This document shows, in pieces, positions 1-64,000 of a stretch of 64,000 nt of DNA. Made by a program: the position numbers and the translations under genes. The DNA lies in contig NZ_CP018937.1 of the NCBI RefSeq assembly GCF_002849695.1, positions 3,224,001-3,288,000 of the forward strand, read 5' to 3'. This DNA comes from Bacteroides fragilis. Lineage in GTDB: Bacteria; Bacteroidota; Bacteroidia; Bacteroidales; Bacteroidaceae. Numbering within the stretch: position 1 is the stretch's first letter; every line of letters starts with the position of its first letter. The notes beneath the pieces are model-generated. The model did no database searches, was not told where the DNA came from, and saw only the letters and a list, made by a program, of their open reading frames with translations.

Positions 1-230
1 CAGTCACACAGAATGATGTTATTGTAACGAATGTCCGTCATTACGAAGCGTTGACACGTGCATTGGATGCAATTCACCGGGTACAAGAAGGATTGGATGC
101 AAATATTTCCGGGGATTTTCTTTCACAAGACATACGTGAATGTATTTTCCATTTATCCGATATAGTAGGGGAAGTGACCAATGATATGGTGCTACAGAAT
201 ATATTTGCACATTTTTGCATCGGCAAATGA
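1..230 (+). CDS. mnmE: tRNA modification GTPase MnmE, C-terminal end (partial)
   Basis: The reading frame is open from base 3 to the TGA at 228-230 and is cut on the left by the window edge. The last residues read FCIGK, the terminal motif of MnmE, whose cysteine takes part in the modification chemistry. Helical sequence before it (ALTRALDAIHR, LSDIVGEVTNDMVLQ) fits the MnmE C-terminal helical domain. With MnmG, MnmE modifies the wobble uridine of certain tRNAs. The gene looks intact at its 3' end. The mobile element begins within a few hundred bases downstream, and the 3' end of mnmE/trmE is a known integration target for other elements such as SGI1. Confidence 0.9.
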   Translation, partial: VTQNDVIVTNVRHYEALTRALDAIHRVQEGLDANISGDFLSQDIRECIFHLSDIVGEVTNDMVLQNIFAHFCIGK

Positions 231-271
231 CGGCTTGTAAACAGTCATAAGCAGCCATAGCTAATTAGAAG

Positions 272-296
272 AAAGTCGCTGATAACCAGCGACTTT
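272..296 (+). terminator. Intrinsic terminator after mnmE
   Basis: A perfect 9-bp stem (AAAGTCGCT / AGCGACTTT) encloses a 7-base loop and is followed by a T-rich tract. It lies 42 bases after the mnmE stop. Confidence 0.8.
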
Positions 297-416
297 TCTT
301 TTTATATAGTTTTCAGTCAAATCTGACTGGTTGCGGATTTCCAGCATTATTTTGTACCATAATTCTACCGCCGAACAATTAAGCGCGCTTCTAACACTCA
401 TCATAGCGACATCTTG

Positions 417-510
417 GACACGATGTGAGACGCTATGAGAATGAGCGGAACCGCTATAGAAGACACAGTGTGAGACGCTGTGAGAAATTGTGAGACGCAT
501 TGAGACAGAA
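417..510. repeat. Imperfect direct repeats upstream of the multi-HTH gene
   Basis: Two 24-bp copies (417-440 and 462-485) match at 21 positions and share the core TGTGAGACGCT. Further TGAGACGC/TGAGAC copies start at 491 and 501. The repeats are not coding. Their place between mnmE and the recombination genes suggests arm-type integrase/excisionase sites or an operator for the HTH protein. This is inference. Confidence 0.6.
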
Positions 511-590
511 TAGGCGAAATTAAAGGCGACTAATATATGTAAATCCAAAGAAAATGCCAGTGGTGCGGCAAACCATTTATAGCACACACG

Positions 591-1997
591 ATGGTAACAC
601 GCTATTGCAGCAAATCGTGCAATGAAAAAGCGTACAAAGAGAAGAAGCGGAAGCAGAGGCTACAGGAATACGAGGAACGGCAAAATGAGCAGCCCATGCA
701 GGAAGTCGGTATCATAGGAAGCAAGTTGTATCTCTCCCCTGCCGAAACCGCAACCCTTTTAGGTATTAGCCGTGCGACTATCTATCGTCACATGGCTTCC
801 GGAATCATCCGGGCTTTACAACTTCGTGGGCGTACCATTATCCGCAAGTCGGACATTGAAAAAATGTTTGATGATGCACCCGGTTATAAGAAACGGAGTT
901 ATGGAAGAAAACAGACCGTTCTTTATTACACTACCAATGAGATTCTAGAGAAGTTCCAAATTCAGAAAAAAACACTGTATCGTCGATGCAAGTTATACAA
1001 CATCCCTAAGGTTGAAGAAGGCAATCGTGTATTCTACAACTGCACCCTTATAGACAAGTATTTTGCCGACCTTGCCGAAGAAATCAATCCGGACTGTTAT
1101 TATACCCCGGAGCAGGTCATGGAAAAGTACGGTATGAGCCGTAATGCTGTTGTCTCTTTCGCCCTGCGCCACAATATACCTCGAATCAACCGTCATCATG
1201 AGGTATATTATTCCCGTGCCCATATAGATACCATCAAAGAAAAGCAGGAGAAACTGAATCCTGAATATTATACCTACGATGAAATCACCGAGAAATACGG
1301 ACTTACCAAGATAAACATCAGCTACTATGTCAACAAGTACGACATCAAGCGGTTCAAGCAAGGCAGTCGGACAATGGTGCTATGTTCCGAGTTTGACAAA
1401 GTCTATATAGAGCATCGTGATGGAACATATACACCCAAGAAACGGGAAAAGAAAAGCGACATGCCGAAAGAGACCTTTGTAATCCCTAAAGGTTATTATT
1501 CATCCGAGCAAATTGCAACCACTTATCAGATGAACAGGAAAACCATTTGCAGGCTGTGCCGTGAAAACGACATTCCTAAAATCAGTCATGGTGGTTTCAA
1601 TTATTACGAGCAACTGTCAGTTGACAGATTCTTCGCCAAATACAAGGCTGCAGACAATATAAAGGAATGGATTGGTGCGGAGCAAATGGAGGAGATCTAT
1701 GGTATGAGCAAAGATGCCAGATGCTCGTTTGTGCATCGCCACAAAATCCCGTCCCGTGTTGTTTATGGCAAAGTCCAATATTCAAAAGACCATATAGAGA
1801 TCATTAAAAGCGGAGGTTTCGACCAACGCGAAAAGTATTACAGCGTAACCGAAGCAATGGAAAAATATAGCCTGCGTAGGGATGATGTCTACAATTATGC
1901 GAGGTATAACAAGATATGGAAGATGTATCACGGCAAGTGTATGTTCCTGTTGAAAGAGGATTTTGATAAGGTTATGTCTGAAAAATCCGGTATCTGA
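591..1997 (+). CDS. Seven-unit helix-turn-helix (excisionase-like) protein
   Basis: The protein has 468 residues from the first usable ATG. Seven related winged-HTH units of the MerR/excisionase kind follow one another at about residues 46-92, 111-157, 169-214, 226-271, 301-347, 359-405 and 415-461. Each has a YY(T/S)xEQ-type start, a GxSRxx(V/I) helix and a closing DxxxF/I segment. Upstream in frame (555-590) the sequence still codes for a Cys-x2-Cys pair. With CSKSC at residues 6-10 it would complete a small zinc finger. Yet this frame has TAA at 540-542, directly after an ATG at 537-539, so the true start is unclear. The gene precedes the integrase and is probably a directionality or regulatory factor of the element. 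Confidence 0.75.
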   Translation: MVTRYCSKSCNEKAYKEKKRKQRLQEYEERQNEQPMQEVGIIGSKLYLSPAETATLLGISRATIYRHMASGIIRALQLRGRTIIRKSDIEKMFDDAPGYKKRSYGRKQTVLYYTTNEILEKFQIQKKTLYRRCKLYNIPKVEEGNRVFYNCTLIDKYFADLAEEINPDCYYTPEQVMEKYGMSRNAVVSFALRHNIPRINRHHEVYYSRAHIDTIKEKQEKLNPEYYTYDEITEKYGLTKINISYYVNKYDIKRFKQGSRTMVLCSEFDKVYIEHRDGTYTPKKREKKSDMPKETFVIPKGYYSSEQIATTYQMNRKTICRLCRENDIPKISHGGFNYYEQLSVDRFFAKYKAADNIKEWIGAEQMEEIYGMSKDARCSFVHRHKIPSRVVYGKVQYSKDHIEIIKSGGFDQREKYYSVTEAMEKYSLRRDDVYNYARYNKIWKMYHGKCMFLLKEDFDKVMSEKSGI

Positions 1998-2105
1998 GAA
2001 TTATTCCATACAGACAAGAATCATTTTCAGCAATGGCAGTCATCAGCATTATTTCATTGTATTGGTTTGCAACAAATTAATCACCAATTATAAAAACATA
2101 TCATT

Positions 2106-3224
2106 ATGCACGAATGTAAAACTGTAACATTGAGGACAAGACCTCTAAAGAAAAACATGTTGTCGTTCTATCTGGATTATTATCCCGGTTATCGCGACAA
2201 AGAGAGTATGAAGGTAATCCGTCATGAATCTTTGGGCATCTACATCTATGCCGACCCTAAGAATCAACAGGAACAGAACTTCAATGCCATCATGTCGGAA
2301 AAAGCGGAAGCCATCCGATGCCGACGTTTTGAATCCATCGTAAATGAACGGTATGATTTCTTTGACAAGAGCAAGATGAAAGGAGATTTTCTTGCCTATT
2401 ATAAAAAGACACTCCGCAAACACGACCAAAAATGGGAATTCGTCTATCTGCATTTCTTCAATTTCGTGGGTGGCAAATGCTCATTTGAAGAGATTGACGT
2501 AGACTTATGCAACAAGTTCAGAGAGTATCTGCTTAATGCGAAACAACTTAGACGTCATGAGCGTCCCATATCACGCAATTCGGCTGTGGGCTACTGGTCC
2601 ACATTCAGAGGATTTCTCAAAATACTCTATCGCAACAAGTTGATTCATTCCAATGTAAATGATTTCTTGGAGAAGATAGAGCCGGAAGATGTAGTGAAAG
2701 AGTACCTAAGCGTAGATGAACTGTACAGATTGGCAGAAACACCTTGCAAAATATCGGTTCTGAAAACAGCCTCGTTATTCTCTTGTCTGACAAGTCTGAG
2801 AATCAGCGATATTCTCACATTGCGATGGGAAGAAATCGTGGACTTTGCTGCTGGAGGAAAATGCGTCCATACCATCACTCAAAAGACAAAGACAGAAGAC
2901 ATCATCCCAATTAGTGACGAAGCCTTGCAATTGATTGGTTATTCTCCCGAAAAAACAGGGCTGGTATTTAAAGGATTGAAAAGATGCTGGACACAATACC
3001 CCATGAAAGAGTGGATCCGAGCCGCAGGTATCACCAAAAACATCACCTTCCACTCATATCGAAGGACATTCGCTACGCTGCAAGCGGCAGCCGGAACAGA
3101 CATCCGAACCATCCAAAGCATCATGGCACACAAGAGCATCACCACAACCCAACGATACATGAAAGTGGTGGATAGCAACAAGCGAAAAGCCAGCAACAAA
3201 ATTTCCTTGATTCGTAAGGATTAA
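2106..3224 (+). CDS. Tyrosine recombinase / integrase
   Basis: The protein has 372 residues, typical of Bacteroides element integrases. An N-terminal arm-binding region is followed by a SAM-like core-binding domain (about 90-185) and a catalytic domain. Visible catalytic residues are Arg232 (LRISD), the H-x-x-R pair His316/Arg319 (HSYRR), His342 (MAHKS) and the nucleophile Tyr351 (RYM). It would integrate and excise the element, probably at or near the 3' end of mnmE. The gene starts 108 bases after the multi-HTH gene on the same strand. All catalytic residues are present, so the enzyme looks functional. Confidence 0.9.
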   Translation: MHECKTVTLRTRPLKKNMLSFYLDYYPGYRDKESMKVIRHESLGIYIYADPKNQQEQNFNAIMSEKAEAIRCRRFESIVNERYDFFDKSKMKGDFLAYYKKTLRKHDQKWEFVYLHFFNFVGGKCSFEEIDVDLCNKFREYLLNAKQLRRHERPISRNSAVGYWSTFRGFLKILYRNKLIHSNVNDFLEKIEPEDVVKEYLSVDELYRLAETPCKISVLKTASLFSCLTSLRISDILTLRWEEIVDFAAGGKCVHTITQKTKTEDIIPISDEALQLIGYSPEKTGLVFKGLKRCWTQYPMKEWIRAAGITKNITFHSYRRTFATLQAAAGTDIRTIQSIMAHKSITTTQRYMKVVDSNKRKASNKISLIRKD

Positions 3225-3390
3225 CGGTCATTATTGCCTCTTTTATATGGTTAGAGTATGATTTTTGAGTATGATTCATATTCTAACCATAATTATTTGT
3301 AAATATCAGTCCAATAACCATTAGTATTTATGGTTATATGGAAATTAGTGCTGAACTTTGCGCCATAAAACTGTAAACAATCACAACTAT

Positions 3391-4137
3391 ATGGAGAATA
3401 ATATACAAATTCAGAAAGCAGCTGATATCAGCAGTTTGGCTGGAGTGGTCATCGTTTCACTCTCGGCACTCACCGCATACAATATCGGTGAAAAGTTCAA
3501 TCACAACATCCTGTTTGATACCACCATTTTTATTATCTCTTTGGTAATGCTTATTTTGACCTTTGCCATATTCCGCAAAGTAATGGCAGGACTTTTTACA
3601 ACAACCTCAAGTAGTACTACAAATAAGCAAGTACAAATCGAATGCTCGCAAGAAAGCAGCCATCAAAATGCTAATCAAAATCCAGTAGAAGATGAACAGA
3701 TACCTGATAGTTTGGAGAGATATGAGAGCATTCTTGTGGAAGAGCAACTGAAGGAGGCGAAACGGAAAAGGGACACCATGATAGTTATCCGCGAATATGT
3801 AGTGGAAAAGACCTCGAAATATCTTTCAAAAGAGAATATCAGCACACTATTTCGAAATATAGAGTGTATTGCCGAAAACCGGGTTAACGATTGTCAGCCA
3901 ATCCATTCAACGAAAGAAGCAAAGATCAGTTCTCCCTCTTTAAGACATCTGGCTTGGAATATCGGTGAACGGCTTGGAGTCTCCCGTCGCGACAGAGCGA
4001 TATTCATTAAATCTTCTTTCCCATACGAATTGCGCAACGCCGATATAGAATATCTGGAAGCAAATTTGCGTGTTAATGTCCCATGCGACATTCCTATTGA
4101 CGTGCCAGACAAAGGAGATTTCCACTTTCATAATTAA
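3391..4137 (+). CDS. Hypothetical membrane-anchored protein of the mobile element
   Basis: The ATG at 3391 was chosen over an upstream TTG at 3358 because the TTG overlaps a promoter-like sequence and gives an unlikely polar extension. The 248-residue product has two predicted membrane segments near its N terminus (about 15-35 and 45-65), a low-complexity Ser/Thr/Gln-rich stretch, and a charged cytoplasmic part. I do not recognise a family for the C-terminal region. It lies between the integrase and the excisionase-like gene, a slot where Bacteroides elements often carry an uncharacterised accessory gene. Confidence 0.6.
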   Translation: MENNIQIQKAADISSLAGVVIVSLSALTAYNIGEKFNHNILFDTTIFIISLVMLILTFAIFRKVMAGLFTTTSSSTTNKQVQIECSQESSHQNANQNPVEDEQIPDSLERYESILVEEQLKEAKRKRDTMIVIREYVVEKTSKYLSKENISTLFRNIECIAENRVNDCQPIHSTKEAKISSPSLRHLAWNIGERLGVSRRDRAIFIKSSFPYELRNADIEYLEANLRVNVPCDIPIDVPDKGDFHFHN

Positions 4138-4230
4138 ATCGTGCAGACGGTAATCATTGTTCCGGCTGACAGATTTCTGCAAAATTTCATTCTGTTGGTT
4201 TGCAGCATATTAATTTTAATTATTGAAGGT

Positions 4231-4605
4231 ATGAACACAACAGATTTGACTTTTAATGACCTGCCCAAAGTGGTAGGCGAACTGTGCGAGAGAATCGCAG
4301 AAATGGAAACTTTACTCAGGGACACTCTTAACCGTCAAAGCGAACCAAAAGAGAATTTGCACGTACCAATGACAATGCAGGAAGCCTGTGCATATCTGAA
4401 AATGCCAGTCTCCACCTTTTATTACAAGATAAAGAAGGACAAGATTCCGGTTATCAAACAAGGAAAGCATCTTTATATCTATCGTGACGAATTGGACAAA
4501 TGGCTGGAGGCATCTCGCAAAACAGAAGTACCTCTCACCTATGAGGAAGAAAACGAAGCGATGTATGCCTCACACCGTCGCAAGCCTAATCCTAAAAACT
4601 GGTGA
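4231..4605 (+). CDS. Excisionase-family helix-turn-helix protein
   Basis: From the ATG at 4231 the product has 124 residues. A GTG at 4141 would add a hydrophobic leader unlike the family. A coiled N-terminal stretch is followed by a MerR-type/excisionase HTH at about 47-95 (MTMQEACAYLKMPVSTFYY, then KIPVIKQGKH and YRDELDKWL). Proteins of this kind precede the RepA-like ATPase in Bacteroides mobilizable elements and act in excision or replication control. Its stop codon is immediately followed by the next start, so the two genes are translationally linked. Confidence 0.8.
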   Translation: MNTTDLTFNDLPKVVGELCERIAEMETLLRDTLNRQSEPKENLHVPMTMQEACAYLKMPVSTFYYKIKKDKIPVIKQGKHLYIYRDELDKWLEASRKTEVPLTYEEENEAMYASHRRKPNPKNW

Positions 4606-4607
4606 GT

Positions 4608-5681
4608 ATGGAAACGGCAACACCCATTGAGGATCTTACTCAAATCACTACGAGATGGCAAGAGACCATGCTCAGTCTGGAAAAGATATACGAACAGGAG
4701 CCGGAAATCCTGAGTATAGGCGGAGTGGCTATCGGGACATTGGGAAATTTCAGTGCATCCATTGGCAAGGCAAAAAGCAAAAAGACCTTCAACGTGTCAG
4801 CTATGGTAGCAGCAGCTTTGTCCGGGAAGGAAGTTCTTAACTACACAACGGATTTTCCCGATGGAAAGAACCGCATCCTTTACATTGACACCGAACAGAG
4901 TCAGAACCATTGCATGATTGTAATGCATCGTATCATGAAACTGGCAGAGTTGCCGGCTAATGAAGATTGTGACCGTTTCTATTTTCTCGCTCTACGCAAG
5001 TTCAATCCAAAGGAGCGTTTGGCTATCATAGACGATGCTATCAGGCAGATTGAGGGTCTCGGTTTCGTGGTAATTGACGGAATACGTGACTTGGTTTACG
5101 ACATCAATTCACCAAGTGAAGCCACATGTATAATATCCAAACTTATGCAGTGGACTGACGAATACCAGATTCATCTTCACACCATCCTTCACCAGAACAA
5201 AAGTGATGAAAATGCCCGTGGACACATTGGCACGGAAATCAACAACAAAGCGGAAACAGTCATCCAAATTGAGAAAGACAAGGACGACAGCAACATCAGC
5301 AAAGTGGAAAGTGTGCATACCCGTTCCAAAGACTTCCTGCCATTCGCATTCTGCATCAATGACCAGTCACTTCCCGAACTTCTGCCAGACTATGTGCCGA
5401 CAAAGAAGAGCGCAGGTCGTCCCAAACAGGAACCATTCTCCCCTTATAGGGATATCCACGAAGCCATCCATCGCAAGGCTCTCGAACTGGCTTTTGACGG
5501 AAAAAGGACGATTTCGGGATATAAGGCTTTGGAAGAAGAACTGACCACTGCCTACGAACTGGCAGGAACAAAATTGAATCACAACAAGATTGTGGAGATA
5601 ATTAAGTTTATCACGAACAAAAGGATGGTGGTTCAGGAAAGCCGTGGCATTTATCGGTTTATGCCGGATTACCACTATTGA
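4608..5681 (+). CDS. RepA-like AAA/RecA-fold ATPase of a mobilizable element
   Basis: The product has about 357 residues. A GTG at 4602, overlapping the previous stop, is an alternative start. The N-terminal half is a RecA-like fold: a variant Walker A region (SIGKAKSKKTF, about residue 52), a Walker B strand ending in VVIDGIRDL, and an HQNKSDENARGHIG segment as in RepA/DnaB-related helicases. The C-terminal part looks like a winged-helix DNA-binding region. In related Bacteroides elements this gene is followed by a primase and then mobilization genes, which I do not find here. The element is therefore either truncated or had its distal part replaced by defence cargo. Confidence 0.75.
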   Translation: METATPIEDLTQITTRWQETMLSLEKIYEQEPEILSIGGVAIGTLGNFSASIGKAKSKKTFNVSAMVAAALSGKEVLNYTTDFPDGKNRILYIDTEQSQNHCMIVMHRIMKLAELPANEDCDRFYFLALRKFNPKERLAIIDDAIRQIEGLGFVVIDGIRDLVYDINSPSEATCIISKLMQWTDEYQIHLHTILHQNKSDENARGHIGTEINNKAETVIQIEKDKDDSNISKVESVHTRSKDFLPFAFCINDQSLPELLPDYVPTKKSAGRPKQEPFSPYRDIHEAIHRKALELAFDGKRTISGYKALEEELTTAYELAGTKLNHNKIVEIIKFITNKRMVVQESRGIYRFMPDYHY

Positions 5682-5845
5682 CTCTCCACTTGACTTTATT
5701 CTAAAAGTGTGTATTCGTAGATAAATTAAAGTGCAAGATGCAACGACTGGTTTCATGATAATTCACGGAATCGGTCGTTGCAGTCTTATCTCCCAAACCT
5801 ATCTTTTTAAACCAAGGGCTTGCCCATTGTACAGAGATTATCTTG

Positions 5846-6090
5846 TATGGGGAGCCTAATACCCCAAGCGACCAAGCAGTCGTTTGAGAGTGCCAGATAT
5901 TTCAGCAAGCTGATTGATGAGAAAAAGGCGTTATTTGAACCTTTTATCTTTTTGCCAGCTCGATATGTCTTTCTTGACAAAAACGAAATCAACACGCTAA
6001 TTTGCGTCCGAGATTGCCCGTTATACAACATTTATTGAGTTGGGGGTAACTCAATACCCCAAGCGATGAATCGCTCGTGAGAAGTTGCCA
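5846..6090. repeat. Duplicated double-hairpin element in a 720-bp gene-free stretch
   Basis: Between 5682 and 6401 I see no convincing gene on the plus strand. The region carries two diverged copies (5846-5895 and 6040-6090) of one design. A G-rich/C-rich hairpin (GGGG 5849-5852 with CCCC 5862-5865; TTGGGG 6040-6045 with CCCCAA 6057-6062) is followed at once by a second hairpin (CGAC/GTCG at 5869-5882; AGCGA/TCGCT at 6062-6075). Both share AATACCCCAAGCGA and end in TGCCA. The second stems differ in sequence but keep pairing. An origin of transfer, a replication origin or a structured RNA are all possible. Confidence 0.55.
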
Positions 6091-6167
6091 ATGCCATGCA
6101 AGCTGGATATAGTTTTATTACAATTATGGAATGTATCAGCTCTCCACGCAATCATGTTTTGGTTGTG

Positions 6168-6359
6168 CTAACCTCTGTTTGATAGCTGGCACGGATAAGC
6201 GCATTTCAATAATGCTTTTACGAACTCTTTTATGAACTCTTTTCCTGCTTTTAGGTTGATATTCCGGAGTAATGTCAACCACCATAAATGCAAATACTCG
6301 ATAATGAACACAGAACTATTGTCCGAACGCTTGCCAATCAGTCGAAACGAATCTGCCAT
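6168..6359 (-). CDS. Possible small hypothetical protein downstream of the RhuM gene
   Basis: A 63-residue frame starts 42 bases after the RhuM stop, on the same strand. It has a hydrophobic stretch (FIIEYLHLWWLTLL) flanked by basic residues. I do not recognise it. It could be the last gene of the defence operon or a remnant of an older element gene. Length alone does not establish it as real. Confidence 0.25.
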   Translation of the reverse strand: MADSFRLIGKRSDNSSVFIIEYLHLWWLTLLRNINLKAGKEFIKEFVKALLKCAYPCQLSNRG

Positions 6360-6401
6360 ATTCCATAGGTCGATTTTGCCAACCTCAGAATGACACCGTA
6401 A

Positions 6402-7424
6402 TCATTCCATATCTAATGAGGGAAGGCTATTATCCTCAAATCTATCAAAGTCAGATTGGAAAAGACGGTCTTGAATGATCCTGTATTTCTCAAACTCGGA
6501 TTCAGCAAACTCTTTGGCATATTCGGCAGAAACTTTTCCGCTGTCCTGCAATATCGGGCTATCAAATAAATTAATGAATTTGTCTATTCGCTTTGCCCAA
6601 TCTTCCATTGTCATAGGGATATGACGCTTAGCCATACTTTCTGCCATATCAAGGAATGCATTGACCATTCTGCCCATTTCATCCAATTCTTTCTCTCGTA
6701 AATAGTTCTTTGCTACGAACACATCAGTTTTGACAATTTTTCCATTCGGAGCATTTTCCCAAGTGGTCAAACCCATTTGTTCCTTATTCGCATTAGCTCG
6801 TTCTACAATCAACTCTGCAGCGGTATGCCCATGCACAGCATAGTGCATTTTGTTCTGTACCTTCTTGAAGAAAAGACGGGTTGTCGGAGCATCTTTGTTA
6901 TAGTCTATAGCCGTAGCATAGATATCCGTGAGCTTCTGATAAAAACGACGCTCACTCAGCCTTATCTCCCTTATTTCAGCAAGCAAATGCTCAAAGTAAT
7001 CTACACCTAAGAAGGCCCCGTTCTCCATTCGCTTATGGTCAAGCACATATCCACGGATGGCAAACTGTCGGAGTATAAACGTACACCACTGACGGAACTG
7101 TGTGGCACGAACAGAATTAACACGATACCCGACACTAATAATGGCATCGAGATTATAATAGGTCGTGTTATAGTTTTTCCCATCCGAAGCAGTTGTTTCC
7201 ATTTTGGAAACAACTGAATTTTCAACCAACTCACCACTCTCAAAGATGTTTTTAAGGTGCTTGCTGATTGCCGGAACTCCCACATCAAAAAGCTGCGATA
7301 TAGCCTTTTGTGTTGCCCAAATGTTTTCATCCTTATACATCACTTGAATCCCATCCTCTTTGCCTTCAAGCATGAAGATGAGAAACTCAGCCGTACTATT
7401 TCGTATTTCTATATTCTTTGCCAT
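6402..7424 (-). CDS. RhuM family protein
   Basis: The 340-residue product matches the RhuM (virulence protein RhuM) family: N-terminal DNA-binding-like region (ENIWATQKAISQLFDVGVPA), the conserved YYNLDAIISVGYRVNS segment, RQWCTFILRQFAIRGYVLD, and a C-terminal helical region containing HYAVHGHTAAELI. The N-terminal part resembles KilA-N/BRO-like phage DNA-binding modules. The biochemical function is not established. Such genes recur beside restriction systems and toxin loci. It lies 27 bases after the Vsr gene on the same strand, so it is probably the last member of the defence operon. Confidence 0.8.
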   Translation of the reverse strand: MAKNIEIRNSTAEFLIFMLEGKEDGIQVMYKDENIWATQKAISQLFDVGVPAISKHLKNIFESGELVENSVVSKMETTASDGKNYNTTYYNLDAIISVGYRVNSVRATQFRQWCTFILRQFAIRGYVLDHKRMENGAFLGVDYFEHLLAEIREIRLSERRFYQKLTDIYATAIDYNKDAPTTRLFFKKVQNKMHYAVHGHTAAELIVERANANKEQMGLTTWENAPNGKIVKTDVFVAKNYLREKELDEMGRMVNAFLDMAESMAKRHIPMTMEDWAKRIDKFINLFDSPILQDSGKVSAEYAKEFAESEFEKYRIIQDRLFQSDFDRFEDNSLPSLDME

Positions 7425-7451
7425 AATTTAAATTATCACCTTCGCAATTAT

Positions 7452-7961
7452 TCATTTCGATTTGCCATAACTTTCAATGGGGTCTGCCACCATGCTATAT
7501 TCTTCTTCAGTTGTCTCATATGATTTGATTCTTCTATCCTCAAGATAGATGTGGCAAAGCATATATTCTAAAACCTCTAAAGTCTGTTGGCGGACTTTCG
7601 GTTTCAACTGACATTCCCAAATGGTAATACAATGCCACCCCATCGAAGTTAACTGTTGCCGTTCCTCTATATCTCTACTCCGATTACGCTCAATTTTATT
7701 CTTCCAAAACTCAACATTTGTCTTTGGTAGAACATAATATTTGCATCTTTCGTGACCGTGCCAAAAACAGCCGTTTACGAAAATAACAGTTCTGTATTTG
7801 CGTAAAACCAAATCGGGATGTCCAGGTAGTCGTGGGTGATTCAGCCTATACCGAAAGCCACGGCTGAACAAGAACTTTCTTACCAGTAATTCAGGTTTAG
7901 TATCCTTGCCCTTTATCGCACACATGCAACGATGACGTTGTTCCTTGGTCAATCTATCCAT
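7452..7961 (-). CDS. vsr: Very short patch repair endonuclease Vsr
   Basis: The 169-residue protein carries the Vsr signature: MDRLTKEQRHRCMCAIKGKDTKPE, a PGHPDLVL segment with the catalytic Asp, FVNGCFWHGH with metal-coordinating residues, and the CKYY motif. Vsr nicks 5' of the T in T:G mismatches that arise when 5-methylcytosine deaminates. It therefore accompanies C5-cytosine methyltransferases, two of which are encoded upstream in this operon. It starts 9 bases after the SIR2-Argonaute gene. Confidence 0.9.
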   Translation of the reverse strand: MDRLTKEQRHRCMCAIKGKDTKPELLVRKFLFSRGFRYRLNHPRLPGHPDLVLRKYRTVIFVNGCFWHGHERCKYYVLPKTNVEFWKNKIERNRSRDIEERQQLTSMGWHCITIWECQLKPKVRQQTLEVLEYMLCHIYLEDRRIKSYETTEEEYSMVADPIESYGKSK

Positions 7962-7970
7962 ATCAGTACA

Positions 7971-10900
7971 TTAGATGAAATATCTGTAATCGTACGTTCT
8001 ACCATCGTAATGTCCCAATAATTGTCCAACTTGCGCCAATGTACTAGACGTATCAATTGTAGCTGGAAATTTTGTATAAAAATTAAAGGAATTCCAATTC
8101 ATTTTGGTAAACCCAAGAATTTCCTTAACTATTGTTTGCATCGAACCATTACCATGATATTTAGTTATTCTCAAAGGCGAAGGTATGCCCCGTCCTCCAG
8201 GGAAGTAATTTCTATCTTGCCTTACTGAGTCTATCGTTCCATGTGTCCACAGCAAACATTCATATTGGGAGACGGGGAAACAAATTCCTCGCATAACCGG
8301 ATAACTGGCATTAACAGGACATCCATTGTCTAAATATTGGTCAATACATTTTATGGAATCTTCCATTGTTATCGTTATCAAATCTATATTTTTGATTCCT
8401 GCGTGAGACAAAGCATCTGTTATACCTTTGATTTCTTCTTCTTTGAACGGTGTTCTTTTATGTACAACCACTCTTTGAGGCATCCTATCCATAGACTTCA
8501 CAAATAATTCTTGAACATTGATACCTAATTTGTATGCTTCTTCATAAGACAGATAAGGATTATTCTTCCTATCTAAAATCGGATTGTCTATTTTGGATAA
8601 TTTGTATCTTAATCCTTGCCCCTTGGAATTATATATATGGCTACATCCTACAACAATGTTCGTTTTGCCATTTGCTTCCTTCTTGACACTATATCCAATA
8701 CCCGCATAAGCTGTATCTGCGTCCAAATCAGATAAAGTCCACGGCGTTCGCATCGATTTGACAAACAAAGCTAATGAAAGCCACCAATATATTGGGTTCT
8801 TCATATAAGTATTGAATATTGTTTTTTCTTCTACAAATTGTGTGGTAAATTCATACTGAGCCGCATATGCTTTTATATAACTGTGCATGTCAAAAGTTTC
8901 ACCATCTTTTTTGAAAGAGCGATGGCGTTCCCATACTTTAGGAATAAAAATAACAACGATAATATTCGGATTGTTATTGGCAATTTTATGGGCGAATTTA
9001 CATATGTTTTGCGCCAAACCTACAGAATCTTGTTGTATCTCACGACAGCTAATCCATAAATTAGAATTAACTGCAGGTATATCTAGCGAAGCTGAATAGA
9101 TTTGCTCAAAACCTATATATGGCTGCAAATAATCTGTTTTTGGAGCTGTTATATTTCCATTTAGGCCATTAAGAAAATCCCGAAATTGATTTGTACAAGT
9201 ACTCGGACAGATTACGCCAATTTTAACATTAGTATTAAAACTGGATTGGAATTCATAATCATATGGATTGTTTTGTAGAAGCCCTCTCATCGGATTAGTA
9301 TCGTGGATTATTTTTCGAGATGTCTTACTACAAAAGTCAAGATTTGGCTCAGATATATAAATCCCAGAATATACTATTTTTTTATTAACAAACTGAGTTT
9401 GAGGTATAAGACCTTTTTCCGTATAGTCTACCGCAACCAATCCTCTATTATTACTTATTTTAAAATTGAAATTATAACCACTATTTAATGGATAATCAAA
9501 TGCACGCTGATGCCCATTAAAAAGAATTTGTTCCCAAATAGAGATAATCTCATCATATTGAATATTGTGTTTTTTGTCAAGATATTCCAACATTAGATTC
9601 TTACGTCTGTCACTAGTGATATTTTCATCTTTAAAATACAATGTTGGAACAACAGACATAAGGGAATAATTCTTATTGTCCAAAAATACAATATCTATTT
9701 TTATTGCTTCGTAAACATCTTTATAATTTCCGAATTGACGTGTTTTATCCCAAATCAAACGTTTGGAAATAACCGCTTCTTTACCACAACTAGAAGATAG
9801 TCCACAAATCAAAGTTTTGATTACGACAGATTTCAGTGCCTGATTACCCTTCAATTCGTTAATTGACAATGGTAAACGAGATATACTATCCTCTTTAAGA
9901 CAATCGGAAAATGCTTGATGTATATGCTCTGAATAGCCAAAAGCAAATACTTTCCCTTTATAAGGGATAGCAATAATATCCTTCCCTTTCATTCTGCTTT
10001 TGAGAAAATTCCACGGTGTCTCATTTTGAGGAAAAGCAATCTCAAAAGTAAATATATCAGAAGGAATAGAAAGCGGATACAGATTTGTTTTAATACACCC
10101 ACTTGAATTCAATCTGTTCAAAGCAAATGGTGTAATTGAAATCTCCGTATTTGCTTCTTCCAGTATCTTATGAATTTCTTGGTATTTATCTTGCTCATCA
10201 TTATATGTGGAAAGGAGTATAGATATCATTGTCTTGTCAAAACCATCCGTTTCAACAAATACAGCATCTCTTCCTGCATTTCTAGCAGCAGCAAGTAAGC
10301 TCTTAACGTCTTCATTTATAAATGAGCCATATCCACACCAATATAAACGGCCTGCCCCCGGATGACTAAAAGCTTCAGTCAATGCTTCCATCAAAGACTT
10401 ATCTCTTCCACTGTATCCGATTACTATTAGATTTTTGTCTACAAAGTATTCTTTAAGTCTATGTTTAAATGTATCCTGTTGAGAATCTAGTTCTGTAGCA
10501 GTATTCTTAAGTTCAGAATATTTATAATCACCATGTAAGGCAATATATAATAATTCCTGGCTATTTTCAGTGCGATGAATACGTTCAGGATTGTCTAAAT
10601 TTATATTTATTGGAGTTATGTTTGCTTGATGAGCCGCCCTTTCAACTAGTCCATCAAAATTTGTAGTCCAAACAGATTTTAAGATTCTATATTTATGCAA
10701 TAAGCACAAAAGTTTATATCCGATATTCGGATTCTTATCAAAACATAGACTCTCAAAATATCTTGTTCTATCACCAGACAATGGGAATGCTTTTTCTGCA
10801 TAGAAAACATATTCTTCATCAGATTTTTCTATTGGATAACCTCTTTGCTCATTAAGCCATGTCTGAATTTTTTTCCTGCAACAGTCAGAATGTATATCAA

Positions 10901-11093
10901 GAAATGCTTCATTTGTCGGGTTGTTTGTTACATATATAAGTTTTTTCCAATCCCAAATACAATCTTCCGCAGATTGGACGCCTGATGTAATGGACGCACC
11001 GGCTCCTAATAAGAACGCAAATGAGCCATTCTTACTTTGTTTGAAAGATCTTAAAAAAGCATCGAAATCCATTCTGAATTGTTTTTCCTCCAT
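7971..11093 (-). CDS. SIR2-domain / short prokaryotic Argonaute fusion
   Basis: The 1040-residue protein has a SIR2-like NADase domain at about 20-295: GAGAS 30-34, TTNFD with Asn145, LHGD with His187, and GYSGRD 226-231. A middle region (about 300-600) is the likely APAZ/N-like part. MID and PIWI-like domains occupy about 620-1040. The MID nucleic-acid 5'-end pocket looks complete (His737, Lys741, Gln752, Lys779). PIWI catalytic positions are lost: GIGYS at 798-802 where GID is usual, and HKRT at 878-881 where HRDG is usual. The PIWI C terminus (NWNSFNFYTKFP) is typical. Known SIR2-APAZ/pAgo (SPARSA) systems use guide-dependent recognition of invader nucleic acid to trigger NAD+ depletion. 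The gene is spaced 4 and 9 bases from its neighbours, inside a restriction-modification operon. Confidence 0.85.
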   Translation of the reverse strand: MEEKQFRMDFDAFLRSFKQSKNGSFAFLLGAGASITSGVQSAEDCIWDWKKLIYVTNNPTNEAFLDIHSDCCRKKIQTWLNEQRGYPIEKSDEEYVFYAEKAFPLSGDRTRYFESLCFDKNPNIGYKLLCLLHKYRILKSVWTTNFDGLVERAAHQANITPININLDNPERIHRTENSQELLYIALHGDYKYSELKNTATELDSQQDTFKHRLKEYFVDKNLIVIGYSGRDKSLMEALTEAFSHPGAGRLYWCGYGSFINEDVKSLLAAARNAGRDAVFVETDGFDKTMISILLSTYNDEQDKYQEIHKILEEANTEISITPFALNRLNSSGCIKTNLYPLSIPSDIFTFEIAFPQNETPWNFLKSRMKGKDIIAIPYKGKVFAFGYSEHIHQAFSDCLKEDSISRLPLSINELKGNQALKSVVIKTLICGLSSSCGKEAVISKRLIWDKTRQFGNYKDVYEAIKIDIVFLDNKNYSLMSVVPTLYFKDENITSDRRKNLMLEYLDKKHNIQYDEIISIWEQILFNGHQRAFDYPLNSGYNFNFKISNNRGLVAVDYTEKGLIPQTQFVNKKIVYSGIYISEPNLDFCSKTSRKIIHDTNPMRGLLQNNPYDYEFQSSFNTNVKIGVICPSTCTNQFRDFLNGLNGNITAPKTDYLQPYIGFEQIYSASLDIPAVNSNLWISCREIQQDSVGLAQNICKFAHKIANNNPNIIVVIFIPKVWERHRSFKKDGETFDMHSYIKAYAAQYEFTTQFVEEKTIFNTYMKNPIYWWLSLALFVKSMRTPWTLSDLDADTAYAGIGYSVKKEANGKTNIVVGCSHIYNSKGQGLRYKLSKIDNPILDRKNNPYLSYEEAYKLGINVQELFVKSMDRMPQRVVVHKRTPFKEEEIKGITDALSHAGIKNIDLITITMEDSIKCIDQYLDNGCPVNASYPVMRGICFPVSQYECLLWTHGTIDSVRQDRNYFPGGRGIPSPLRITKYHGNGSMQTIVKEILGFTKMNWNSFNFYTKFPATIDTSSTLAQVGQLLGHYDGRTYDYRYFI

Positions 11094-11097
11094 TGTC

Positions 11098-13341
11098 TTA
11101 AATCCTTTGTTCGTATAATTCCACCATCAAATCATTGGAAATCAACTCCCCCGGCTGCATTTTTATGCGATATATGGGAGTTCGACTACTGCCCAATGAA
11201 ATAAAAGAGGCCAGATTCAACTTCAAGCATAGTTTTCCGTTCTTAGTGCCAAAATATACTTTCTCCACTTTATAATAACCGTCAATCTCTCCGCCAACCA
11301 TAGGCAAGAAATACTTGATATCCATCACATTGACAGATATCGGTATCTTCTCCATCGTATAGGTCTTTGCGATATGACTGTCAAAATCTGAATACTCTAC
11401 ATCGGTTCTTCGTACTAATCCAGTAAGGATATTCCTAATCTCCTGTTTCGGTTGTTGTTCCAAAGTCCCGACATTGTCAATGCTATTAACATGGAACTCT
11501 GTTTCAAGTTCAAACGGATCACTGATATGGAAATGTGTCTGTAAAGCATCCACCAGCTCTTTACTTTGAGCCTTTTCCCTTTTTACCGTTGCAGATTTTA
11601 TTTTAAGAGACTTCCATATATCGGAATCTTCATCCTTCATCAGAGCAAGAATCAGATAATTACTGTCACTTTTCGGACGATACAATTTGCCGTTCAGTCG
11701 CTGGAAATTGTTTTGAATAAACCGATAGCAATCCACTCCTTCACGTGGCTGTAGAGTTCTGAATGTATATAGTTGGTTGAGAGTGCCTTGAATCTTATTT
11801 CTGAATTCTTTGCGGACATACTCTCGCCATGCTGCTTGTGCACTCTTATTGTTGCGACCATACAACGATACAATGTACAGGAAGTTTACATCATAGTGGC
11901 ACAGCAACAGTGTATCCCTGTCAAACAAACGGTTCTCAAACTGGCGGTTAAGTTGCACTCCACCCTCCTGTGCTTTCAATTCTCTGTCATCAAAGGACAG
12001 GAATTTACTGCTGCCTGTCTTCTTATTGGGAATACGGGCACTGATAAAGAAATTGGGGATGGGATTATATCCTTCAGTCAATGAATCCCTTAACTGAGGA
12101 TATTCTCCGTTTCCGTCACCATCCAAAAATAAATTCATATTCCACTGAATGACATTTCTGGCGTATGTATATTGTTTGTATATTGATTTGTCGCCGAGCT
12201 GTGTCCTGTCATTCTTGGAACGCTTGTAATACTTACTATCTCCGATATAATAGGTAAGTTCGGAAACCAAGTCAGATTGTTCAATCAGGCCTTGCCCAAT
12301 AAACATATGGTCAACCAGCTTGCCGTCTTTTTGCTCTGTAAGTTCTTTCGGCAGATTTTGTTTGTCATTACCACTTACCAAAGTATCAATCATGACTTCA
12401 AAGATGTGCTCAAAGTCTTTCGCCAGCAGATAATCTTCCGCCTGCCTGTTCATTGCAATCTTATACTCTCTGTCAAAGAATGCATAGCACAAATCCCATA
12501 TCCGAAGAGCCTTATCCGAGAAATACTTGTACTTGATTTGTTTCAGTCGTCTGCATCCAAGATTCCTGTCAATATAAGACTTTTTCAACTTCTCGTAGCT
12601 GATAAGAGGATACTGAATATTGATTTCAAAAGAAAAACCGTGTGTCTCTCGGATGTAATTTAATATTGAGAAGTATATGACAAGCAGTTCTTCATCAAAG
12701 TTCACCATTTTCTTCCTATTTACAGGTTCAATGTAAACAGGGCTTCCTCTCTGTATAATGGCTTGCGATGAAGTAATGGTCTTGCCCCAGTTGATCTTGT
12801 TATAACCCGAATGTATGTTCTTGGCCACGAATGTAAAATAGTCCTGATTGTTTCTATTGAAATCCCTCAGTGCTATTATCACATCAAGTAGAGTGTTATG
12901 CTTCTGCTTTTTGCCTCGACTCTCAGACTGATATTCCTTGCTTTCAAGTATGTTGTCGTTATGTGTCTGTTTGTATACACTTATCGTCCGGTATATCCAG
13001 ATCGCAAGTGAGGACAGGAATTCCTTGTATTCCTTACAGCCTTCTTCCGTAAACTTGGCTTTTACCGTATCGGACTCAAAGTCTATTATTTCCTGCGGCG
13101 AAGCACCGAATATCGTATCATCCCCACTTTCCTCGTTTATCTCGCCTGTCAATACGACTTTCGGCAAGAAGAACACAACATCTTTTGCCGCCTTGCTATA
13201 GCAATACCCGACATACCCAAATGAATATTTGTCCTCCTTTGCAGGTACAGACACAACATCATTGAGTACATTTCTGACTGTCAGATTGTCTTTGACTATC
13301 TCATTCAGTATATATGGGTATCCTTCAATAAACAGCAGCAT
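11098..13341 (-). CDS. LlaJI-family restriction endonuclease subunit (McrC-like role)
   Basis: The 747-residue protein resembles the LlaJI restriction endonuclease family (R2 subunit). A PD-(D/E)xK-type nuclease core is visible as FEHIFEVMID (about 310-319) followed by YIGDSKYYK (365-373), where Asp368 and Lys370 form the DxK pair. The C-terminal part has a beta-rich region with ISVNVMDIKYFLPMVGG. In LlaJI, R1 is a McrB-like GTPase and R2 provides DNA cleavage. The same pairing is found here, with only 3 bases between the genes. It is longer than I recall for lactococcal LlaJI.R2, so additional domains are likely. Confidence 0.75.
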   Translation of the reverse strand: MLLFIEGYPYILNEIVKDNLTVRNVLNDVVSVPAKEDKYSFGYVGYCYSKAAKDVVFFLPKVVLTGEINEESGDDTIFGASPQEIIDFESDTVKAKFTEEGCKEYKEFLSSLAIWIYRTISVYKQTHNDNILESKEYQSESRGKKQKHNTLLDVIIALRDFNRNNQDYFTFVAKNIHSGYNKINWGKTITSSQAIIQRGSPVYIEPVNRKKMVNFDEELLVIYFSILNYIRETHGFSFEINIQYPLISYEKLKKSYIDRNLGCRRLKQIKYKYFSDKALRIWDLCYAFFDREYKIAMNRQAEDYLLAKDFEHIFEVMIDTLVSGNDKQNLPKELTEQKDGKLVDHMFIGQGLIEQSDLVSELTYYIGDSKYYKRSKNDRTQLGDKSIYKQYTYARNVIQWNMNLFLDGDGNGEYPQLRDSLTEGYNPIPNFFISARIPNKKTGSSKFLSFDDRELKAQEGGVQLNRQFENRLFDRDTLLLCHYDVNFLYIVSLYGRNNKSAQAAWREYVRKEFRNKIQGTLNQLYTFRTLQPREGVDCYRFIQNNFQRLNGKLYRPKSDSNYLILALMKDEDSDIWKSLKIKSATVKREKAQSKELVDALQTHFHISDPFELETEFHVNSIDNVGTLEQQPKQEIRNILTGLVRRTDVEYSDFDSHIAKTYTMEKIPISVNVMDIKYFLPMVGGEIDGYYKVEKVYFGTKNGKLCLKLNLASFISLGSSRTPIYRIKMQPGELISNDLMVELYEQRI

Positions 13342-13344
13342 ATC

Positions 13345-15330
13345 CTATTGCATTTTTTCTACTTTCAGATTCCAGCTTTCCGGTATCATCTGGATAAATT
13401 TATCAATAATTTCAGTTCCTCCCCATCCTCTTGTTGAGACATAAATTTTCTCTTCGCCACAGTTTACAGATTTTACTCTATCCTTCTTATCTGTTCTTTT
13501 ATCATATTCTTCCTGGGTTTCAATAAAATGAGTCACAATCTGGCCAAATTGGTTCTTCCAATTATTGACGACTTCCTGAGCTCCTAAATCAGGATTCTGC
13601 TCAACATATAGTTTTACCAGTTCTGCAGCAAGATTCTTTTTGGGATATTTACCACTATCATTATTTATTTGGTACTTTGTATAGTCTTTACCGTTGCTGT
13701 CGTATTCGTCATCCTCTTCTTCATTACCGACATCATTATCTTCTTCCACATATTTCTCTACTCCAAGATAATCCATCATTGCAATGAGTTTTGCTTTACT
13801 ATCATCACAATATAGTTCTGAAAAAGAGATATCAGCAGTGTCACTTGTCTTGAAAATATCCCCTTCTCCATCTTTGCAGACATCATTCCACAGATAGAAC
13901 AATATTTTGTTAAGCAAGACTTTATCGGTAATCACACCATCCAACGGATTAACGAAATAATCACCCAACATCTTATCTTCAGAACTGTTAGCACTCAATA
14001 TTTTTTCATTGACTTTTCGTTGGAACGAAACCCAAGAATATTCCTTACCGTCAATGACTATCTTCCAGCCTGTATTCTTATACTTAATCGGCTCATACTC
14101 CCAATCCCAGCGACGTTTGAATGCACTGTCAATCGGGAACAACGATTGGTCAGAAGTATTCATGGTAGCATATATATAGAGGTTCGGCGGCAAGCAGAGT
14201 TCTCCGTCTTTTATGCCTTGATTGTCCTCACCGAGTTCCTCTTCCAAGAATGCTCTCAAATCCGCATCTGCCTTAATATTATACTCCGATTTGCCGGCAG
14301 CATCTCTGTCAAGCAGTTGGAACAAGTCGCCGAATATCTGAGCGCAGTTACCACGATTGATTTCTTCTATTATCAGATAGACATTCTCGTCTGTCTGATA
14401 CGCACAAATATAAGCATTCAAGAACGACTGAGGAATGAATTTATAGGTAATCACATCCTCAAACAACTCCTCTCCATCTTTCATTCTTACAGTATCTTTC
14501 CCGAACAGACCATACAAAGGACGTTTCCCTTTTGTAGGTTTATATGCACCGACAAAGGTAGAGTAGTCGCTATCCGGATGGAATGTTGTTCTAAATATGT
14601 TTGCTTTCGGAACTTTTTTATCCGCAGGACACCCTTCGTATTCTCCAAGTATTTCTTTAATTTTATGCGATTTCCCTGTTCCAGGAGCACCATAATAAAT
14701 TATTTGACGACTAATTTTATCATAAGACTCTGTTTGAAGTGAGACAACATCCTCTAATCCATCCTCTTTACCATCATTGTATGGTTCTGTCACATTATCT
14801 ATTCTTACATCAAATATTCCATCTGACGCCTTCTTTATATTTAGATTTGAAAAGCCTCCAGCAAAATAGTTCCTTATAGTGAACTTAGTTATTTGAATAG
14901 CACCAGTATGATCCTCATACTCAACTTCCTTGAGTAGATTGTTGAAGTAAAAACGATTGTCTATTTCTCCATTCTTTTTTAGTACATCTTTTCTGGCATT
15001 CCATTTTTGGGTAAATGTATTTACTGAAACTCCATTTTCTTTAAATAAAGCATCAAGTATTGCTAATTGATCAAACACAAATACATCTGAATAATTTACA
15101 ATATAATGATTAGCAGATTGGTCAAATTTTCGTGGAAGAATAGACGCTATAAACAATATCGCCTGTGTAAGATTTGTCTTATCAAATCTTACCGTTATCT
15201 GTTCTCCGCAATCTTGAAACAATTCGTAATGCTCATTATCTAAAAACAAATCAGTATTTTTAGCATCTCCTGCTCCAATATGACGATAACTAGCGTTAGT
15301 GTCGTTTATGTGTTTAGTAATTTCTTCCAT
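13345..15330 (-). CDS. McrB-like AAA+ NTPase, LlaJI R1-type restriction subunit
   Basis: The 661-residue protein has an N-terminal DNA-binding region of about 200 residues and then an McrB-type AAA+ module. Walker A is GAPGTGKS at 214-221, Walker B with the McrB signature EEINRG at 322-327, and MNTSDQSL at 390-397 is followed by the arginine pair at 406-407. McrB-type motors hydrolyse GTP and translocate DNA for the partner nuclease, here encoded immediately downstream. An acidic stretch near 520-545 (DDNDVGNEEEDDEYD-like) is a linker. The gene starts 7 bases after the second methyltransferase. Confidence 0.85.
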   Translation of the reverse strand: MEEITKHINDTNASYRHIGAGDAKNTDLFLDNEHYELFQDCGEQITVRFDKTNLTQAILFIASILPRKFDQSANHYIVNYSDVFVFDQLAILDALFKENGVSVNTFTQKWNARKDVLKKNGEIDNRFYFNNLLKEVEYEDHTGAIQITKFTIRNYFAGGFSNLNIKKASDGIFDVRIDNVTEPYNDGKEDGLEDVVSLQTESYDKISRQIIYYGAPGTGKSHKIKEILGEYEGCPADKKVPKANIFRTTFHPDSDYSTFVGAYKPTKGKRPLYGLFGKDTVRMKDGEELFEDVITYKFIPQSFLNAYICAYQTDENVYLIIEEINRGNCAQIFGDLFQLLDRDAAGKSEYNIKADADLRAFLEEELGEDNQGIKDGELCLPPNLYIYATMNTSDQSLFPIDSAFKRRWDWEYEPIKYKNTGWKIVIDGKEYSWVSFQRKVNEKILSANSSEDKMLGDYFVNPLDGVITDKVLLNKILFYLWNDVCKDGEGDIFKTSDTADISFSELYCDDSKAKLIAMMDYLGVEKYVEEDNDVGNEEEDDEYDSNGKDYTKYQINNDSGKYPKKNLAAELVKLYVEQNPDLGAQEVVNNWKNQFGQIVTHFIETQEEYDKRTDKKDRVKSVNCGEEKIYVSTRGWGGTEIIDKFIQMIPESWNLKVEKMQ

Positions 15331-15337
15331 ATTATTG

Positions 15338-16405
15338 TCATTTAATTATTTTACATTTAATGAGATAGTACAACACCGCATATATTGTATTGACGCTTAC
15401 AGCATTGCCAGCTTGTTTATAAAGAGAGCCATCAGCAACACCGTATGCGCTACCTTTTCGAGCGAACTCAGCAGGAAAACCCTGCAGCATAAAGGCTTCT
15501 TCTGGAGTAAGTTTGCGAATTGGAAGTTTGGCCAGTTCCTCCTTTGTCATTGTGTCAACAGGATTTATCTTACCATGTGACTCTATATAATCTTGGCTAT
15601 AATAATTATCCTGACACGCTCTATGCATTTTATGCATAGTCGCCGTTAAAGGACGAGCTATCCTCATATTTATATCAGACTTGGATTTAAAGTTAGAAGA
15701 ACCATCTGAAAGCAATGTTGGTTTTATGCGTTCAGAAAGATAGTACTTAGAATCCACATCCTGCATTAATACATCAGATATCGTTTCAAAATACTCCAAA
15801 CTCGTTTCTTTATACATTTTATCAAACTCTTTCGCAATCAACTTAGACGAGAAGTCAAAATCGTTAGAAATTTTTGCAGTTGTAGCAAAAATTAACACTC
15901 TATTACGTGTTTGTGGCAAATGGAAATCTGATGTATTGAAAATATCGGCATAAACATGATAACCTATTGATTCTAATTCATGTTTGATTCTATTAAATGT
16001 CCTTCCTTTATCATGATTTCGAAGATTCTTGACATTCTCCAATAAGACATATTTGGGCTTCTTTATCGCCAATATATCCATTATACGGAAAAACATCTGT
16101 CCGCGATCCTCTTCAAATCCAGCTTGGCTTCCCATCATACTGAATGTCTGACAGGGAAATCCACCTGTCAGTAAGTCGAATTTAGGAAGAGATTTTATGT
16201 TCTTCTTATTACCGGTAAAAGCAACAATATCCCCCAGTACAAATTCATTTTCATCTATGTTATAATTTGCACGATAGGTCAATTCCGCCTTAATATCAAT
16301 CTCTGAATACCCTACACAATGAAATTCCATAACATTGTCCTTTGTAAGAAGATCCATTGCCCTCCTAAAACCGCCAATACCAGCAAATAGTTCTAAATGT
16401 TTCAT
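15338..16405 (-). CDS. DNA (cytosine-5) methyltransferase, second of the pair
   Basis: The 355-residue protein shows the C5-methyltransferase motifs in order: ELFAGIGG (motif I, 5-12), GGFPCQTFS with catalytic Cys85 (motif IV), ENVKN at 123-127 (motif VI), and QAGNAVSV near the C terminus (motif X). It overlaps the upstream methyltransferase by 4 bases. Two different C5 methyltransferases suggest an asymmetric recognition site with one enzyme per strand, as in LlaJI. The modified sequence cannot be read from the DNA. Confidence 0.9.
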   Translation of the reverse strand: MKHLELFAGIGGFRRAMDLLTKDNVMEFHCVGYSEIDIKAELTYRANYNIDENEFVLGDIVAFTGNKKNIKSLPKFDLLTGGFPCQTFSMMGSQAGFEEDRGQMFFRIMDILAIKKPKYVLLENVKNLRNHDKGRTFNRIKHELESIGYHVYADIFNTSDFHLPQTRNRVLIFATTAKISNDFDFSSKLIAKEFDKMYKETSLEYFETISDVLMQDVDSKYYLSERIKPTLLSDGSSNFKSKSDINMRIARPLTATMHKMHRACQDNYYSQDYIESHGKINPVDTMTKEELAKLPIRKLTPEEAFMLQGFPAEFARKGSAYGVADGSLYKQAGNAVSVNTIYAVLYYLIKCKIIK

Positions 16406-17547
16406 AAGAATTTCATTATACTACGTCCTATCACTTCAGCAAACTTCACTGGTACCGCATTTCCAACTTGTGCATACCATGAGTTTTGAGCTCCTTTCAA
16501 TATAAAATCATCTGGAAACGTTTGTATGCGTGCAGCCTCCCTTGGAGACAATCCACGCGCTTCCCATGGATGAATATACATATTACAATCATACTTCATA
16601 TGAGAAGTGATAGTTTTACATATTTGGTTCTCATCAAGTTTAAAGTACTTATCTTTAAATATGTTATTACGCCTTTTATACGGCATTATATCTTGTATGG
16701 ATTCATGTAAAGAATTTGCGCCTTGAGGCAATCTTCTATAAATCTCAATATCACGTAAATTATTATATCTATTTTTGTGATTATATAATTTAGTAATAAC
16801 TCTATCACCATTAATAAAGTGATAAAAATCTGTATCCGGATATGAAAAATCTCGTTCCGTAAATCCACACTCTTCAGATTCATACTCTCCTTGATTCTTT
16901 TCTTTTCTAGCTTCCAGATGTGGCAGACCAAACAATACATCTCTTAATAAAAAAGGATCTCTTTTGTAACGTTCAATTTCTGCAAAAATATCATTTGGAG
17001 CAACACCCATTCTGTTACCAATCATTATGAAACGTTCTCTATTTTGAGGTATACCAAAATCTTGAACTTTCAATAACCGATAATCATAAAGATACTCATC
17101 TCCTAAGTACTCTTTAAAATTGGCAATTATCTCATCGAACTTATTAGCCATTCCTTTTACATTTTCCATTATGAAAAATTGCGGTCTAATTTCCGAAAGG
17201 AATTGCAAATAAGCCTTATAAAGCTGATTCCTTGGATCATCAATAATCCTTTGCCTATTCGCCATAGAAAAGCCTTGGCAAGGAGGGCCTCCACATACTA
17301 AAGTAATTGGTCTATCCGGATTCTTAAGTGTATCTCTATATTTGTCTAAACAAGTATTCAATTCATTGATGTCTCCAATAAAATACTGTCCTTGTTTTAG
17401 ACTATGATTAGCCAAGTAAGTAGATGCAAAGGTTTCAACAATCTCGTTCATGAACACAACTTCAAACCCTGCCTGTTCAAGCCCAAGGCTCAACCCGCCA
17501 CACCCTGCGAATAAATCTATAAATGTATATTTTTTTTGTCTACTCAT
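16402..17547 (-). CDS. DNA (cytosine-5) methyltransferase, first of the pair
   Basis: The 381-residue protein has DLFAGCGG at 11-18 (SAM binding), GGPPCQGFS with catalytic Cys90, MENVKG at 127-132, and QVGNAVPV near the end. Its target recognition region between about 200 and 320 differs fully from that of the second enzyme. Its start overlaps the stop of the Cro-like regulator by 4 bases, and it overlaps the next gene by 4. Host DNA protection is the expected role. Confidence 0.92.
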   Translation of the reverse strand: MSRQKKYTFIDLFAGCGGLSLGLEQAGFEVVFMNEIVETFASTYLANHSLKQGQYFIGDINELNTCLDKYRDTLKNPDRPITLVCGGPPCQGFSMANRQRIIDDPRNQLYKAYLQFLSEIRPQFFIMENVKGMANKFDEIIANFKEYLGDEYLYDYRLLKVQDFGIPQNRERFIMIGNRMGVAPNDIFAEIERYKRDPFLLRDVLFGLPHLEARKEKNQGEYESEECGFTERDFSYPDTDFYHFINGDRVITKLYNHKNRYNNLRDIEIYRRLPQGANSLHESIQDIMPYKRRNNIFKDKYFKLDENQICKTITSHMKYDCNMYIHPWEARGLSPREAARIQTFPDDFILKGAQNSWYAQVGNAVPVKFAEVIGRSIMKFL

Positions 17548-17768
17548 TCTACTTCATAATTAAAATCGGCCTCTATAAGGTCTTTAATATCCACTTTAAG
17601 CAGTTGGGCTATTTCTACAAACTGAGACATTGATGGTTGTATCTTATTAGTCTTCCATCGTGACACAGTCATATCGGTGACACCCATCTGTTCTGCCAGC
17701 CAACGATTGGTTATTTCCTTTTCCGCTAGAACTACACGCAATCGGTTTGAGCATTCTATTTTCGCCAT
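17544..17768 (-). CDS. XRE/Cro-family regulator of the restriction operon
   Basis: I place the start at 17768, giving 74 residues beginning MAKIECSNRL. Longer starts would run into the promoter at 17795-17802. A five-helix Cro/C1 HTH covers about 8-64 (WLAEQMGVTDMTVSRW as the DNA-contacting part). Proteins of this size act as controller proteins in restriction-modification systems. They delay nuclease expression or autoregulate the operon. The gene heads the operon and overlaps the first methyltransferase by 4 bases. An inverted repeat at 17866-17888 upstream is a possible operator. Confidence 0.8.
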   Translation of the reverse strand: MAKIECSNRLRVVLAEKEITNRWLAEQMGVTDMTVSRWKTNKIQPSMSQFVEIAQLLKVDIKDLIEADFNYEVE

Positions 17769-17794
17769 ATTGCTTCGCATTATATTTTCAAGTA

Positions 17795-17802
17795 CAAAAT
17801 TA
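17795..17802 (-). promoter_or_regulatory. Promoter -7 box of the restriction operon
   Basis: Read on the minus strand the box is TAATTTTG, a perfect match to the Bacteroides TAnnTTTG. Transcription would begin near 17788, giving a leader of about 20 bases to the regulator start at 17768. Confidence 0.6.
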
Positions 17803-17865
17803 AACATAAAAAGATAATATTCAAAACAACATGATAAGAATATCATATAACGTCGTTACAAAAAG

Positions 17866-17888
17866 CATTATGCTGCATAAACATAATG
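17866..17888. promoter_or_regulatory. Inverted repeat, possible operator
   Basis: CATTATG (17866-17872) and CATAATG (17882-17888) form a 7-bp dyad with a 9-base spacer, about 65 bases upstream of the promoter box of the restriction operon. Binding by the Cro-like controller is an inference from position. Confidence 0.4.
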
Positions 17889-17928
17889 TTGATTCCACAT
17901 AATTTGATCTCATTGTATCGGTCGCATC

Positions 17929-17954
17929 ATCAATCTATCATATAATATGCAAAA
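17929..17954. repeat. 26-bp direct repeat, left copy flanking the hip module
   Basis: This copy matches 20253-20278 at 25 of 26 positions; both contain CTATCATATAATATGCAAAA. It lies just after the stop of the third gene of the hip module, and the other copy lies just before hipB. The pair therefore brackets the module. Confidence 0.7.
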
Positions 17955-17992
17955 ACACACCTCTTTCTTTACTTTATAATAGGTTATTGTTT

Positions 17993-18595
17993 TTATTCGT
18001 CACCTTCATCAAGATAAGTCCAGTCTTTAGTTGCATATTCCTTCTCAAATTTCGTCAAGTCTTCCTTGATACGTTCACGGAAACTATCTTCGCTGTCATC
18101 GCCACTCATCATCCAATCTACACGAGTTGCATATATTTCTGCTATACGCATTTGCCGATAAGCCTCTTTCATAGCATTTATTGTCTCATCGGACAGTTCC
18201 AACACATCAGTTTCATACGGATAATGGTCATAATAACAATGATGTATTGAGTATAATACCGGGATTTGTTCAGCATCTGGAGTGCCAGACATATATCGCG
18301 TTGTTGATTGGAATATTATTCCTTCTATGAAAAGATATTGGTCTGCATATTTTTGTTCTGCCTTGACAATAGTTTTGTCTGTCATGAGAAAAAATTCCGC
18401 ATCTTCATAACTAGCAAAACTCATATAGCTCATATAACTATGGTATGGGCCAATGCTGTCTTTCTCGTAAATAGTCCAATAATCTTTATGTATCTTCTCC
18501 GGTTTAGGTTGTAAAGCCCTTGCAATATCACGTTCAATAGTATCTGCAATTTCACGCATTGCATATGTACTCCTATCAAAATATCCTCCACTCAT
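17993..18595 (-). CDS. Hypothetical third gene of the hipBA operon
   Basis: The 200-residue protein begins MSGGYFDRSTYAMREIADTI, an opening shared by a widespread uncharacterised Bacteroidetes family. Later parts are rich in Tyr, Asp and Glu (MSYMSFASYEDAEFFLM; HHCYYDHYPYETDV). There is no signal peptide or membrane segment. Its start overlaps the hipA stop by 4 bases (ATGA), so it is almost certainly co-translated. I do not know its function. It could be a modulator or an alternative substrate of the HipA kinase. Confidence 0.7.
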   Translation of the reverse strand: MSGGYFDRSTYAMREIADTIERDIARALQPKPEKIHKDYWTIYEKDSIGPYHSYMSYMSFASYEDAEFFLMTDKTIVKAEQKYADQYLFIEGIIFQSTTRYMSGTPDAEQIPVLYSIHHCYYDHYPYETDVLELSDETINAMKEAYRQMRIAEIYATRVDWMMSGDDSEDSFRERIKEDLTKFEKEYATKDWTYLDEGDE

Positions 18596-19878
18596 AGTTG
18601 TTTTCCTCCTATCAAATTAATACTATCATATCGTTTATCCAACACTCCGGCAAACATATCCATCTCTCTCTTGGAAATTCCTAATCGTGTTGCCAATTTG
18701 CGCCATCCTTTTACAACTTCAATCACCTCCGAAATAATCTTTTCTGCAGTTTTTCGGTTAAGCATATAATCCTCGCAAGCATCAAGTAAAATACTTAAAT
18801 CCGCTTTGTTGGAAGTTGATGAGATGAGCAGGCTTTGAAATTCACTCAAAGTAGGGTTCATATCGTAAGCTGGAGACAATATCCACCCTTTTGCAGTCAA
18901 CAGGAAACCATGATTGCGGAAATGGTCATCGCTGTTACCAATGCAGATATTGAAGGCTACACGACGGAAGAGTTCCTGCAGATTTCGCTCTACGTCGGTA
19001 CAGTTCTGAATAATGAAGTCAACTATATCCAAATAGCCGTGTCCAGTAGTTGCATTATCTCCATCACTTAATCCCAACAATGTCATTGCGGATGCAAAAT
19101 GAATACGTTTGCTATCGTTTGTTCTATCGAAACGTTGTGACAGCAATGTATGATATTTCTCTCCAGTAGCCAGCACTTTGGTTTTTGCAGCGTTTACACC
19201 AGCTTTAGTAGCAAGTAAGCGACTAAAATGCTCCCAAAGTCCAACATCATAGTCATCCTTGCGCGACGGGAACTTAGCCACATAAAGGGTTTTATCCGTA
19301 TCTACAACATTGGCTTTAGGACGTGCTCCTCCTAATGATGTACCAGGTTGCACAAGTTGTGCAATCCATTTCCTATCAGGAAGTATATTGTTTTCTTCGC
19401 TTTTCTCAATTTCCGCACTGGCTGCAATCAGCTCCCTTATATCAGTCAGAGGTGGGATTTTCAACGACTCACTTACATTTATAAATTCTCCGTCTTTTGA
19501 CTCCTTGAAACGGAAAGCACCCATTCGGGAGAAATCATCGATACCAGTCAAAAAATCAAATGAAGACAATCTTCTTACAGGTCGCTTTTCTTCCGCTGCC
19601 GCAATTTGCTCACGACGCAACAACAAAGTTCGTCCCCAACGATCCGGCAAGGCATCAGAAAAACATCCGAATATATCCTTGTCCGGTTGTGTATATTGTT
19701 GTCCTGGGTAATTATTCAGGTCGTCACTTAAAAACAGATCGCTGTGCTGCCTTAACCATTCATTATTGAACGTAAAGCTATAACTATCCGTACCACGAAG
19801 AGACTCATATCCTAATTCGCCAATGAGTTCCACTTCTTTGAGCCAATCGAAATCGGCATATACATACAACTTTTTCAT
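18592..19878 (-). CDS. hipA: HipA-family serine/threonine kinase toxin
   Basis: The 428-residue protein has the HipA N-terminal domain (DALPDRWGR, about 76-83) and the kinase core: GTSLGGARPK at 179-188 (ATP-binding loop), VAKFPS with Lys202, the catalytic GNSDDHFRNHG at 314-324, and SPAYDMNP with the metal-binding Asp339. In E. coli, HipA phosphorylates glutamyl-tRNA synthetase and causes dormancy. The target here is unknown. It is 3 bases downstream of hipB and overlaps the next gene, forming a three-gene operon beside a restriction operon. Confidence 0.88.
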   Translation of the reverse strand: MKKLYVYADFDWLKEVELIGELGYESLRGTDSYSFTFNNEWLRQHSDLFLSDDLNNYPGQQYTQPDKDIFGCFSDALPDRWGRTLLLRREQIAAAEEKRPVRRLSSFDFLTGIDDFSRMGAFRFKESKDGEFINVSESLKIPPLTDIRELIAASAEIEKSEENNILPDRKWIAQLVQPGTSLGGARPKANVVDTDKTLYVAKFPSRKDDYDVGLWEHFSRLLATKAGVNAAKTKVLATGEKYHTLLSQRFDRTNDSKRIHFASAMTLLGLSDGDNATTGHGYLDIVDFIIQNCTDVERNLQELFRRVAFNICIGNSDDHFRNHGFLLTAKGWILSPAYDMNPTLSEFQSLLISSTSNKADLSILLDACEDYMLNRKTAEKIISEVIEVVKGWRKLATRLGISKREMDMFAGVLDKRYDSINLIGGKQL

Positions 19879-19881
19879 AGA

Positions 19882-20202
19882 TTATTCTTTCTTGGATGCA
19901 CGTTCTCTTGTTTTCAAACTCAAATCTTGCAAAGCTTTTCCCATTTTATCTTCTTTGGCAAGCGATAGAATATCATCGTCAAGTTGCAATGCGTACAAAA
20001 CACGCAGATAGATCCCTATTGCAACAGTAGGAATCCCTTTTTCTATTCGGGACACAGTAAGCTGTGAACAGGTGGCACGTTCAGCAACCTGAGCCACACT
20101 CAGATTCCGACGTAAGCGAGCCAACTTAATCTGCTCACCTACAATCTGCATCTTCTGCTCCAATTTTCGGGGAAGCTTGGTTCCCATTGTATTCTTTGCC
20201 AT
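19882..20202 (-). CDS. hipB: HipB-type helix-turn-helix antitoxin
   Basis: The 106-residue protein carries an XRE HTH at about 24-78 (LSVAQVAERATCSQLTVSRI) with a charged, lysine-rich C-terminal tail. A start at 20187 (MGTKLP) is equally possible. HipB proteins bind and inhibit HipA and repress the operon from dyads in its promoter. The 26-bp repeat at 20253-20278 lies 50 bases upstream, where such an operator would be expected. Confidence 0.85.
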   Translation of the reverse strand: MAKNTMGTKLPRKLEQKMQIVGEQIKLARLRRNLSVAQVAERATCSQLTVSRIEKGIPTVAIGIYLRVLYALQLDDDILSLAKEDKMGKALQDLSLKTRERASKKE

Positions 20203-20252
20203 TACTACATCAAATTAAGGTGCAAAGCAACTATGTTGATGACTTTGCTATA

Positions 20253-20278
20253 ATCAACCTATCATATAATATGCAAAA
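20253..20278. repeat. 26-bp direct repeat, right copy, in the hipB promoter region
   Basis: This is the partner of 17929-17954 (one mismatch). It lies in the hipB upstream region. It may be an operator or promoter element that was copied, or a scar left by insertion of the hip module. Confidence 0.7.
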
Positions 20279-21130
20279 GTAATGCTTTTTATTTACTTAA
20301 TGATGTATTACACATAGAAAAATGCACGTCTTGGCATAATTAACCATATACATAATCTATTTTGAGCAAAAACTTCCCAAAGCTAAATGCTGTAATGTTG
20401 TTTGTAAGCACCATATACATCTATCAACAAACAATATGTCATTCGTTACAAACAATGCAAATTGTTCATCATACACTCATCATATCAAAGAACTATTTTG
20501 CTTGCCAAAAGAAAAAGATACCTCCACTCTCAACTTGACTTTAATGACCGTTATTATATACACGGGCAATAAAGTTAAGTCAAATAGAGGGAGAGAAGAA
20601 AATTAGTCTACTGGATATTTTTTCTTTTCGCCAGCGATCAATATCAGTCACTCAGTGTTCAATTTTGGAGGAACAACCAGCAATATAGACATAGGCATAA
20701 CACCAGATGAAATGCTACGCAAAATCTTCCGTAAACCTCATAGCACGACTGGCAAATTTGCACCAAAAACCACCTTTTTTATCAAAGTCTTTTCATTTGT
20801 TTTCCTGTACCGGAAAAACGCATTATCTTTGCAAAAATTCAGCGAAGAATAAAGAGCAAAATCAGACTTTCCTACCGTTTAAGTTTCAAACTATTGGTAG
20901 TCAATTAGTCTAATATGCTGCATCGTGCAAATAGAAGCCGATAAAAAGCAATTAATCCTTATTAGTGACGATAGTTTGAGATTGTACCAAAACTTATGTA
21001 GGCTAATTTTTGCCTACATAACAGCTTACATTAGAATAGAGGTTATCCACTATTTTGTTTATCCCTGCCTTTCACCCGGTTAATTCCCTATTCACCAATA
21101 ATTTAATAATAAGTTTTTAATGCTAACCAC
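20279..21130. other. Gene-poor stretch at the right edge of the island
   Basis: I find no convincing gene here. A 65-codon frame at 20655-20852 on the plus strand has no family resemblance and is cut by a promoter-like TATCTTTG at 20824-20831. The sequence TGCATCGTGCAAAT at 20919-20932 resembles the mnmE 3' end TGCATCGGCAAAT at 216-228 with one extra base. This is a weak candidate for the right attachment site. Confidence 0.4.
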
Positions 21131-21143
21131 TTCTATATGGCAA

Positions 21144-21210
21144 TAAAAAAAGGCTATCTATCCCAGACAGCCAATCTTTTGTTAACCTTAAATCTAATAC
21201 TATGAAAAAC
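21144..21210 (-). ncRNA. Candidate small RNA, about 65 nt
   Basis: On the minus strand a promoter (TTTG 21244-21247, 19-base spacer, TATCTTTG 21217-21224) would start transcription near 21209. The transcript ends in a hairpin (GGCTGTC...GATAGCC, 21152-21172) followed by seven T residues. No reading frame of note lies between. Promoter, short body and intrinsic terminator together are the layout of a trans-acting sRNA or an orphan leader. No family is named. Confidence 0.6.
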
Positions 21211-21216
21211 ACATTG

Positions 21217-21247
21217 CAAAGATACGGACTTCTGGTAATTTTGCAAA
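21217..21247 (-). promoter_or_regulatory. Complete Bacteroides promoter for the candidate sRNA
   Basis: On the minus strand TTTG (21244-21247) and TATCTTTG (21217-21224) are separated by exactly 19 bases, the ideal Bacteroides -33/-7 arrangement. Confidence 0.7.
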
Positions 21248-21473
21248 TTTGCAAAGCAAAACAGGATATCTTATAACATGGTTTAATAGAAGAGCCGTGA
21301 CGTTAACATTTAGTCTTTCTTTTGTTAACATTTAACAGACTTATAAAGATTTAGCGAAATAGAAGATACATAGATGCTAAAGTCAGGCAAATGGTGCTAA
21401 AGAGGGTTTATTCGGATAACAAATTCCCCAATAAACTGTTTTTGAGGATAATAATCCTCAAAAATAATCCTAT

Positions 21474-22253
21474 ATGAACAGATTTGAAAATAAAACAGCC
21501 GTTATCACGGGCGCTGCCGGTGGAATTGGCGAAGCAACCACACGCCGCATTGTATCCGAAGGTGGGAAAGTTGTTATAGCCGACCACTCAAAAGAAAGAG
21601 CAGAACAACTTGCTGCCGAACTCAATGCTTCAGGAGCAGATGTACGCCCGATCTATTTTTCTGCAACAGAATTGCAGAGTTGCAAAGAGTTGATCGCCTT
21701 TGCCATAAAAGAATACGGGCAGGTAGATGTATTGGTAAACAACGTAGGAGGTACAAATCCTAAACGGGATACCGACATTGAGACACTGGACATAGATTAC
21801 TTCGACGAAGCTTTCCATCTTAATTTATCTTGTACCATGTACCTGTCCCAACTGGTTATCCCCATAATGAACGCACATGGCGGTGGCAATATTGTGAACG
21901 TAGCCTCAGTCAGTGGAATTACAGCTGATGCGAACGGCACTCTTTATGGAGCAAGCAAAGCAGGAGTCATCAATCTGACCAAATACATTGCGACACAAAC
22001 AGGAAAGAAAAACATACGATGCAATGCTGTAGCCCCGGGACTGATTCTCACACCTGCAGCATTAAACAACTTGAATGAAGATATACGGAACGTATTTCTC
22101 GGACAATGTGCGACACCATATTTAGGAGAACCGCAAGACATAGCCGCAACAATTGCTTTTCTGGCTTCCGAAGACGCACGATACATTACCGGGCAAACAA
22201 TAGTAGTAGACGGCGGGCTGACCATACACAATCCAACGGTAAACCTGGCATAA
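21474..22253 (+). CDS. hdhA: 7-alpha-hydroxysteroid dehydrogenase (SDR family)
   Basis: The 259-residue length equals the B. fragilis enzyme, and the sequence agrees closely with it as I recall it (MNRFENK start, RRIVSEGGKVVIAD, GGLTIHNP end). SDR motifs are clear: TGAAGGIG (cofactor loop), NNVGG, and the catalytic Ser plus YGASK. The enzyme oxidises the 7-alpha-hydroxyl of bile acids to the 7-oxo form. It precedes a TetR regulator, which may control it. Confidence 0.88.
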   Translation: MNRFENKTAVITGAAGGIGEATTRRIVSEGGKVVIADHSKERAEQLAAELNASGADVRPIYFSATELQSCKELIAFAIKEYGQVDVLVNNVGGTNPKRDTDIETLDIDYFDEAFHLNLSCTMYLSQLVIPIMNAHGGGNIVNVASVSGITADANGTLYGASKAGVINLTKYIATQTGKKNIRCNAVAPGLILTPAALNNLNEDIRNVFLGQCATPYLGEPQDIAATIAFLASEDARYITGQTIVVDGGLTIHNPTVNLA

Positions 22254-22338
22254 AAGATTCTCCTTTTACCCCAAACATATTATATCCCAAACAGTAGAAA
22301 AGTGCTGTTTGGGAAAAATATTTCTCTTTTCCTCTCGA

Positions 22339-22380
22339 TGTTACCGATAAGAAACATATTTTTGTGACCGATCAGTAACA
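22339..22380 (+). promoter_or_regulatory. Paired operator-like repeats and promoter before the TetR gene
   Basis: TGTTACCGATAAGAAACA (22339-22356) and TGTGACCGATCAGTAACA (22363-22380) agree at 15 of 18 positions, each with TGTT/AACA-like ends. A TATTTTTG box at 22357-22364 lies between them and overlaps the second copy. Autorepression by the TetR protein starting at 22394 is the simplest reading. Confidence 0.65.
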
Positions 22381-22393
22381 ATAATATAAAGCC

Positions 22394-22996
22394 ATGGAAA
22401 AAGAGTTTATCAAAAACAGACAGGTAACAGAACTAATCCTCATCAAAGCAGTAGACGAATTAATCGAAGAGAAAGGTTTCGAAGGATTAGGCATCAATGC
22501 AGTAGCAGCAAAAGCCGGAGTATCAAAAATGTTGATCTACCGTTATTTCAACTCTTTAGAAGGTCTGATAGCAGCATATATCGGCCAACATGATTATTGG
22601 ATTAACTTTGACGGAGCACTACCGGATAAAAACCACCTTGGTGAATTCATCAAAGAGATGTTCCGGAAACAAATCATAATAATGCGAAAAAGCTACACTT
22701 TGAAACGGCTATACAGATGGGAACTCACGTCAGACAACAATTTTATAAAAGACCTCCGCGAGAAAAGAGAAGCCAAAGGCATTTGGCTGATAGATGCTGT
22801 AAGCAAACTGTCAAAACACCCGCAAAAAGAAATAGCAGCCCTTGCCACTATCATTACAGCAGCCATCAGTTATCTCACGTTGCTGGAAGAAAACTGTTCT
22901 ACCTTCAATGGTCTCAAACTTCAGGAAGAGAGCGGTTGGAAAGAACTGGAAGACGGAATCAACATATTAGTGGACCTATGGTTAGAAAAGCAATAA
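22394..22996 (+). CDS. TetR/AcrR-family transcriptional regulator
   Basis: The 200-residue protein has an N-terminal TetR HTH at about 12-58 (INAVAAKAGVSKMLIYRYF) and a divergent C-terminal ligand domain. It is followed in the same direction by a tiny lipoprotein gene and a nitroreductase-like gene with very short gaps, so the three probably form one transcript. Its ligand is unknown. A bile acid or a nitro/quinone compound would fit the neighbours. Confidence 0.85.
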   Translation: MEKEFIKNRQVTELILIKAVDELIEEKGFEGLGINAVAAKAGVSKMLIYRYFNSLEGLIAAYIGQHDYWINFDGALPDKNHLGEFIKEMFRKQIIIMRKSYTLKRLYRWELTSDNNFIKDLREKREAKGIWLIDAVSKLSKHPQKEIAALATIITAAISYLTLLEENCSTFNGLKLQEESGWKELEDGINILVDLWLEKQ

Positions 22997-23002
22997 CAAA
23001 AA

Positions 23003-23110
23003 ATGAAAAAGATGATAACGTTTGGAATTTGCATACTGGCAATATTACTCAACGGATGCAATAAAGATATAATAGAATACAGCAATAATGATCTCAGATC
23101 GACCTATTAA
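23003..23110 (+). CDS. Very small lipoprotein, 35 residues
   Basis: The frame ATG 23003 to TAA 23108-23110 encodes MKKMITFGICILAILLNGC and then 16 residues. The lipobox LNGC puts Cys19 at the modification site, so the mature peptide would be only 17 residues (NKDIIEYSNNDL in it). It sits 6 bases after the tetR stop and 2 bases before the next gene, which supports translation. It resembles an entericidin-like mini-lipoprotein in layout only. I know no family for it. Confidence 0.55.
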   Translation: MKKMITFGICILAILLNGCNKDIIEYSNNDLRSTY

Positions 23111-23112
23111 TT

Positions 23113-24090
23113 ATGGAAACAATAACAGATGACTATCTATTCATGATAGAACAAGCCACTAAAGCTCCTTCGGGACATAACACCCAACCTTGGTTATTTC
23201 GTATCGTAGAAGCAGGTATTGAGATTCATCCGGATAAAACTAAAACACTATCAATTGTGGATGGAAACCAGCGTGAAATGTTCATCTCTCTGGGATGTGC
23301 AACTGAAAATTTGTGCCTGGCTGCACAAACTAAAGGATATTCAGCCCAAGTAAACATTGCAGATAATGGGAATATCACAGTAAAACTCCAGCCCAATGCA
23401 GGCGTAATTACCCCTTCTTCTATCATTATACAAATTGGCAAGCGGCAAACCAACAGAAGTATATATACAGGACAACTGATTCCGGAAGAAATGATACACA
23501 AGTTGCTTTCAATACCGAAAGCAGCAACAGTACACCTCCATTGCTGGAAAATCGGAACGCCTGAGTTCGACAAAGTTCGTTACTATGTTCTGAGGGGAAA
23601 TACAATCCAGATGACCGACTTCCACTTCAAGAATGAGTTGAAAAACTGGATGAGATTCAATAAGAAGCATGCAGAATCGACTAAAGATGGTTTAAGTTAT
23701 GCCGTTTTTGGTGCACCTAACTTACCACAATGGTTATCTCGCCGCATCATGAATGCTTGTCTGACTCCCAACATACAAAATAAAAGTGATGAAAAAAAGC
23801 TCCGATCGTCTTCACACATCATGCTGTTCTGTGCCGAGAAAGATACTCCGAAAGATTGGATTAATCTGGGAAGATCTTTAGAGTGCCTTCTGCTGAAAAC
23901 AACGGAAATCGGTGTGTCCACCGCTTTTATCAATCAGCCATGCGAAGTGGAAATCCTCTCTGAACAAATGCAAAGAGAACTGCTAAACAATAAAAAAACT
24001 GAAATACCGTGTGTTTTACTCCGTATGGGATATAGCAGTCCAATGCCCTACTCGCCAAGAAAAAATCTTCATGAAGTGCTGATGCCCTAA
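23113..24090 (+). CDS. Acg/nitroreductase-family FMN oxidoreductase
   Basis: The 325-residue protein opens with KAPSGHNTQPWLF, the FMN-binding start typical of Acg-like nitroreductases. It contains GKRQTNRSIYTG-like sequence and a STAFINQPCEVE segment near the end, with two nitroreductase half-domains. Members bind FMN but their reactions vary, and some lack reductase activity. Co-transcription with the TetR regulator suggests an inducible detoxification role. Confidence 0.75.
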   Translation: METITDDYLFMIEQATKAPSGHNTQPWLFRIVEAGIEIHPDKTKTLSIVDGNQREMFISLGCATENLCLAAQTKGYSAQVNIADNGNITVKLQPNAGVITPSSIIIQIGKRQTNRSIYTGQLIPEEMIHKLLSIPKAATVHLHCWKIGTPEFDKVRYYVLRGNTIQMTDFHFKNELKNWMRFNKKHAESTKDGLSYAVFGAPNLPQWLSRRIMNACLTPNIQNKSDEKKLRSSSHIMLFCAEKDTPKDWINLGRSLECLLLKTTEIGVSTAFINQPCEVEILSEQMQRELLNNKKTEIPCVLLRMGYSSPMPYSPRKNLHEVLMP

Positions 24091-24188
24091 AAACTTCCTT
24101 TTATAAAACCTAAACCTTTGGACAATTGTTAGTATCTTCGCCCTACATTTTAAATCTGAAATATCGTTTTACCAATTAAAAGAATCCA

Positions 24189-25355
24189 ATGATTATTCGT
24201 ACCATACTCGATACAGACCTTTACAAATTCACTACCTCGTATGCTTACATTAAACTATTCCCGTATGCGATGGGCACTTTCAGTTTCAAAGACAGGGATG
24301 AAACTGAATACAGCGACGAGTTTGTAGAAAGACTGAAAACTGAAATCAGCCGCTTATCGCATGTAGCACTGACTGGAGAAGAACTGGAGTACATGGTGAA
24401 GAACTGCCGTTTCCTCCCCAGAGTCTATTGGGAATGGCTCTCTTCTTTCCGTTTCCAACCGGAAAAAATAGAAGTCCGTTTGGACGAAAATCGACACCTC
24501 CACATAGAGATCAGTGATTACCTTTATAAGGCAACGCTTTATGAAGTACCTTTACTTGCCATCGTTTCCGAGATAAAGAATCAATCATCCGGCAATATCG
24601 CCAGTATGGGAGATATCTTGTGTAAACTATCCGAAAAGGCAGAACTATCCAACAAGCATCAACTGTTTTTCTCTGAATTCGGAACACGGAGACGCTTCTC
24701 ATTCGACGTGCAGGATCAAGTCATCGGACACCTGAGACAAACAGCCCGCTATTGCATCGGCACCTCCAACTGCCATTTCGCCATGAAATACGGCATGAAA
24801 CCCATGGGTACACATCCGCATGAATGGTTCATGTTTCATGGAGCACAATTCGGTTATAAACACGCCAATTACATGGCTCTTGAAAATTGGGTAAACGTAT
24901 ACGACGGGGACCTCGGCATCGCCTTGTCCGACACCTATACATCTGCCATCTTTTTAAGCAACCTGAGTCGCAAACAAGCCAAATTGTTTGATGGTGTAAG
25001 ATGTGACTCAGGCGATGAATTCAGGTTTATCGACCGATTGACTGCCCGTTACAAAGAGTTAGGCATTGACTCGACTACCAAGACAATCGTATTCAGCAAT
25101 GCACTGGACTTTGACAAAGCACTGGACATTCAGGAGTATTGCCGGGGAAAAATCCGCTGTTCATTCGGTATCGGCACAAACCTGACTAATGATACCGGAT
25201 TCAAGCCATCAAACATCGTCATGAAGCTATCGCAGTGCAAGATGAACCTGAATCAGGAATGGCGCGAATGCGTGAAGCTATCAGATGACATAGGGAAACA
25301 TATCGGCAGCCCGGAAGAGGTACGTGCCTGTTTATACGATTTGCGGCTGGAATAA
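24189..25355 (+). CDS. pncB: Nicotinate phosphoribosyltransferase
   Basis: The 388-residue protein has DTDLYKFTTSYAYIKLFP at the N terminus, FGTRRRFS, GTSNCHFA, the GTHPHEW segment and the DSGDEF/GIGTNLTND phosphate-binding region. It converts nicotinate and PRPP to nicotinate mononucleotide in the Preiss-Handler salvage route to NAD. Its length and motifs are standard for PncB. Confidence 0.93.
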   Translation: MIIRTILDTDLYKFTTSYAYIKLFPYAMGTFSFKDRDETEYSDEFVERLKTEISRLSHVALTGEELEYMVKNCRFLPRVYWEWLSSFRFQPEKIEVRLDENRHLHIEISDYLYKATLYEVPLLAIVSEIKNQSSGNIASMGDILCKLSEKAELSNKHQLFFSEFGTRRRFSFDVQDQVIGHLRQTARYCIGTSNCHFAMKYGMKPMGTHPHEWFMFHGAQFGYKHANYMALENWVNVYDGDLGIALSDTYTSAIFLSNLSRKQAKLFDGVRCDSGDEFRFIDRLTARYKELGIDSTTKTIVFSNALDFDKALDIQEYCRGKIRCSFGIGTNLTNDTGFKPSNIVMKLSQCKMNLNQEWRECVKLSDDIGKHIGSPEEVRACLYDLRLE

Positions 25356-25378
25356 ACTCCAACCGCAAATACATTTCA

Positions 25379-26590
25379 TCATAACAATGCTTTGATAGCG
25401 TCCGTTATCTCTTTATCGGTTTTCTCCATTCCATATCCCTGAATGACTTTTCTGACCACGCGGTCCTGATCTAATATAAAGAAGAAAGGTGCCGCGCCAT
25501 ATGTCCGGTATGACTTGACAATGCCTTCATCACCACATAGGAATCTATAGTTTATCTGGTTCTTATCCGCATAAGTCCGCAGCGAATGAGGTTTGCGTCC
25601 CCAGATTTCTATAGAAACCACTTCAAATTCATCGGCATTGAACTTCTCTTTCAGCCCGTTCAGAAAGGGAATGGATGCATGACAAGCACCGCATCCGATA
25701 CCGGTCAGATTCACTAAAAGCACTTTACTCTTAAGATTAGATAACGACACCGGATTCTCGTACATATCTTTCAACATCCAGTCGGGAGCTTTCTTCCCTA
25801 TAAGTTCTCTTGCCGAAAGTTGGGTAGTCTTTCCTTTCTCACCATACTTACGGATTTCATAGTCTTGGGGCAAATAATCATATAAGTTAAAATCGGCCAT
25901 GGACAATTGATTCAACACTACATCCGAACATATATTGGCAGAAATCTGATGCGACATTTCCCTGCGGACTTTATAAGGCAAATCATCCGATTTATTAATC
26001 CACAGTTCGTAAATCGAGGTCGGGTCCCCTAAGTCAAAAGGAGGTTTCGGTATGTAGTACGCTTTTCCAAAAAATTCAACCTGTCTGTCTTCATGTATCA
26101 CCAACTTGAAGTAATACGCTTCTCCTAAATCCTTCCATTCGGTTGTGATGCTATCCCCCGTACTCAAAGCATATCCGATGATATTCCGGCTGTAACAGAA
26201 AAACGGAGGACCCACCAACCTGAAAGGAAGTTTTCTGGTCGTGAAATCATCGATCATAATCCCTTTATGCTCATGAAAACTTATCATTTTCACTTTTCCA
26301 TCATAACCAAATTCAAATCGCGTCGTATCTTTGGCGTTAAGAGCCACATAACTTGCACCGATAGTCGAATCAGAAGGATTAGTGTATTCTTTAATAAACC
26401 GAAAAGAATTAGTTATAGCAGCCGTATCACCGGGTTGCCAGGACTGAGATTGTTCATGGTAAGAAGCTGATTCTACCTTATCAAGATTACTTAGAACTTT
26501 TTTCAAATAAGTTCTCATATCCACATCATTCTTACCACAGACATTCATGACTAATAAGAATGAAATAACAGATAATAAAATGGACTTCAT
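25379..26590 (-). CDS. TlpA-like thiol-disulfide oxidoreductase, secreted
   Basis: The 403-residue protein has an N-terminal signal sequence. An unknown region of about 260 residues is followed by a thioredoxin-like domain with the active site CGAC near residue 300 in GIGCGACHASIPF. Such Bacteroides proteins act in the periplasm, often on cytochrome or outer-membrane proteins. A promoter box (TATATTTG, minus strand, 26615-26622) lies 25 bases before the start. Confidence 0.8.
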   Translation of the reverse strand: MKSILLSVISFLLVMNVCGKNDVDMRTYLKKVLSNLDKVESASYHEQSQSWQPGDTAAITNSFRFIKEYTNPSDSTIGASYVALNAKDTTRFEFGYDGKVKMISFHEHKGIMIDDFTTRKLPFRLVGPPFFCYSRNIIGYALSTGDSITTEWKDLGEAYYFKLVIHEDRQVEFFGKAYYIPKPPFDLGDPTSIYELWINKSDDLPYKVRREMSHQISANICSDVVLNQLSMADFNLYDYLPQDYEIRKYGEKGKTTQLSARELIGKKAPDWMLKDMYENPVSLSNLKSKVLLVNLTGIGCGACHASIPFLNGLKEKFNADEFEVVSIEIWGRKPHSLRTYADKNQINYRFLCGDEGIVKSYRTYGAAPFFFILDQDRVVRKVIQGYGMEKTDKEITDAIKALL

Positions 26591-27342
26591 AGTACTTTAT
26601 ATTTTAGACATACACAAATATAGCCAATGAAAGTAGAAATCAACAACCGGCATCTTAACTTTTATACTTAATAATAATATTATAGTATCTACTAACTTTT
26701 CATAGAAAGTCAGAGTTTTAAAAGCCTAAAAACAAACAGATGCATATATCTCTATTTTAACATCAAAAAGAAACTATTTTCCCTTTTTGAACAACACACT
26801 TTATATTAAAAACCGGTGCAGCAGAAGAATACAACGCATAGATATGACATTTACATACAGAAAGTTGCATCATATTGAGTAAATATGCTATTTCATATAA
26901 CAAAAGACCTTACTCTTTTCCAAAAAGAAGTAAGTGTTTTCCCGAAAAGAAGTTAGTCTTTTGTTCGGAAGAAGCTAATCTTTTGTCCGAAAGAAGTTAA
27001 TAACGCAAAAAGAAGGCGTAAAATACAAGTTTCCTGAAATTATCGGAGGCTTCAGAAGGGATATGTGTCAACTATCATTTTAAAGGTTCAATCCGACCTA
27101 CAACGACAGAAGATGTCTAAAAACAAGGATCACCAACCATATGCTTGATAAAAAGGTAAAATCACATCATTTTGATTCTGTCTGATGGGAAAATAAGAGC
27201 CTTTTCGGAAGCAGTCGCAAACGAGGCCGGAAAGAAACGAATACAGACCGTATTGAAAATACAGAATGATACTTCATTGTGTATCTGTCAAAATGCAAAT
27301 TTTCGCCTCAGCCGTTTTCCTTTCCTCTGCTCTTTACCACTC
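26591..27342. other. 750-bp intergenic stretch with a tandem array
   Basis: Apart from the promoter of the TlpA-like gene at its left end and the 22-bp tandem array at 26914-27000, I see no gene or RNA structure. A short plus-strand frame from 27172 runs into the antiporter gene and is not supported. Confidence 0.5.
26914..27000. repeat. Tandem array A: four units of 21-22 bp
   Basis: Units start at 26914, 26935, 26957 and 26979. The best-conserved unit contains TCTTTTGTCCGAAAGA, an imperfect dyad, followed by the 6-base linker AGTTAA. Sequence between units varies but the period is kept. Confidence 0.8.
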
Positions 27343-29601
27343 TTACTTCTTCCGCACCAAAAACTGCCTGATCTTCTCCCTGTCTCCTACCACCCAAACC
27401 AAATCTCCCAATTGGAAAACTATAGCCTGATTCACCGGAACCAATTCACCCTCTCGTTCAAGGGCTACGACGAGACTATCATATCTTTTTCCTAACCGGG
27501 ACTGGGCAATGCTTTTGTTCAGAAACGGAAAATCTTCATCTACCGTGAATGAATGAAGCGTCACATCTTGTTTTATGTTCTTTTCATCCGGCAAATCCTG
27601 TCTGTTCTCAAGTTCCGTCCGGAACTCTTGCAGCTGTCCGCCTGTTCCGACCACTACTAACTTATCCTGCGGATAAATTCGTTCGGAACTTTGTGGAATG
27701 TATATTCTCCGCTCCCCTCTGACAATACTTACTATATTGACACCAAACTCCCGCCTGAAAGGGAGTTCATCCAATGACTGACCGATATAAGACGAATAAG
27801 GAGACACCCAAACGGAAGTCAGCTCAACATCTTTGTCATTAAACTCACTGTTAAAACGACTTTTCAGAGGATAACGTTTGCGGGCAGCTTCTTCCCTTCC
27901 GTTCAGATTGGTCAGGAAGTGTGTTTCCAGATGCGAATATTGCGTGAGGTTCTCCCTGAAAATAAGAATCAATGCCAATACGGCAACGGCTATCACAATG
28001 CCTATCCCATAATTGAGGCTGAAGTAACTGATAACGACCCCTGCAATGAAAAAGACGGCAACCGACACACGGAACAAAATCAGCGCGACCAACCGTCCGT
28101 GATTGTAATTATCATCATTCCACAACTTTAAAAATACATCCGGGGAATTATACTTATCTGAAACAAGTGCCCACAGGAAAGGTGTCATCAACAGAAGTGT
28201 GACCAGACACATCCCTATGTTTACCCATCGCCCGGGAGCATCGAACATCTCGTTTATCGTGGGATAAACAGTTTGCACAGACAATAACCAAATCGCCGTG
28301 AGAAGGACACTATAGATAATCACTCTTCCGACAATCGTCTTCAACAACCGCTTCCAATCGCTGTCATGATTGACCGTCTTCTTACCGGAAGCATAGCGAT
28401 CCAGACTTTCCCTGGTTTTAGGCGGAAGTATTTTATAAAGCCATTCGGCCAACGGATTTGCCAACCGGATGAAATAAGGAGTTGTGAATGTAGTAATCAC
28501 CGATACCGCAACAATAATCGGAGGGATAAAACTATCCAGTACTTTGAGTGAAGCCCCCAGCCCTGCGATAATGAAAGCGAACTCTCCTATCTGGGCAAGG
28601 CTGAATCCTGACTTGACGGAAACCTTCAACGGTTCACCGGATAATAAAACTCCCAATGAAGAAAATATAGATTTACCCACAAGAGTTACCAAAGTAATGA
28701 TGACCACCGGCCAGGCATACTGCACCAAGACAGCCGGATTGACCAACATACCGACAGAGACAAAGAAAATAGCTCCGAAAAGATCTTTCACCGGCTGGAT
28801 GATATGTTCTATGTGTTCGGCCTCAACCGTCTCGGCAAGGATAGATCCCATAATGAAAGCACCCAGTGCAGCCGAGAATCCTGTACGGGTAGCCAACACA
28901 ACCATTCCCAGACAAAGTCCCAGCGAAACGATCAGTAAGGTTTCGTTATTCATCAGCCGTTTTGCTTTTTTCAAAAAGAACGGAAGGATAAATATCCCAA
29001 TCAGGAACCATAGGATCAGAAAGAAAACAACCTTCAACACACTCATCAACAGCTCTTCACCTACAAACTCCTTACTCACTGCCATTGTAGAAAGGATGAC
29101 CATCATCAGGATAGCGATCAGATCTTCAACTACCAATGTCCCGAATACAACACCCGTGAAGCGTTGGTTACGTAAGCCGAGATCATCAAACGCTTTGATA
29201 ATAATCGTTGTTGACGACATAGACAACATACCCCCCAGAAAAATAGAATTCATTGTGCTCCAACCTAACAGATGTCCTACCATATAACCGATCAGCAACA
29301 TGCTGATAACTTCGGTGGTTGCCGTGATAAAGGCAGCTGACCCGACATTTATTAATTTCTTAAAACTAAACTCCAACCCAAGGGCGAAAAGTAAAAAAAC
29401 AACTCCTATCTCAGCCCAGATATTGATGTTCTCAATATCACCTACAGTCGGGAAAATCTGCACGTAAGGTCCCGCCAATAATCCGGCGACGATATATCCC
29501 AGTACCAAGGGTTGTTTCAACCATTTGAACAAAAGGGTAATGATACTTGCGGACATCAGTATTAGGGCAAGGTCGGCAATTAAGGTAGGTAAGTGTGACA
29601 T
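27343..29601 (-). CDS. CPA2-family cation/proton antiporter with TrkA-C domain
   Basis: The 752-residue protein has about 12 membrane helices of the Na+/H+ exchanger fold (about 10-390), with GALLA-like GYIVAGLLAGP and ARTGFSAALGAFIMGSIL. A second hydrophobic block follows at 425-545. The C-terminal part has one clear TrkA-C/RCK-like domain (SLDELPFRREFGVNIVSIVR) and a second one at the end (LGDLVWVVGDREKI). It is of the KefB/YbaL kind and probably exchanges K+ or Na+ for protons at the inner membrane. Confidence 0.85.
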   Translation of the reverse strand: MSHLPTLIADLALILMSASIITLLFKWLKQPLVLGYIVAGLLAGPYVQIFPTVGDIENINIWAEIGVVFLLFALGLEFSFKKLINVGSAAFITATTEVISMLLIGYMVGHLLGWSTMNSIFLGGMLSMSSTTIIIKAFDDLGLRNQRFTGVVFGTLVVEDLIAILMMVILSTMAVSKEFVGEELLMSVLKVVFFLILWFLIGIFILPFFLKKAKRLMNNETLLIVSLGLCLGMVVLATRTGFSAALGAFIMGSILAETVEAEHIEHIIQPVKDLFGAIFFVSVGMLVNPAVLVQYAWPVVIITLVTLVGKSIFSSLGVLLSGEPLKVSVKSGFSLAQIGEFAFIIAGLGASLKVLDSFIPPIIVAVSVITTFTTPYFIRLANPLAEWLYKILPPKTRESLDRYASGKKTVNHDSDWKRLLKTIVGRVIIYSVLLTAIWLLSVQTVYPTINEMFDAPGRWVNIGMCLVTLLLMTPFLWALVSDKYNSPDVFLKLWNDDNYNHGRLVALILFRVSVAVFFIAGVVISYFSLNYGIGIVIAVAVLALILIFRENLTQYSHLETHFLTNLNGREEAARKRYPLKSRFNSEFNDKDVELTSVWVSPYSSYIGQSLDELPFRREFGVNIVSIVRGERRIYIPQSSERIYPQDKLVVVGTGGQLQEFRTELENRQDLPDEKNIKQDVTLHSFTVDEDFPFLNKSIAQSRLGKRYDSLVVALEREGELVPVNQAIVFQLGDLVWVVGDREKIRQFLVRKK

Positions 29602-29780
29602 GGCATGTATATTTCGTTAGTAATTCATTCCGTTTATGCTCTTTTATTTGTAAAAAAGAACAATCGACAGTCTATTTGTGTTTCGTCTATATGACATTTA
29701 TTTTGAAACAAAGCGCCGTTGGTCATTGCACAAAATTGAACTTTTCGTGCAAAAAGTATCCACTCTATCCAATATTTCTC

Positions 29781-29788
29781 TATATTTG
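29781..29788 (+). promoter_or_regulatory. Promoter -7 box before the riboswitch
   Basis: TATATTTG matches TAnnTTTG exactly and would start transcription near 29795, just ahead of the aptamer. Confidence 0.6.
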
Positions 29789-29799
29789 TCCCCGAATTG

Positions 29800-29980
29800 G
29801 TTCGGAATCCGTGGTCAACGGACGAAGATTAAAAGGGAATCGGGTGTAAATCCCGGACAGTCCCGCTGCTGTGAAGCTCTGTATAACATCTTATCAATAA
29901 ACCAATTACAAACCACTGACGGAAAAGGAAACGTCGGGAAGGTCCGATAAGATGTAGAGTCAGTCAGAAGACCTGCCATT
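29800..29980 (+). ncRNA. Cobalamin riboswitch
   Basis: Conserved aptamer blocks are present in order: AAAAGGGAATCGGGTG (29830-29845), AATCCCGGACAGTCCCGC (29848-29865) with GCTGTGAAGCTC after it, the ACTGACGG region, and GTCAGTCAGAAGACCTGCC (29959-29977), which contains the B12-box-like 3' part. About 150 bases of further leader, with a GGAC/GTCC hairpin, separate it from the carboxylase operon starting at 30128. It should sense adenosyl- or methylcobalamin and modulate that operon. Confidence 0.92.
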
Positions 29981-30127
29981 CAATGAATAAGAGCTTTTTT
30001 ACCTCGTGGGTTAGGAAAGAAAGCATCGTTGTTAAGCCCCAAATCGTAGAAATACTGTGTTTTCATCGGGTGGACTCATGTCCGCAGGGTGGAAAGCATG
30101 AATATGTGTATTCCATTTAATTGAGAA

Positions 30128-31648
30128 ATGAATATGATTAAAAGAATCTTAGTCGCCAACCGCGGCGAAATAGCCGTGAGAGTGATGCGCTCCTGCCGGG
30201 AGATGGAAATAACGAGCATTGCCGTTTTCTCGGAAGCGGACCGAACAGCGAAGCATGTGCTCTATGCCGACGAAGCTTACTGCATCGGCCCGGCAGCATC
30301 GAAAGAGAGTTATCTGAATATAGAAAAGATTATCGAAGTGGCAAAGTCGTGCCGCGCAGACGCCATCCACCCGGGATACGGGTTCTTGTCCGAAAATGCA
30401 ACCTTTGCCCGTCGTTGTCGTGAAGAGGGGATCATCTTCATCGGTCCAGACCCGGAAACCATGGAGGCGATGGGAGATAAGATTTCGGCACGTATCAAGA
30501 TGATAGAAGCCGGTGTACCGGTGGTTCCGGGTACTCAAGAAAACCTGAAGAGCCTTGAAGAAGCGGTAGAACTCTGCAATCAAATCGGTTATCCGGTAAT
30601 GCTGAAAGCCTCGATGGGAGGTGGCGGAAAGGGTATGCGGCTGATTCATCGTGCAGATGAAGTGGAAGAGGCCTACACAACCGCCAAGAGCGAATCACTT
30701 TCGTCATTCGGCGACGACACGGTTTACCTGGAGAAATTTGTAGAAGAACCACATCACATCGAGTTCCAGATTCTGGGCGACAAGCATGGCAACGTGATTC
30801 ATCTGTGTGAACGTGAATGTTCGGTGCAACGCCGCAACCAGAAGATTGTGGAAGAGAGCCCTTCGGTGTTCGTCACTCCTGAACTACGCCGGGATATGGG
30901 AGAAAAAGCAGTGGCCGCCGCCAAAGCCGTGAACTATGTCGGAGCGGGAACTATCGAATTTCTGGTGGACAAGCACCGCAACTATTACTTCCTGGAAATG
31001 AACACGCGCCTGCAAGTGGAACATCCGATTACCGAAGAGGTAGTCGGCGTAGATTTAGTGAAAGAGCAGATTAAAGTGGCCGAAGGACAGGTGTTGCAAC
31101 TGAAACAGGAAGATATCCAGCAACGCGGACATGCCATCGAATGCCGCATCTGCGCAGAAGATACAGAAATGAACTTCATGCCCAGCCCGGGTGTCATCAA
31201 GCAGATTACGGAGCCAAACGGCATCGGGGTGCGCATCGACAGCTATGTATACGAAGGTTACGAGATTCCGATTTATTATGACCCGATGATCGGCAAGCTG
31301 ATTGTATGGGCAACCACACGCGAATACGCCATCGAACGGATGCGCCGTGTACTCCACGAATATAAGCTGACAGGAGTAAAGAACAACATCAGTTATCTGC
31401 GCGCCATCATGGATACTCCCGACTTTGTAGAAGGGCATTACGATACGGGATTCATCAGCAAAAACGGGGAAGTGCTCCAACACTGCATCACCCGTACCAG
31501 CGAACGTGCAGAGAACATCGCACTGATCGCCGCTTACATGGATTACCTGATGAACCTGGAGGAGAATAACAGCGGACTGGCTGCGGACAACCGCCCGATC
31601 AGCAAATGGAAAGAATTCGGACTGCACAAAGGGGTATTAAGAATATAG
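30128..31648 (+). CDS. Biotin carboxylase subunit of an acyl-CoA carboxylase
   Basis: The 506-residue protein begins with the biotin carboxylase signature KRILVANRGEIAVRVMR. It has the ATP-grasp GGGGKGMR loop (about residues 167-174), HIEFQILGDKHGN, and the catalytic EMNTRLQVEHP region. It carboxylates biotin on the partner carrier protein using ATP and bicarbonate. A start at 30134 is possible. It is the first gene of a three-gene operon preceded by the cobalamin riboswitch. Confidence 0.92.
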   Translation: MNMIKRILVANRGEIAVRVMRSCREMEITSIAVFSEADRTAKHVLYADEAYCIGPAASKESYLNIEKIIEVAKSCRADAIHPGYGFLSENATFARRCREEGIIFIGPDPETMEAMGDKISARIKMIEAGVPVVPGTQENLKSLEEAVELCNQIGYPVMLKASMGGGGKGMRLIHRADEVEEAYTTAKSESLSSFGDDTVYLEKFVEEPHHIEFQILGDKHGNVIHLCERECSVQRRNQKIVEESPSVFVTPELRRDMGEKAVAAAKAVNYVGAGTIEFLVDKHRNYYFLEMNTRLQVEHPITEEVVGVDLVKEQIKVAEGQVLQLKQEDIQQRGHAIECRICAEDTEMNFMPSPGVIKQITEPNGIGVRIDSYVYEGYEIPIYYDPMIGKLIVWATTREYAIERMRRVLHEYKLTGVKNNISYLRAIMDTPDFVEGHYDTGFISKNGEVLQHCITRTSERAENIALIAAYMDYLMNLEENNSGLAADNRPISKWKEFGLHKGVLRI

Positions 31649-31654
31649 AAGAGT

Positions 31655-32155
31655 ATGGAAATACATATAGGAAATCGCGTGGCCGAGATAGAACTGGTCA
31701 GCAAAGAAGATAACAAAGTGGTACTCACCATCGACGGAAAAACGTTCGAAGCGGACGTTGTCATGGCAGAGAACGGGAATTGCAACATCCTGATGGACGG
31801 ACGCAGCTCCAACGCCCAACTGATTCGCAAAGAGAACGGAAAGAGTTACAAAGTGAATACACACTACAGCAGTTTCAATGTCGAGATTGTGGACAGTCAG
31901 GCAAAATATCTGCGGATGCGCAAGAAAGGTGAAGAAACACAGAACGACCGCATCATTTCGCCCATGCCGGGCAAGGTAGTGAAAATCCCCGTCAGTGTGG
32001 GACAGGAGATGAAAGCCGGAGAAACTGTCATCGTCATCGAAGCGATGAAGATGCAGAGTAACTACAAGGTGACTTCGGACTGTCGGATTAAAGAGATTCT
32101 GGTACAGGAAGGTGATAATATCGCCGGAGACCAGACGTTGATAACGTTAGAATAA
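31655..32155 (+). CDS. Biotin carboxyl carrier protein
   Basis: The 166-residue protein ends in a biotinyl domain. The biotin attachment site is EAMKM with Lys132, framed by SPMPGKVVKI and GDNIAGDQTL. A linker of about 95 residues precedes it. It shuttles carboxylated biotin between the carboxylase and the carboxyltransferase encoded on either side. It is 6 bases downstream of the first and 17 bases upstream of the second. Confidence 0.92.
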   Translation: MEIHIGNRVAEIELVSKEDNKVVLTIDGKTFEADVVMAENGNCNILMDGRSSNAQLIRKENGKSYKVNTHYSSFNVEIVDSQAKYLRMRKKGEETQNDRIISPMPGKVVKIPVSVGQEMKAGETVIVIEAMKMQSNYKVTSDCRIKEILVQEGDNIAGDQTLITLE

Positions 32156-32172
32156 GGAATAATAGAAAGACA

Positions 32173-33708
32173 ATGGAAGAAGTAAATAAAGCCTATGCCA
32201 CGTTCGAAGAGCGTGACCGTATCGCTTCCCAAGGCGGAGGCGCTGCCAAGATTGAAATACAACATGCGAGCGGAAAGATGACTGCCCGCGAACGCATCGA
32301 TATGTTACTGGACAAGGGAACATTTGTGGAACTTGACAAGCTGATGGTGCACCGCTGCACCAACTATGGCATGGACCGTAACAAGGTTCCGGGCGATGGT
32401 GTGGTGTCGGGTTACGGAAAGATCGACGGCCGTCAAGTGTTTGTCTACGCTTACGACTTCACCGTTTACGGTGGTTCGCTCTCAGCATCGAATGCCAAGA
32501 AGATAGTCAAGGTACAACAACTGGCTTTGAAGAATGGCGCGCCGATCATCGCACTGAACGACTCGGGCGGTGCACGTATCCAGGAAGGAATCGAAAGCCT
32601 GTCGGGCTATGCCGACATCTTTTACCAGAACACGATGGCAAGCGGCGTGATCCCGCAGATTTCGGCTATCCTCGGTCCATGCGCCGGAGGTGCCTGCTAC
32701 TCTCCGGCACTGACGGATTTCATCTTTATGGTGAAGGAGAAAAGCCATATGTTCGTCACCGGACCGGATGTGGTAAAGACGGTGATCCACGAAGAAGTCA
32801 GCAAAGAAGAACTGGGCGGTGCCATGACGCACAGCAGCAAGAGTGGTGTAACGCATTTCATAGCAAACACCGAGGAAGAATTGCTGATGTCGATCCGCGA
32901 GCTGCTCTCCTTCCTCCCGCAAAACAATATGGACGAAACGCGCAAGCAGAACTGCACCGATGACATCAACCGCGAAGATGCATCACTCGGCAGCATTATC
33001 CCCGCCGACCCGAACATACCGTATGATATGAAAGAGATCATCGAACGGGTTGTTGACGAGGGCTACTTCTTTGAAGTGATGCAGAACTTTGCCAAAAACA
33101 TCATCATCGGTTTTGCCCGCTTAGCCGGACGCTCGGTAGGTATCGTGGCCAACCAGCCGGCATACCTGGCGGGTGTGCTCGACATCGATGCCAGCGACAA
33201 GGCAAGCCGTTTCATCCGCTTCTGCGACTGTTTCAACATTCCTCTGATTACGTTCGAAGACGTTCCGGGCTTCCTGCCGGGATATACGCAGGAGAACAAC
33301 GGCATCATCCGCCACGGTGCCAAAATAGTGTATGCCTTTGCCGAGGCCACAGTGCCCAAGCTGACTGTGATCACCCGCAAGGCCTATGGTGGCGCTTACA
33401 TCGTGATGAACTCCAAGCAGACGGGGGCGGACGTGAACTTTGCCTACCCGAGTGCGGAAATTGCCGTGATGGGTGCCGAGGGAGCCGTAAACATCCTGTT
33501 CCGCAAGGCGGACGCAGAGAGCAAAGCCAAAGAACTGGATGCCTACAAAGAGAAGTTTGCCACTCCATACCAGGCTGCCGAACTGGGATTCATCGACGAG
33601 ATCATCCTGCCGAAGCAAACCCGTAAACGCTTGATACAGGCATTGGAGATGACGGAAAACAAAATGCAGACGAATCCGCCGAAGAAACACGGAAACATGC
33701 CGCTGTAG
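32173..33708 (+). CDS. Acyl-CoA (propionyl/methylmalonyl-CoA) carboxyltransferase subunit
   Basis: The 511-residue protein is a PccB-type carboxyltransferase with both crotonase-fold halves: NDSGGARIQEG, GPCAGGACYSPALTDF, then GFARLAGRSVGIVANQP, DVPGFLPG and RKAYGGAYIVM. In Bacteroides, such enzymes work in the succinate-propionate pathway, interconverting methylmalonyl-CoA and propionyl-CoA next to the B12-dependent mutase. Acyl specificity cannot be fixed from sequence alone. Confidence 0.88.
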   Translation: MEEVNKAYATFEERDRIASQGGGAAKIEIQHASGKMTARERIDMLLDKGTFVELDKLMVHRCTNYGMDRNKVPGDGVVSGYGKIDGRQVFVYAYDFTVYGGSLSASNAKKIVKVQQLALKNGAPIIALNDSGGARIQEGIESLSGYADIFYQNTMASGVIPQISAILGPCAGGACYSPALTDFIFMVKEKSHMFVTGPDVVKTVIHEEVSKEELGGAMTHSSKSGVTHFIANTEEELLMSIRELLSFLPQNNMDETRKQNCTDDINREDASLGSIIPADPNIPYDMKEIIERVVDEGYFFEVMQNFAKNIIIGFARLAGRSVGIVANQPAYLAGVLDIDASDKASRFIRFCDCFNIPLITFEDVPGFLPGYTQENNGIIRHGAKIVYAFAEATVPKLTVITRKAYGGAYIVMNSKQTGADVNFAYPSAEIAVMGAEGAVNILFRKADAESKAKELDAYKEKFATPYQAAELGFIDEIILPKQTRKRLIQALEMTENKMQTNPPKKHGNMPL

Positions 33709-33810
33709 GCACAGCAGGCGGACCAAGCAGAGAGAGGGTATATGCGCGGGGGCAAGGCGACCGGAACAAGATTTCGCACGTCTCCCCGCATTTTTCAGGA
33801 AGTTTTATCC

Positions 33811-33818
33811 TATATTTG
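33811..33818 (+). promoter_or_regulatory. Promoter -7 box of the AraC-type gene
   Basis: TATATTTG lies 29 bases before the start at 33848, which separates this gene from the carboxylase operon. Confidence 0.6.
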
Positions 33819-33847
33819 CGTCAGCTAACTCCAAAACCTTTCATCTT

Positions 33848-34732
33848 ATGCCCACTAAGCGCCTTTTCGTCCCCGATGACATTCTCCGTCCGGCACAGCC
33901 GGGTGAAAACAAGAACATACGCCTGCTCCAATACGTCAACTCTACCACACAGGAAAACTTCGACGCTTTCCTGACGCACCATGCCCTGGTATACATCCTC
34001 TCCGGGGTGAAGCAGATCAAGGTAGGGAGCAATCAGTTTGACATCCGCCCCGGAGAACTGTTTCTGATACCAAGGGGAGAGTACGTGATGTCGGAATACA
34101 TTACCGGCGAACATGGGTTCCGCAGCCTGATGTTGTTTTTCAGCAAACGGGTTGCGCAAGGACTGGCCGAACAACTGAGCGGATGTTTGCCGGAACGTAT
34201 ATCGGAAAGGATGCCGACAAAAAGAGAAGCCATAAAGATCATTCCCCACAACCGGGAAATAGAGAAACTGTTTTCTTCGTTGGAGGAATACAGCAAGAGT
34301 AAGAGTCCGTTTATGTGCGAACTGATCCGGCTGAAATTTACCGAACTGGTATACCTGCTTCTGGACAGTCCTTACCGGCAACTGATAGCTTCCTTCCTCC
34401 TGGATGCGGCACGAAGCGAAAGCCCGGCACTGTCAGCCGTGCTCGACCGGCATTTGTATTCCCCGGCCACCGTCAACGAACTGGCTATGCTTTCCGGCAG
34501 AAGCCTGTCGAGCTTTAAGCGGGAGTTTGCCCAGGAATATGGTGAAGCTCCCCGCGGATGGATACGCAGAAAAAAACTGGAACGCGCTGCTTATCTGCTC
34601 GACACGTCGGACAAAACGATCGAAGAAGTAACGGACGCGAGCGGATTTGTAAGTGCGGCACACTTTGCCCGGCTCTTTAAAGAGCAATATCAGATGACAC
34701 CTACTGAATATAGGGGGAGGAATGATGAATGA
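33848..34732 (+). CDS. AraC-family transcriptional regulator
   Basis: The 294-residue protein has an N-terminal cupin-like sensing domain (FDIRPGELFLIPRGEYV) and a C-terminal double HTH (about 195-290: TVNELAMLSGRSLSSFKREF; IEEVTDASGFVSAAHFARLF) ending in MTPTEYR. The ligand and targets are unknown. It has its own promoter and lies between the carboxylase operon and a beta-propeller lipoprotein gene, either of which it could control. Confidence 0.88.
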   Translation: MPTKRLFVPDDILRPAQPGENKNIRLLQYVNSTTQENFDAFLTHHALVYILSGVKQIKVGSNQFDIRPGELFLIPRGEYVMSEYITGEHGFRSLMLFFSKRVAQGLAEQLSGCLPERISERMPTKREAIKIIPHNREIEKLFSSLEEYSKSKSPFMCELIRLKFTELVYLLLDSPYRQLIASFLLDAARSESPALSAVLDRHLYSPATVNELAMLSGRSLSSFKREFAQEYGEAPRGWIRRKKLERAAYLLDTSDKTIEEVTDASGFVSAAHFARLFKEQYQMTPTEYRGRNDE

Positions 34733-34899
34733 TGGGCGAAAAGCGATGAACGATGGACGAGAAGTGAGAAATGGAGATGATCGAAGACCTATATATAAGG
34801 TGTGGGAAGCTGCCGGAACGAAGCATTCGTAAACGTACCCTGAACCAAACAGACCGGAGACTGAACCAAACGGGCAACAACCCGTTCTCTATTTGCTTG

Positions 34900-34907
34900 T
34901 ATCTTTG
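34900..34907 (+). promoter_or_regulatory. Promoter -7 box of the beta-propeller gene
   Basis: TATCTTTG lies 38 bases before the start at 34946. Confidence 0.6.
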
Positions 34908-34945
34908 CTGCATGAAATTCATCTTATGAAATACAAGATCAGCTT

Positions 34946-35860
34946 ATGAAAACTAAATTCTTTACTCCCATCCTATTGATCACCTTCTCGGCTACCGCTC
35001 TGTGTTGCCAAAGCAAAAAACAAAACCAGCCGGTGGAAGAGGCACAGCAACCGGAAACAACGATCATCAGTGACAGCATTCGTTTCTGCGAAAGCACGTA
35101 CCCCTATCAGGGAGGTATCCTGATCGCCAACTTCGGAACGGAGCAGCTCAATCCACTCAACACGGAAGGCAGGGGATACATCGCCTACCATAAAGATAAC
35201 CGGACGAAAATCCTGATTCCTGCCGACGGCAACCTCTCCGGACCGAAAGGAATGTTTGTTCGTGACGAGCACCTGTTCATCTGCGACGTCAACAAAATCG
35301 TAGTCTACAACCTACAAGCACCGGAGAAAGCACCGCAAGTCGTCCTGCTGCCCGAAGGCAACCTTTTCGTAAACGACCTCGTGGCGGAAGGGAATACACT
35401 TTATGCTTCTGTCACCAATACAGGAAAAATCTTCAGCATCGACATCAGTGACCCGGGCGCAGTAGGGATTCCTGCCGAATGGGTGAGCATCGCCGGACCT
35501 AACGGGCTGATTATCGAAAACGGAACCATGTACGTCGCCTCTTATCCCGCTGACGGGAAGACAACGGACAACAATGTCATCTATCAGATTACCGACCTGA
35601 GCAAACCCGTTCCGGAGAAATTCATCACCACCCCGGGACAATATGACGGTATCGCCCTCTCTGCCGACAAGAAAACGATGTACATCACCAACTGGACACC
35701 CGCACAAGTTTGTGCCGTCGACATGAATACCCGAAAGATCACGTCACTCGACATTAACCCGGAGAAACCGCTGTCCGGCCCGGCAGATATCACGGTAGCC
35801 TCCGGAACGATGTATATTCCGGACCTGCCCAACAGCAGGGTCATCGTTTATCCAATGTAA
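34946..35860 (+). CDS. Secreted SMP-30/NHL-like beta-propeller protein
   Basis: The 304-residue protein has a signal peptide ending near ATALCCQS. The cysteines suggest lipid anchoring, but the box is not canonical. The rest shows repeated blades of the gluconolactonase/SMP-30 kind: SGPKGMFVRDEHLFICD, VNDLVAEGNTLYASV, GPNGLIIENGTMYVAS, YDGIALSADKKTMYITN, and SGPADITVASGTMYIPDL. It probably acts in the periplasm or at the outer membrane. Its substrate is unknown. Confidence 0.75.
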   Translation: MKTKFFTPILLITFSATALCCQSKKQNQPVEEAQQPETTIISDSIRFCESTYPYQGGILIANFGTEQLNPLNTEGRGYIAYHKDNRTKILIPADGNLSGPKGMFVRDEHLFICDVNKIVVYNLQAPEKAPQVVLLPEGNLFVNDLVAEGNTLYASVTNTGKIFSIDISDPGAVGIPAEWVSIAGPNGLIIENGTMYVASYPADGKTTDNNVIYQITDLSKPVPEKFITTPGQYDGIALSADKKTMYITNWTPAQVCAVDMNTRKITSLDINPEKPLSGPADITVASGTMYIPDLPNSRVIVYPM

Positions 35861-35896
35861 GATTCGGTTCATAATCCGTCATTACTTATACTAAGA

Positions 35897-35948
35897 ATTC
35901 CCTTATCCCAGCTTTTCCCATCCATTGAGAAAGTTGAGATAAGGGAAT
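35897..35948. terminator. Bidirectional terminator hairpin
   Basis: ATTCCCTTATC (35897-35907) and GATAAGGGAAT (35938-35948) form an 11-bp perfect stem, with additional pairing inside, between two converging genes. Confidence 0.7.
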
Positions 35949-36044
35949 CTTCCGTCTATCGGAAGGCCGTTTTCGGGATGATTATCCTTTCAGGAACTCC
36001 GCTCAGAGAGCCCCCCCCGATTAACGGCCTATATAACCCCGTGC

Positions 36045-36716
36045 TCACCGCTCCCGCATCTCTGCCACGAACTCGTCGGTGGTGTAGACCTTCTCCGCCA
36101 ACAGGGTGAAGTTGATGAACGCTGCCGTATCGGCGTCCAGTCCGGGGAGCTTGGCAGAGGCCGTGGCGTCAAAGACGACGGCTGCCTCGAATCCGCGTTC
36201 CTGCAACTCGCGCAGATGGGACTCCGCGCAGAGGTTGCCGGACATGCCGCACACCACTACCTTGTTCACCCCACGCTTGCGGAGTTGAAGAATCAGGTCA
36301 TTGTTTTCCGGCCCGTACAGTTTGTGGGGTGCCGTGACGATGATATTCGTGCCCCCGTCGATATAGGGTTTGTAGAGTTCCAGCCAGTCGGCACCCGAAC
36401 CTTCGAAACCCTCGCCGGTCAACTGTCCCCGGCGTTCGAACATGCCCGTGTCGTGCATCAGTTTCTCGATGGGACCTTCGAAAAGCCATTGGTGATCATG
36501 CTTATAGTAATAGTGCGGGGAGATGAATACCAGCATGCCTTTTGCGGCTGCCACCTCGAAGATGCGGCGGAGGTTTTCCACCGTGCCATTCTTCTGTATA
36601 TTCTCTCCGAAAGCGCCCCAGCCCAGACCGTTCTCGCTCAGGAAATCGTTCTGCGGGTCTGTCATTACAATCGCTGTGTGTCCGTCGATGACGAACGGGG
36701 TGTTGATACCTTCCAT
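36045..36716 (-). CDS. Isochorismatase-like cysteine hydrolase
   Basis: The 223-residue protein has the isochorismatase-fold triad. The Asp lies in VMTDPQNDFLS, a middle Lys is probable in the APHKLYG segment, and the nucleophilic Cys is in GMSGNLCAESHLRELQERG. Members hydrolyse amides such as nicotinamide, N-carbamoyl compounds or isochorismate. The specificity is not evident here. The gene stands alone and converges on the beta-propeller gene. Confidence 0.82.
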   Translation of the reverse strand: MEGINTPFVIDGHTAIVMTDPQNDFLSENGLGWGAFGENIQKNGTVENLRRIFEVAAAKGMLVFISPHYYYKHDHQWLFEGPIEKLMHDTGMFERRGQLTGEGFEGSGADWLELYKPYIDGGTNIIVTAPHKLYGPENNDLILQLRKRGVNKVVVCGMSGNLCAESHLRELQERGFEAAVVFDATASAKLPGLDADTAAFINFTLLAEKVYTTDEFVAEMRER

Positions 36717-37109
36717 AATCTTTTTTTGTTTTTAGACGTTTATACTCCTTTTAGCTCAGGGTGCGGCGTCGGTGTACCGCTTGTTTTCCGACTTTGCAAA
36801 GATCGGCATTCCACACAGGACAGGAAAGGGCCATATGGCCGGATAAGTTAGCAATTCTTCCCGAATAAGAAGAAAATCATGCTATCTTACCCTATAAGGA
36901 AAGGAAATGGATCAGAAGAGGGAACGGAGACACCTATTTATATATAAAAGGCTTATAACAAACAGGTTTTAGAGAATGGAAACGCCACTCTTCCCCGCCT
37001 TCGGGAACAATTGCCTATTCAAAGTGTGATATCGCTCTTTCCCGAGCAGCGATAAGCACCGATCTTTGCAACATCAGATTTAAACAACTAAAACAATCCC
37101 GCGAACGTT
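36717..37109. other. Intergenic stretch between divergent genes
   Basis: No gene is seen. Near the right end a dyad ATCGCT/AGCGAT (37030-37053) precedes GATCTTTG (37061-37068), a near-match to the -7 box for the downstream gene. A mirrored GATCTTTG occurs on the minus strand near 36795. Confidence 0.4.
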
Positions 37110-38723
37110 ATGAAAAAGAATTTATTAATTTTAGTCGCACTGCTGACTTCGGCAACGATCTCGGCACAGAACGGAGGAACCATTATGAAGAAGTATGAGA
37201 ACCAATTGCCGCAAGCCGGCAGGGGAAATGTGCACGTTGCCTACCAGGGCAAGGCCATCGACCAGATGATTTACGATTTTATGGAAGAACAGGGAATACC
37301 GGGCATGACGCTTGCCATCGTACAGGCGCCTTACATCCCCCGGGTGGTAGGCTACGGAGTGACTGATTTCACGAAAGGAAACCTCGCCGCCGCCAAGACG
37401 CTTTGGCCCATCGGCCCTATCTCGCAAGGATATGCTGCCGTGGCGTTGATGCAACTCTACGAACGGGGCAAACTCGACCTGAACGACCCCGTCGGCAAGT
37501 ACCTGAAGGATGTGCCGGAAAGCTGGAAACCGGTCAGCATCCTCCAGTTGATGCAGCACAGCTCGGGCATCGCCGACTACCGCGCGCAGAAGGGTTTCGA
37601 CGTCTCTGCCGATTATCGTCCGGAACAGTTGATCGAGACCGTAGCCGCACTGCCACTGGCCTTCGAACCGGGAACGGATGTGAAGCAGAGCGCCACGAAC
37701 TTCCTGCTGCTGACTTCCATCATTGAGAAGGCGGGCAAAATGCCTTACCACGATTTCGTGAAGAAGTATCAGATTGACTACCTGGGACTGCGGCAGACTT
37801 TCTTCGGAGAAGACCTGGCGAAAGTAAAACAGGAGGACGTGACCACTACGGGCAACGTGCACCAGACATTCAAGAAGGACCGGGACTATATCAACCCCTC
37901 GGAAACAACGACCGGATACGTTGAAAAAGACGGCCGGCTCGTCGCAGCGCCTGCTGTCAGCCCTACGGCACTGAAAGGTTTCTCCGACATCTGGGCATCG
38001 GCAGAGAACGTTTCCCATTGGGACATCGGACTGGCGGGAAGCGCCTTGATCGAGAAACCGGAAAACCGTGACATCGTGTACAAGCCCACCCGGCTGGCCA
38101 ACGGCAAGGTGGTCCCCGCCATGGCAGGCTGGCAGTTCTATAACCACAACGGGCTGATGGACATCAAAGGCGACGTATCGGGACATTCGGCTTTCCTGAG
38201 CCGTTTCACCGACGCTTCGGAACTGGTATGCGTCACCCTGCTCGCCAATAAAGAGGGAGTGGACCTGACGAACCTGGGACGCCGCATTGCCGCCGCTTTC
38301 GACAGCGCCAAGATGGGCACGGGAGCCAACGATAACCTACTTTACACCTACGAGAGCCAGTTCAGCGTAGACGAAACCATGGGACGCATCGAGCAGACGC
38401 TCCGGGCAATGGGAATCCCTGTCTTCGCCAAATTCGACCACGGAAAGAACGCAGAAGAGGTAGGCTTGACGCTTCGCCCGAACCAAGTGATCGTCTTCGG
38501 TTCGCCGAAAGTGGGCACAAAGCTGATGCAGGACAATCCGAGCATCTCGATCGAATTGCCGCTGAAGATCTCCGTTTGGGAGGATAAGAACGGCAGTGTA
38601 TGGGCCACTTTCCCACAGATGCAGGTGATGGCGGCCGAATACGGGCTGGAAGCGGAACCGGTGATCGGAAAGATGCAGGAATTGCTGGAAAAGATCGTGA
38701 TTAAGGGGGCAAGCGTGTATTGA
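37110..38723 (+). CDS. Beta-lactamase/serine hydrolase family protein, catalytically degenerate
   Basis: The 537-residue secreted protein (signal peptide ending ATISAQ) has the class C beta-lactamase/DD-peptidase fold at about 45-400. The usual S-x-x-K is replaced: where family members read GS(V/I)(T/S)K, this reads GPISQ (102-106), so Ser becomes Pro103 and Lys becomes Gln106. The YSN motif is QSA (193-195). The remaining LQLMQHSSGIADY and family frame are intact. Hydrolysis is unlikely; a binding or scaffold role is more plausible. A C-terminal region of about 130 residues is extra. Confidence 0.8.
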   Translation: MKKNLLILVALLTSATISAQNGGTIMKKYENQLPQAGRGNVHVAYQGKAIDQMIYDFMEEQGIPGMTLAIVQAPYIPRVVGYGVTDFTKGNLAAAKTLWPIGPISQGYAAVALMQLYERGKLDLNDPVGKYLKDVPESWKPVSILQLMQHSSGIADYRAQKGFDVSADYRPEQLIETVAALPLAFEPGTDVKQSATNFLLLTSIIEKAGKMPYHDFVKKYQIDYLGLRQTFFGEDLAKVKQEDVTTTGNVHQTFKKDRDYINPSETTTGYVEKDGRLVAAPAVSPTALKGFSDIWASAENVSHWDIGLAGSALIEKPENRDIVYKPTRLANGKVVPAMAGWQFYNHNGLMDIKGDVSGHSAFLSRFTDASELVCVTLLANKEGVDLTNLGRRIAAAFDSAKMGTGANDNLLYTYESQFSVDETMGRIEQTLRAMGIPVFAKFDHGKNAEEVGLTLRPNQVIVFGSPKVGTKLMQDNPSISIELPLKISVWEDKNGSVWATFPQMQVMAAEYGLEAEPVIGKMQELLEKIVIKGASVY

Positions 38724-38757
38724 CTCCATGCCCGAGGGCATTCTTAAAATAAACACA

Positions 38758-38815
38758 GAAACGGGGAAATCACAAGCGGTTATGGGACAACGCGCAACGT
38801 GACTTTCCCCGTTTC
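38758..38815. terminator. Strong bidirectional terminator
   Basis: GAAACGGGGAAATCAC (38758-38773) pairs with GTGACTTTCCCCGTTTC (38799-38815) with one bulge, between two converging genes. Confidence 0.75.
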
Positions 38816-38834
38816 ATTCGGGTCCTCCCCGTTT

Positions 38835-40466
38835 CTATTTTCCTCCTACCGGCAGGCAGACTTCAAACCTCGCCCCCTCACCCGCTTCGGACTCCGCACG
38901 AATCTCTCCGCCGAAATGTTCCACAATCGTCTTGCAGATGGCAAGTCCCAACCCTGTTCCTTGAACAAAAGAATCTCCTTTATAAAAGCGCTCAAAAACA
39001 TGCGCGATCACCTCCTCCGACATTCCCTTCCCGGTGTCTTCGACAAACAGCTCTACGTCCTTCTCCCCCCTCCGGCGATAGCCTATCCGGATGCTGCCCC
39101 GGCTCGTAAACTTTATCGCGTTATTGATCAGATTGTTCACCACCTGCTCCAGCCTTACCGGGTCCGCAGTAATCGACACATCCTCTGCGGGCAGATCCGC
39201 AATCAGTTCTACACCGGGCTTCACATTCAGACGCTGCATGCGGGCTATGTCGGCAAACATCTTGTTCAGTGAGAAAACCGAAACGTTAAACTCCATGGTG
39301 TTCGATTCAATCTTCGAAAGATCCAGAATATCCGAAATCAGGAACATCAGCAACTGCCCGTTCTTCTCTATCAACGCAGCATACTCCTCGATGTCCTCCG
39401 GCCTTAAATCGGACTGCTCGCTCACCAGCAGTGTGGAAAAACCCACGATGGCATTCAGTGGAGTGCGGATCTCGTGACTCATATTGGCCAGGAAAGCACT
39501 CTTCAACCGGTCGCTCCGCTGTGCCTTCCGGAGGGCGTCGTTCAGCCTGTCCTCTATATCTTTATACCGCTGTGTACTCATGCAGATACCCACGATACGG
39601 AACGGCAGATCCGACAGCTGCCCCACATAAGTAGACTGCCCCTCGAACCACTCCCAGCCCCCGTCTCCCCGGCGCAGACGATAAGGTACGGGCGCCTCGT
39701 ACAAGTTTCCCGTCAACTGCCCGGCAAGGGCGTCGAAAAGTACCTTCCGGTCATCGGGATGCACCAAGTCGGAAAACTGTTCCATGGTCAGCGTATAATC
39801 TTGAGTCGGAATCTTCAGGTAGTCGAAATAACGCGGGTCAATCACCATCAGGTTCCGCTCCATGTCGAACGACCAGGAAAAGATATGTGTTTTGCTCAGG
39901 GCGATATTCAGTACATGCCGTTGCGTCCGTTCTTCAAGCACATTGCGCAAGTAAACGATCATCTTGATCAAGCGGCCGCTTTCATAAATCCCCACAATGC
40001 CGCCTTGAATCAGGAAGCTGATATTAGAACGGGGCTCGCGAATGAAGCAATTGGTAGAAAACAAAATGTTGCGCTTTCCGCTCTGTATCTCTTTCAGAAA
40101 CCGGGGCAAAAGGTTCTCCTTGTCCTGGATCAGTTCGATGATCTCAACCGCCTGTCGCCCGGCAACCTGCTTCAAATCCAGTTGCAGCTCTTCCAGCAAC
40201 AACTTGTTCATCCGTTCTATCTTCCCGTCAGCGCCGAGGACAAGAATGCTCAGCGGCCACACATCAAACAGTTGCCTGCATACGGCATCTCCCACCAGCA
40301 CCTTTTTGAGCGCCCGCCTCTGCCCGTAGAGGCACCTTACCGCCACACACAAGGCAAACACGACAATAAGCAGCAAAACAATAACCGTAATCAGACTATT
40401 GTCCCCAATAGACAAAGAAGAAAAAAAGACAGGAAAAACAAAGGTGTTGAATGAAGATCGGTTCAT
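38835..40466 (-). CDS. Membrane-bound PAS sensor histidine kinase
   Basis: The 543-residue protein has one membrane helix at about 25-47 and two PAS-like domains (about 60-175 and 185-305). A HisKA domain with phospho-acceptor His331 (NMSHEIRTPLNAI) follows, then a HATPase domain (NNLINNAIKFT, EDTGKGM, GTGLGLAI). No receiver domain is attached and no response regulator is adjacent, so it is an orphan kinase in this window. It converges on the beta-lactamase-like gene. Confidence 0.9.
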   Translation of the reverse strand: MNRSSFNTFVFPVFFSSLSIGDNSLITVIVLLLIVVFALCVAVRCLYGQRRALKKVLVGDAVCRQLFDVWPLSILVLGADGKIERMNKLLLEELQLDLKQVAGRQAVEIIELIQDKENLLPRFLKEIQSGKRNILFSTNCFIREPRSNISFLIQGGIVGIYESGRLIKMIVYLRNVLEERTQRHVLNIALSKTHIFSWSFDMERNLMVIDPRYFDYLKIPTQDYTLTMEQFSDLVHPDDRKVLFDALAGQLTGNLYEAPVPYRLRRGDGGWEWFEGQSTYVGQLSDLPFRIVGICMSTQRYKDIEDRLNDALRKAQRSDRLKSAFLANMSHEIRTPLNAIVGFSTLLVSEQSDLRPEDIEEYAALIEKNGQLLMFLISDILDLSKIESNTMEFNVSVFSLNKMFADIARMQRLNVKPGVELIADLPAEDVSITADPVRLEQVVNNLINNAIKFTSRGSIRIGYRRRGEKDVELFVEDTGKGMSEEVIAHVFERFYKGDSFVQGTGLGLAICKTIVEHFGGEIRAESEAGEGARFEVCLPVGGK

Positions 40467-40705
40467 ATAAATTCAGTTGTGTCAGAACACAAAGATCGTA
40501 CTAATATCAGTCACCGGCAACGAATCGGGTTGGAAACGATATTCTATTATTCTCACAAAATATTCCATCATGTACGGATTGACCACTTTTAACTATGACA
40601 AGAAAAGCCCCGGACAGAATTAACAAGTCATTAACTATAATAGACCGTAATATAATGACTTTTGCAACCAAAAAGGGATCTCAGCGTTATAGCAAACAAA
40701 AGAAC

Positions 40706-41554
40706 ATGCTTACTCCGGAGTTACATATATCAGACAATTTCACCACTGCCGACCGCATCAGCAGCGAAACACTGTGGACATATTGCGCCGAACTCAAAAA
40801 GACGAAAGCTGTTATTTTTGCCCTCTGTATGCGGGGACGTATCAAAGCGATGATCAACCTGGTGCAATACAATATCGGTCCCGGTACGATGATCGCTATC
40901 CCCTCGGAAAGTTTCATACAAGTGCAGAAGACATCGGACGATGTGCAGATGCATGCGGTACTCTTTTCACTTGCATTCATTCACGAAACCCACTTGGACA
41001 GATCGATCATCAATACGTTCTACATCATCAACGAACACCCCCTGCTCCCATTGTCCCCGAGAATTTTCGGCATCTACGTCCAGACTTTCGCGCTTCTGAC
41101 ACACATCCATAAAGATGCACCGTTCCTCTTCAGCCATGCCACACTGAAGTCTATGCTTGAAGCACTCCTACAGGGGTTCACAGAGCTCAGTCAGCGAAAA
41201 GCGTTGTCGCAGGTAGCGCCTGCCAACAAACATTCCGCCGTCTTTCGCCAGTTTGTCCGACTGGTGCAGGAGAATCATGCCCACCAACATCAGGTACAGT
41301 TTTATGCGGCCGAAATGGGAATGAAATCAACTACCCTCTGCCACATCATAAAGAAAGAATCGGGCGGACAGACAGCAATGGAAATCATCAACAGTATCCT
41401 GATCCTGGCTGCCCGAACCCTGCTGCGAACCACACCCACTCCGGTGAAAGACATCGCCCTGAACCTGGGATTCAACAACGCGGCGTTCTTCAATAAGTTT
41501 TTCAAGAAGCAAGTGGGGATGACCCCACAGAAGTTCCGGAACGCAGAGAAATAA
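40706..41554 (+). CDS. AraC-family transcriptional regulator
   Basis: I prefer the ATG at 40706 (282 residues) because the N-terminal sensing domain then lines up with the 283-residue paralogue at 44162-45013. Starts at 40655 and 40595 are also in frame. The C-terminal AraC HTH pair ends with VKDIALNLGFNNAAFFNKFFKKQVGMTPQKFR-type sequence. Ligand and regulon are unknown. A hairpin terminator follows. Confidence 0.85.
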   Translation: MLTPELHISDNFTTADRISSETLWTYCAELKKTKAVIFALCMRGRIKAMINLVQYNIGPGTMIAIPSESFIQVQKTSDDVQMHAVLFSLAFIHETHLDRSIINTFYIINEHPLLPLSPRIFGIYVQTFALLTHIHKDAPFLFSHATLKSMLEALLQGFTELSQRKALSQVAPANKHSAVFRQFVRLVQENHAHQHQVQFYAAEMGMKSTTLCHIIKKESGGQTAMEIINSILILAARTLLRTTPTPVKDIALNLGFNNAAFFNKFFKKQVGMTPQKFRNAEK

Positions 41555-41569
41555 GGTCAGACCTACGAA

Positions 41570-41635
41570 ACAGGCGGACCGAAACGAGTTTCAACAACTA
41601 TACAGTCATCTCAAACCCCGTATCCGTCCGCCTGT
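41570..41635. terminator. Inverted repeat between converging genes
   Basis: ACAGGCGGAC (41570-41579) and GTCCGCCTGT (41626-41635) are perfectly complementary over 10 bp with a 46-base loop. Placement suggests termination from either side. Confidence 0.5.
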
Positions 41636-41688
41636 CCTATATTAGTCGCACTTATTGGATGGTCTCTGTGCGGATAGTGAAAAGTTTA

Positions 41689-43182
41689 TTATCCTTTTTC
41701 CTTCAGAATCACGTCGTGTGCCCCGCCTTCTACGATACTGGTAGACGAAACCAACGTAATCTTGGCGTTTTGCTGCAAATCGGGAATGGTAACGGCACCG
41801 CAACTGCACATCGTAGCTTTGATCTTGCTCAGTGTGGCAGCCAGATTATCTTTCATCTTACCAGCATAAGGCACGTAACTATCGACTCCCTCTTCGAACT
41901 TCAAAGATTCCGTCCCGCCCATATCATAGCGCTGCCAGTTCTGGGCACGGTTCGAACCTTCTCCCCAGTACTCTTTCACATAATTGTTCTTGATGCAGAG
42001 CTTCTTCGTAGGCGATTCGTCGAAACGGGCAAAGTAACGGCCCATCATCAGGAAATCGGCCCCCATGGCAAGGGCAAGCACCATATGATAGTCGTGCACC
42101 AGTCCGCCGTCGCTGCAAATAGGCACATAGATGCCTGTGCGTGCCTGATATTCGTCACGGGCACGAGCCACGTCCTGCAAGGCAGTCGCCTGTCCGCGTC
42201 CGATACCTTTCTGTTCACGGGTGATGCAGATAGATCCACCGCCGATACCCACTTTCACGAAGTCCGCACCGGCTTCCGCCAGATAGAGGAAGCCTTCTTT
42301 ATCTACCACGTTACCGGCACCTACCAGTACTTTATCCCCATACTGCTGCTTGATCCATTGCAGAGTCTCGCATTGCCATTCCGAATAGCCGTCCGAAGAA
42401 TCGATGCAAAGCACATCCACTCCTGCTTCTACCAGAGCAGGTACACGTTCCTGATAGTCACGGGTATTGATACCGGCACCCACCAGCAATTTCTTGTCGG
42501 GGCTTGACACCTCGTTAGGGTTTTCCTTGTGGCTGTCGTAATCTTTGCGGAAAACGAAATAAGCCAGACGGCCGTCCTTGTCGATGATGGGAAGAGTGTT
42601 GAGTTTGTGGTCCCAGATAATCTGGTTCGCTTCGCTCAGTGTCAGTCCCACTTCGCCTACAATCAGCTTGTCGAAAGGGGTCATGAAGTCTTTGATCTTT
42701 TTGTCCAGCGGATCTCTGGAAAGGCGATAGTCGCGGCTGGTTACCAATCCCAGAAGATGTCCGTTCGGTGTGCCGTCATCCGTGATTCCGATGGTAGAGT
42801 GTCCGGTCTGACGAAGCAGGCGAAGTACATCATCCAACGTATGTTCCGGTGTCAGGTTCGAGTCACTGGTCACGAAACCGGCTTTAAATTTCTTCACTTT
42901 CCGCACCATTTCCGCCTGACTGGCGATGGGTTGCGAGCCGAAGATAAACGAGAGTCCTCCGTTGCGTGCCAGCTCGATAGCCAGTTCGGGACCGGAAACC
43001 GACTGCATGATTGCCGAAACGAAAGGAATGTTCAATTCGATTGCTGCTTGTGTGCCTGCCGCATGTTTCACCAGCGGGGTGCGTAAAGATACATTGGAAG
43101 GTACACACTGTTTGGTGGTAAGACCGGGAATAAGTAAATATTCACCGAAAGTTCTTGATACTTCTTCTACGTAAACTGCCAT
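41689..43182 (-). CDS. guaB: IMP dehydrogenase, Tritrichomonas-like type
   Basis: The 497-residue protein is an IMP dehydrogenase. Catalytic Cys319 lies in [15 protein letters not shown], a CBS pair at about 105-220 interrupts the barrel, and the mobile flap carries NWQRYD with Arg418 and Tyr419. The enzyme converts IMP to XMP with NAD+, the committed step to GMP. The loop sequence GGSICITR, the residue numbering and the flap agree with the IMPDH of Tritrichomonas foetus as I recall it, not with the common bacterial GPGSICTTR form. Confidence 0.92.
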
Positions 43183-43205
43183 AAGATAAGTTGTTTTTTG
43201 GCATG

Positions 43206-43213
43206 CAAAATTA
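43206..43213 (-). promoter_or_regulatory. Promoter -7 box of the IMP dehydrogenase gene
   Basis: On the minus strand the sequence is TAATTTTG, 24 bases before the start at 43182. Confidence 0.6.
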
Positions 43214-43315
43214 CATCTTTCTTTTTAATTATGTGACAGGGACAGGGGTATTTTTTTCAATTATCCCTTCACAGTATCCTAATTCTTCTGCCGTCCGTCC
43301 ATTCAGGCACGGATA

Positions 43316-43417
43316 TTATTGATAAGTCTCAAACGTATGTCCCCCTTTCCGGAGTTGGTCGGCATATTGCTGCAAGGCGGCATCGGATATGCCCAAAGGT
43401 TCTGACAATACAGACAT
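43316..43417 (-). CDS. Possible 33-residue small protein
   Basis: The minus-strand frame from ATG 43417 to TAA 43316 encodes MSVLSEPLGISDAALQQY and 15 more residues. A TACCTTTG box on the same strand lies about 30 bases upstream. It is polar, probably helical, with no signal peptide. I do not recognise it. The promoter and a typical Bacteroides start context are the only support. Confidence 0.35.
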   Translation of the reverse strand: MSVLSEPLGISDAALQQYADQLRKGGHTFETYQ

Positions 43418-43597
43418 AGCCTGATTTCTTTAGTTCACCGGCAAAGGTAATACAAACCGGACTACGTCATGCTTTCCTTATAGATTTAATCCGAAACCGG
43501 CATCCCTGCTTTTAAATTAACAGAAAACAACGCCATTTAGCAAACACTTTCGTACCTCCGATGTTATTCATTACCATACTATAAATAACTACCGCTT

Positions 43598-43831
43598 ATG
43601 TCACAGGAAATGAAAGCATTCTCCGGAATGAAAACTACACGGAATTTCAGTTTCAGTCATTCCGAAGTCATTATCAACAGCACACCGGGCAGAAAAGTTG
43701 TTCTGGAATCGACTCTGTTGGAACAGTCGCCAATTGAAAAAGGATGTGGAGATGCCTCTTCACAGGTATGGAAGGCGACTCCGGCAGAAAGCCGGACAAG
43801 GCCTGTGTATAACGAGATCTGGTATACATAA
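43598..43831 (+). CDS. Possible 77-residue hypothetical protein
   Basis: The frame begins MSQEMKAFSGMKTTRNF and is followed by array B. It is rich in Ser, Thr and Glu, with no membrane segment or recognised motif. It may be a gene of its own or chance, as no clear promoter was found. Confidence 0.3.
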   Translation: MSQEMKAFSGMKTTRNFSFSHSEVIINSTPGRKVVLESTLLEQSPIEKGCGDASSQVWKATPAESRTRPVYNEIWYT

Positions 43832-43958
43832 GCAACCGCCTTTCCTGTTTTTATTCAATCACACACAAGAGCCGGATACTTCGGTTCCATCCGGAGAATG
43901 CGTCGTTTGGATGCGCATCCTACAGGGGGGACATCTGTTACCTTAAATGCCGACTTCA

Positions 43959-44068
43959 TTTACGTGCCGGGATAACCGGTTTTACGTGCCGGGGTAAATG
44001 GTTTTACGTGCCGGGGTAAACGGTTTTACGTGCCGGGGTAAATGGCTTTACGTGCCGGGGTAAACGGT
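43959..44068. repeat. Tandem array B: five units of exactly 22 bp
   Basis: Units start at 43959, 43981, 44003, 44025 and 44047. The core is TTTACGTGCCGGGGTAAA, a dyad TTTAC/GTAAA, followed by a linker ending in GG(T/C). Alternate units have T or C after GTAAA. The array fills most of the 330-bp gap between a small frame and an AraC gene. A partial sixth unit follows at 44069. Confidence 0.85.
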
Positions 44069-44161
44069 TTTACATTGAAAGAAAAATATAGGTAAATACA
44101 ATCTGCTGATTATCAAGATTACCGGGACGGATGTCGCAACTACGCATTTCCCAGAGAACTC

Positions 44162-45013
44162 CTATTTTAGACCCGCCAACCTCGCCCTGTACTCCATCGG
44201 CGAAACCCCTTCGTGACGTTTGAAATACCGGCCAAGATAAGATTGGTCGGGGAAGTTCAGGCGGTCGGCTATCTCCTGGATACTGAGGTCGGTGGACTGG
44301 AGGAGGACTTTGATCTCCAAGGCCGTGAAATCATCAATCACTTTTTTGGCTGAGCCGCCCATAAGGGAGCGGCAGATGCTCGTCAGGTATTTGGTAGAAA
44401 TGCAGAGACGGTCAGCGTAGAACACAACGTCGCGCTGCGAACAACAATGCTCGTGCACCAAGGTGACGAACTTATGAAAAAGCTCGTTCGGACGGTTGCC
44501 GCCTTCGATCTCTTTATGGGTGAAAAGGCGGTGCACTTTGTCGTATACATCGAGCAGGAAGCTTTGCAGGTGGTTGCGGGCTATCTGGTTGCGGAAGCGG
44601 TGGTCGGTGTCGGCGAAAATGGCGCCGGTGGCGTGCAGAAGACCATTGATGGGGGCGGTAAATTCGGGAGGGAGCGTATAGCAGGGCTTCTCCTTGAGGA
44701 AGCGGAAGAAGGAGGGTTCGAAGCGGATGCAGGCTTCACGGAACATCTCGATGTGGGAGGCGAAAAAGGAGATCTGCAGGTCTTCGCTCTTCTCTTCAAG
44801 GGTGATGACGGAGCCGGGCAGGAGGACAACCTGGGTATTGGGGGTGATCTCGTATTTCTTCAGGTCGATGGCAAGCGTGGCATGACCGCTGCGGCAGTAG
44901 AGAATGATGGCACAGTTGAGCTTGTGCAACCGGTTGTAGAAAGGGGCGAAGTCGTCGGTTCCTGCCACGAAGGGCTGGTCGAGAGTGAGAGTGAGCGGAT
45001 TACTTTTTTCCAT
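44162..45013 (-). CDS. AraC-family regulator divergent from the RND operon
   Basis: The 283-residue protein has an N-terminal cupin-like part (EITPNTQVVLLPGSVITLE) and a C-terminal AraC domain (DRLCISTKYLTSICRS; IQEIADRLNFPDQSYLGRYF; GVSPMEYR). It is transcribed away from the efflux operon from a shared 150-bp region with a promoter box on each strand. Control of the efflux operon is therefore likely. Confidence 0.88.
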   Translation of the reverse strand: MEKSNPLTLTLDQPFVAGTDDFAPFYNRLHKLNCAIILYCRSGHATLAIDLKKYEITPNTQVVLLPGSVITLEEKSEDLQISFFASHIEMFREACIRFEPSFFRFLKEKPCYTLPPEFTAPINGLLHATGAIFADTDHRFRNQIARNHLQSFLLDVYDKVHRLFTHKEIEGGNRPNELFHKFVTLVHEHCCSQRDVVFYADRLCISTKYLTSICRSLMGGSAKKVIDDFTALEIKVLLQSTDLSIQEIADRLNFPDQSYLGRYFKRHEGVSPMEYRARLAGLK

Positions 45014-45035
45014 ATCGTGTTCTTTATTTCGCCTG

Positions 45036-45139
45036 CAAAGGTAGGTCTTTTTAGTGAATTAGGCGAAAAGTTGTTCCGATTATGAACAATAGTGGGGCGG
45101 GTATGAAAAGCTGCCGAAGGGGAAAACGCTCTACCTTTG
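45036..45139. promoter_or_regulatory. Divergent promoters of the AraC gene and the efflux operon
   Basis: TACCTTTG is found on both strands: minus at 45036-45043, toward the AraC gene, and plus at 45132-45139, toward the efflux operon. The dyad-like TTGTTCCGATTATGAACAA between them is a candidate regulator site. Confidence 0.6.
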
Positions 45140-45163
45140 CCGCGACAAAATTAAATAGGAACT

Positions 45164-46282
45164 ATGATTGAAAAGGTAAGTAAAGTGAAACAGGCCGTGA
45201 TACTGGCCTGCTGTCTGGCCGTCGGGGGATGCAAGCAAGCACCGCAGGCAAACGTGGAGTCGGGATACAAAGTGATGACCCTCGCGCCTGCCGACCGGAC
45301 GCTATCGAGTACGTATTCGGCAACGATACGCGGACGACAAGACATCGAGATCTATCCGCAGGTAGGCGGCACGCTGACGCAGGTGTGTGTCAGCGAGGGG
45401 GAACGGGTGAAACGGGGACAGTCGCTGTTCGTCATCGACCAAGTGCCTTACGAAGCTGCCTTGCAGACTGCCCTGGCAAACGTGGAGGCGGCAAAGGCGT
45501 CGCTGGCCACAGCACAACTGACGTATGACAGCAAGCAGGAATTGTACAGGCAGAACGTAGTGTCCGCCTTCGACATGAGCACGGCAAAGAACTCCCTCCT
45601 GGCAGCGCAGGCGCAACTGGCGCAGATGAAGGCACAGGAGGTGAACGCACGCAACAACTTATCGTATACGCTGGTGAAGAGTCCGGCGGACGGAGTAGTG
45701 GGCACGCTGCCCTACCGGGTGGGAGCACTGGTGAGCGCCAGCCTGCCGGAACCACTGACTACCGTTTCGGACAACTCGGACATGTACGTCTACTTCTCAA
45801 TGACGGAGAACCAGCTCTTAGGACTGATCCGCCGTTACGGATCGAAGGAGGAAGCCTTGAAACAGATGCCGGAAATCGGCCTGCAACTGAACGACCGTTC
45901 GGACTATCCGCAGGCGGGACGGATCGAGACGATCAGCGGGGTGATAGACCGCACGACGGGAACGGTGAGCCTGCGGGCGGTGTTTCCCAACCGGGAAGGG
46001 CTGCTGCATAGCGGCGGCGCCGGAAACGTGATCGTGCCGACGGAGAAGACGGGAGCGCTGGTGATTCCGCAAGCGGCCACATTCGAAGTACAGGACAAGG
46101 TATTTGTATATAAGGTAGTGGACGGCAAGGCGCAATCGGCTCCGGTACAGGTGACGCGCGTCAACGGCGGACAGGAGTACATCGTGGAGAGCGGGCTACA
46201 GACCGGTGACGTGATCGTGGCCGAAGGCGTCGGACTGCTCCGGGAAGGAACGGAGATCAAAGCGGTGAACGAGGAACGGTGA
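45164..46282 (+). CDS. RND efflux periplasmic adaptor lipoprotein
   Basis: The 372-residue protein has a lipobox VGGC (Cys23) after a signal peptide, then the adaptor order. A biotinyl/lipoyl-like domain (IEIYPQVGGTLTQV), a long alpha-helical hairpin (about 85-150), and beta-barrel and membrane-proximal domains (SGVIDRTTGTVSLRAVF; VGLLREGTEI) follow. It would link the inner-membrane pump to the outer-membrane channel encoded downstream. Confidence 0.9.
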   Translation: MIEKVSKVKQAVILACCLAVGGCKQAPQANVESGYKVMTLAPADRTLSSTYSATIRGRQDIEIYPQVGGTLTQVCVSEGERVKRGQSLFVIDQVPYEAALQTALANVEAAKASLATAQLTYDSKQELYRQNVVSAFDMSTAKNSLLAAQAQLAQMKAQEVNARNNLSYTLVKSPADGVVGTLPYRVGALVSASLPEPLTTVSDNSDMYVYFSMTENQLLGLIRRYGSKEEALKQMPEIGLQLNDRSDYPQAGRIETISGVIDRTTGTVSLRAVFPNREGLLHSGGAGNVIVPTEKTGALVIPQAATFEVQDKVFVYKVVDGKAQSAPVQVTRVNGGQEYIVESGLQTGDVIVAEGVGLLREGTEIKAVNEER

Positions 46283-46359
46283 ACGCTCATCGTATGCAAT
46301 AAAACAAAGAACAAGGCTCACTACAGAGTGGCACAAAGGAAACATATAACCCTATAATT

Positions 46360-49300
46360 ATGAACTTACGAACATTCATCGAACGGCCCGTCCTATCGGC
46401 CGTTATCTCCATCACCATCGTCGTGGTCGGGATCATCGGGCTGTTTACGTTGCCCGTCGAACAATACCCGGATATCGCCCCGCCAACCATCATGGTCTCC
46501 ACCAGCTACTTCGGAGCCAGCGCGGAGACGTTGCAAAAGAGTGTCATCGCCCCGCTCGAAGAGGCCATCAACGGAGTGGAGGACATGACGTATATGACCT
46601 CCAGCGCCACCAACGCCGGAACGGTCTCCATCACTGTCTACTTTAAACAGGGAACCGACCCGGACATGGCGGCGGTGAACGTGCAGAACCGGGTCTCCAA
46701 AGCCACGGGACAGCTCCCCTCGGAGGTGAACCAGGTGGGTGTCACCACCTCGAAGCGGCAGACGAGTATCCTGCAAATGTTCTCGCTCCACAGCCCGGAC
46801 GACTCTTATGACGAGGCTTTCCTGGCCAACTACATCAGTATCAACCTCAAGCCGGAGATTCTCCGCATCTCGGGCGTGGGCGACATGATGATCATGGGAG
46901 GCGACTACAGCCTGCGCATCTGGATGAAACCGGACGTGATGGCGCAATACCGCCTGATCCCCTCGGACGTTTCGGCGGTGCTGGCGGAACAGAACATCGA
47001 GTCTGCCACCGGATCGTTCGGCGAGAACTCCGACGAGACGTACCAATACACCATGAAGTACAAAGGCCGCCGCATCACCCCGGAGGAGTTCGGCGAGATC
47101 GTGATCCGCTCCACCGACGACGGGCAGGTGCTGAAACTGAAGGACATCGCCACCATCGAGTTAGGACAGGAAAGCTACGCCTACAGCGGAACGACGGACG
47201 GGCACAACGGTATCTCGTGCATGCTCTTCCAGACTGCAGGCTCCAACGCCACAGAGGTGAACAACCGCATCAACGACTTCCTTGAAGAGGCGCGCAAAGA
47301 CCTCCCCCGTGGAGTGGAACTGACGCAACTGATGTCCAGCAACGATTTCCTCTACGCCTCCATCCACGAGGTGGTGAAGACGCTGCTCGAAGCCATCCTG
47401 CTCGTGATCCTCGTCGTATACATCTTCTTGCAGGACATCCGCTCGACGCTGATCCCGCTGGTGGGCATCATCGTGTCGCTCGTCGGTACGTTCGCCTTCA
47501 TGGCGATGGCGGGATTCAGTATCAACCTGATCACGCTGTTCGCGCTGGTACTGGTCATCGGTACGGTGGTGGACGACGCCATCGTGGTGGTCGAGGCCGT
47601 GCAGGCACGGTTCGACGTGGGCTACAAATCGTCCTACATGGCGAGCATCGACGCCATGAAAGGCATTTCGAACGCCGTCATCACCTCGTCGCTGGTATTC
47701 ATGGCGGTGTTCATCCCCGTATCGTTCATGTCCGGCACATCGGGGACGTTCTACACGCAGTTCGGACTGACGATGGCCGTAGCGGTAGGCATCTCCGCCG
47801 TGAACGCCCTGACACTGAGCCCCGCCCTCTGCGCGCTGCTGCTGAAACCGTACATCAACGAGGACGGCACGCAGAAGCAGAACTTCGCCGCCCGCTTCCG
47901 CAAAGCGTTCAACGCGGCGTTCGACGTGGTGATAGACCGTTACAAGGGCATCGTGCTCTTCTTCATCAAGCACCGTTGGCTGACGGGCGGACTCCTCGTG
48001 GCAAGTATCGCCCTGCTGGTGGTGCTGATGAATACGACGAAGACCAGCCTCGTGCCCGACGAAGACCAGGGCGTGGTGTTTGTCAACGTCAGCACCGCCG
48101 CCGGCAGTTCGCTGCGCACGACGGACGAGGTGATGAAGCGCATCGAGCAGCGCATGGAACAGATCCCGCAAGTGGAACACGTGCAGAAAGTGGCGGGCTA
48201 CGGACTGCTGGCGGGCCAGGGAAGCTCGTTCGGTATGTTGATCCTGAAACTGAAACCGTGGGACGAACGCCCCGGAAAGGAAGACAACGTGCAGTCGGTC
48301 ATCGGCCAGGTATACGGACGGACGGGCGACATCAAGGACGCCACCGTATTTGCCATCTCACCGGGAATGATCCCCGGATACGGTATGGGTAACGCCCTCG
48401 AACTGCACATGCAGGACAAGACGGGAGGCGACGTGAACACCTTCTTCCAGACCACGCAGCAGTATCTGGGCGCGCTGAACCAGCGTCCGGAGATCGCCAT
48501 GGCCTACTCCACGTTCGACGTCCGCTACCCGCAATGGCTGGTTGAGATAGATCCGTCGAAATGCAAGCGCTCGGGCATCACCCCCGACCAGGTGTTGAGC
48601 ACCCTCTCGGGCTACTACGGCGGGCAGTACGTGTCCAACTTCAACCGCTTCTCGAAAGTATATAAGGTGATGATCCAATCCGACCCGCAATACCGCCTCG
48701 ACGAAGCTTCGCTGGGCAACACCTTCGTGCGGATGTCGAACGGCGAGATGGCGCCTCTGAGCCAGTTCGTGACGCTAACCCGCACGTACGGAGCCGAGTC
48801 GCTGAGCCGCTTCAACATGTACAACTCCATCGCCGTGAACGCCATGCCGGCGGACGGTTACAGTACGGGTGACGCCATCCGTGCCGTACAGGAGACAGCC
48901 TCCACCGCCCTGCCCAAGGGCTACGGCTACGACTACGGAGGCATCACCCGTGAGGAGACGGAGCAGAGCGGCACGACGGCGATCATCTTCGGCATCTGCT
49001 TCCTGATGATCTACCTGATTCTGAGCGCGCTCTACGAGAGCTTCCTGATCCCCTTCGCGGTGCTCCTGAGCGTGCCGTGCGGACTGATGGGTTCGTTCCT
49101 CTTCGCCCGCCTGTTCGGTCTGGAGAACAACATCTACCTGCAAACGGGACTGATTATGCTGATCGGTCTGCTGGCCAAGACGGCCATCCTGCTCACCGAG
49201 TATGCCGCCGAACGCCGCAAAGCGGGCATGGGGCTGATAGCCTCCGCGCTGAGCGCCGCCAAAGCCCGTCTGCGCCCGATATTGATGACGGCACTGACGA

Positions 49301-49569
49301 TGATCTTCGGGTTGTTCCCGCTGATGGTGGCGAGTGGCGTAGGGGCAAACGGTAACCGTTCGTTGGGAACGGGCGCCGTGGGCGGTATGGTCATCGGTAC
49401 GCTGGCACTGCTGTTCATCGTGCCGTCGCTCTTCATTGCTTTCCAGTGGTTGCAGGAACGCATTCGTCCGGTACAGGCCGAACCGACGCACGACTGGCAG
49501 ATCGAGGAAGAGATCGTAGCGAGCGACCGGGAAAAGAAGGAAGCGAAAGGAGGGGCTTTGAAGGAATAA
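46360..49569 (+). CDS. RND multidrug efflux pump, HAE1 family
   Basis: The 1069-residue protein is AcrB/MexB-like. The N terminus FIERPVLSAVISI leads into the first membrane helix and two large periplasmic loops follow. Helix 4 carries GTVVDDAIVVVE with the proton-relay aspartates, and GLLAKTAILLTEYA lies in the second half. It exports drugs or bile acids using the proton gradient as a trimer. It is the second of three operon genes. Confidence 0.93.
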   Translation: MNLRTFIERPVLSAVISITIVVVGIIGLFTLPVEQYPDIAPPTIMVSTSYFGASAETLQKSVIAPLEEAINGVEDMTYMTSSATNAGTVSITVYFKQGTDPDMAAVNVQNRVSKATGQLPSEVNQVGVTTSKRQTSILQMFSLHSPDDSYDEAFLANYISINLKPEILRISGVGDMMIMGGDYSLRIWMKPDVMAQYRLIPSDVSAVLAEQNIESATGSFGENSDETYQYTMKYKGRRITPEEFGEIVIRSTDDGQVLKLKDIATIELGQESYAYSGTTDGHNGISCMLFQTAGSNATEVNNRINDFLEEARKDLPRGVELTQLMSSNDFLYASIHEVVKTLLEAILLVILVVYIFLQDIRSTLIPLVGIIVSLVGTFAFMAMAGFSINLITLFALVLVIGTVVDDAIVVVEAVQARFDVGYKSSYMASIDAMKGISNAVITSSLVFMAVFIPVSFMSGTSGTFYTQFGLTMAVAVGISAVNALTLSPALCALLLKPYINEDGTQKQNFAARFRKAFNAAFDVVIDRYKGIVLFFIKHRWLTGGLLVASIALLVVLMNTTKTSLVPDEDQGVVFVNVSTAAGSSLRTTDEVMKRIEQRMEQIPQVEHVQKVAGYGLLAGQGSSFGMLILKLKPWDERPGKEDNVQSVIGQVYGRTGDIKDATVFAISPGMIPGYGMGNALELHMQDKTGGDVNTFFQTTQQYLGALNQRPEIAMAYSTFDVRYPQWLVEIDPSKCKRSGITPDQVLSTLSGYYGGQYVSNFNRFSKVYKVMIQSDPQYRLDEASLGNTFVRMSNGEMAPLSQFVTLTRTYGAESLSRFNMYNSIAVNAMPADGYSTGDAIRAVQETASTALPKGYGYDYGGITREETEQSGTTAIIFGICFLMIYLILSALYESFLIPFAVLLSVPCGLMGSFLFARLFGLENNIYLQTGLIMLIGLLAKTAILLTEYAAERRKAGMGLIASALSAAKARLRPILMTALTMIFGLFPLMVASGVGANGNRSLGTGAVGGMVIGTLALLFIVPSLFIAFQWLQERIRPVQAEPTHDWQIEEEIVASDREKKEAKGGALKE

Positions 49570-49878
49570 AGGACTCTTTTCACCACAGAGGCACACAGAG
49601 TGACACAGAGGAAGACAGGTTATTGGTATGAACGATCAAAGGAGCAAGATTCACCCGGTGATACTCTACCCGGTGATACTCTGTACTACTCCGCCATACT
49701 TTACTTCGTATCGCTCTGTATGACTCCGTACCACTCCATATCACTCTGTGATACTCTGTGTTACTCTGCGGTGAAAAGAGTTCTTCCCCCGTTCAACCCT
49801 ATTTATCATTAGCAGCCCCCTCCCCTCCTCTTCCACCGGAGGAACCGGGGGAGGGAGGCTCCCATAAAACAAGCAATC
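49570..49878. repeat. Intergenic repeat tract with a long imperfect hairpin
   Basis: There is no gene. The left part (about 49577-49612) repeats CACAGAG at a 10-base step. The right part (about 49680-49780) repeats ACTCTGTGAT-like units, also at 10 bases. The two ends are complementary (CACCACAGAG / CTCTGCGGTG) and can fold into a long stem within the efflux transcript. Confidence 0.65.
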
Positions 49879-51252
49879 ATGAAAAAGTTAATCATATCCC
49901 TTGCCGCCACGCTGGCACTCAGCAGTTGCGGCATTTACTCCAAATACAAACCCGCTACCGAGGTTCCCGACGACCTTTACGGCCAAGAAGGCGCGAATCC
50001 TTCCGACTCCGCCTCCAACCTCGGCAGCCTCCCCTGGCAGGAGGTCTTCACCGATCCTTGCCTCCGCACGCTGATCGACACTGCCCTCGTGCGCAACACC
50101 GACCTGCGTACGGCCCACCTCCGTGTGAAAGAGGCCGAAGCCACCTTGCTCTCCGCCCGACTCTCCTATCTGCCCGCCTTCTCCCTCTCTCCGCAGGGAA
50201 CGGCCAGCAGCTTCGACGGCGGGAAAGCCTCGCAAACCTACTCACTGCCCGTCAGCGCCAGTTGGGAGATCGACATCTTCGGCCGGCTGACGAACGCCAA
50301 GCGGCGTGCACAAGCTGTCGTGGCGCAGAGCCGTGACTATGAACAGGCGGTACAGACGCAACTGATTGCCGCCGTCGCCAACAACTACTATACGTTGCTG
50401 ATGCTCGACGCCCAGATCGAGATCTCCACCGCCACCGAAGCCGCCTGGAAAGAGAGCGTCGCCACCACCCGCGCCATGAAAGCTGCCGGAATGGTGACCG
50501 AAGCCGCCCTCTCGCAGACTGAGGCCACATACTACAATATATGTACCACCCTGCTCGACCTGCGCGAACAGCTCAACCAGGTGGAGAACGCCCTTTCGCT
50601 CCTCCTTGCCGACATCCCCCGCACCCTTCCCCGCGGACGCCTCGCCGAGCAGCGCCTGCCGGAGAACCTTTCGGTGGGCGTGCCCTTGCAGATGCTTGCC
50701 AACCGCCCCGACGTGCGCAGTGCCGAACAGGCGTTGGCACAGGCATTCTACACTACCAACGCCGCCCGTTCCGCCTTCTACCCCTCGATCACGCTGAGCG
50801 GCAGCGCCGGCTGGACAAACTCGGCAGGTGCGATGATCGTCAACCCGGGCAAGTTCCTTGCCACCGCCGTGGCCTCGCTGACGCAGCCTTTGTTCAACCG
50901 GGGAGCGAACATCGCCCAGCTCCGCATAGCCAAAGCGCAACAGGAGGAGGTACGCCTCAGCTTCGAACAGACGTTGCTCAACGCCGGAAGCGAGGTCAAC
51001 AATGCCCTGGTGCAATATCAGACGGCACGGGACAAGGCAAACTACTTCGAGAAGCAGGTGGCTTCCCTCGAAAACGCCGCCCGCAGCACACAACTGCTGA
51101 TGAAGCATGGCAACACGACTTATCTGGAAGTGCTCACCGCACAGCAGACGTTGCTCAATGCGCAACTCTCGCAAGTGGCCAACCGGTTTACTGAAATCCA
51201 GGGGGTCATCACCTTGTATCAGGCATTGGGGGGAGGAAGAGAGAGGAGTTAA
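49879..51252 (+). CDS. Outer-membrane efflux channel, TolC/OprM type
   Basis: The 457-residue protein has a lipobox LSSC (Cys18) and the duplicated outer-membrane efflux domain: NTDLRTAHLRVKEAEA, a long helical barrel, NRPDVRSAEQALAQA and LTQPLFNRGANIAQLRIAKA. It completes the tripartite pump with the two preceding genes. It ends in GRERS without extra domains. Confidence 0.9.
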   Translation: MKKLIISLAATLALSSCGIYSKYKPATEVPDDLYGQEGANPSDSASNLGSLPWQEVFTDPCLRTLIDTALVRNTDLRTAHLRVKEAEATLLSARLSYLPAFSLSPQGTASSFDGGKASQTYSLPVSASWEIDIFGRLTNAKRRAQAVVAQSRDYEQAVQTQLIAAVANNYYTLLMLDAQIEISTATEAAWKESVATTRAMKAAGMVTEAALSQTEATYYNICTTLLDLREQLNQVENALSLLLADIPRTLPRGRLAEQRLPENLSVGVPLQMLANRPDVRSAEQALAQAFYTTNAARSAFYPSITLSGSAGWTNSAGAMIVNPGKFLATAVASLTQPLFNRGANIAQLRIAKAQQEEVRLSFEQTLLNAGSEVNNALVQYQTARDKANYFEKQVASLENAARSTQLLMKHGNTTYLEVLTAQQTLLNAQLSQVANRFTEIQGVITLYQALGGGRERS

Positions 51253-51266
51253 AAAGAGGAACTCAC

Positions 51267-51334
51267 CACAGAGTAGCACAGAGGGAGTCAAGCCGATAAC
51301 CAACGACTTGACATCCACTCTGTGCTACTCTGTG
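51267..51334. terminator. 17-bp perfect inverted repeat ending the efflux operon
   Basis: CACAGAGTAGCACAGAG (51267-51283) is exactly complementary to CTCTGTGCTACTCTGTG (51318-51334). It belongs to the same repeat family as the tract at 49570-49878 and a partial copy near 46319-46340. Confidence 0.6.
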
Positions 51335-51483
51335 CCATTTTATGGTAACCCTCTTTTCTTTATACTCCCTTTGCAAACATTTTCATCTCAGTACCGTTGT
51401 CCCGAGATAAGAATGTTTGTAAAGACCCGATAAAGAAAGTGAGAAAGCAGTAAAAAGGAAAAGGAAAGAGAAGAAGAAACAAA

Positions 51484-51520
51484 ACATCCTGCTTCATCGG
51501 ACAGAGATAAAACAGGATGT
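51484..51520. terminator. Terminator of the metY gene
   Basis: ACATCCTG (51484-51491) and CAGGATGT (51513-51520) pair. On the minus strand a T-tract follows, fitting termination of the gene at 51543-52823. Confidence 0.65.
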
Positions 51521-51542
51521 AAAAAAAGACGAGGGAAGGGGG

Positions 51543-52823
51543 TTATGCGTTCAGTGCCTGTTCGATATCCGCTATAATGTCATCCGCATTTTCGATTCCT
51601 ACGGACAGACGGATCAGGTCCGGACGGACACCGGCTTCGATCAACTGCTCGTCTGTCAGCTGCCGGTGCGTATGGCTGGCGGGATGGAGCACGCAGGTAC
51701 GCGCATCGGCCACGTGGGTGACGATGGCGGCCAGTTTCAACGAGTCCATGAACTTGATGGACAACTCGCGTCCGCCTTTCAACCCGAAAGAGATCACACC
51801 GCAAGAGCCATTCGGCATGTACTTCTGCGCCAGTTCGTAGTATTTATTACCCGGAAGACCGCAATAGTTCACCCAAGCCACTTTATCGTTCTGTGCAAGG
51901 TATTCGGCCACCTTCTGTGCATTGCCGCAGTGCTGAGGCATACGCAGGTGCAGCGTCTCCAGACCCAAATTCAGCAAGAAAGCATTCTGCGGACTCTGTA
52001 TACTGCCCAGGTCACGCATCAGTTGAGCGGTTGCCTTGGTCATGTAGGCACCCTTGCCGAAAGCCTTTGTATAAGTCAGTCCGTGATACGATTCATCCGG
52101 TGTGCAAAGTCCCGGGAACTTATCGGCATGGGCTTCCCAATCAAAGTTTCCGCTGTCCACGATACAGCCGCCTACGCTGGTGGCGTGCCCGTCCATATAC
52201 TTGGTGGTAGAGTGCACCACGATATCCGCTCCCCATTCGAACGGACGGCAGTTGATCGGTGTCGGGAAGGTATTATCAACGATCAGGGGCACTCCGTGGC
52301 TGTGGGCAATGCGGGCAAACTTCTCAATGTCGAGCACTTCGAGCGACGGATTGGAGATTGTCTCACCAAACAGCGCTTTCGTGTTCGGGCGGAAAGCAGC
52401 CGAAATCTCTTCTTCATCGGCATCGGGGCTGACGAATGTGACGTCGATGCCCAGTTTTTTCATTGTCACCCCAAAGAGGTTGAACGTTCCGCCATAGATG
52501 GCCGACGAACAGACGAAGTGATCGCCTGCCTGGCAGATATTGAATATGGCATAGAAATTGGCAGCCTGGCCGCTGGAAGTCAGCATGGCTCCCACACCTC
52601 CTTCAAGGGCGGCAATCTTGGCAGCTACGGCATCGTTCGTCGGATTTTGCAGGCGGGTATAGAAGTAACCGCTCTCTTCAAGATCGAACAGACGGGCCAT
52701 CTGCTCACTGGTTTCGTATTTAAAAGTAGTACTTTGATAGATGGGCAGCACGCGCGGCTCGCCCTTTTTCGGAGTCCATCCTGCTTGTACACACAGGGTT
52801 TCGGGCTTGAATTGTTTTGCCAT
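51543..52823 (-). CDS. metY: O-acetylhomoserine aminocarboxypropyltransferase (sulfhydrylase)
   Basis: The 426-residue PLP enzyme of the Cys/Met metabolism family begins ETLCVQAGW. It has YFYTRLQNPTNDAVAAK, SSGQAANFYAIF and the PLP lysine in VVHSTTKYMDGHATSVGG. It makes homocysteine from O-acetylhomoserine and sulfide. The long form with the INCRPFEWGADIV segment fits MetY rather than MetB. Its promoter (TACTTTTG on the minus strand at 52873-52880) is back to back with that of the amidase gene. Confidence 0.92.
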   Translation of the reverse strand: MAKQFKPETLCVQAGWTPKKGEPRVLPIYQSTTFKYETSEQMARLFDLEESGYFYTRLQNPTNDAVAAKIAALEGGVGAMLTSSGQAANFYAIFNICQAGDHFVCSSAIYGGTFNLFGVTMKKLGIDVTFVSPDADEEEISAAFRPNTKALFGETISNPSLEVLDIEKFARIAHSHGVPLIVDNTFPTPINCRPFEWGADIVVHSTTKYMDGHATSVGGCIVDSGNFDWEAHADKFPGLCTPDESYHGLTYTKAFGKGAYMTKATAQLMRDLGSIQSPQNAFLLNLGLETLHLRMPQHCGNAQKVAEYLAQNDKVAWVNYCGLPGNKYYELAQKYMPNGSCGVISFGLKGGRELSIKFMDSLKLAAIVTHVADARTCVLHPASHTHRQLTDEQLIEAGVRPDLIRLSVGIENADDIIADIEQALNA

Positions 52824-52872
52824 AATGTTATTGAGTTTACGATTATATTGCCTTAAAAAAGTTATATCGACG

Positions 52873-52912
52873 CAAAAGTAGAGAAAATTATTGGTTTAAA
52901 AGGCTATCTTTG
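52873..52912. promoter_or_regulatory. Divergent promoters of metY and the amidase gene
   Basis: TACTTTTG lies on the minus strand (52873-52880) and TATCTTTG on the plus strand (52905-52912), only 24 bases apart, so the two promoters may compete. Confidence 0.6.
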
Positions 52913-52993
52913 CGGGCGAAAAAGCAAAAATTCACCATAGAAGTCAAACAATTAGGTACAGCAGCCAAGCCTGCATCTTTTATACGTAGCAAT

Positions 52994-54022
52994 ATGAAAA
53001 GGAAACTCTGTCTTCTCCTGTTCTTCTGTTCCTTATTTACTGCCCCTGCTTTATGGGCACAGCAGAAAGCCACTCCTAAATCCGGTGAGGGAATCTCTTC
53101 CTTCCTCCTGCGCCACAACCGTGCTCCAAAGAAATATTATGATGACTTTATCGAACTCAACAAAACCCGATTAGGCAAAAGCAGAACTCTGAAGATGGGT
53201 GTCACTTATCTGATTCCTCCCGTCAAAAAGGCATCGGACACCACCCCTGAGAAAGAATCCGAAACGGGGTCTGCACACCGGTCCAAACGTACGGAAGTCA
53301 ACGAACCGCTGTTCGGGAAATGGCTGGCTAATGTCAAGGTAACCTCCGACCGCCTTGCCGGTGCCTGTTTCTATGTGGTCAGCGGACACGGCGGCCCCGA
53401 CCCCGGTGCCATAGGCCGTGTTGGTAAACACGAACTTCACGAAGACGAATATGCCTATGACATCGCCCTGCGCCTGGCACGCAACCTGATGCAGGAAGGT
53501 GCCGAGGTACGCATCATCATTCAGGATGCCAAAGACGGTATCCGCGACGAGGCCTACCTGTCCAACAGCAAACGGGAAACCTGCATGGGCTCTCCCATCC
53601 CTCTGAACCAGGTACAACGCCTTCAGCAGCGTTGCGATAAAATCAACACCCTCTACCGGAAGGATCGCAAGAAATTCAAGTACTGCCGGGCCATCTTCAT
53701 CCATGTAGACAGCCGCAGCAAAGGCACCCAAACCGACGTCTTCTTCTATCACTCCAACCGCAAGGCCGAAAGCAAACGTCTCGCCAGGAATATGAAAGCG
53801 ACCTTCGAATCCAAATACGGCAAGCACCAGCCCAACCGTGGCTTCTCGGGCACCGTAAGCGGACGCAACCTGTATGTTCTGGCACACACCACACCCGCCT
53901 CTGTATTCGTTGAACTGGGCAACATCCAGAATACTCTCGACCAGCGTCGTCTGGTGATCCCTTCCAATCGGCAGGCACTTGCCAAATGGTTGATGGAAGG
54001 GTTTATAAAGGACTATAAATAA
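52994..54022 (+). CDS. N-acetylmuramoyl-L-alanine amidase, secreted
   Basis: The start at 52994 gives 342 residues with a classical signal peptide (MKRKLCLLLFFCSL, cut after LWAQ). Earlier starts fall inside the promoter. A LysM-like segment (about 35-80: LRHNRAPKKYYDDFIELN, TYLIPP) precedes an Amidase_3 domain. Its zinc ligands are in SGHGGPDPGA, HEDEYAYD and FIHVDSR. It cleaves peptide stems from glycan strands in the periplasm, as in cell separation. Confidence 0.88.
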   Translation: MKRKLCLLLFFCSLFTAPALWAQQKATPKSGEGISSFLLRHNRAPKKYYDDFIELNKTRLGKSRTLKMGVTYLIPPVKKASDTTPEKESETGSAHRSKRTEVNEPLFGKWLANVKVTSDRLAGACFYVVSGHGGPDPGAIGRVGKHELHEDEYAYDIALRLARNLMQEGAEVRIIIQDAKDGIRDEAYLSNSKRETCMGSPIPLNQVQRLQQRCDKINTLYRKDRKKFKYCRAIFIHVDSRSKGTQTDVFFYHSNRKAESKRLARNMKATFESKYGKHQPNRGFSGTVSGRNLYVLAHTTPASVFVELGNIQNTLDQRRLVIPSNRQALAKWLMEGFIKDYK

Positions 54023-54105
54023 AGCCGAGTCTCTTGTTTTTCTGAAAGATTACAAAAGGATGTGAACACAGCAGGAACAGATAACCGGAATGAGCTGATT
54101 AATCC

Positions 54106-54113
54106 TATATTTG
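54106..54113 (+). promoter_or_regulatory. Promoter -7 box of the methyltransferase gene
   Basis: TATATTTG lies 37 bases before the start at 54151. Confidence 0.6.
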
Positions 54114-54150
54114 TCTCCGGATGTAAAGTAAAACTTCTAAAGTCATTCTT

Positions 54151-55107
54151 ATGGATCAGCTATCTTTTGTAGAATCATTCCGGACTTCTCCTTTCATTCT
54201 CACCGAAGGCGCTATTGTAGAACGTTTGCGTCACGAATTCCAGATCCCATTGGACAAACATATCGTCCATGCCGCCCTGATTTACAATGACTCTTACCGT
54301 GAGACACTGGCGGAAATCTATCGCCAGTATCTGCAAATTGCCGCAGACTTCCGCCTGCCGCTGATGCTGATGACTCCTACCCGCAGAGCCAATATCGAAC
54401 AAATCGCAGAATCGGACTACCGGCATAAGAATGTATTGGCAGATAACGTATCTTTCCTTTCCAGGTTCCGCACCGGAACTTCCATTCCGGTTTACATCGG
54501 CGGGTTAGCCGGATGCCGCCGCGACGCGTACGACGGCCGTTATTGCCTGTCCGTTGAAGAAGCGATGGAATTTCATTTTCCGGCAGTCCGCACGATGGCG
54601 GAGGCAGGAGTAGACTATCTGTTTGCCGGCATCATGCCTCAACTGACAGAAGCCATCGGAATGGCCAACGCCATGGCGGCAACCGGGTTACCTTATATTA
54701 TCAGTTTTATGGTATGCCGTGACGGACGCCTGATAGACGGAACCTTTATCCATGATGCCATTGATGCTATCGAAAAGGAGACTTCCACCCGGCCTCTATG
54801 TTATATGGCCAACTGTATACACCCCGATATCCTGCATCAGGCATTGCTCCATCCCCGGAATGACACTCCTCTGGTGCGTCAGCGCTTCCAAGGTATCCAG
54901 GCCAATGCGGCCAACCTTAGTCCGGAAGAACTGAACGGGTGTGAGCATCTGATTTCCTCTCCGCCGGAAGAACTGGCAGACAGGCTGATGACACTTTTGT
55001 GGGATTTCCCGTTAAAAATCTGCGGGGGCTGCTGCGGCACTAACCAGCAACATATGCGTCGTTTTGCCGAAATGCTGGCTTGCCGCCGTGACAAGATGGG
55101 GCGATAA
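54151..55107 (+). CDS. Homocysteine S-methyltransferase family protein
   Basis: The 318-residue protein is a short homocysteine methyltransferase barrel. Zinc-binding cysteines are in MANCIHPD and in GGCCGTNQQH near the C terminus, and FILTEGAIVERL opens the barrel. Members move a methyl group from S-methylmethionine or betaine-like donors to homocysteine. The usual opening LDGG-type motif is LTEGA here, so the substrate may differ. metY lies nearby on the other strand. Confidence 0.82.
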   Translation: MDQLSFVESFRTSPFILTEGAIVERLRHEFQIPLDKHIVHAALIYNDSYRETLAEIYRQYLQIAADFRLPLMLMTPTRRANIEQIAESDYRHKNVLADNVSFLSRFRTGTSIPVYIGGLAGCRRDAYDGRYCLSVEEAMEFHFPAVRTMAEAGVDYLFAGIMPQLTEAIGMANAMAATGLPYIISFMVCRDGRLIDGTFIHDAIDAIEKETSTRPLCYMANCIHPDILHQALLHPRNDTPLVRQRFQGIQANAANLSPEELNGCEHLISSPPEELADRLMTLLWDFPLKICGGCCGTNQQHMRRFAEMLACRRDKMGR

Positions 55108-55136
55108 TTGTCCGTACCGGGCCTGCAATACCCCCA

Positions 55137-56132
55137 TCACCCCTTCCTTCTGCGGTTCAGATACCTCCGCAACAGGGTAGGTGTAAAGCAAAACACTAAC
55201 TGAGCCTTGCTCCATTTATAACACTGCTGAAAGACAAGCATGCCAATAGTAATAAACAAAGCGGCACCTATGGCAGCCTGCAAAGGTAACCAACGTATTC
55301 CCTCCTGTGGGATAATCAACGGTATCAGTGCCAACGCACCGGCAGGGGCAAAATACTTTCCGGTCCATTCGAAGATGGCAAACAAACAACAGATAACAGA
55401 CAAGGCGACAATTGTTTCGGGCAAATGCAAATAAGAGTGTCCGACGATCTGAAAGGCAGTACCCAGACTGGCTCCAGTCACCAAAAACAGAAACACCTGC
55501 ATGGGACGGTTTCTGAAGCCCGCTTTGGAATTGACAATCTCGGTAAAGGTGACAATCAACGGAGGAATAATGAAATAAGCATATCCGCAGAAAAGCGAAA
55601 AGGCAGCGACCAGAGAAACAAAAAACAGCAAAGCTCCCCAACGACAACTCTCTTTTTTCCACTCACGCTCCGGTACGGCATAATTGGTTTCTTTACGCAA
55701 ACCAGCTTTTTCCATAAGTCTCTGCCCGCTGACAAGAATCACGGTAAGGAAAAATACGGCTGTCGGATAGATCCATGTCTCAGTATGCAGCAACACAGGC
55801 AGCATGCAAGCCGAAATCAATGGGATCAATGTGGTCCGGCTGAACATCAGGCAACAGGCAGCAAAGGTAAAAGCCATACATAAATTGCAGAGCAACGGCA
55901 AAGGAGAATAACGCACGATACAAACTCCTGCAACCGCTCCTGCCGTCATCATCCATATCATTTGCCAACGCCTGACTTTCCAAACTCTCTTATCAATCAC
56001 CCACATCCCTATAGTGAGTGCTGCCATCTCCGGAAAAATAATTTCTTTCTCCCCTGCCCATTCCGCCAGGCCTACCATCAGAATAACCATGAAGACAGAG
56101 AAAACGTATCTGATCTTTTTCGCTTTGTCCAT
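55137..56132 (-). CDS. Multi-pass membrane protein of unknown function
   Basis: The start is placed at 56132 (331 residues) because the promoter box at 56155-56162 excludes the longer frame from 56192. About ten hydrophobic segments are visible in two similar halves, each with a basic turn (IDKRVWKVRRWQ; FRNRPMQV). The halves resemble those of aromatic-acid exporter/FUSC-like proteins, though I see no defining motif. It probably lies in the inner membrane. Confidence 0.65.
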   Translation of the reverse strand: MDKAKKIRYVFSVFMVILMVGLAEWAGEKEIIFPEMAALTIGMWVIDKRVWKVRRWQMIWMMTAGAVAGVCIVRYSPLPLLCNLCMAFTFAACCLMFSRTTLIPLISACMLPVLLHTETWIYPTAVFFLTVILVSGQRLMEKAGLRKETNYAVPEREWKKESCRWGALLFFVSLVAAFSLFCGYAYFIIPPLIVTFTEIVNSKAGFRNRPMQVFLFLVTGASLGTAFQIVGHSYLHLPETIVALSVICCLFAIFEWTGKYFAPAGALALIPLIIPQEGIRWLPLQAAIGAALFITIGMLVFQQCYKWSKAQLVFCFTPTLLRRYLNRRRKG

Positions 56133-56154
56133 AATGAAGTCTAATAAAGAACCG

Positions 56155-56162
56155 CAAAGATA
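56155..56162 (-). promoter_or_regulatory. Promoter -7 box deciding the start of the membrane protein
   Basis: On the minus strand the sequence is TATCTTTG, 22 bases before the ATG at 56132. Confidence 0.6.
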
Positions 56163-56283
56163 GTGATTTTCAGAGTTAACGGTTGCAGACATAGTAAATT
56201 AACCGCAAATCCCGACTTCTATGTAATCATAATCCTCTCTTTTTTGTTACTATCTCTAAGTTTAACATCAAATCCTTATTATT

Positions 56284-56541
56284 ATGTCCGATTTCATCCG
56301 AAAGCCGTCCGATAAGCTGACGAGCAATGAACGTAAAGAGTTAGATACTTCTGAGTTCGGTATTCCTGAGTTGAGGGAGTTTCCTATCCATGACGCTGCG
56401 CATGTACGTGCGGCAGAAGCTTATTTCAGGTATGCACCCGAAGAATATAAAGCGCAATTGGCACGGAATATTCTCGCCAAAGCACACCTGTTCGGGGTGA
56501 ATGTAAAGAGTCCGACCATTCTGGAATGGGCGGAGAAATGA
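56284..56541 (+). CDS. Small conserved protein (DUF6582-like)
   Basis: The 85-residue protein has the layout of a short conserved family seen in many bacteria and phages: LREFPIHDAAHVRAAEAYFR, then a helix with LARNILAKAHLFGV and a closing ILEWAEK. It is helical, soluble and of unknown function. It begins right after the leader of its own transcript and no partner gene follows. Confidence 0.7.
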   Translation: MSDFIRKPSDKLTSNERKELDTSEFGIPELREFPIHDAAHVRAAEAYFRYAPEEYKAQLARNILAKAHLFGVNVKSPTILEWAEK

Positions 56542-56796
56542 CAGGAGACAACAGAGATTTGGGTATTAAAGAATGATAAGCAGTAGAAGCAGGAGATTTA
56601 AAAAGCAAGAGAGCTTAAATTAAAAAGGTAATAGGGCTAAAAGACAGCCAATCCTTAAAAAGACAGCAAGATTTAAAAAGACAGTAAAATTTTAAAAGGG
56701 CTAAAAAGCAATAGGTTACGAATAAGCAAAGAGAATCCCGAATTATTTTCTATTTTTGTATTCGTAATGCTAATTCACTAATAAAAACTGCTGTAT

Positions 56797-57072
56797 ATGA
56801 GCTTCTCGGGATTTGTTTTTGATATGATCAGGCGCAATAAGGAAAACAGGGATCTGCTTACTTTGCGCCGGGAACGGATGAAGGACCTCCAAGGTAAAAT
56901 GTACCGGAAAGGAACGCTTCAGAATCCGAATATTACTGTTGAGGAGCTGGAAAAGATAGAAAAAGCCACCCGGGAAAAAGAAAAGGCGGAAACGCAATAC
57001 TATCTCCGCTCCACACTGATCTTTCTGGCTGTGTTGGCAGTACTGGCACTCCTGCTCTGGTGGATCTTTTAA
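56797..57072 (+). CDS. Small tail-anchored membrane protein
   Basis: The 91-residue protein has a charged coiled N-terminal part (MIRRNKENRDLLTLRRERMK; VEELEKIEKATREKEKAE) and one C-terminal membrane helix (FLAVLAVLALLLWWIF). A TATTTTTG box at 56751-56758 is its likely promoter. I know no function. The layout suggests a cytosolic helical domain held at the membrane. Confidence 0.65.
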   Translation: MSFSGFVFDMIRRNKENRDLLTLRRERMKDLQGKMYRKGTLQNPNITVEELEKIEKATREKEKAETQYYLRSTLIFLAVLAVLALLLWWIF

Positions 57073-57414
57073 CAGTCGCATGGGACAAATGGTCCGGCAT
57101 CGGTTACAATCCACCGTATCATATCCCCGCTTGGTTTTACCATAAATATTTTTCCGGCAAGTAACTTTCTTATTTCTTCTTTCATATCCTTTGTGCGGGG
57201 AGCAGGGTTTGTTTTATGGATGTATTCTTGTTGTACGGCACGGCCCTTTCATTTAACAACCGCCTTCCTCCCTTGTCCCCCCCCACAAAACCCTCCATTC
57301 GCACACAGCGATGCGGAAGCAGTGCTTCGTTGTTTCTTTTTTAAGAAAGAATCCGACTGGCTATTACCGGAGAAGTGTAGTAGATTAACCATTGTCATAC
57401 AACTCTTTATCCCA

Positions 57415-57502
57415 GCCCGCATACCCGGGCTGATGAGCCCACATGCCCAGGCTGATGAGCCCGCATACCCGGGCCGATAAGCCCGCATGCCCGGGCTGAG
57501 AT
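57415..57502. repeat. Tandem array C: four units of exactly 22 bp
   Basis: Units start at 57415, 57437, 57459 and 57481. The core is GCCCGCATACCCGGGC, a dyad GCCCG/CGGGC, followed by the 6-base linker TGATGA. The second unit carries paired changes (CCCAC with CCAGG), so the dyad weakens only slightly. Confidence 0.85.
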
Positions 57503-57632
57503 AAAAATCCGACCATTTGCACTAAAGAAAGTAAGGGAAATGAAATGCTCTTAGAGAGATAAACGGATAAGAAATTGGATATATCCATTTGTTTTACAAA
57601 CAGTTACTACTAAAATATTCCCTAAAACAGCG

Positions 57633-57749
57633 GGTGGAAGATGGAAGATGGGGGTGGAAGATAAATGGCATAAAAACCGCATCTTCCACCAATATATACA
57701 TCTTACAATCAACGATATGCATTCTAAAAGGTGGAAGATGGAAGATCGA
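57633..57749. repeat. GGTGGAAGAT direct and inverted repeats
   Basis: GGTGGAAGATGGAAGAT occurs at 57633 and 57730, a shorter copy GGTGGAAGAT at 57653-57662, and its inverse ATCTTCCACC at 57681-57690. The inverse copy can pair with any of the three, so alternative hairpins are possible. Confidence 0.7.
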
Positions 57750-57886
57750 AACGTATTTTTTGTATGAGAGGAAGGCGGGGTAAATGAAAGAGCCGTGGTT
57801 GTACGGCACAAAAGTAAAGAAGTTCCTTCGAATCACAGATTTATTTGTACTTTTGTTGCACCTTGACTTTACAAAGCACAAATGAA

Positions 57887-58333
57887 ATGGAAATCAAAAA
57901 GTTAACGCAATCGGAAAAAAGGATGGCGATGGACCTTGCCTGGGAAGTATTTATCGAATTTGAAGGACCGGACTATCCGCAGGAAGGGACAGATCATTTC
58001 CGAAGTTTTATCGACAACACAGAAATGGTGGGAGAAATGGAAGTATACGGTGCTTTCGATGGCAACATACTTGCAGGAATGATCGCTCTCCGCAGTTCCG
58101 GCAGTCACATTTCCCTCTTTTTTGTGCGCAAAACGTATCAGCAGCGAGGCATCGGCAAGCGGCTGTTCGAGACTGCGATACGAAACGGGCACGCAGAGAC
58201 GATTACCGTCAACTCTTCTCCCTATGCCGTCGGGATTTATCACAAGCTGGGCTTCACCGCCGTCGCCGGAGAGAAAACCGAGAACGGCATCCGGTTTACA
58301 CCTATGGAATATAAATCAGAACTAAAATCATGA
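57887..58333 (+). CDS. GNAT-family N-acetyltransferase
   Basis: The start at 57887 gives 148 residues; the frame upstream overlaps the promoter. The acetyl-CoA loop is [17 protein letters not shown] (Q-x-x-G-x-G), preceded by a typical beta-bulge ([13 protein letters not shown]). The stop overlaps the start of the next gene (ATGA). Such GNAT genes lie upstream of cfiA in other carbapenemase-positive B. fragilis as I recall. The substrate is unknown. Confidence 0.85.
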
Positions 58334-58962
58334 ACGCAAAAACTTATCCACGCACCAATGACTCCCAGACAATCTATCTGAATACGGTCATCCGGAATCC
58401 TAACATCACGGTTGGGGACTATACCATATATAACGATTTTGTCAACGACCCTACCCTGTTCGAAAAGAACAATGTGCTGTATCACTACCCGATCAACGGA
58501 GACCGCCTGATAATCGGCAAGTTTTGTTCCATCGCCTGTGGAGCTAAGTTCCTTTTCAACAGTGCTAACCACAGTCTGAAATCATTGTCGGGCTACACCT
58601 TCCCCCTCTTTTTCGAGGAATGGGATTTGGACAAGAAAGATGTCGCTTCCGCCTGGGACAACAAGGGGGACATCGTTATCGGCAACGATGTATGGATCGG
58701 TTACGAAGCCGTCATCATGGCAGGCGTACACATCGGAGACGGAGCCATCATCGCTTCCCGGGCAGTCGTAACCAAAGACGTGCCTCCTTATACAATTGTA
58801 GGCGGCACTCCGGCAAAAGAAATACGTCCGCGTTTCGACCGGGAGACCATCCTCCGGTTGCAAAACTTACGATGGTGGGACTGGGAAGTTGAGAAGATCC
58901 GCCAAGCCCTGCCTGCCATTATGAAAGGAGATATAGAGGGGCTTGCGGCTGTGGCCGGATAA
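58330..58962 (+). CDS. Hexapeptide xenobiotic acetyltransferase (CatB/Vat type)
   Basis: The 210-residue protein shows the left-handed beta-helix of hexapeptide acetyltransferases, the loop with the catalytic His ([15 protein letters not shown]), and [20 protein letters not shown], then [20 protein letters not shown]. Family members acetylate chloramphenicol or streptogramins. Resistance cannot be assumed from sequence alone. It overlaps the GNAT gene by 4 bases and precedes cfiA. Confidence 0.87.
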
Positions 58963-59082
58963 TGCTTAGAGATCATAAAAGAAAGAAAAACAAACAGGAT
59001 ATAGACGGCACACGAACTTATAAAAAGAAGTATCATTACTAAACTTTCCCACTATCGGAAAAACAACCATAAGATATAGATG

Positions 59083-59090
59083 TTAGTTTG
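59083..59090 (+). promoter_or_regulatory. Weak native promoter -7 box of cfiA
   Basis: TTAGTTTG differs from TAnnTTTG at the second base and lies 24 bases before the ATG. No better box is seen between the acetyltransferase stop and the gene. Confidence 0.5.
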
Positions 59091-59114
59091 AATACAGCAA
59101 ATAAAAAGAATAAA

Positions 59115-59864
59115 ATGAAAACAGTATTTATCCTTATCTCCATGCTTTTCCCTGTCGCAGTTATGGCACAGAAAAGCGTAAAAATATCCGATGACATCAG
59201 TATCACCCAACTCTCGGACAAAGTGTACACTTATGTATCCCTCGCCGAAATTGAAGGATGGGGCATGGTACCTTCCAACGGGATGATTGTTATCAACAAC
59301 CACCAGGCAGCGTTGCTGGACACACCTATCAATGACGCACAAACGGAAACGCTGGTCAACTGGGTGACAGACTCTTTGCATGCCAAAGTCACCACGTTTA
59401 TCCCGAACCACTGGCACGGCGATTGTATTGGCGGACTGGGTTACCTGCAAAAGAAAGGTGTCCAATCATACGCGAACCAGATGACGATAGACCTCGCCAA
59501 GGAAAAAGGGTTGCCCGTACCGGAACATGGATTCACCGATTCACTGACCGTCAGCCTGGACGGCATGCCTCTCCAATGTTATTATTTAGGAGGCGGACAT
59601 GCGACCGACAATATCGTGGTTTGGCTGCCGACAGAGAATATCCTTTTTGGCGGATGTATGCTTAAAGACAACCAGGCGACAAGCATCGGCAATATCTCGG
59701 ACGCGGACGTGACGGCATGGCCGAAAACTCTCGATAAGGTAAAAGCCAAGTTCCCCTCGGCCCGCTACGTCGTGCCCGGACATGGCGACTATGGCGGAAC
59801 CGAACTGATAGAGCATACCAAGCAGATCGTGAACCAATATATAGAAAGCACCTCAAAACCATAG
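59115..59864 (+). CDS. cfiA: Subclass B1 metallo-beta-lactamase CfiA/CcrA (carbapenemase)
   Basis: The start at 59115 gives a 249-residue precursor, the known CcrA length, with the signal peptide MKTVFILISMLFPVAVMA. Zinc ligands are complete: HWHGD, GGGHATD, GGCMLKDN and PGHGD. From memory it matches CcrA at nearly all positions; QTET and YLQKKG may be variant residues. The enzyme hydrolyses carbapenems and most beta-lactams in the periplasm. High expression in known strains usually needs an IS inserted upstream, and none is present here, so the gene may be nearly silent. Confidence 0.96.
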   Translation: MKTVFILISMLFPVAVMAQKSVKISDDISITQLSDKVYTYVSLAEIEGWGMVPSNGMIVINNHQAALLDTPINDAQTETLVNWVTDSLHAKVTTFIPNHWHGDCIGGLGYLQKKGVQSYANQMTIDLAKEKGLPVPEHGFTDSLTVSLDGMPLQCYYLGGGHATDNIVVWLPTENILFGGCMLKDNQATSIGNISDADVTAWPKTLDKVKAKFPSARYVVPGHGDYGGTELIEHTKQIVNQYIESTSKP

Positions 59865-60090
59865 CCCGAATTGTAGGCATCTACCCGGTATTCTATGAAC
59901 GAAGAGGCGAGAACTTTTATCTCGTCCACAGAATGTAACGCCGGCCACAAACGAGACATAAAAATATCAATTGAACAACACAACAGATCCTTGTTTCATC
60001 TACGGCGTAGCACGGTTAAGTCTTTTTTTATCAACTGTTAAGCGTTTCTTCCCGATTATTAGCGATCTTTGCCATCAAAAAACAAACGAT

Positions 60091-60417
60091 ATGAATTGGA
60101 TTATCCTAACGATTGCCGGATGCTTTGAGGTGCTGTTCACTTTCTGCATGGGGAAAGTGAAAGAAACAACCGGAACGGAAATGTACCTGTGGTTCACCGG
60201 ATTCCTGATCGCAACTTTTATAAGTATGCTACTACTGGTGAAAGCCACCCAGAATCTGCCCATCGGCACAGCTTATGCCGTGTGGACAGGGATAGGCGCT
60301 GTGGGTACGGTGCTCGTAGGTATCCTTGTGTTCAGGGAACCCGCCAGTTTTTGGAGGCTCTTCTTTATAGTGATGCTGATCAGTTCAATAATCGGGCTGA
60401 AGATGGTTTCGCATTGA
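60091..60417 (+). CDS. Small multidrug resistance protein, Gdx/SugE type
   Basis: The start at 60091 gives 108 residues with four membrane helices. The central Glu13 (CFEVLF) and the signature AYAVWTGIGAVGTVLVG mark the Gdx/SugE branch, whose members export guanidinium. It acts as an antiparallel dimer driven by protons. It stands alone after cfiA, with no guanidine riboswitch recognised upstream. Confidence 0.88.
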   Translation: MNWIILTIAGCFEVLFTFCMGKVKETTGTEMYLWFTGFLIATFISMLLLVKATQNLPIGTAYAVWTGIGAVGTVLVGILVFREPASFWRLFFIVMLISSIIGLKMVSH

Positions 60418-60426
60418 GGGGGAAGT

Positions 60427-61113
60427 TCATCCCCTCAGCACCTCCGGCAATTCCGCCAGCGAACGGATCATCAGATACTCCTTCCCCGACGGATGAATCT
60501 CCTCGTGTTTCCACATCGCCTCAGCCGGTACGTGGATGGCCTGCCCACCCAATGACAGTACCGGGAGCACATCCGATTTCAACGAATTGCCCACCATCAG
60601 GAAGGATTGCGGAGCGACGTCCAGTGAAGAGATCAACCGCTGATAATCCTCCGGTGCTTTGTCGGTCATAATCTCCGTATGGTCAAAGTAATGGGCAATG
60701 CCCGAACGCTGTAGCTTCCGTTCCTGATCGAGCAGATCGCCTTTGGTTGCCACGACCAGTTTATAATCGTCTTTCAAGGTTTCGAGCGCTTCCGTCACCC
60801 CGCCGAGCAGCCGGATGGGCATCTCCAACAGTTCTTTCCCCATCTCCACAATGCGTCCGATCACTTCGGCTGGCACCCGGTTGCGGCTGATCGTCACGGC
60901 TGCCTCCACCATCGAAAGGGTAAACGGCTTAGCGCCATATTTATAGATATCCATGTTCTCCATCTCTATGTCGAACAGGCGGGAGGAGATCTCTTCCGCC
61001 GTTCCATATTCACTCAGCAACCGGCAGAACTCACTCTCCACCTCGTCGTAAAACACCTGGTTGTCCCATAACGTATCGTCCGCATCGAATGCGATCACTT
61101 TTATCTCCTGCAT
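60427..61113 (-). CDS. HAD-family hydrolase
   Basis: The 228-residue protein has all HAD motifs: FDADDTLWDN (nucleophile Asp), VATKGD (motif II), the Lys in MTDKAPEDY, and MVGNSLKSDV (motif IV). The cap is helical, as in YjjG/phosphoglycolate phosphatase-like enzymes. The substrate is not predictable. A TATTTTTG box on the minus strand at 61136-61143 is its promoter. Confidence 0.85.
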   Translation of the reverse strand: MQEIKVIAFDADDTLWDNQVFYDEVESEFCRLLSEYGTAEEISSRLFDIEMENMDIYKYGAKPFTLSMVEAAVTISRNRVPAEVIGRIVEMGKELLEMPIRLLGGVTEALETLKDDYKLVVATKGDLLDQERKLQRSGIAHYFDHTEIMTDKAPEDYQRLISSLDVAPQSFLMVGNSLKSDVLPVLSLGGQAIHVPAEAMWKHEEIHPSGKEYLMIRSLAELPEVLRG

Positions 61114-61241
61114 GTCTCTCTTTTTTTAATCCCTGCAAAAATACGCTTATAAAACGAATAAACGGCCAAAGGCTTGCATTTCTCCCCACATTTAACGAAT
61201 ATTGCAACCGAACTTATGAATAACCTCTTAACAAGAAAGAC

Positions 61242-62126
61242 ATGACTTATACACACTTCGGAAAGCAGGCGGATGTGCTGAAGCATCTCCTTTTGTGTGA
61301 ACTGCTACGCATCGAAAAGCCGCGGGTCTACGTAGAAACCAATGCTGCCTGCGCGCAATACGCCTTGGAAAAAACGCCTGAACAGGAGTACGGCATCTAC
61401 CATTTTCTGAAGAAAGCCGGAACCGCAGGAAAAGAATGTATACCCGAGCGTGCTGAATATCATCACCCCAAAGGGGCGCTCCACCGATCGGCCTATTATC
61501 AGCAGGAGAGCGAAGCAATGCAGGCAAACCGCTACATCGGCTCACCCGGACTGGCTATGAATATCTTAGGAGATACGGCACGCTATATTTTCTTCGATAT
61601 CGAATCGGAACCCTTGGAGAACGTAAGCCAGTATGCCGCCACAAAAGGATTGAAAGAATGCATAAACTTGTTCAATCGTGATTCTATCGAGGGGACTCTT
61701 GAATTGCTTTCTTCCCTCCCCGCATCGTCGTTCTTCCACATCGATCCTTACGAGATAGACAAACCCGGCAGAAACGGCCGTACTTATCTGGATGTGTTCA
61801 CAGAAGCAGCCAAGGCAGGGATGCGATGTTTCCTTTGGTACGGCTACATGACGTTGGAGGATAAACGGCATCTGGAGGAATTAATCGCCCAAAGCTTACC
61901 GGAAGCGAATATCAGAAACGCGACGGGAGTAGAACTGACCCTGAAGATGATAAAGGAAGACATCGCAGAGAGCAACCCGGGCGTATTGGGGAGCGGCGTT
62001 TTAGGAGCGAACCTGTCTGAAGAATCGAATGCGGTAATCCAAAAATATGCCGCATGGCTGGAAGAGATCTACAAAGACGCAAAGTACAAGAATCTGGATG
62101 GATCGGTGTATCTGACCCAACGATAA
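61242..62126 (+). CDS. RlmJ-like methyltransferase
   Basis: The 294-residue protein resembles 23S rRNA adenine methyltransferase RlmJ: FGKQADVLKHLLLCELL near the start, YIGSPGLAMNIL in the middle, and FFHIDPYEID where RlmJ has its DPPY-type motif. One Pro of that motif is absent and residues 50-90 differ, so the substrate could be different. It stands alone and divergent from the HAD gene. Confidence 0.55.
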   Translation: MTYTHFGKQADVLKHLLLCELLRIEKPRVYVETNAACAQYALEKTPEQEYGIYHFLKKAGTAGKECIPERAEYHHPKGALHRSAYYQQESEAMQANRYIGSPGLAMNILGDTARYIFFDIESEPLENVSQYAATKGLKECINLFNRDSIEGTLELLSSLPASSFFHIDPYEIDKPGRNGRTYLDVFTEAAKAGMRCFLWYGYMTLEDKRHLEELIAQSLPEANIRNATGVELTLKMIKEDIAESNPGVLGSGVLGANLSEESNAVIQKYAAWLEEIYKDAKYKNLDGSVYLTQR

Positions 62127-62322
62127 ACAATCGGATTCATACCCGCATCGCTCCGGACGCTAAAAGCGATGAACCGGATATATACCTTTCCGGCCTGTCT
62201 TCAATTATCTTGTGCCAATTTCGAGAACCAACCCCTACCTCTTTTGTTATTACCGCATTATCTTAGATGTTTAATTTCTAAATAGTAAATTCTAATGTGT
62301 GATAACCTAAAACAACAGAAGT

Positions 62323-63198
62323 ATGAAAAAGTTAATGTTTGCTGTAATAGCTTGCGCGATGGCCCTGTCGGGCTGCTCCTCGGAGGATGACTGCACCACC
62401 GTAAATCCCCAGCCTGAAGAAAATGCCACGGAGATCAAATTAAATGCTGGCATCCTGGGCGTGGCAACCCGTGCACCGGTGTCGACGAATGATAACATTA
62501 CAGCCTCGTTCGTGGCATCCACTACCGATGGAGACTATACGACGAACGCATGGAACTCTACCGTGACATTCGTAGCCTCCCCCACACCGACGTCTGCGCT
62601 CTCTTTCAGTCCGGCACGTTATTATCCGGTAAATAGTTCGACCATCTATATCAAAGGTTACTATCCGGCAGGGACACTCACAGGAAAGAGCGTGACACTC
62701 GCAGCCGACGGAACAGAGGATGTGATGATCACCGCCCAGGCTTCCGGAACAAAAGCGACTGCCACCCCCTTGTCGTTCATCTTCAACCACCTGCTGACGC
62801 AATTGCAGTTCAAGTTCGTATCCGGCACGGGATATCCCGCATCGGGCGTCAACGTGACCAGCCTCGTAATCAAACAACAGAAGGCACCTGCCACATTGGA
62901 CCTGAATACAGCCGCCATGACGTACACTACCAAAGATCTTACGCTTTCGGGAACCTTCCCCATCACAACGGCCGGGGCAACGGTAAGCAATTATCCGATG
63001 GTGAAAAGCGGTGAAGCCCTGTCAGTTGCCGTTACCACAAGCGACGGAGTGACCTATCCCGAAACTGCCATCTCCATAACCACCGAGGCCGGAAAGTCGC
63101 ACCTGATTACGCTGACCTTCACGCCTAAAGAAATCACAGCCGCCATCAGCGTGACAGCCTGGCAGGTAGGAGGACAAGGATCATCCTCGTTACAATAA
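62323..63198 (+). CDS. Fimbrillin-family lipoprotein
   Basis: The 291-residue protein has a lipobox LSGC (Cys18) and then the Bacteroidales fimbrillin (FimA/Mfa-like) pattern: IKLNAGILGVATRAPV near the cleavage region, YYPVNSSTIYIKGYYP, and SFIFNHLLTQLQFKF. Such lipoproteins become pilus subunits at the outer membrane after protease cleavage. It is followed by a second fimbrillin gene, so the two probably contribute to one surface fibre. Confidence 0.88.
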   Translation: MKKLMFAVIACAMALSGCSSEDDCTTVNPQPEENATEIKLNAGILGVATRAPVSTNDNITASFVASTTDGDYTTNAWNSTVTFVASPTPTSALSFSPARYYPVNSSTIYIKGYYPAGTLTGKSVTLAADGTEDVMITAQASGTKATATPLSFIFNHLLTQLQFKFVSGTGYPASGVNVTSLVIKQQKAPATLDLNTAAMTYTTKDLTLSGTFPITTAGATVSNYPMVKSGEALSVAVTTSDGVTYPETAISITTEAGKSHLITLTFTPKEITAAISVTAWQVGGQGSSSLQ

Positions 63199-63234
63199 TA
63201 TACTTTCATAATACGCAGATTGCACAGTATAAGG

Positions 63235-63389
63235 TTTACGCAGGAGACTGTGGAACATGCCTGAACGGTACAGCCGAAGCCTTGCAGGATATAAGCGTTT
63301 ACGCACGTGAATGTAAAGCATACCTGAACCGTACAGCCGAAGCCTTGCAGGACATAAGAATTTACACAGGAGACTGTAGAATATACCTG
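63235..63389. repeat. Tandem array D: 63-bp units built of 21-bp dyads
   Basis: Copies start at 63235, 63298 and 63361 (last one incomplete). Each 63-bp unit divides into three 21-bp parts with short internal dyads, for example CAGGAGACTG and CTGAACGGTACAG. The array lies between the two fimbrillin genes. Confidence 0.8.
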
Positions 63390-63426
63390 TCTACGCAATC
63401 TGTGCCACGCCAAAAAAGAAAGGACG

Positions 63427-64000
63427 ATGAAACAGGCTCTCCTCACTCTGATGGGTTGGATGCTGCTCTCGCAAGGGTGCAGCTACGGAGTAGCAGACGA
63501 CTGTCTGCCACCTGAAGAACCCGTGCCCATACGGATGGCAATCGCGGAAGAAAAACTGCCCACACGGGCACCTGTCACCACGATCGACGCTTCCAACCTG
63601 TCGAGTGTCGGCATTTACGCAGTCAGGGAAGGAAGTACTGCCGGTCAATATCCCTGGACACCCACGCCTTTCGCCTTAAACCTGACACCCAGTGGCATCA
63701 GCGGCAACCAGATCTCTTTCAACCCCAAGCTTTATTATCCGTTGGGAGGAAAGCGGGTCATCTTCTACGGTTACTATCCCCGTACAACGACAACGGCAAC
63801 CACTGGCAACAATTACATCACCGCACCGGACAACGGCATCGCCCCCACCTACCATTTCACACTGACAGGTACGGAGGATGTGATGTATGCCGTCAGCACT
63901 CCCACGGGAAGCACCAGCACTTCGCCCGTCAGCCTCACGTTCAACCATGTGCTGACCCAACTCCGGCTGAACACTTCCCTCCTGGGTTCGCTGTCCGGCA
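63427..64000 (+). CDS. Fimbrillin-like lipoprotein (partial, cut by window end)
   Basis: The first 191 codons are present. The signal peptide MKQALLTLMGWMLLSQGC has a lipobox SQGC, then LPTRAPV near the expected cleavage region, YYPLGGKRVIFYGYYP, and SLTFNHVLTQLRL, all as in the upstream fimbrillin. The shared YYP-x-FYGYYP and F-NHVLTQL landmarks place it in the same family. The 3' end is missing, so its role as a shaft or tip subunit cannot be judged. Confidence 0.85.
   Translation, partial: MKQALLTLMGWMLLSQGCSYGVADDCLPPEEPVPIRMAIAEEKLPTRAPVTTIDASNLSSVGIYAVREGSTAGQYPWTPTPFALNLTPSGISGNQISFNPKLYYPLGGKRVIFYGYYPRTTTTATTGNNYITAPDNGIAPTYHFTLTGTEDVMYAVSTPTGSTSTSPVSLTFNHVLTQLRLNTSLLGSLSG

Follow-up and report, generated by a model that had tools for sequence, protein, structure and literature searches.

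One question raised by this locus is what a prokaryotic Argonaute (pAgo) fused to a SIR2 domain would do inside a restriction-modification operon. The window, that is, the whole analysed stretch of 64,000 nucleotides from Bacteroides fragilis (contig NZ_CP018937.1), carries the gene on its minus strand; the plus strand is rich in stop codons over the same positions (Table 1). An earlier note, made from the DNA letters, had placed sensor and effector in one chain of 1040 residues, and the single open frame encodes exactly this number of amino acids. The strand of the ORF was absent from that note, and the restriction-modification operon around the gene was overlooked in it.

Table 1. Positions in the window of the fused pAgo gene, its regions and the genes of the surrounding operon.
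Feature	Positions	Strand	Evidence and remarks
Fused SIR2-APAZ-MID-PIWI short prokaryotic Argonaute (P0001)	7971..11093	-	single frame, 1040 codons
SIR2 NADase domain, ~residues 1-331	10101..11093	-	Pfam SIR2_2; GsSir2 match; alignment
APAZ region, ~residues 331-570	9384..10103	-	structural alignment with SPARSA SIR2-APAZ chains
MID-PIWI, ~residues 571-1040	7971..9383	-	8jkz_B superposition; GsAgo and 1yvu alignments
XRE/Cro-type regulator, at the head of the operon	17544..17846	-	Pfam HTH_26 1.5e-09; 4 bp overlap with methyltransferase 2
C5-cytosine DNA methyltransferase 2	16402..17547	-	Pfam DNA_methylase 6.7e-67
C5-cytosine DNA methyltransferase 1	15338..16405	-	Pfam DNA_methylase 1.5e-73
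LlaJI R1 / McrB-like AAA+ subunit	13345..15330	-	Pfam AAA_5 3.5e-07; PADLOC REase_II 1.2e-43
LlaJI R2 / McrC-like nuclease subunit	11098..13341	-	Pfam RE_LlaJI 1.7e-06, 27.9 bits (cut-off 23.6); 4 bp before pAgo
Vsr mismatch endonuclease	7452..7961	-	Pfam Vsr 7.3e-33; TIGR00632 142 bits; 9 bp behind pAgo
RhuM-family gene (PADLOC PDC-S05)	6402..7424	-	Pfam Virulence_RhuM 1.3e-107; PDC-S05 2.2e-152; 27 bp behind vsr

The domains of the protein were traced by sequence search and by structure prediction. Pfam SIR2_2 was found at residues 140-258 (E 2.4e-13), GsSir2 (PDB 8in8_B) was matched over residues 16-398 (E 5.5e-31) and GsAgo (8in8_C) over residues 597-1040 (E 3.2e-60), and the PADLOC pAgo model PDLC02384 (1030 positions) gave 1424.8 bits over residues 5-1040. 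Judged by these searches, homology to GsAgo, GsSir2 and the PADLOC model is far above chance. A structure model and a profile (A1) were built from 11 of the 16 distinct fused sequences, A1 omitting L005 and L006 (98-99% identical to L004), the broken L013, and two sequences obtained by genome search, L016 and L022. The predicted structure had a mean pLDDT of 77.9 and a pTM of 0.62, with short stretches below pLDDT 50, including residues 188-205 beside H187. The structural check proposed in the earlier note recovered the MID-PIWI fold, residues 571-1040 superposing on the SPARSA Ago chain 8jkz_B (Z 37.1, rmsd 2.6, 452 residues). Model residues 8-556 and 5-557 were aligned to the SPARSA SIR2-APAZ chains 8y80_E (Z 26.0) and 8jl0_A (Z 25.6), respectively, in both cases with an rmsd of 14-15 A, so that SIR2 and APAZ each match and the angle between them is different. 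The APAZ domain is present both by this alignment (Z ~26) and by the A1 profile, whose match to GsSir2 residues 7-446 (E 6.1e-45) reaches into the APAZ part.

The residues on which a functional assignment depends are in place in the translation (N145, H187, H737, K741, Q752, K779, G798-I799-G800-Y801 and H878-K879-R880-T881), and their conservation was assessed in an alignment of 17 sequences, comprising all intact distinct fused pAgos except L041, with 28-78% identity to the B. fragilis protein. G30, G32, N145, D147 and H187 of SIR2 are identical throughout this set, as are H737, K741, Q752 and K779 of the 5'-phosphate pocket; the SIR2 pair and the complete MID pocket read earlier from the single sequence are thus the same in all 17 fused proteins. 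HMMER alignment places N145 and H187 opposite N142 and H186 of GsSir2, both of which are required for NADase activity, the Ala mutants being inactive (PMC10781750). In GsAgo, H166 and Q181 contact the guide 5'-phosphate together with a lysine that the paper gives as K70 (PMC10781750). In the HMMER alignment the first two correspond to H737 and Q752, and K741 matches the lysine if K70 is read as K170; the offset from GsAgo to pAgo numbering is 571 in this part, and K779 lies opposite GsAgo K207. The conservation of H737 is weaker evidence than it appears, because in one study NAD+ loss was hardly changed when GsAgo His166 was mutated (PMC10474274).

As regards the PIWI domain, the loss of catalysis proposed from the motifs is supported, directly at the first tetrad position and, for HKRT, through alignment with GsAgo. 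Gly800 was aligned to residue 502, an Asp, of the Aquifex Argonaute 1yvu, which we take to be a catalytic residue; this alignment comes from a 102-aa fragment (E 0.027, weak alone), and 1yvu was also matched by the whole pAgo (E 8.8e-05) and by the A1 profile (E 5.2e-10). Gly800 is conserved in 16 of the 17 sequences and replaced by Ala in L106, which also has Thr in place of R880, a residue kept in the other 16. The HKRT stretch was aligned to HKTT of GsAgo, and short pAgos have been described as devoid of the DEDX tetrad (PMC10474274). No complete DEDX was seen at other positions in the sequence and profile alignments, which cover two of the four tetrad positions (the first and the HKRT site). 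Two long pAgos sought as an active comparison (L108 and L109) have no Asp at the first tetrad position; the PDB matches of L109 were AfAgo, EcAgo and RsAgo, and the plasmid candidates for comparison were three short pAgos. Rows L024 and L026 are the SIR2-APAZ partner, not Ago, and were left out of the Ago comparison. Domain order, MID pocket, SIR2 dyad and PIWI loss, as read earlier, are supported by these alignments and by the model.

In GsSPARSA, guide RNA and target DNA turn on the SIR2 NADase (PMC10781750). As this is the closest solved system, the reading that fits best is one in which guided sensing triggers NAD+ hydrolysis, and the B. fragilis fused protein is most likely a guide-dependent NADase; by analogy, we infer for it a guide RNA, a ssDNA target, activation and NAD+ loss. 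The MID pocket would hold a 5'-phosphorylated guide, MID-PIWI and APAZ would form the guide/target channel, and the guide-loaded MID-PIWI-APAZ part would pair with invader nucleic acid. Because PIWI cannot cut, the pairing signal would be relayed to the N-terminal SIR2, which once released would hydrolyse NAD+ and halt the cell (abortive infection). The reading preferred here, at a probability of roughly 0.85, is that of a single-chain SIR2-APAZ short pAgo, a guided NADase that would cause abortive infection; a part of it that is held more weakly is that the protein may act, within a LlaJI-type operon, as a second line of defence.

The genes around the pAgo follow on the minus strand in the order XRE regulator, two C5-methyltransferases, McrB-like AAA+ subunit, LlaJI/McrC-like nuclease, pAgo, Vsr and RhuM, and the gaps from the regulator through RhuM are -4, -4, +7, +3, +4, +9 and +27 bp. 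RhuM is a possible further member. Methyltransferases and a McrB-like/McrC-like pair thus occur in one operon, as in LlaJI, and by gene content the host is a LlaJI-type restriction-modification operon with the pAgo between nuclease and vsr. The McrB model PRK11331 gave 5.3e-09 with the R1 subunit, far under its cut-off, and the R2 subunit had no PADLOC match at 0.01; a D...DSK pattern, which might represent the PD...(D/E)xK catalytic motif, was spotted by eye in the R2 translation. Promoter and terminator scans scored at shuffle level and are uninformative, and a direct-repeat search gave no clear element ends.

Relatives were collected in several scans. The genome scan yielded 13 fused loci (L002-L014), the scan of viral contigs (IMG/VR) two, one new (L041, its protein 98% identical to that of L014) and one copy (L040, the same DNA as L003), and further genome searches four (L106, L107, L112 and L114) plus one copy. 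With L040 and L015/L105 (protein identical to L006) dropped as copies, and with the B. fragilis locus included, 19 fused loci remained. With any match counted, 7 of 301 family genomes and 27 of 395 phylum genomes were positive, and with a limit of E 1e-60 so were 4 of 393 genomes of the order, the own genome being included in each count; a second fused pAgo was not found in the own genome. Among 72,556 plasmid records 124 matched the pAgo, one of them (H1) covering at least 80%, and the records H1, H2 and H4 are two-gene systems. Four of 50,697 phage records matched, all with less than 80% cover. One of them, H41, has 47% identity over residues 8-611 and extends to the record end, so that it may be a cut fused pAgo gene.

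Recognised restriction or DNA-modification genes lie in the same-strand run around the pAgo in 7 of the 19 fused loci, a count that is descriptive and does not prove an association, and in which the near copies L004, L005 and L006 are counted as three (7/17 when merged). LlaJI-type genes occur in the B. fragilis run and in that of L002, whose pAgo is 78% identical and whose gene order is McrB-McrC-pAgo-AlbA_2-Vsr, AlbA_2 being an extra gene before vsr. The other runs contain HsdM-pAgo-HsdS with gaps of +2 and -4 (L008), HsdM-HsdS-pAgo with an overlap of 11 and HsdR farther along (L107), HsdM-HsdS-HsdR followed by a broken pAgo (L013), a WYL regulator adjoining the pAgo with HsdR farther upstream (L004), and SspD- and PbeA-like genes (L009). 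The runs of the remaining 12 loci showed no recognisable gene of either kind; at least four of them (L005, L006, L010 and L112) stop too early at a contig edge to be informative, and in the others HMM scans covered a minority of the neighbours. Pfam was applied to 30 of the 99 ORFs that were unlabelled or RhuM, and PADLOC to 10 of these 30; elsewhere in the runs a restriction gene could be recognised only through BLAST against the labelled set, and some may be missed.

The converse view was taken from the nuclease gene, whose subunit was found in 34 of 201 family genomes (E 0.001) and in 2 of 295 genomes of the order (E 1e-100), again with the own genome included. The analysis covered 33 LlaJI-type loci (L075-L104, the B. 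fragilis locus, L002 and L115), other nuclease matches, mostly short or partial (e.g. L049), being left out. The slot was defined as the place directly behind the nuclease gene, on the same strand and at less than 150 bp. It holds the pAgo in two operons (B. fragilis and L002), so that 31 of the 33 have none; a Gabija pair with PDC-S54 (L076), a CBASS cyclase with a Cap15-type effector (L088) and AbiH as the third gene of an insert (L078) occupy it once each. Other genes fill it in ten operons (L077, L080, L082, L089, L094, L095, L097, L098, L102 and L104), vsr follows at once in five (L075, L085, L090, L092 and L101), and 13 slots are empty, including that of L103 at a contig end. Ten operons have vsr behind the nuclease, five with an insert between and five without. 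L075, which has McrC-Vsr without pAgo and a McrC 77-78% identical, was considered as a clean empty site and rejected, as the McrC match covers only query residues 1-679. Six of the ten other inserts were scanned: four matched Fic, a ClpP-like protease or, in two cases, DUF2971, and those of L077 and L098 had no Pfam match. Judged by eye, the insert of L095, one of the other four, has no defence look. Between McrB and McrC, L082 carries RhuM and L083 a 479-aa ORF.

From this gene content the slot behind the LlaJI nuclease looks exchangeable, with the reservation that defence islands gather defence genes anyway and that the counts are descriptive. We tentatively go further, at somewhat less than even odds, and propose that LlaJI operons of this family carry an exchangeable slot for suicide or backup modules (SIR2-pAgo, Gabija, CBASS, AbiH), in which one regulator and methyltransferase set would control cutting and then swappable killing, and that the fused SIR2-pAgo entered LlaJI, type I and phosphorothioation-like operons several times.

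Whether the pAgo belongs functionally to its operon is the part of the preferred reading that is held less firmly than the NADase mechanism. The pAgo would be cotranscribed with the LlaJI-type operon, the regulator and methyltransferases would set its timing, and the cell would be killed when restriction fails. About equally probable, and only just short of an even chance, is that an independent defence gene landed in the operon and borrows its promoter with no functional link. The second-line role is weakened, and the pAgo may be such a passenger, because most LlaJI-type operons have no pAgo, because 12 of 19 fused runs (several of them cut by contig ends) show no recognised restriction gene and because GC3 differs, at 0.26 for the pAgo vs 0.45 for McrC and 0.40 for vsr on its flanks. 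The low GC3 is a weak argument for separate arrival of the gene, because methyltransferase 2 is equally low (0.257). In keeping with a passenger, Ryazansky 2018 (PMC6299218) found no defined operon composition for any pAgo group except MID-OH. Against it, the pAgo lies at -11 to +4 nt from a restriction gene in 4 of the 19 loci, in both LlaJI and type I settings, and the gene order is kept in L002 at 78% identity, an arrangement tighter than loose co-location needs. The idea of a second line is also not foreign, because the type I arrangements of DarTG2 and TgvAB are in print.

A second alternative concerns the trigger, which might be DNA-guided recognition or a restriction product instead of RNA-guided ssDNA. 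The guide-base readers N184, R190 and N195 of GsAgo lie opposite E755, N761 and P767. An alignment gap is close by and these positions vary among the relatives, and of the guide-base readers only D164 is kept, as D735. These contacts are not kept, so that the guide preference may differ from the 5'-AU of GsSPARSA, and the gene adjoins nuclease genes. The 5'-phosphate pocket conserved in all 17 intact sequences and the SPARSA-like overall geometry of MID-PIWI argue the other way, and a different trigger is considered unlikely. An inactive relic with a defunct SIR2 or guide pocket, for which the relative L013 with its pAgo gene split into two frames might speak, is very improbable given that the B. 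fragilis frame is intact over 1040 codons with all key residues kept.

A single-chain PgSir2-Ago is said to have been described by Zaremba in 2022. The one-chain form was weighed as a novelty and rejected, since it belongs to a long-known branch (PMC2743648, PMC6299218) for which a PADLOC model of this length exists; a SIR2-APAZ protein type fused to PIWI was noted in 2009 (PMC2743648). The SIR2-APAZ-fused short pAgos (APAZ group Ia in PMC6299218, S1A in the earlier note) have the same four-region chain and no protein difference from them was found, whereas the LlaJI nuclease/vsr placement is absent from the consulted text of that paper, where HsdS and AlbA_2 genes are named as neighbours in pAgo operons. 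With GsSPARSA the protein shares the SIR2 dyad, APAZ, the MID pocket and a PIWI without tetrad, at 28% identity over MID-PIWI (PMC10781750), and differs from it in being one chain instead of two subunits and in the guide contacts discussed above. The protein itself is therefore ordinary and of known design; its placement in the operon is less expected. It adds a well-preserved single-chain member to the short pAgo branch, the solved SIR2-APAZ relatives that were found being two-subunit complexes.

The operon resembles the LlaJI system in having methylation genes followed by the McrB-like and McrC-like subunits, with a Pfam RE_LlaJI match, and differs in that pAgo, vsr and possibly rhuM stand behind the nuclease gene (PMC1459862). 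No published pAgo in a LlaJI operon was found, a weak absence, both terms never having been required together. Defence genes embedded in restriction operons are already known: DarTG2 (PMC12255303) and TgvAB (PMC11411939) lie in type I restriction operons, and a shared regulator was described for the DarTG2 island (PMC12255303). Here too a second defence module lies within a restriction operon, which in contrast to those cases is of LlaJI type and holds a pAgo. The setting raises the question of whether the restriction operon controls the guided suicide effector within it and has in it a backup. If the slot is truly exchangeable, it would be a place to seek undescribed defence genes, 10 of the 33 operons holding other genes there. 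A minor observation concerns the C-terminal residue, which is Ile or Met in the pAgo relatives; in TIR-APAZ/Ago the C-terminal Ile507 helps 5'-phosphate binding via a metal (PMC10474274).

Two 55-nt stretches of the window, 80% identical to each other, were found just upstream of regulator genes on the minus strand, one preceding the regulator gene of the restriction operon and the other a HipB-like regulator gene. They look as if two operons had an operator in common. The HipBA-like operon also includes a third gene, encoding 200 amino acids, for which no Pfam match was obtained at a threshold of 0.1.

The tyrosine recombinase and further plus-strand genes adjoin the defence cluster, which suggests the presence of an integrative or mobilisable element at this position. 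The pAgo gene of L013, a locus with a fused SIR2-pAgo relative in another genome, likewise adjoins genes that resemble, by eye, a relaxase and an integrase. RhuM-family genes were repeated neighbours of pAgo or LlaJI-type systems, and in the LlaJI-type operons L076, L078 and L088 of other genomes, Gabija, AbiH and CBASS modules, respectively, were located behind the nuclease gene.

Features in the window and at pAgo (L007, L008, L013) or LlaJI-type (L082) loci of other genomes
Feature	Location	Context	Detail
55-nt stretch	window 17926-17980		
55-nt stretch	window 20250-20304		
HipBA-like operon	window 17993-20202	upstream of restriction operon	HipA_C 6.8e-46 (Pfam)
Tyrosine recombinase and further genes	window 591-5681, with 2106-3224 (+)	adjoin defence cluster	
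RhuM-family gene	window 6402-7424	behind vsr	
RhuM-family gene	L082 3927-4976	between McrB and McrC	72% identical
RhuM-family gene	L007 4960-5940	behind pAgo	46% identical
Fused SIR2-pAgo	L008 8469-14313	type I restriction system, hsdM-pAgo-hsdS	gaps +2 and -4 nt
Split pAgo gene	L013 8394-11533	Hoylesella saccharolytica	two reading frames
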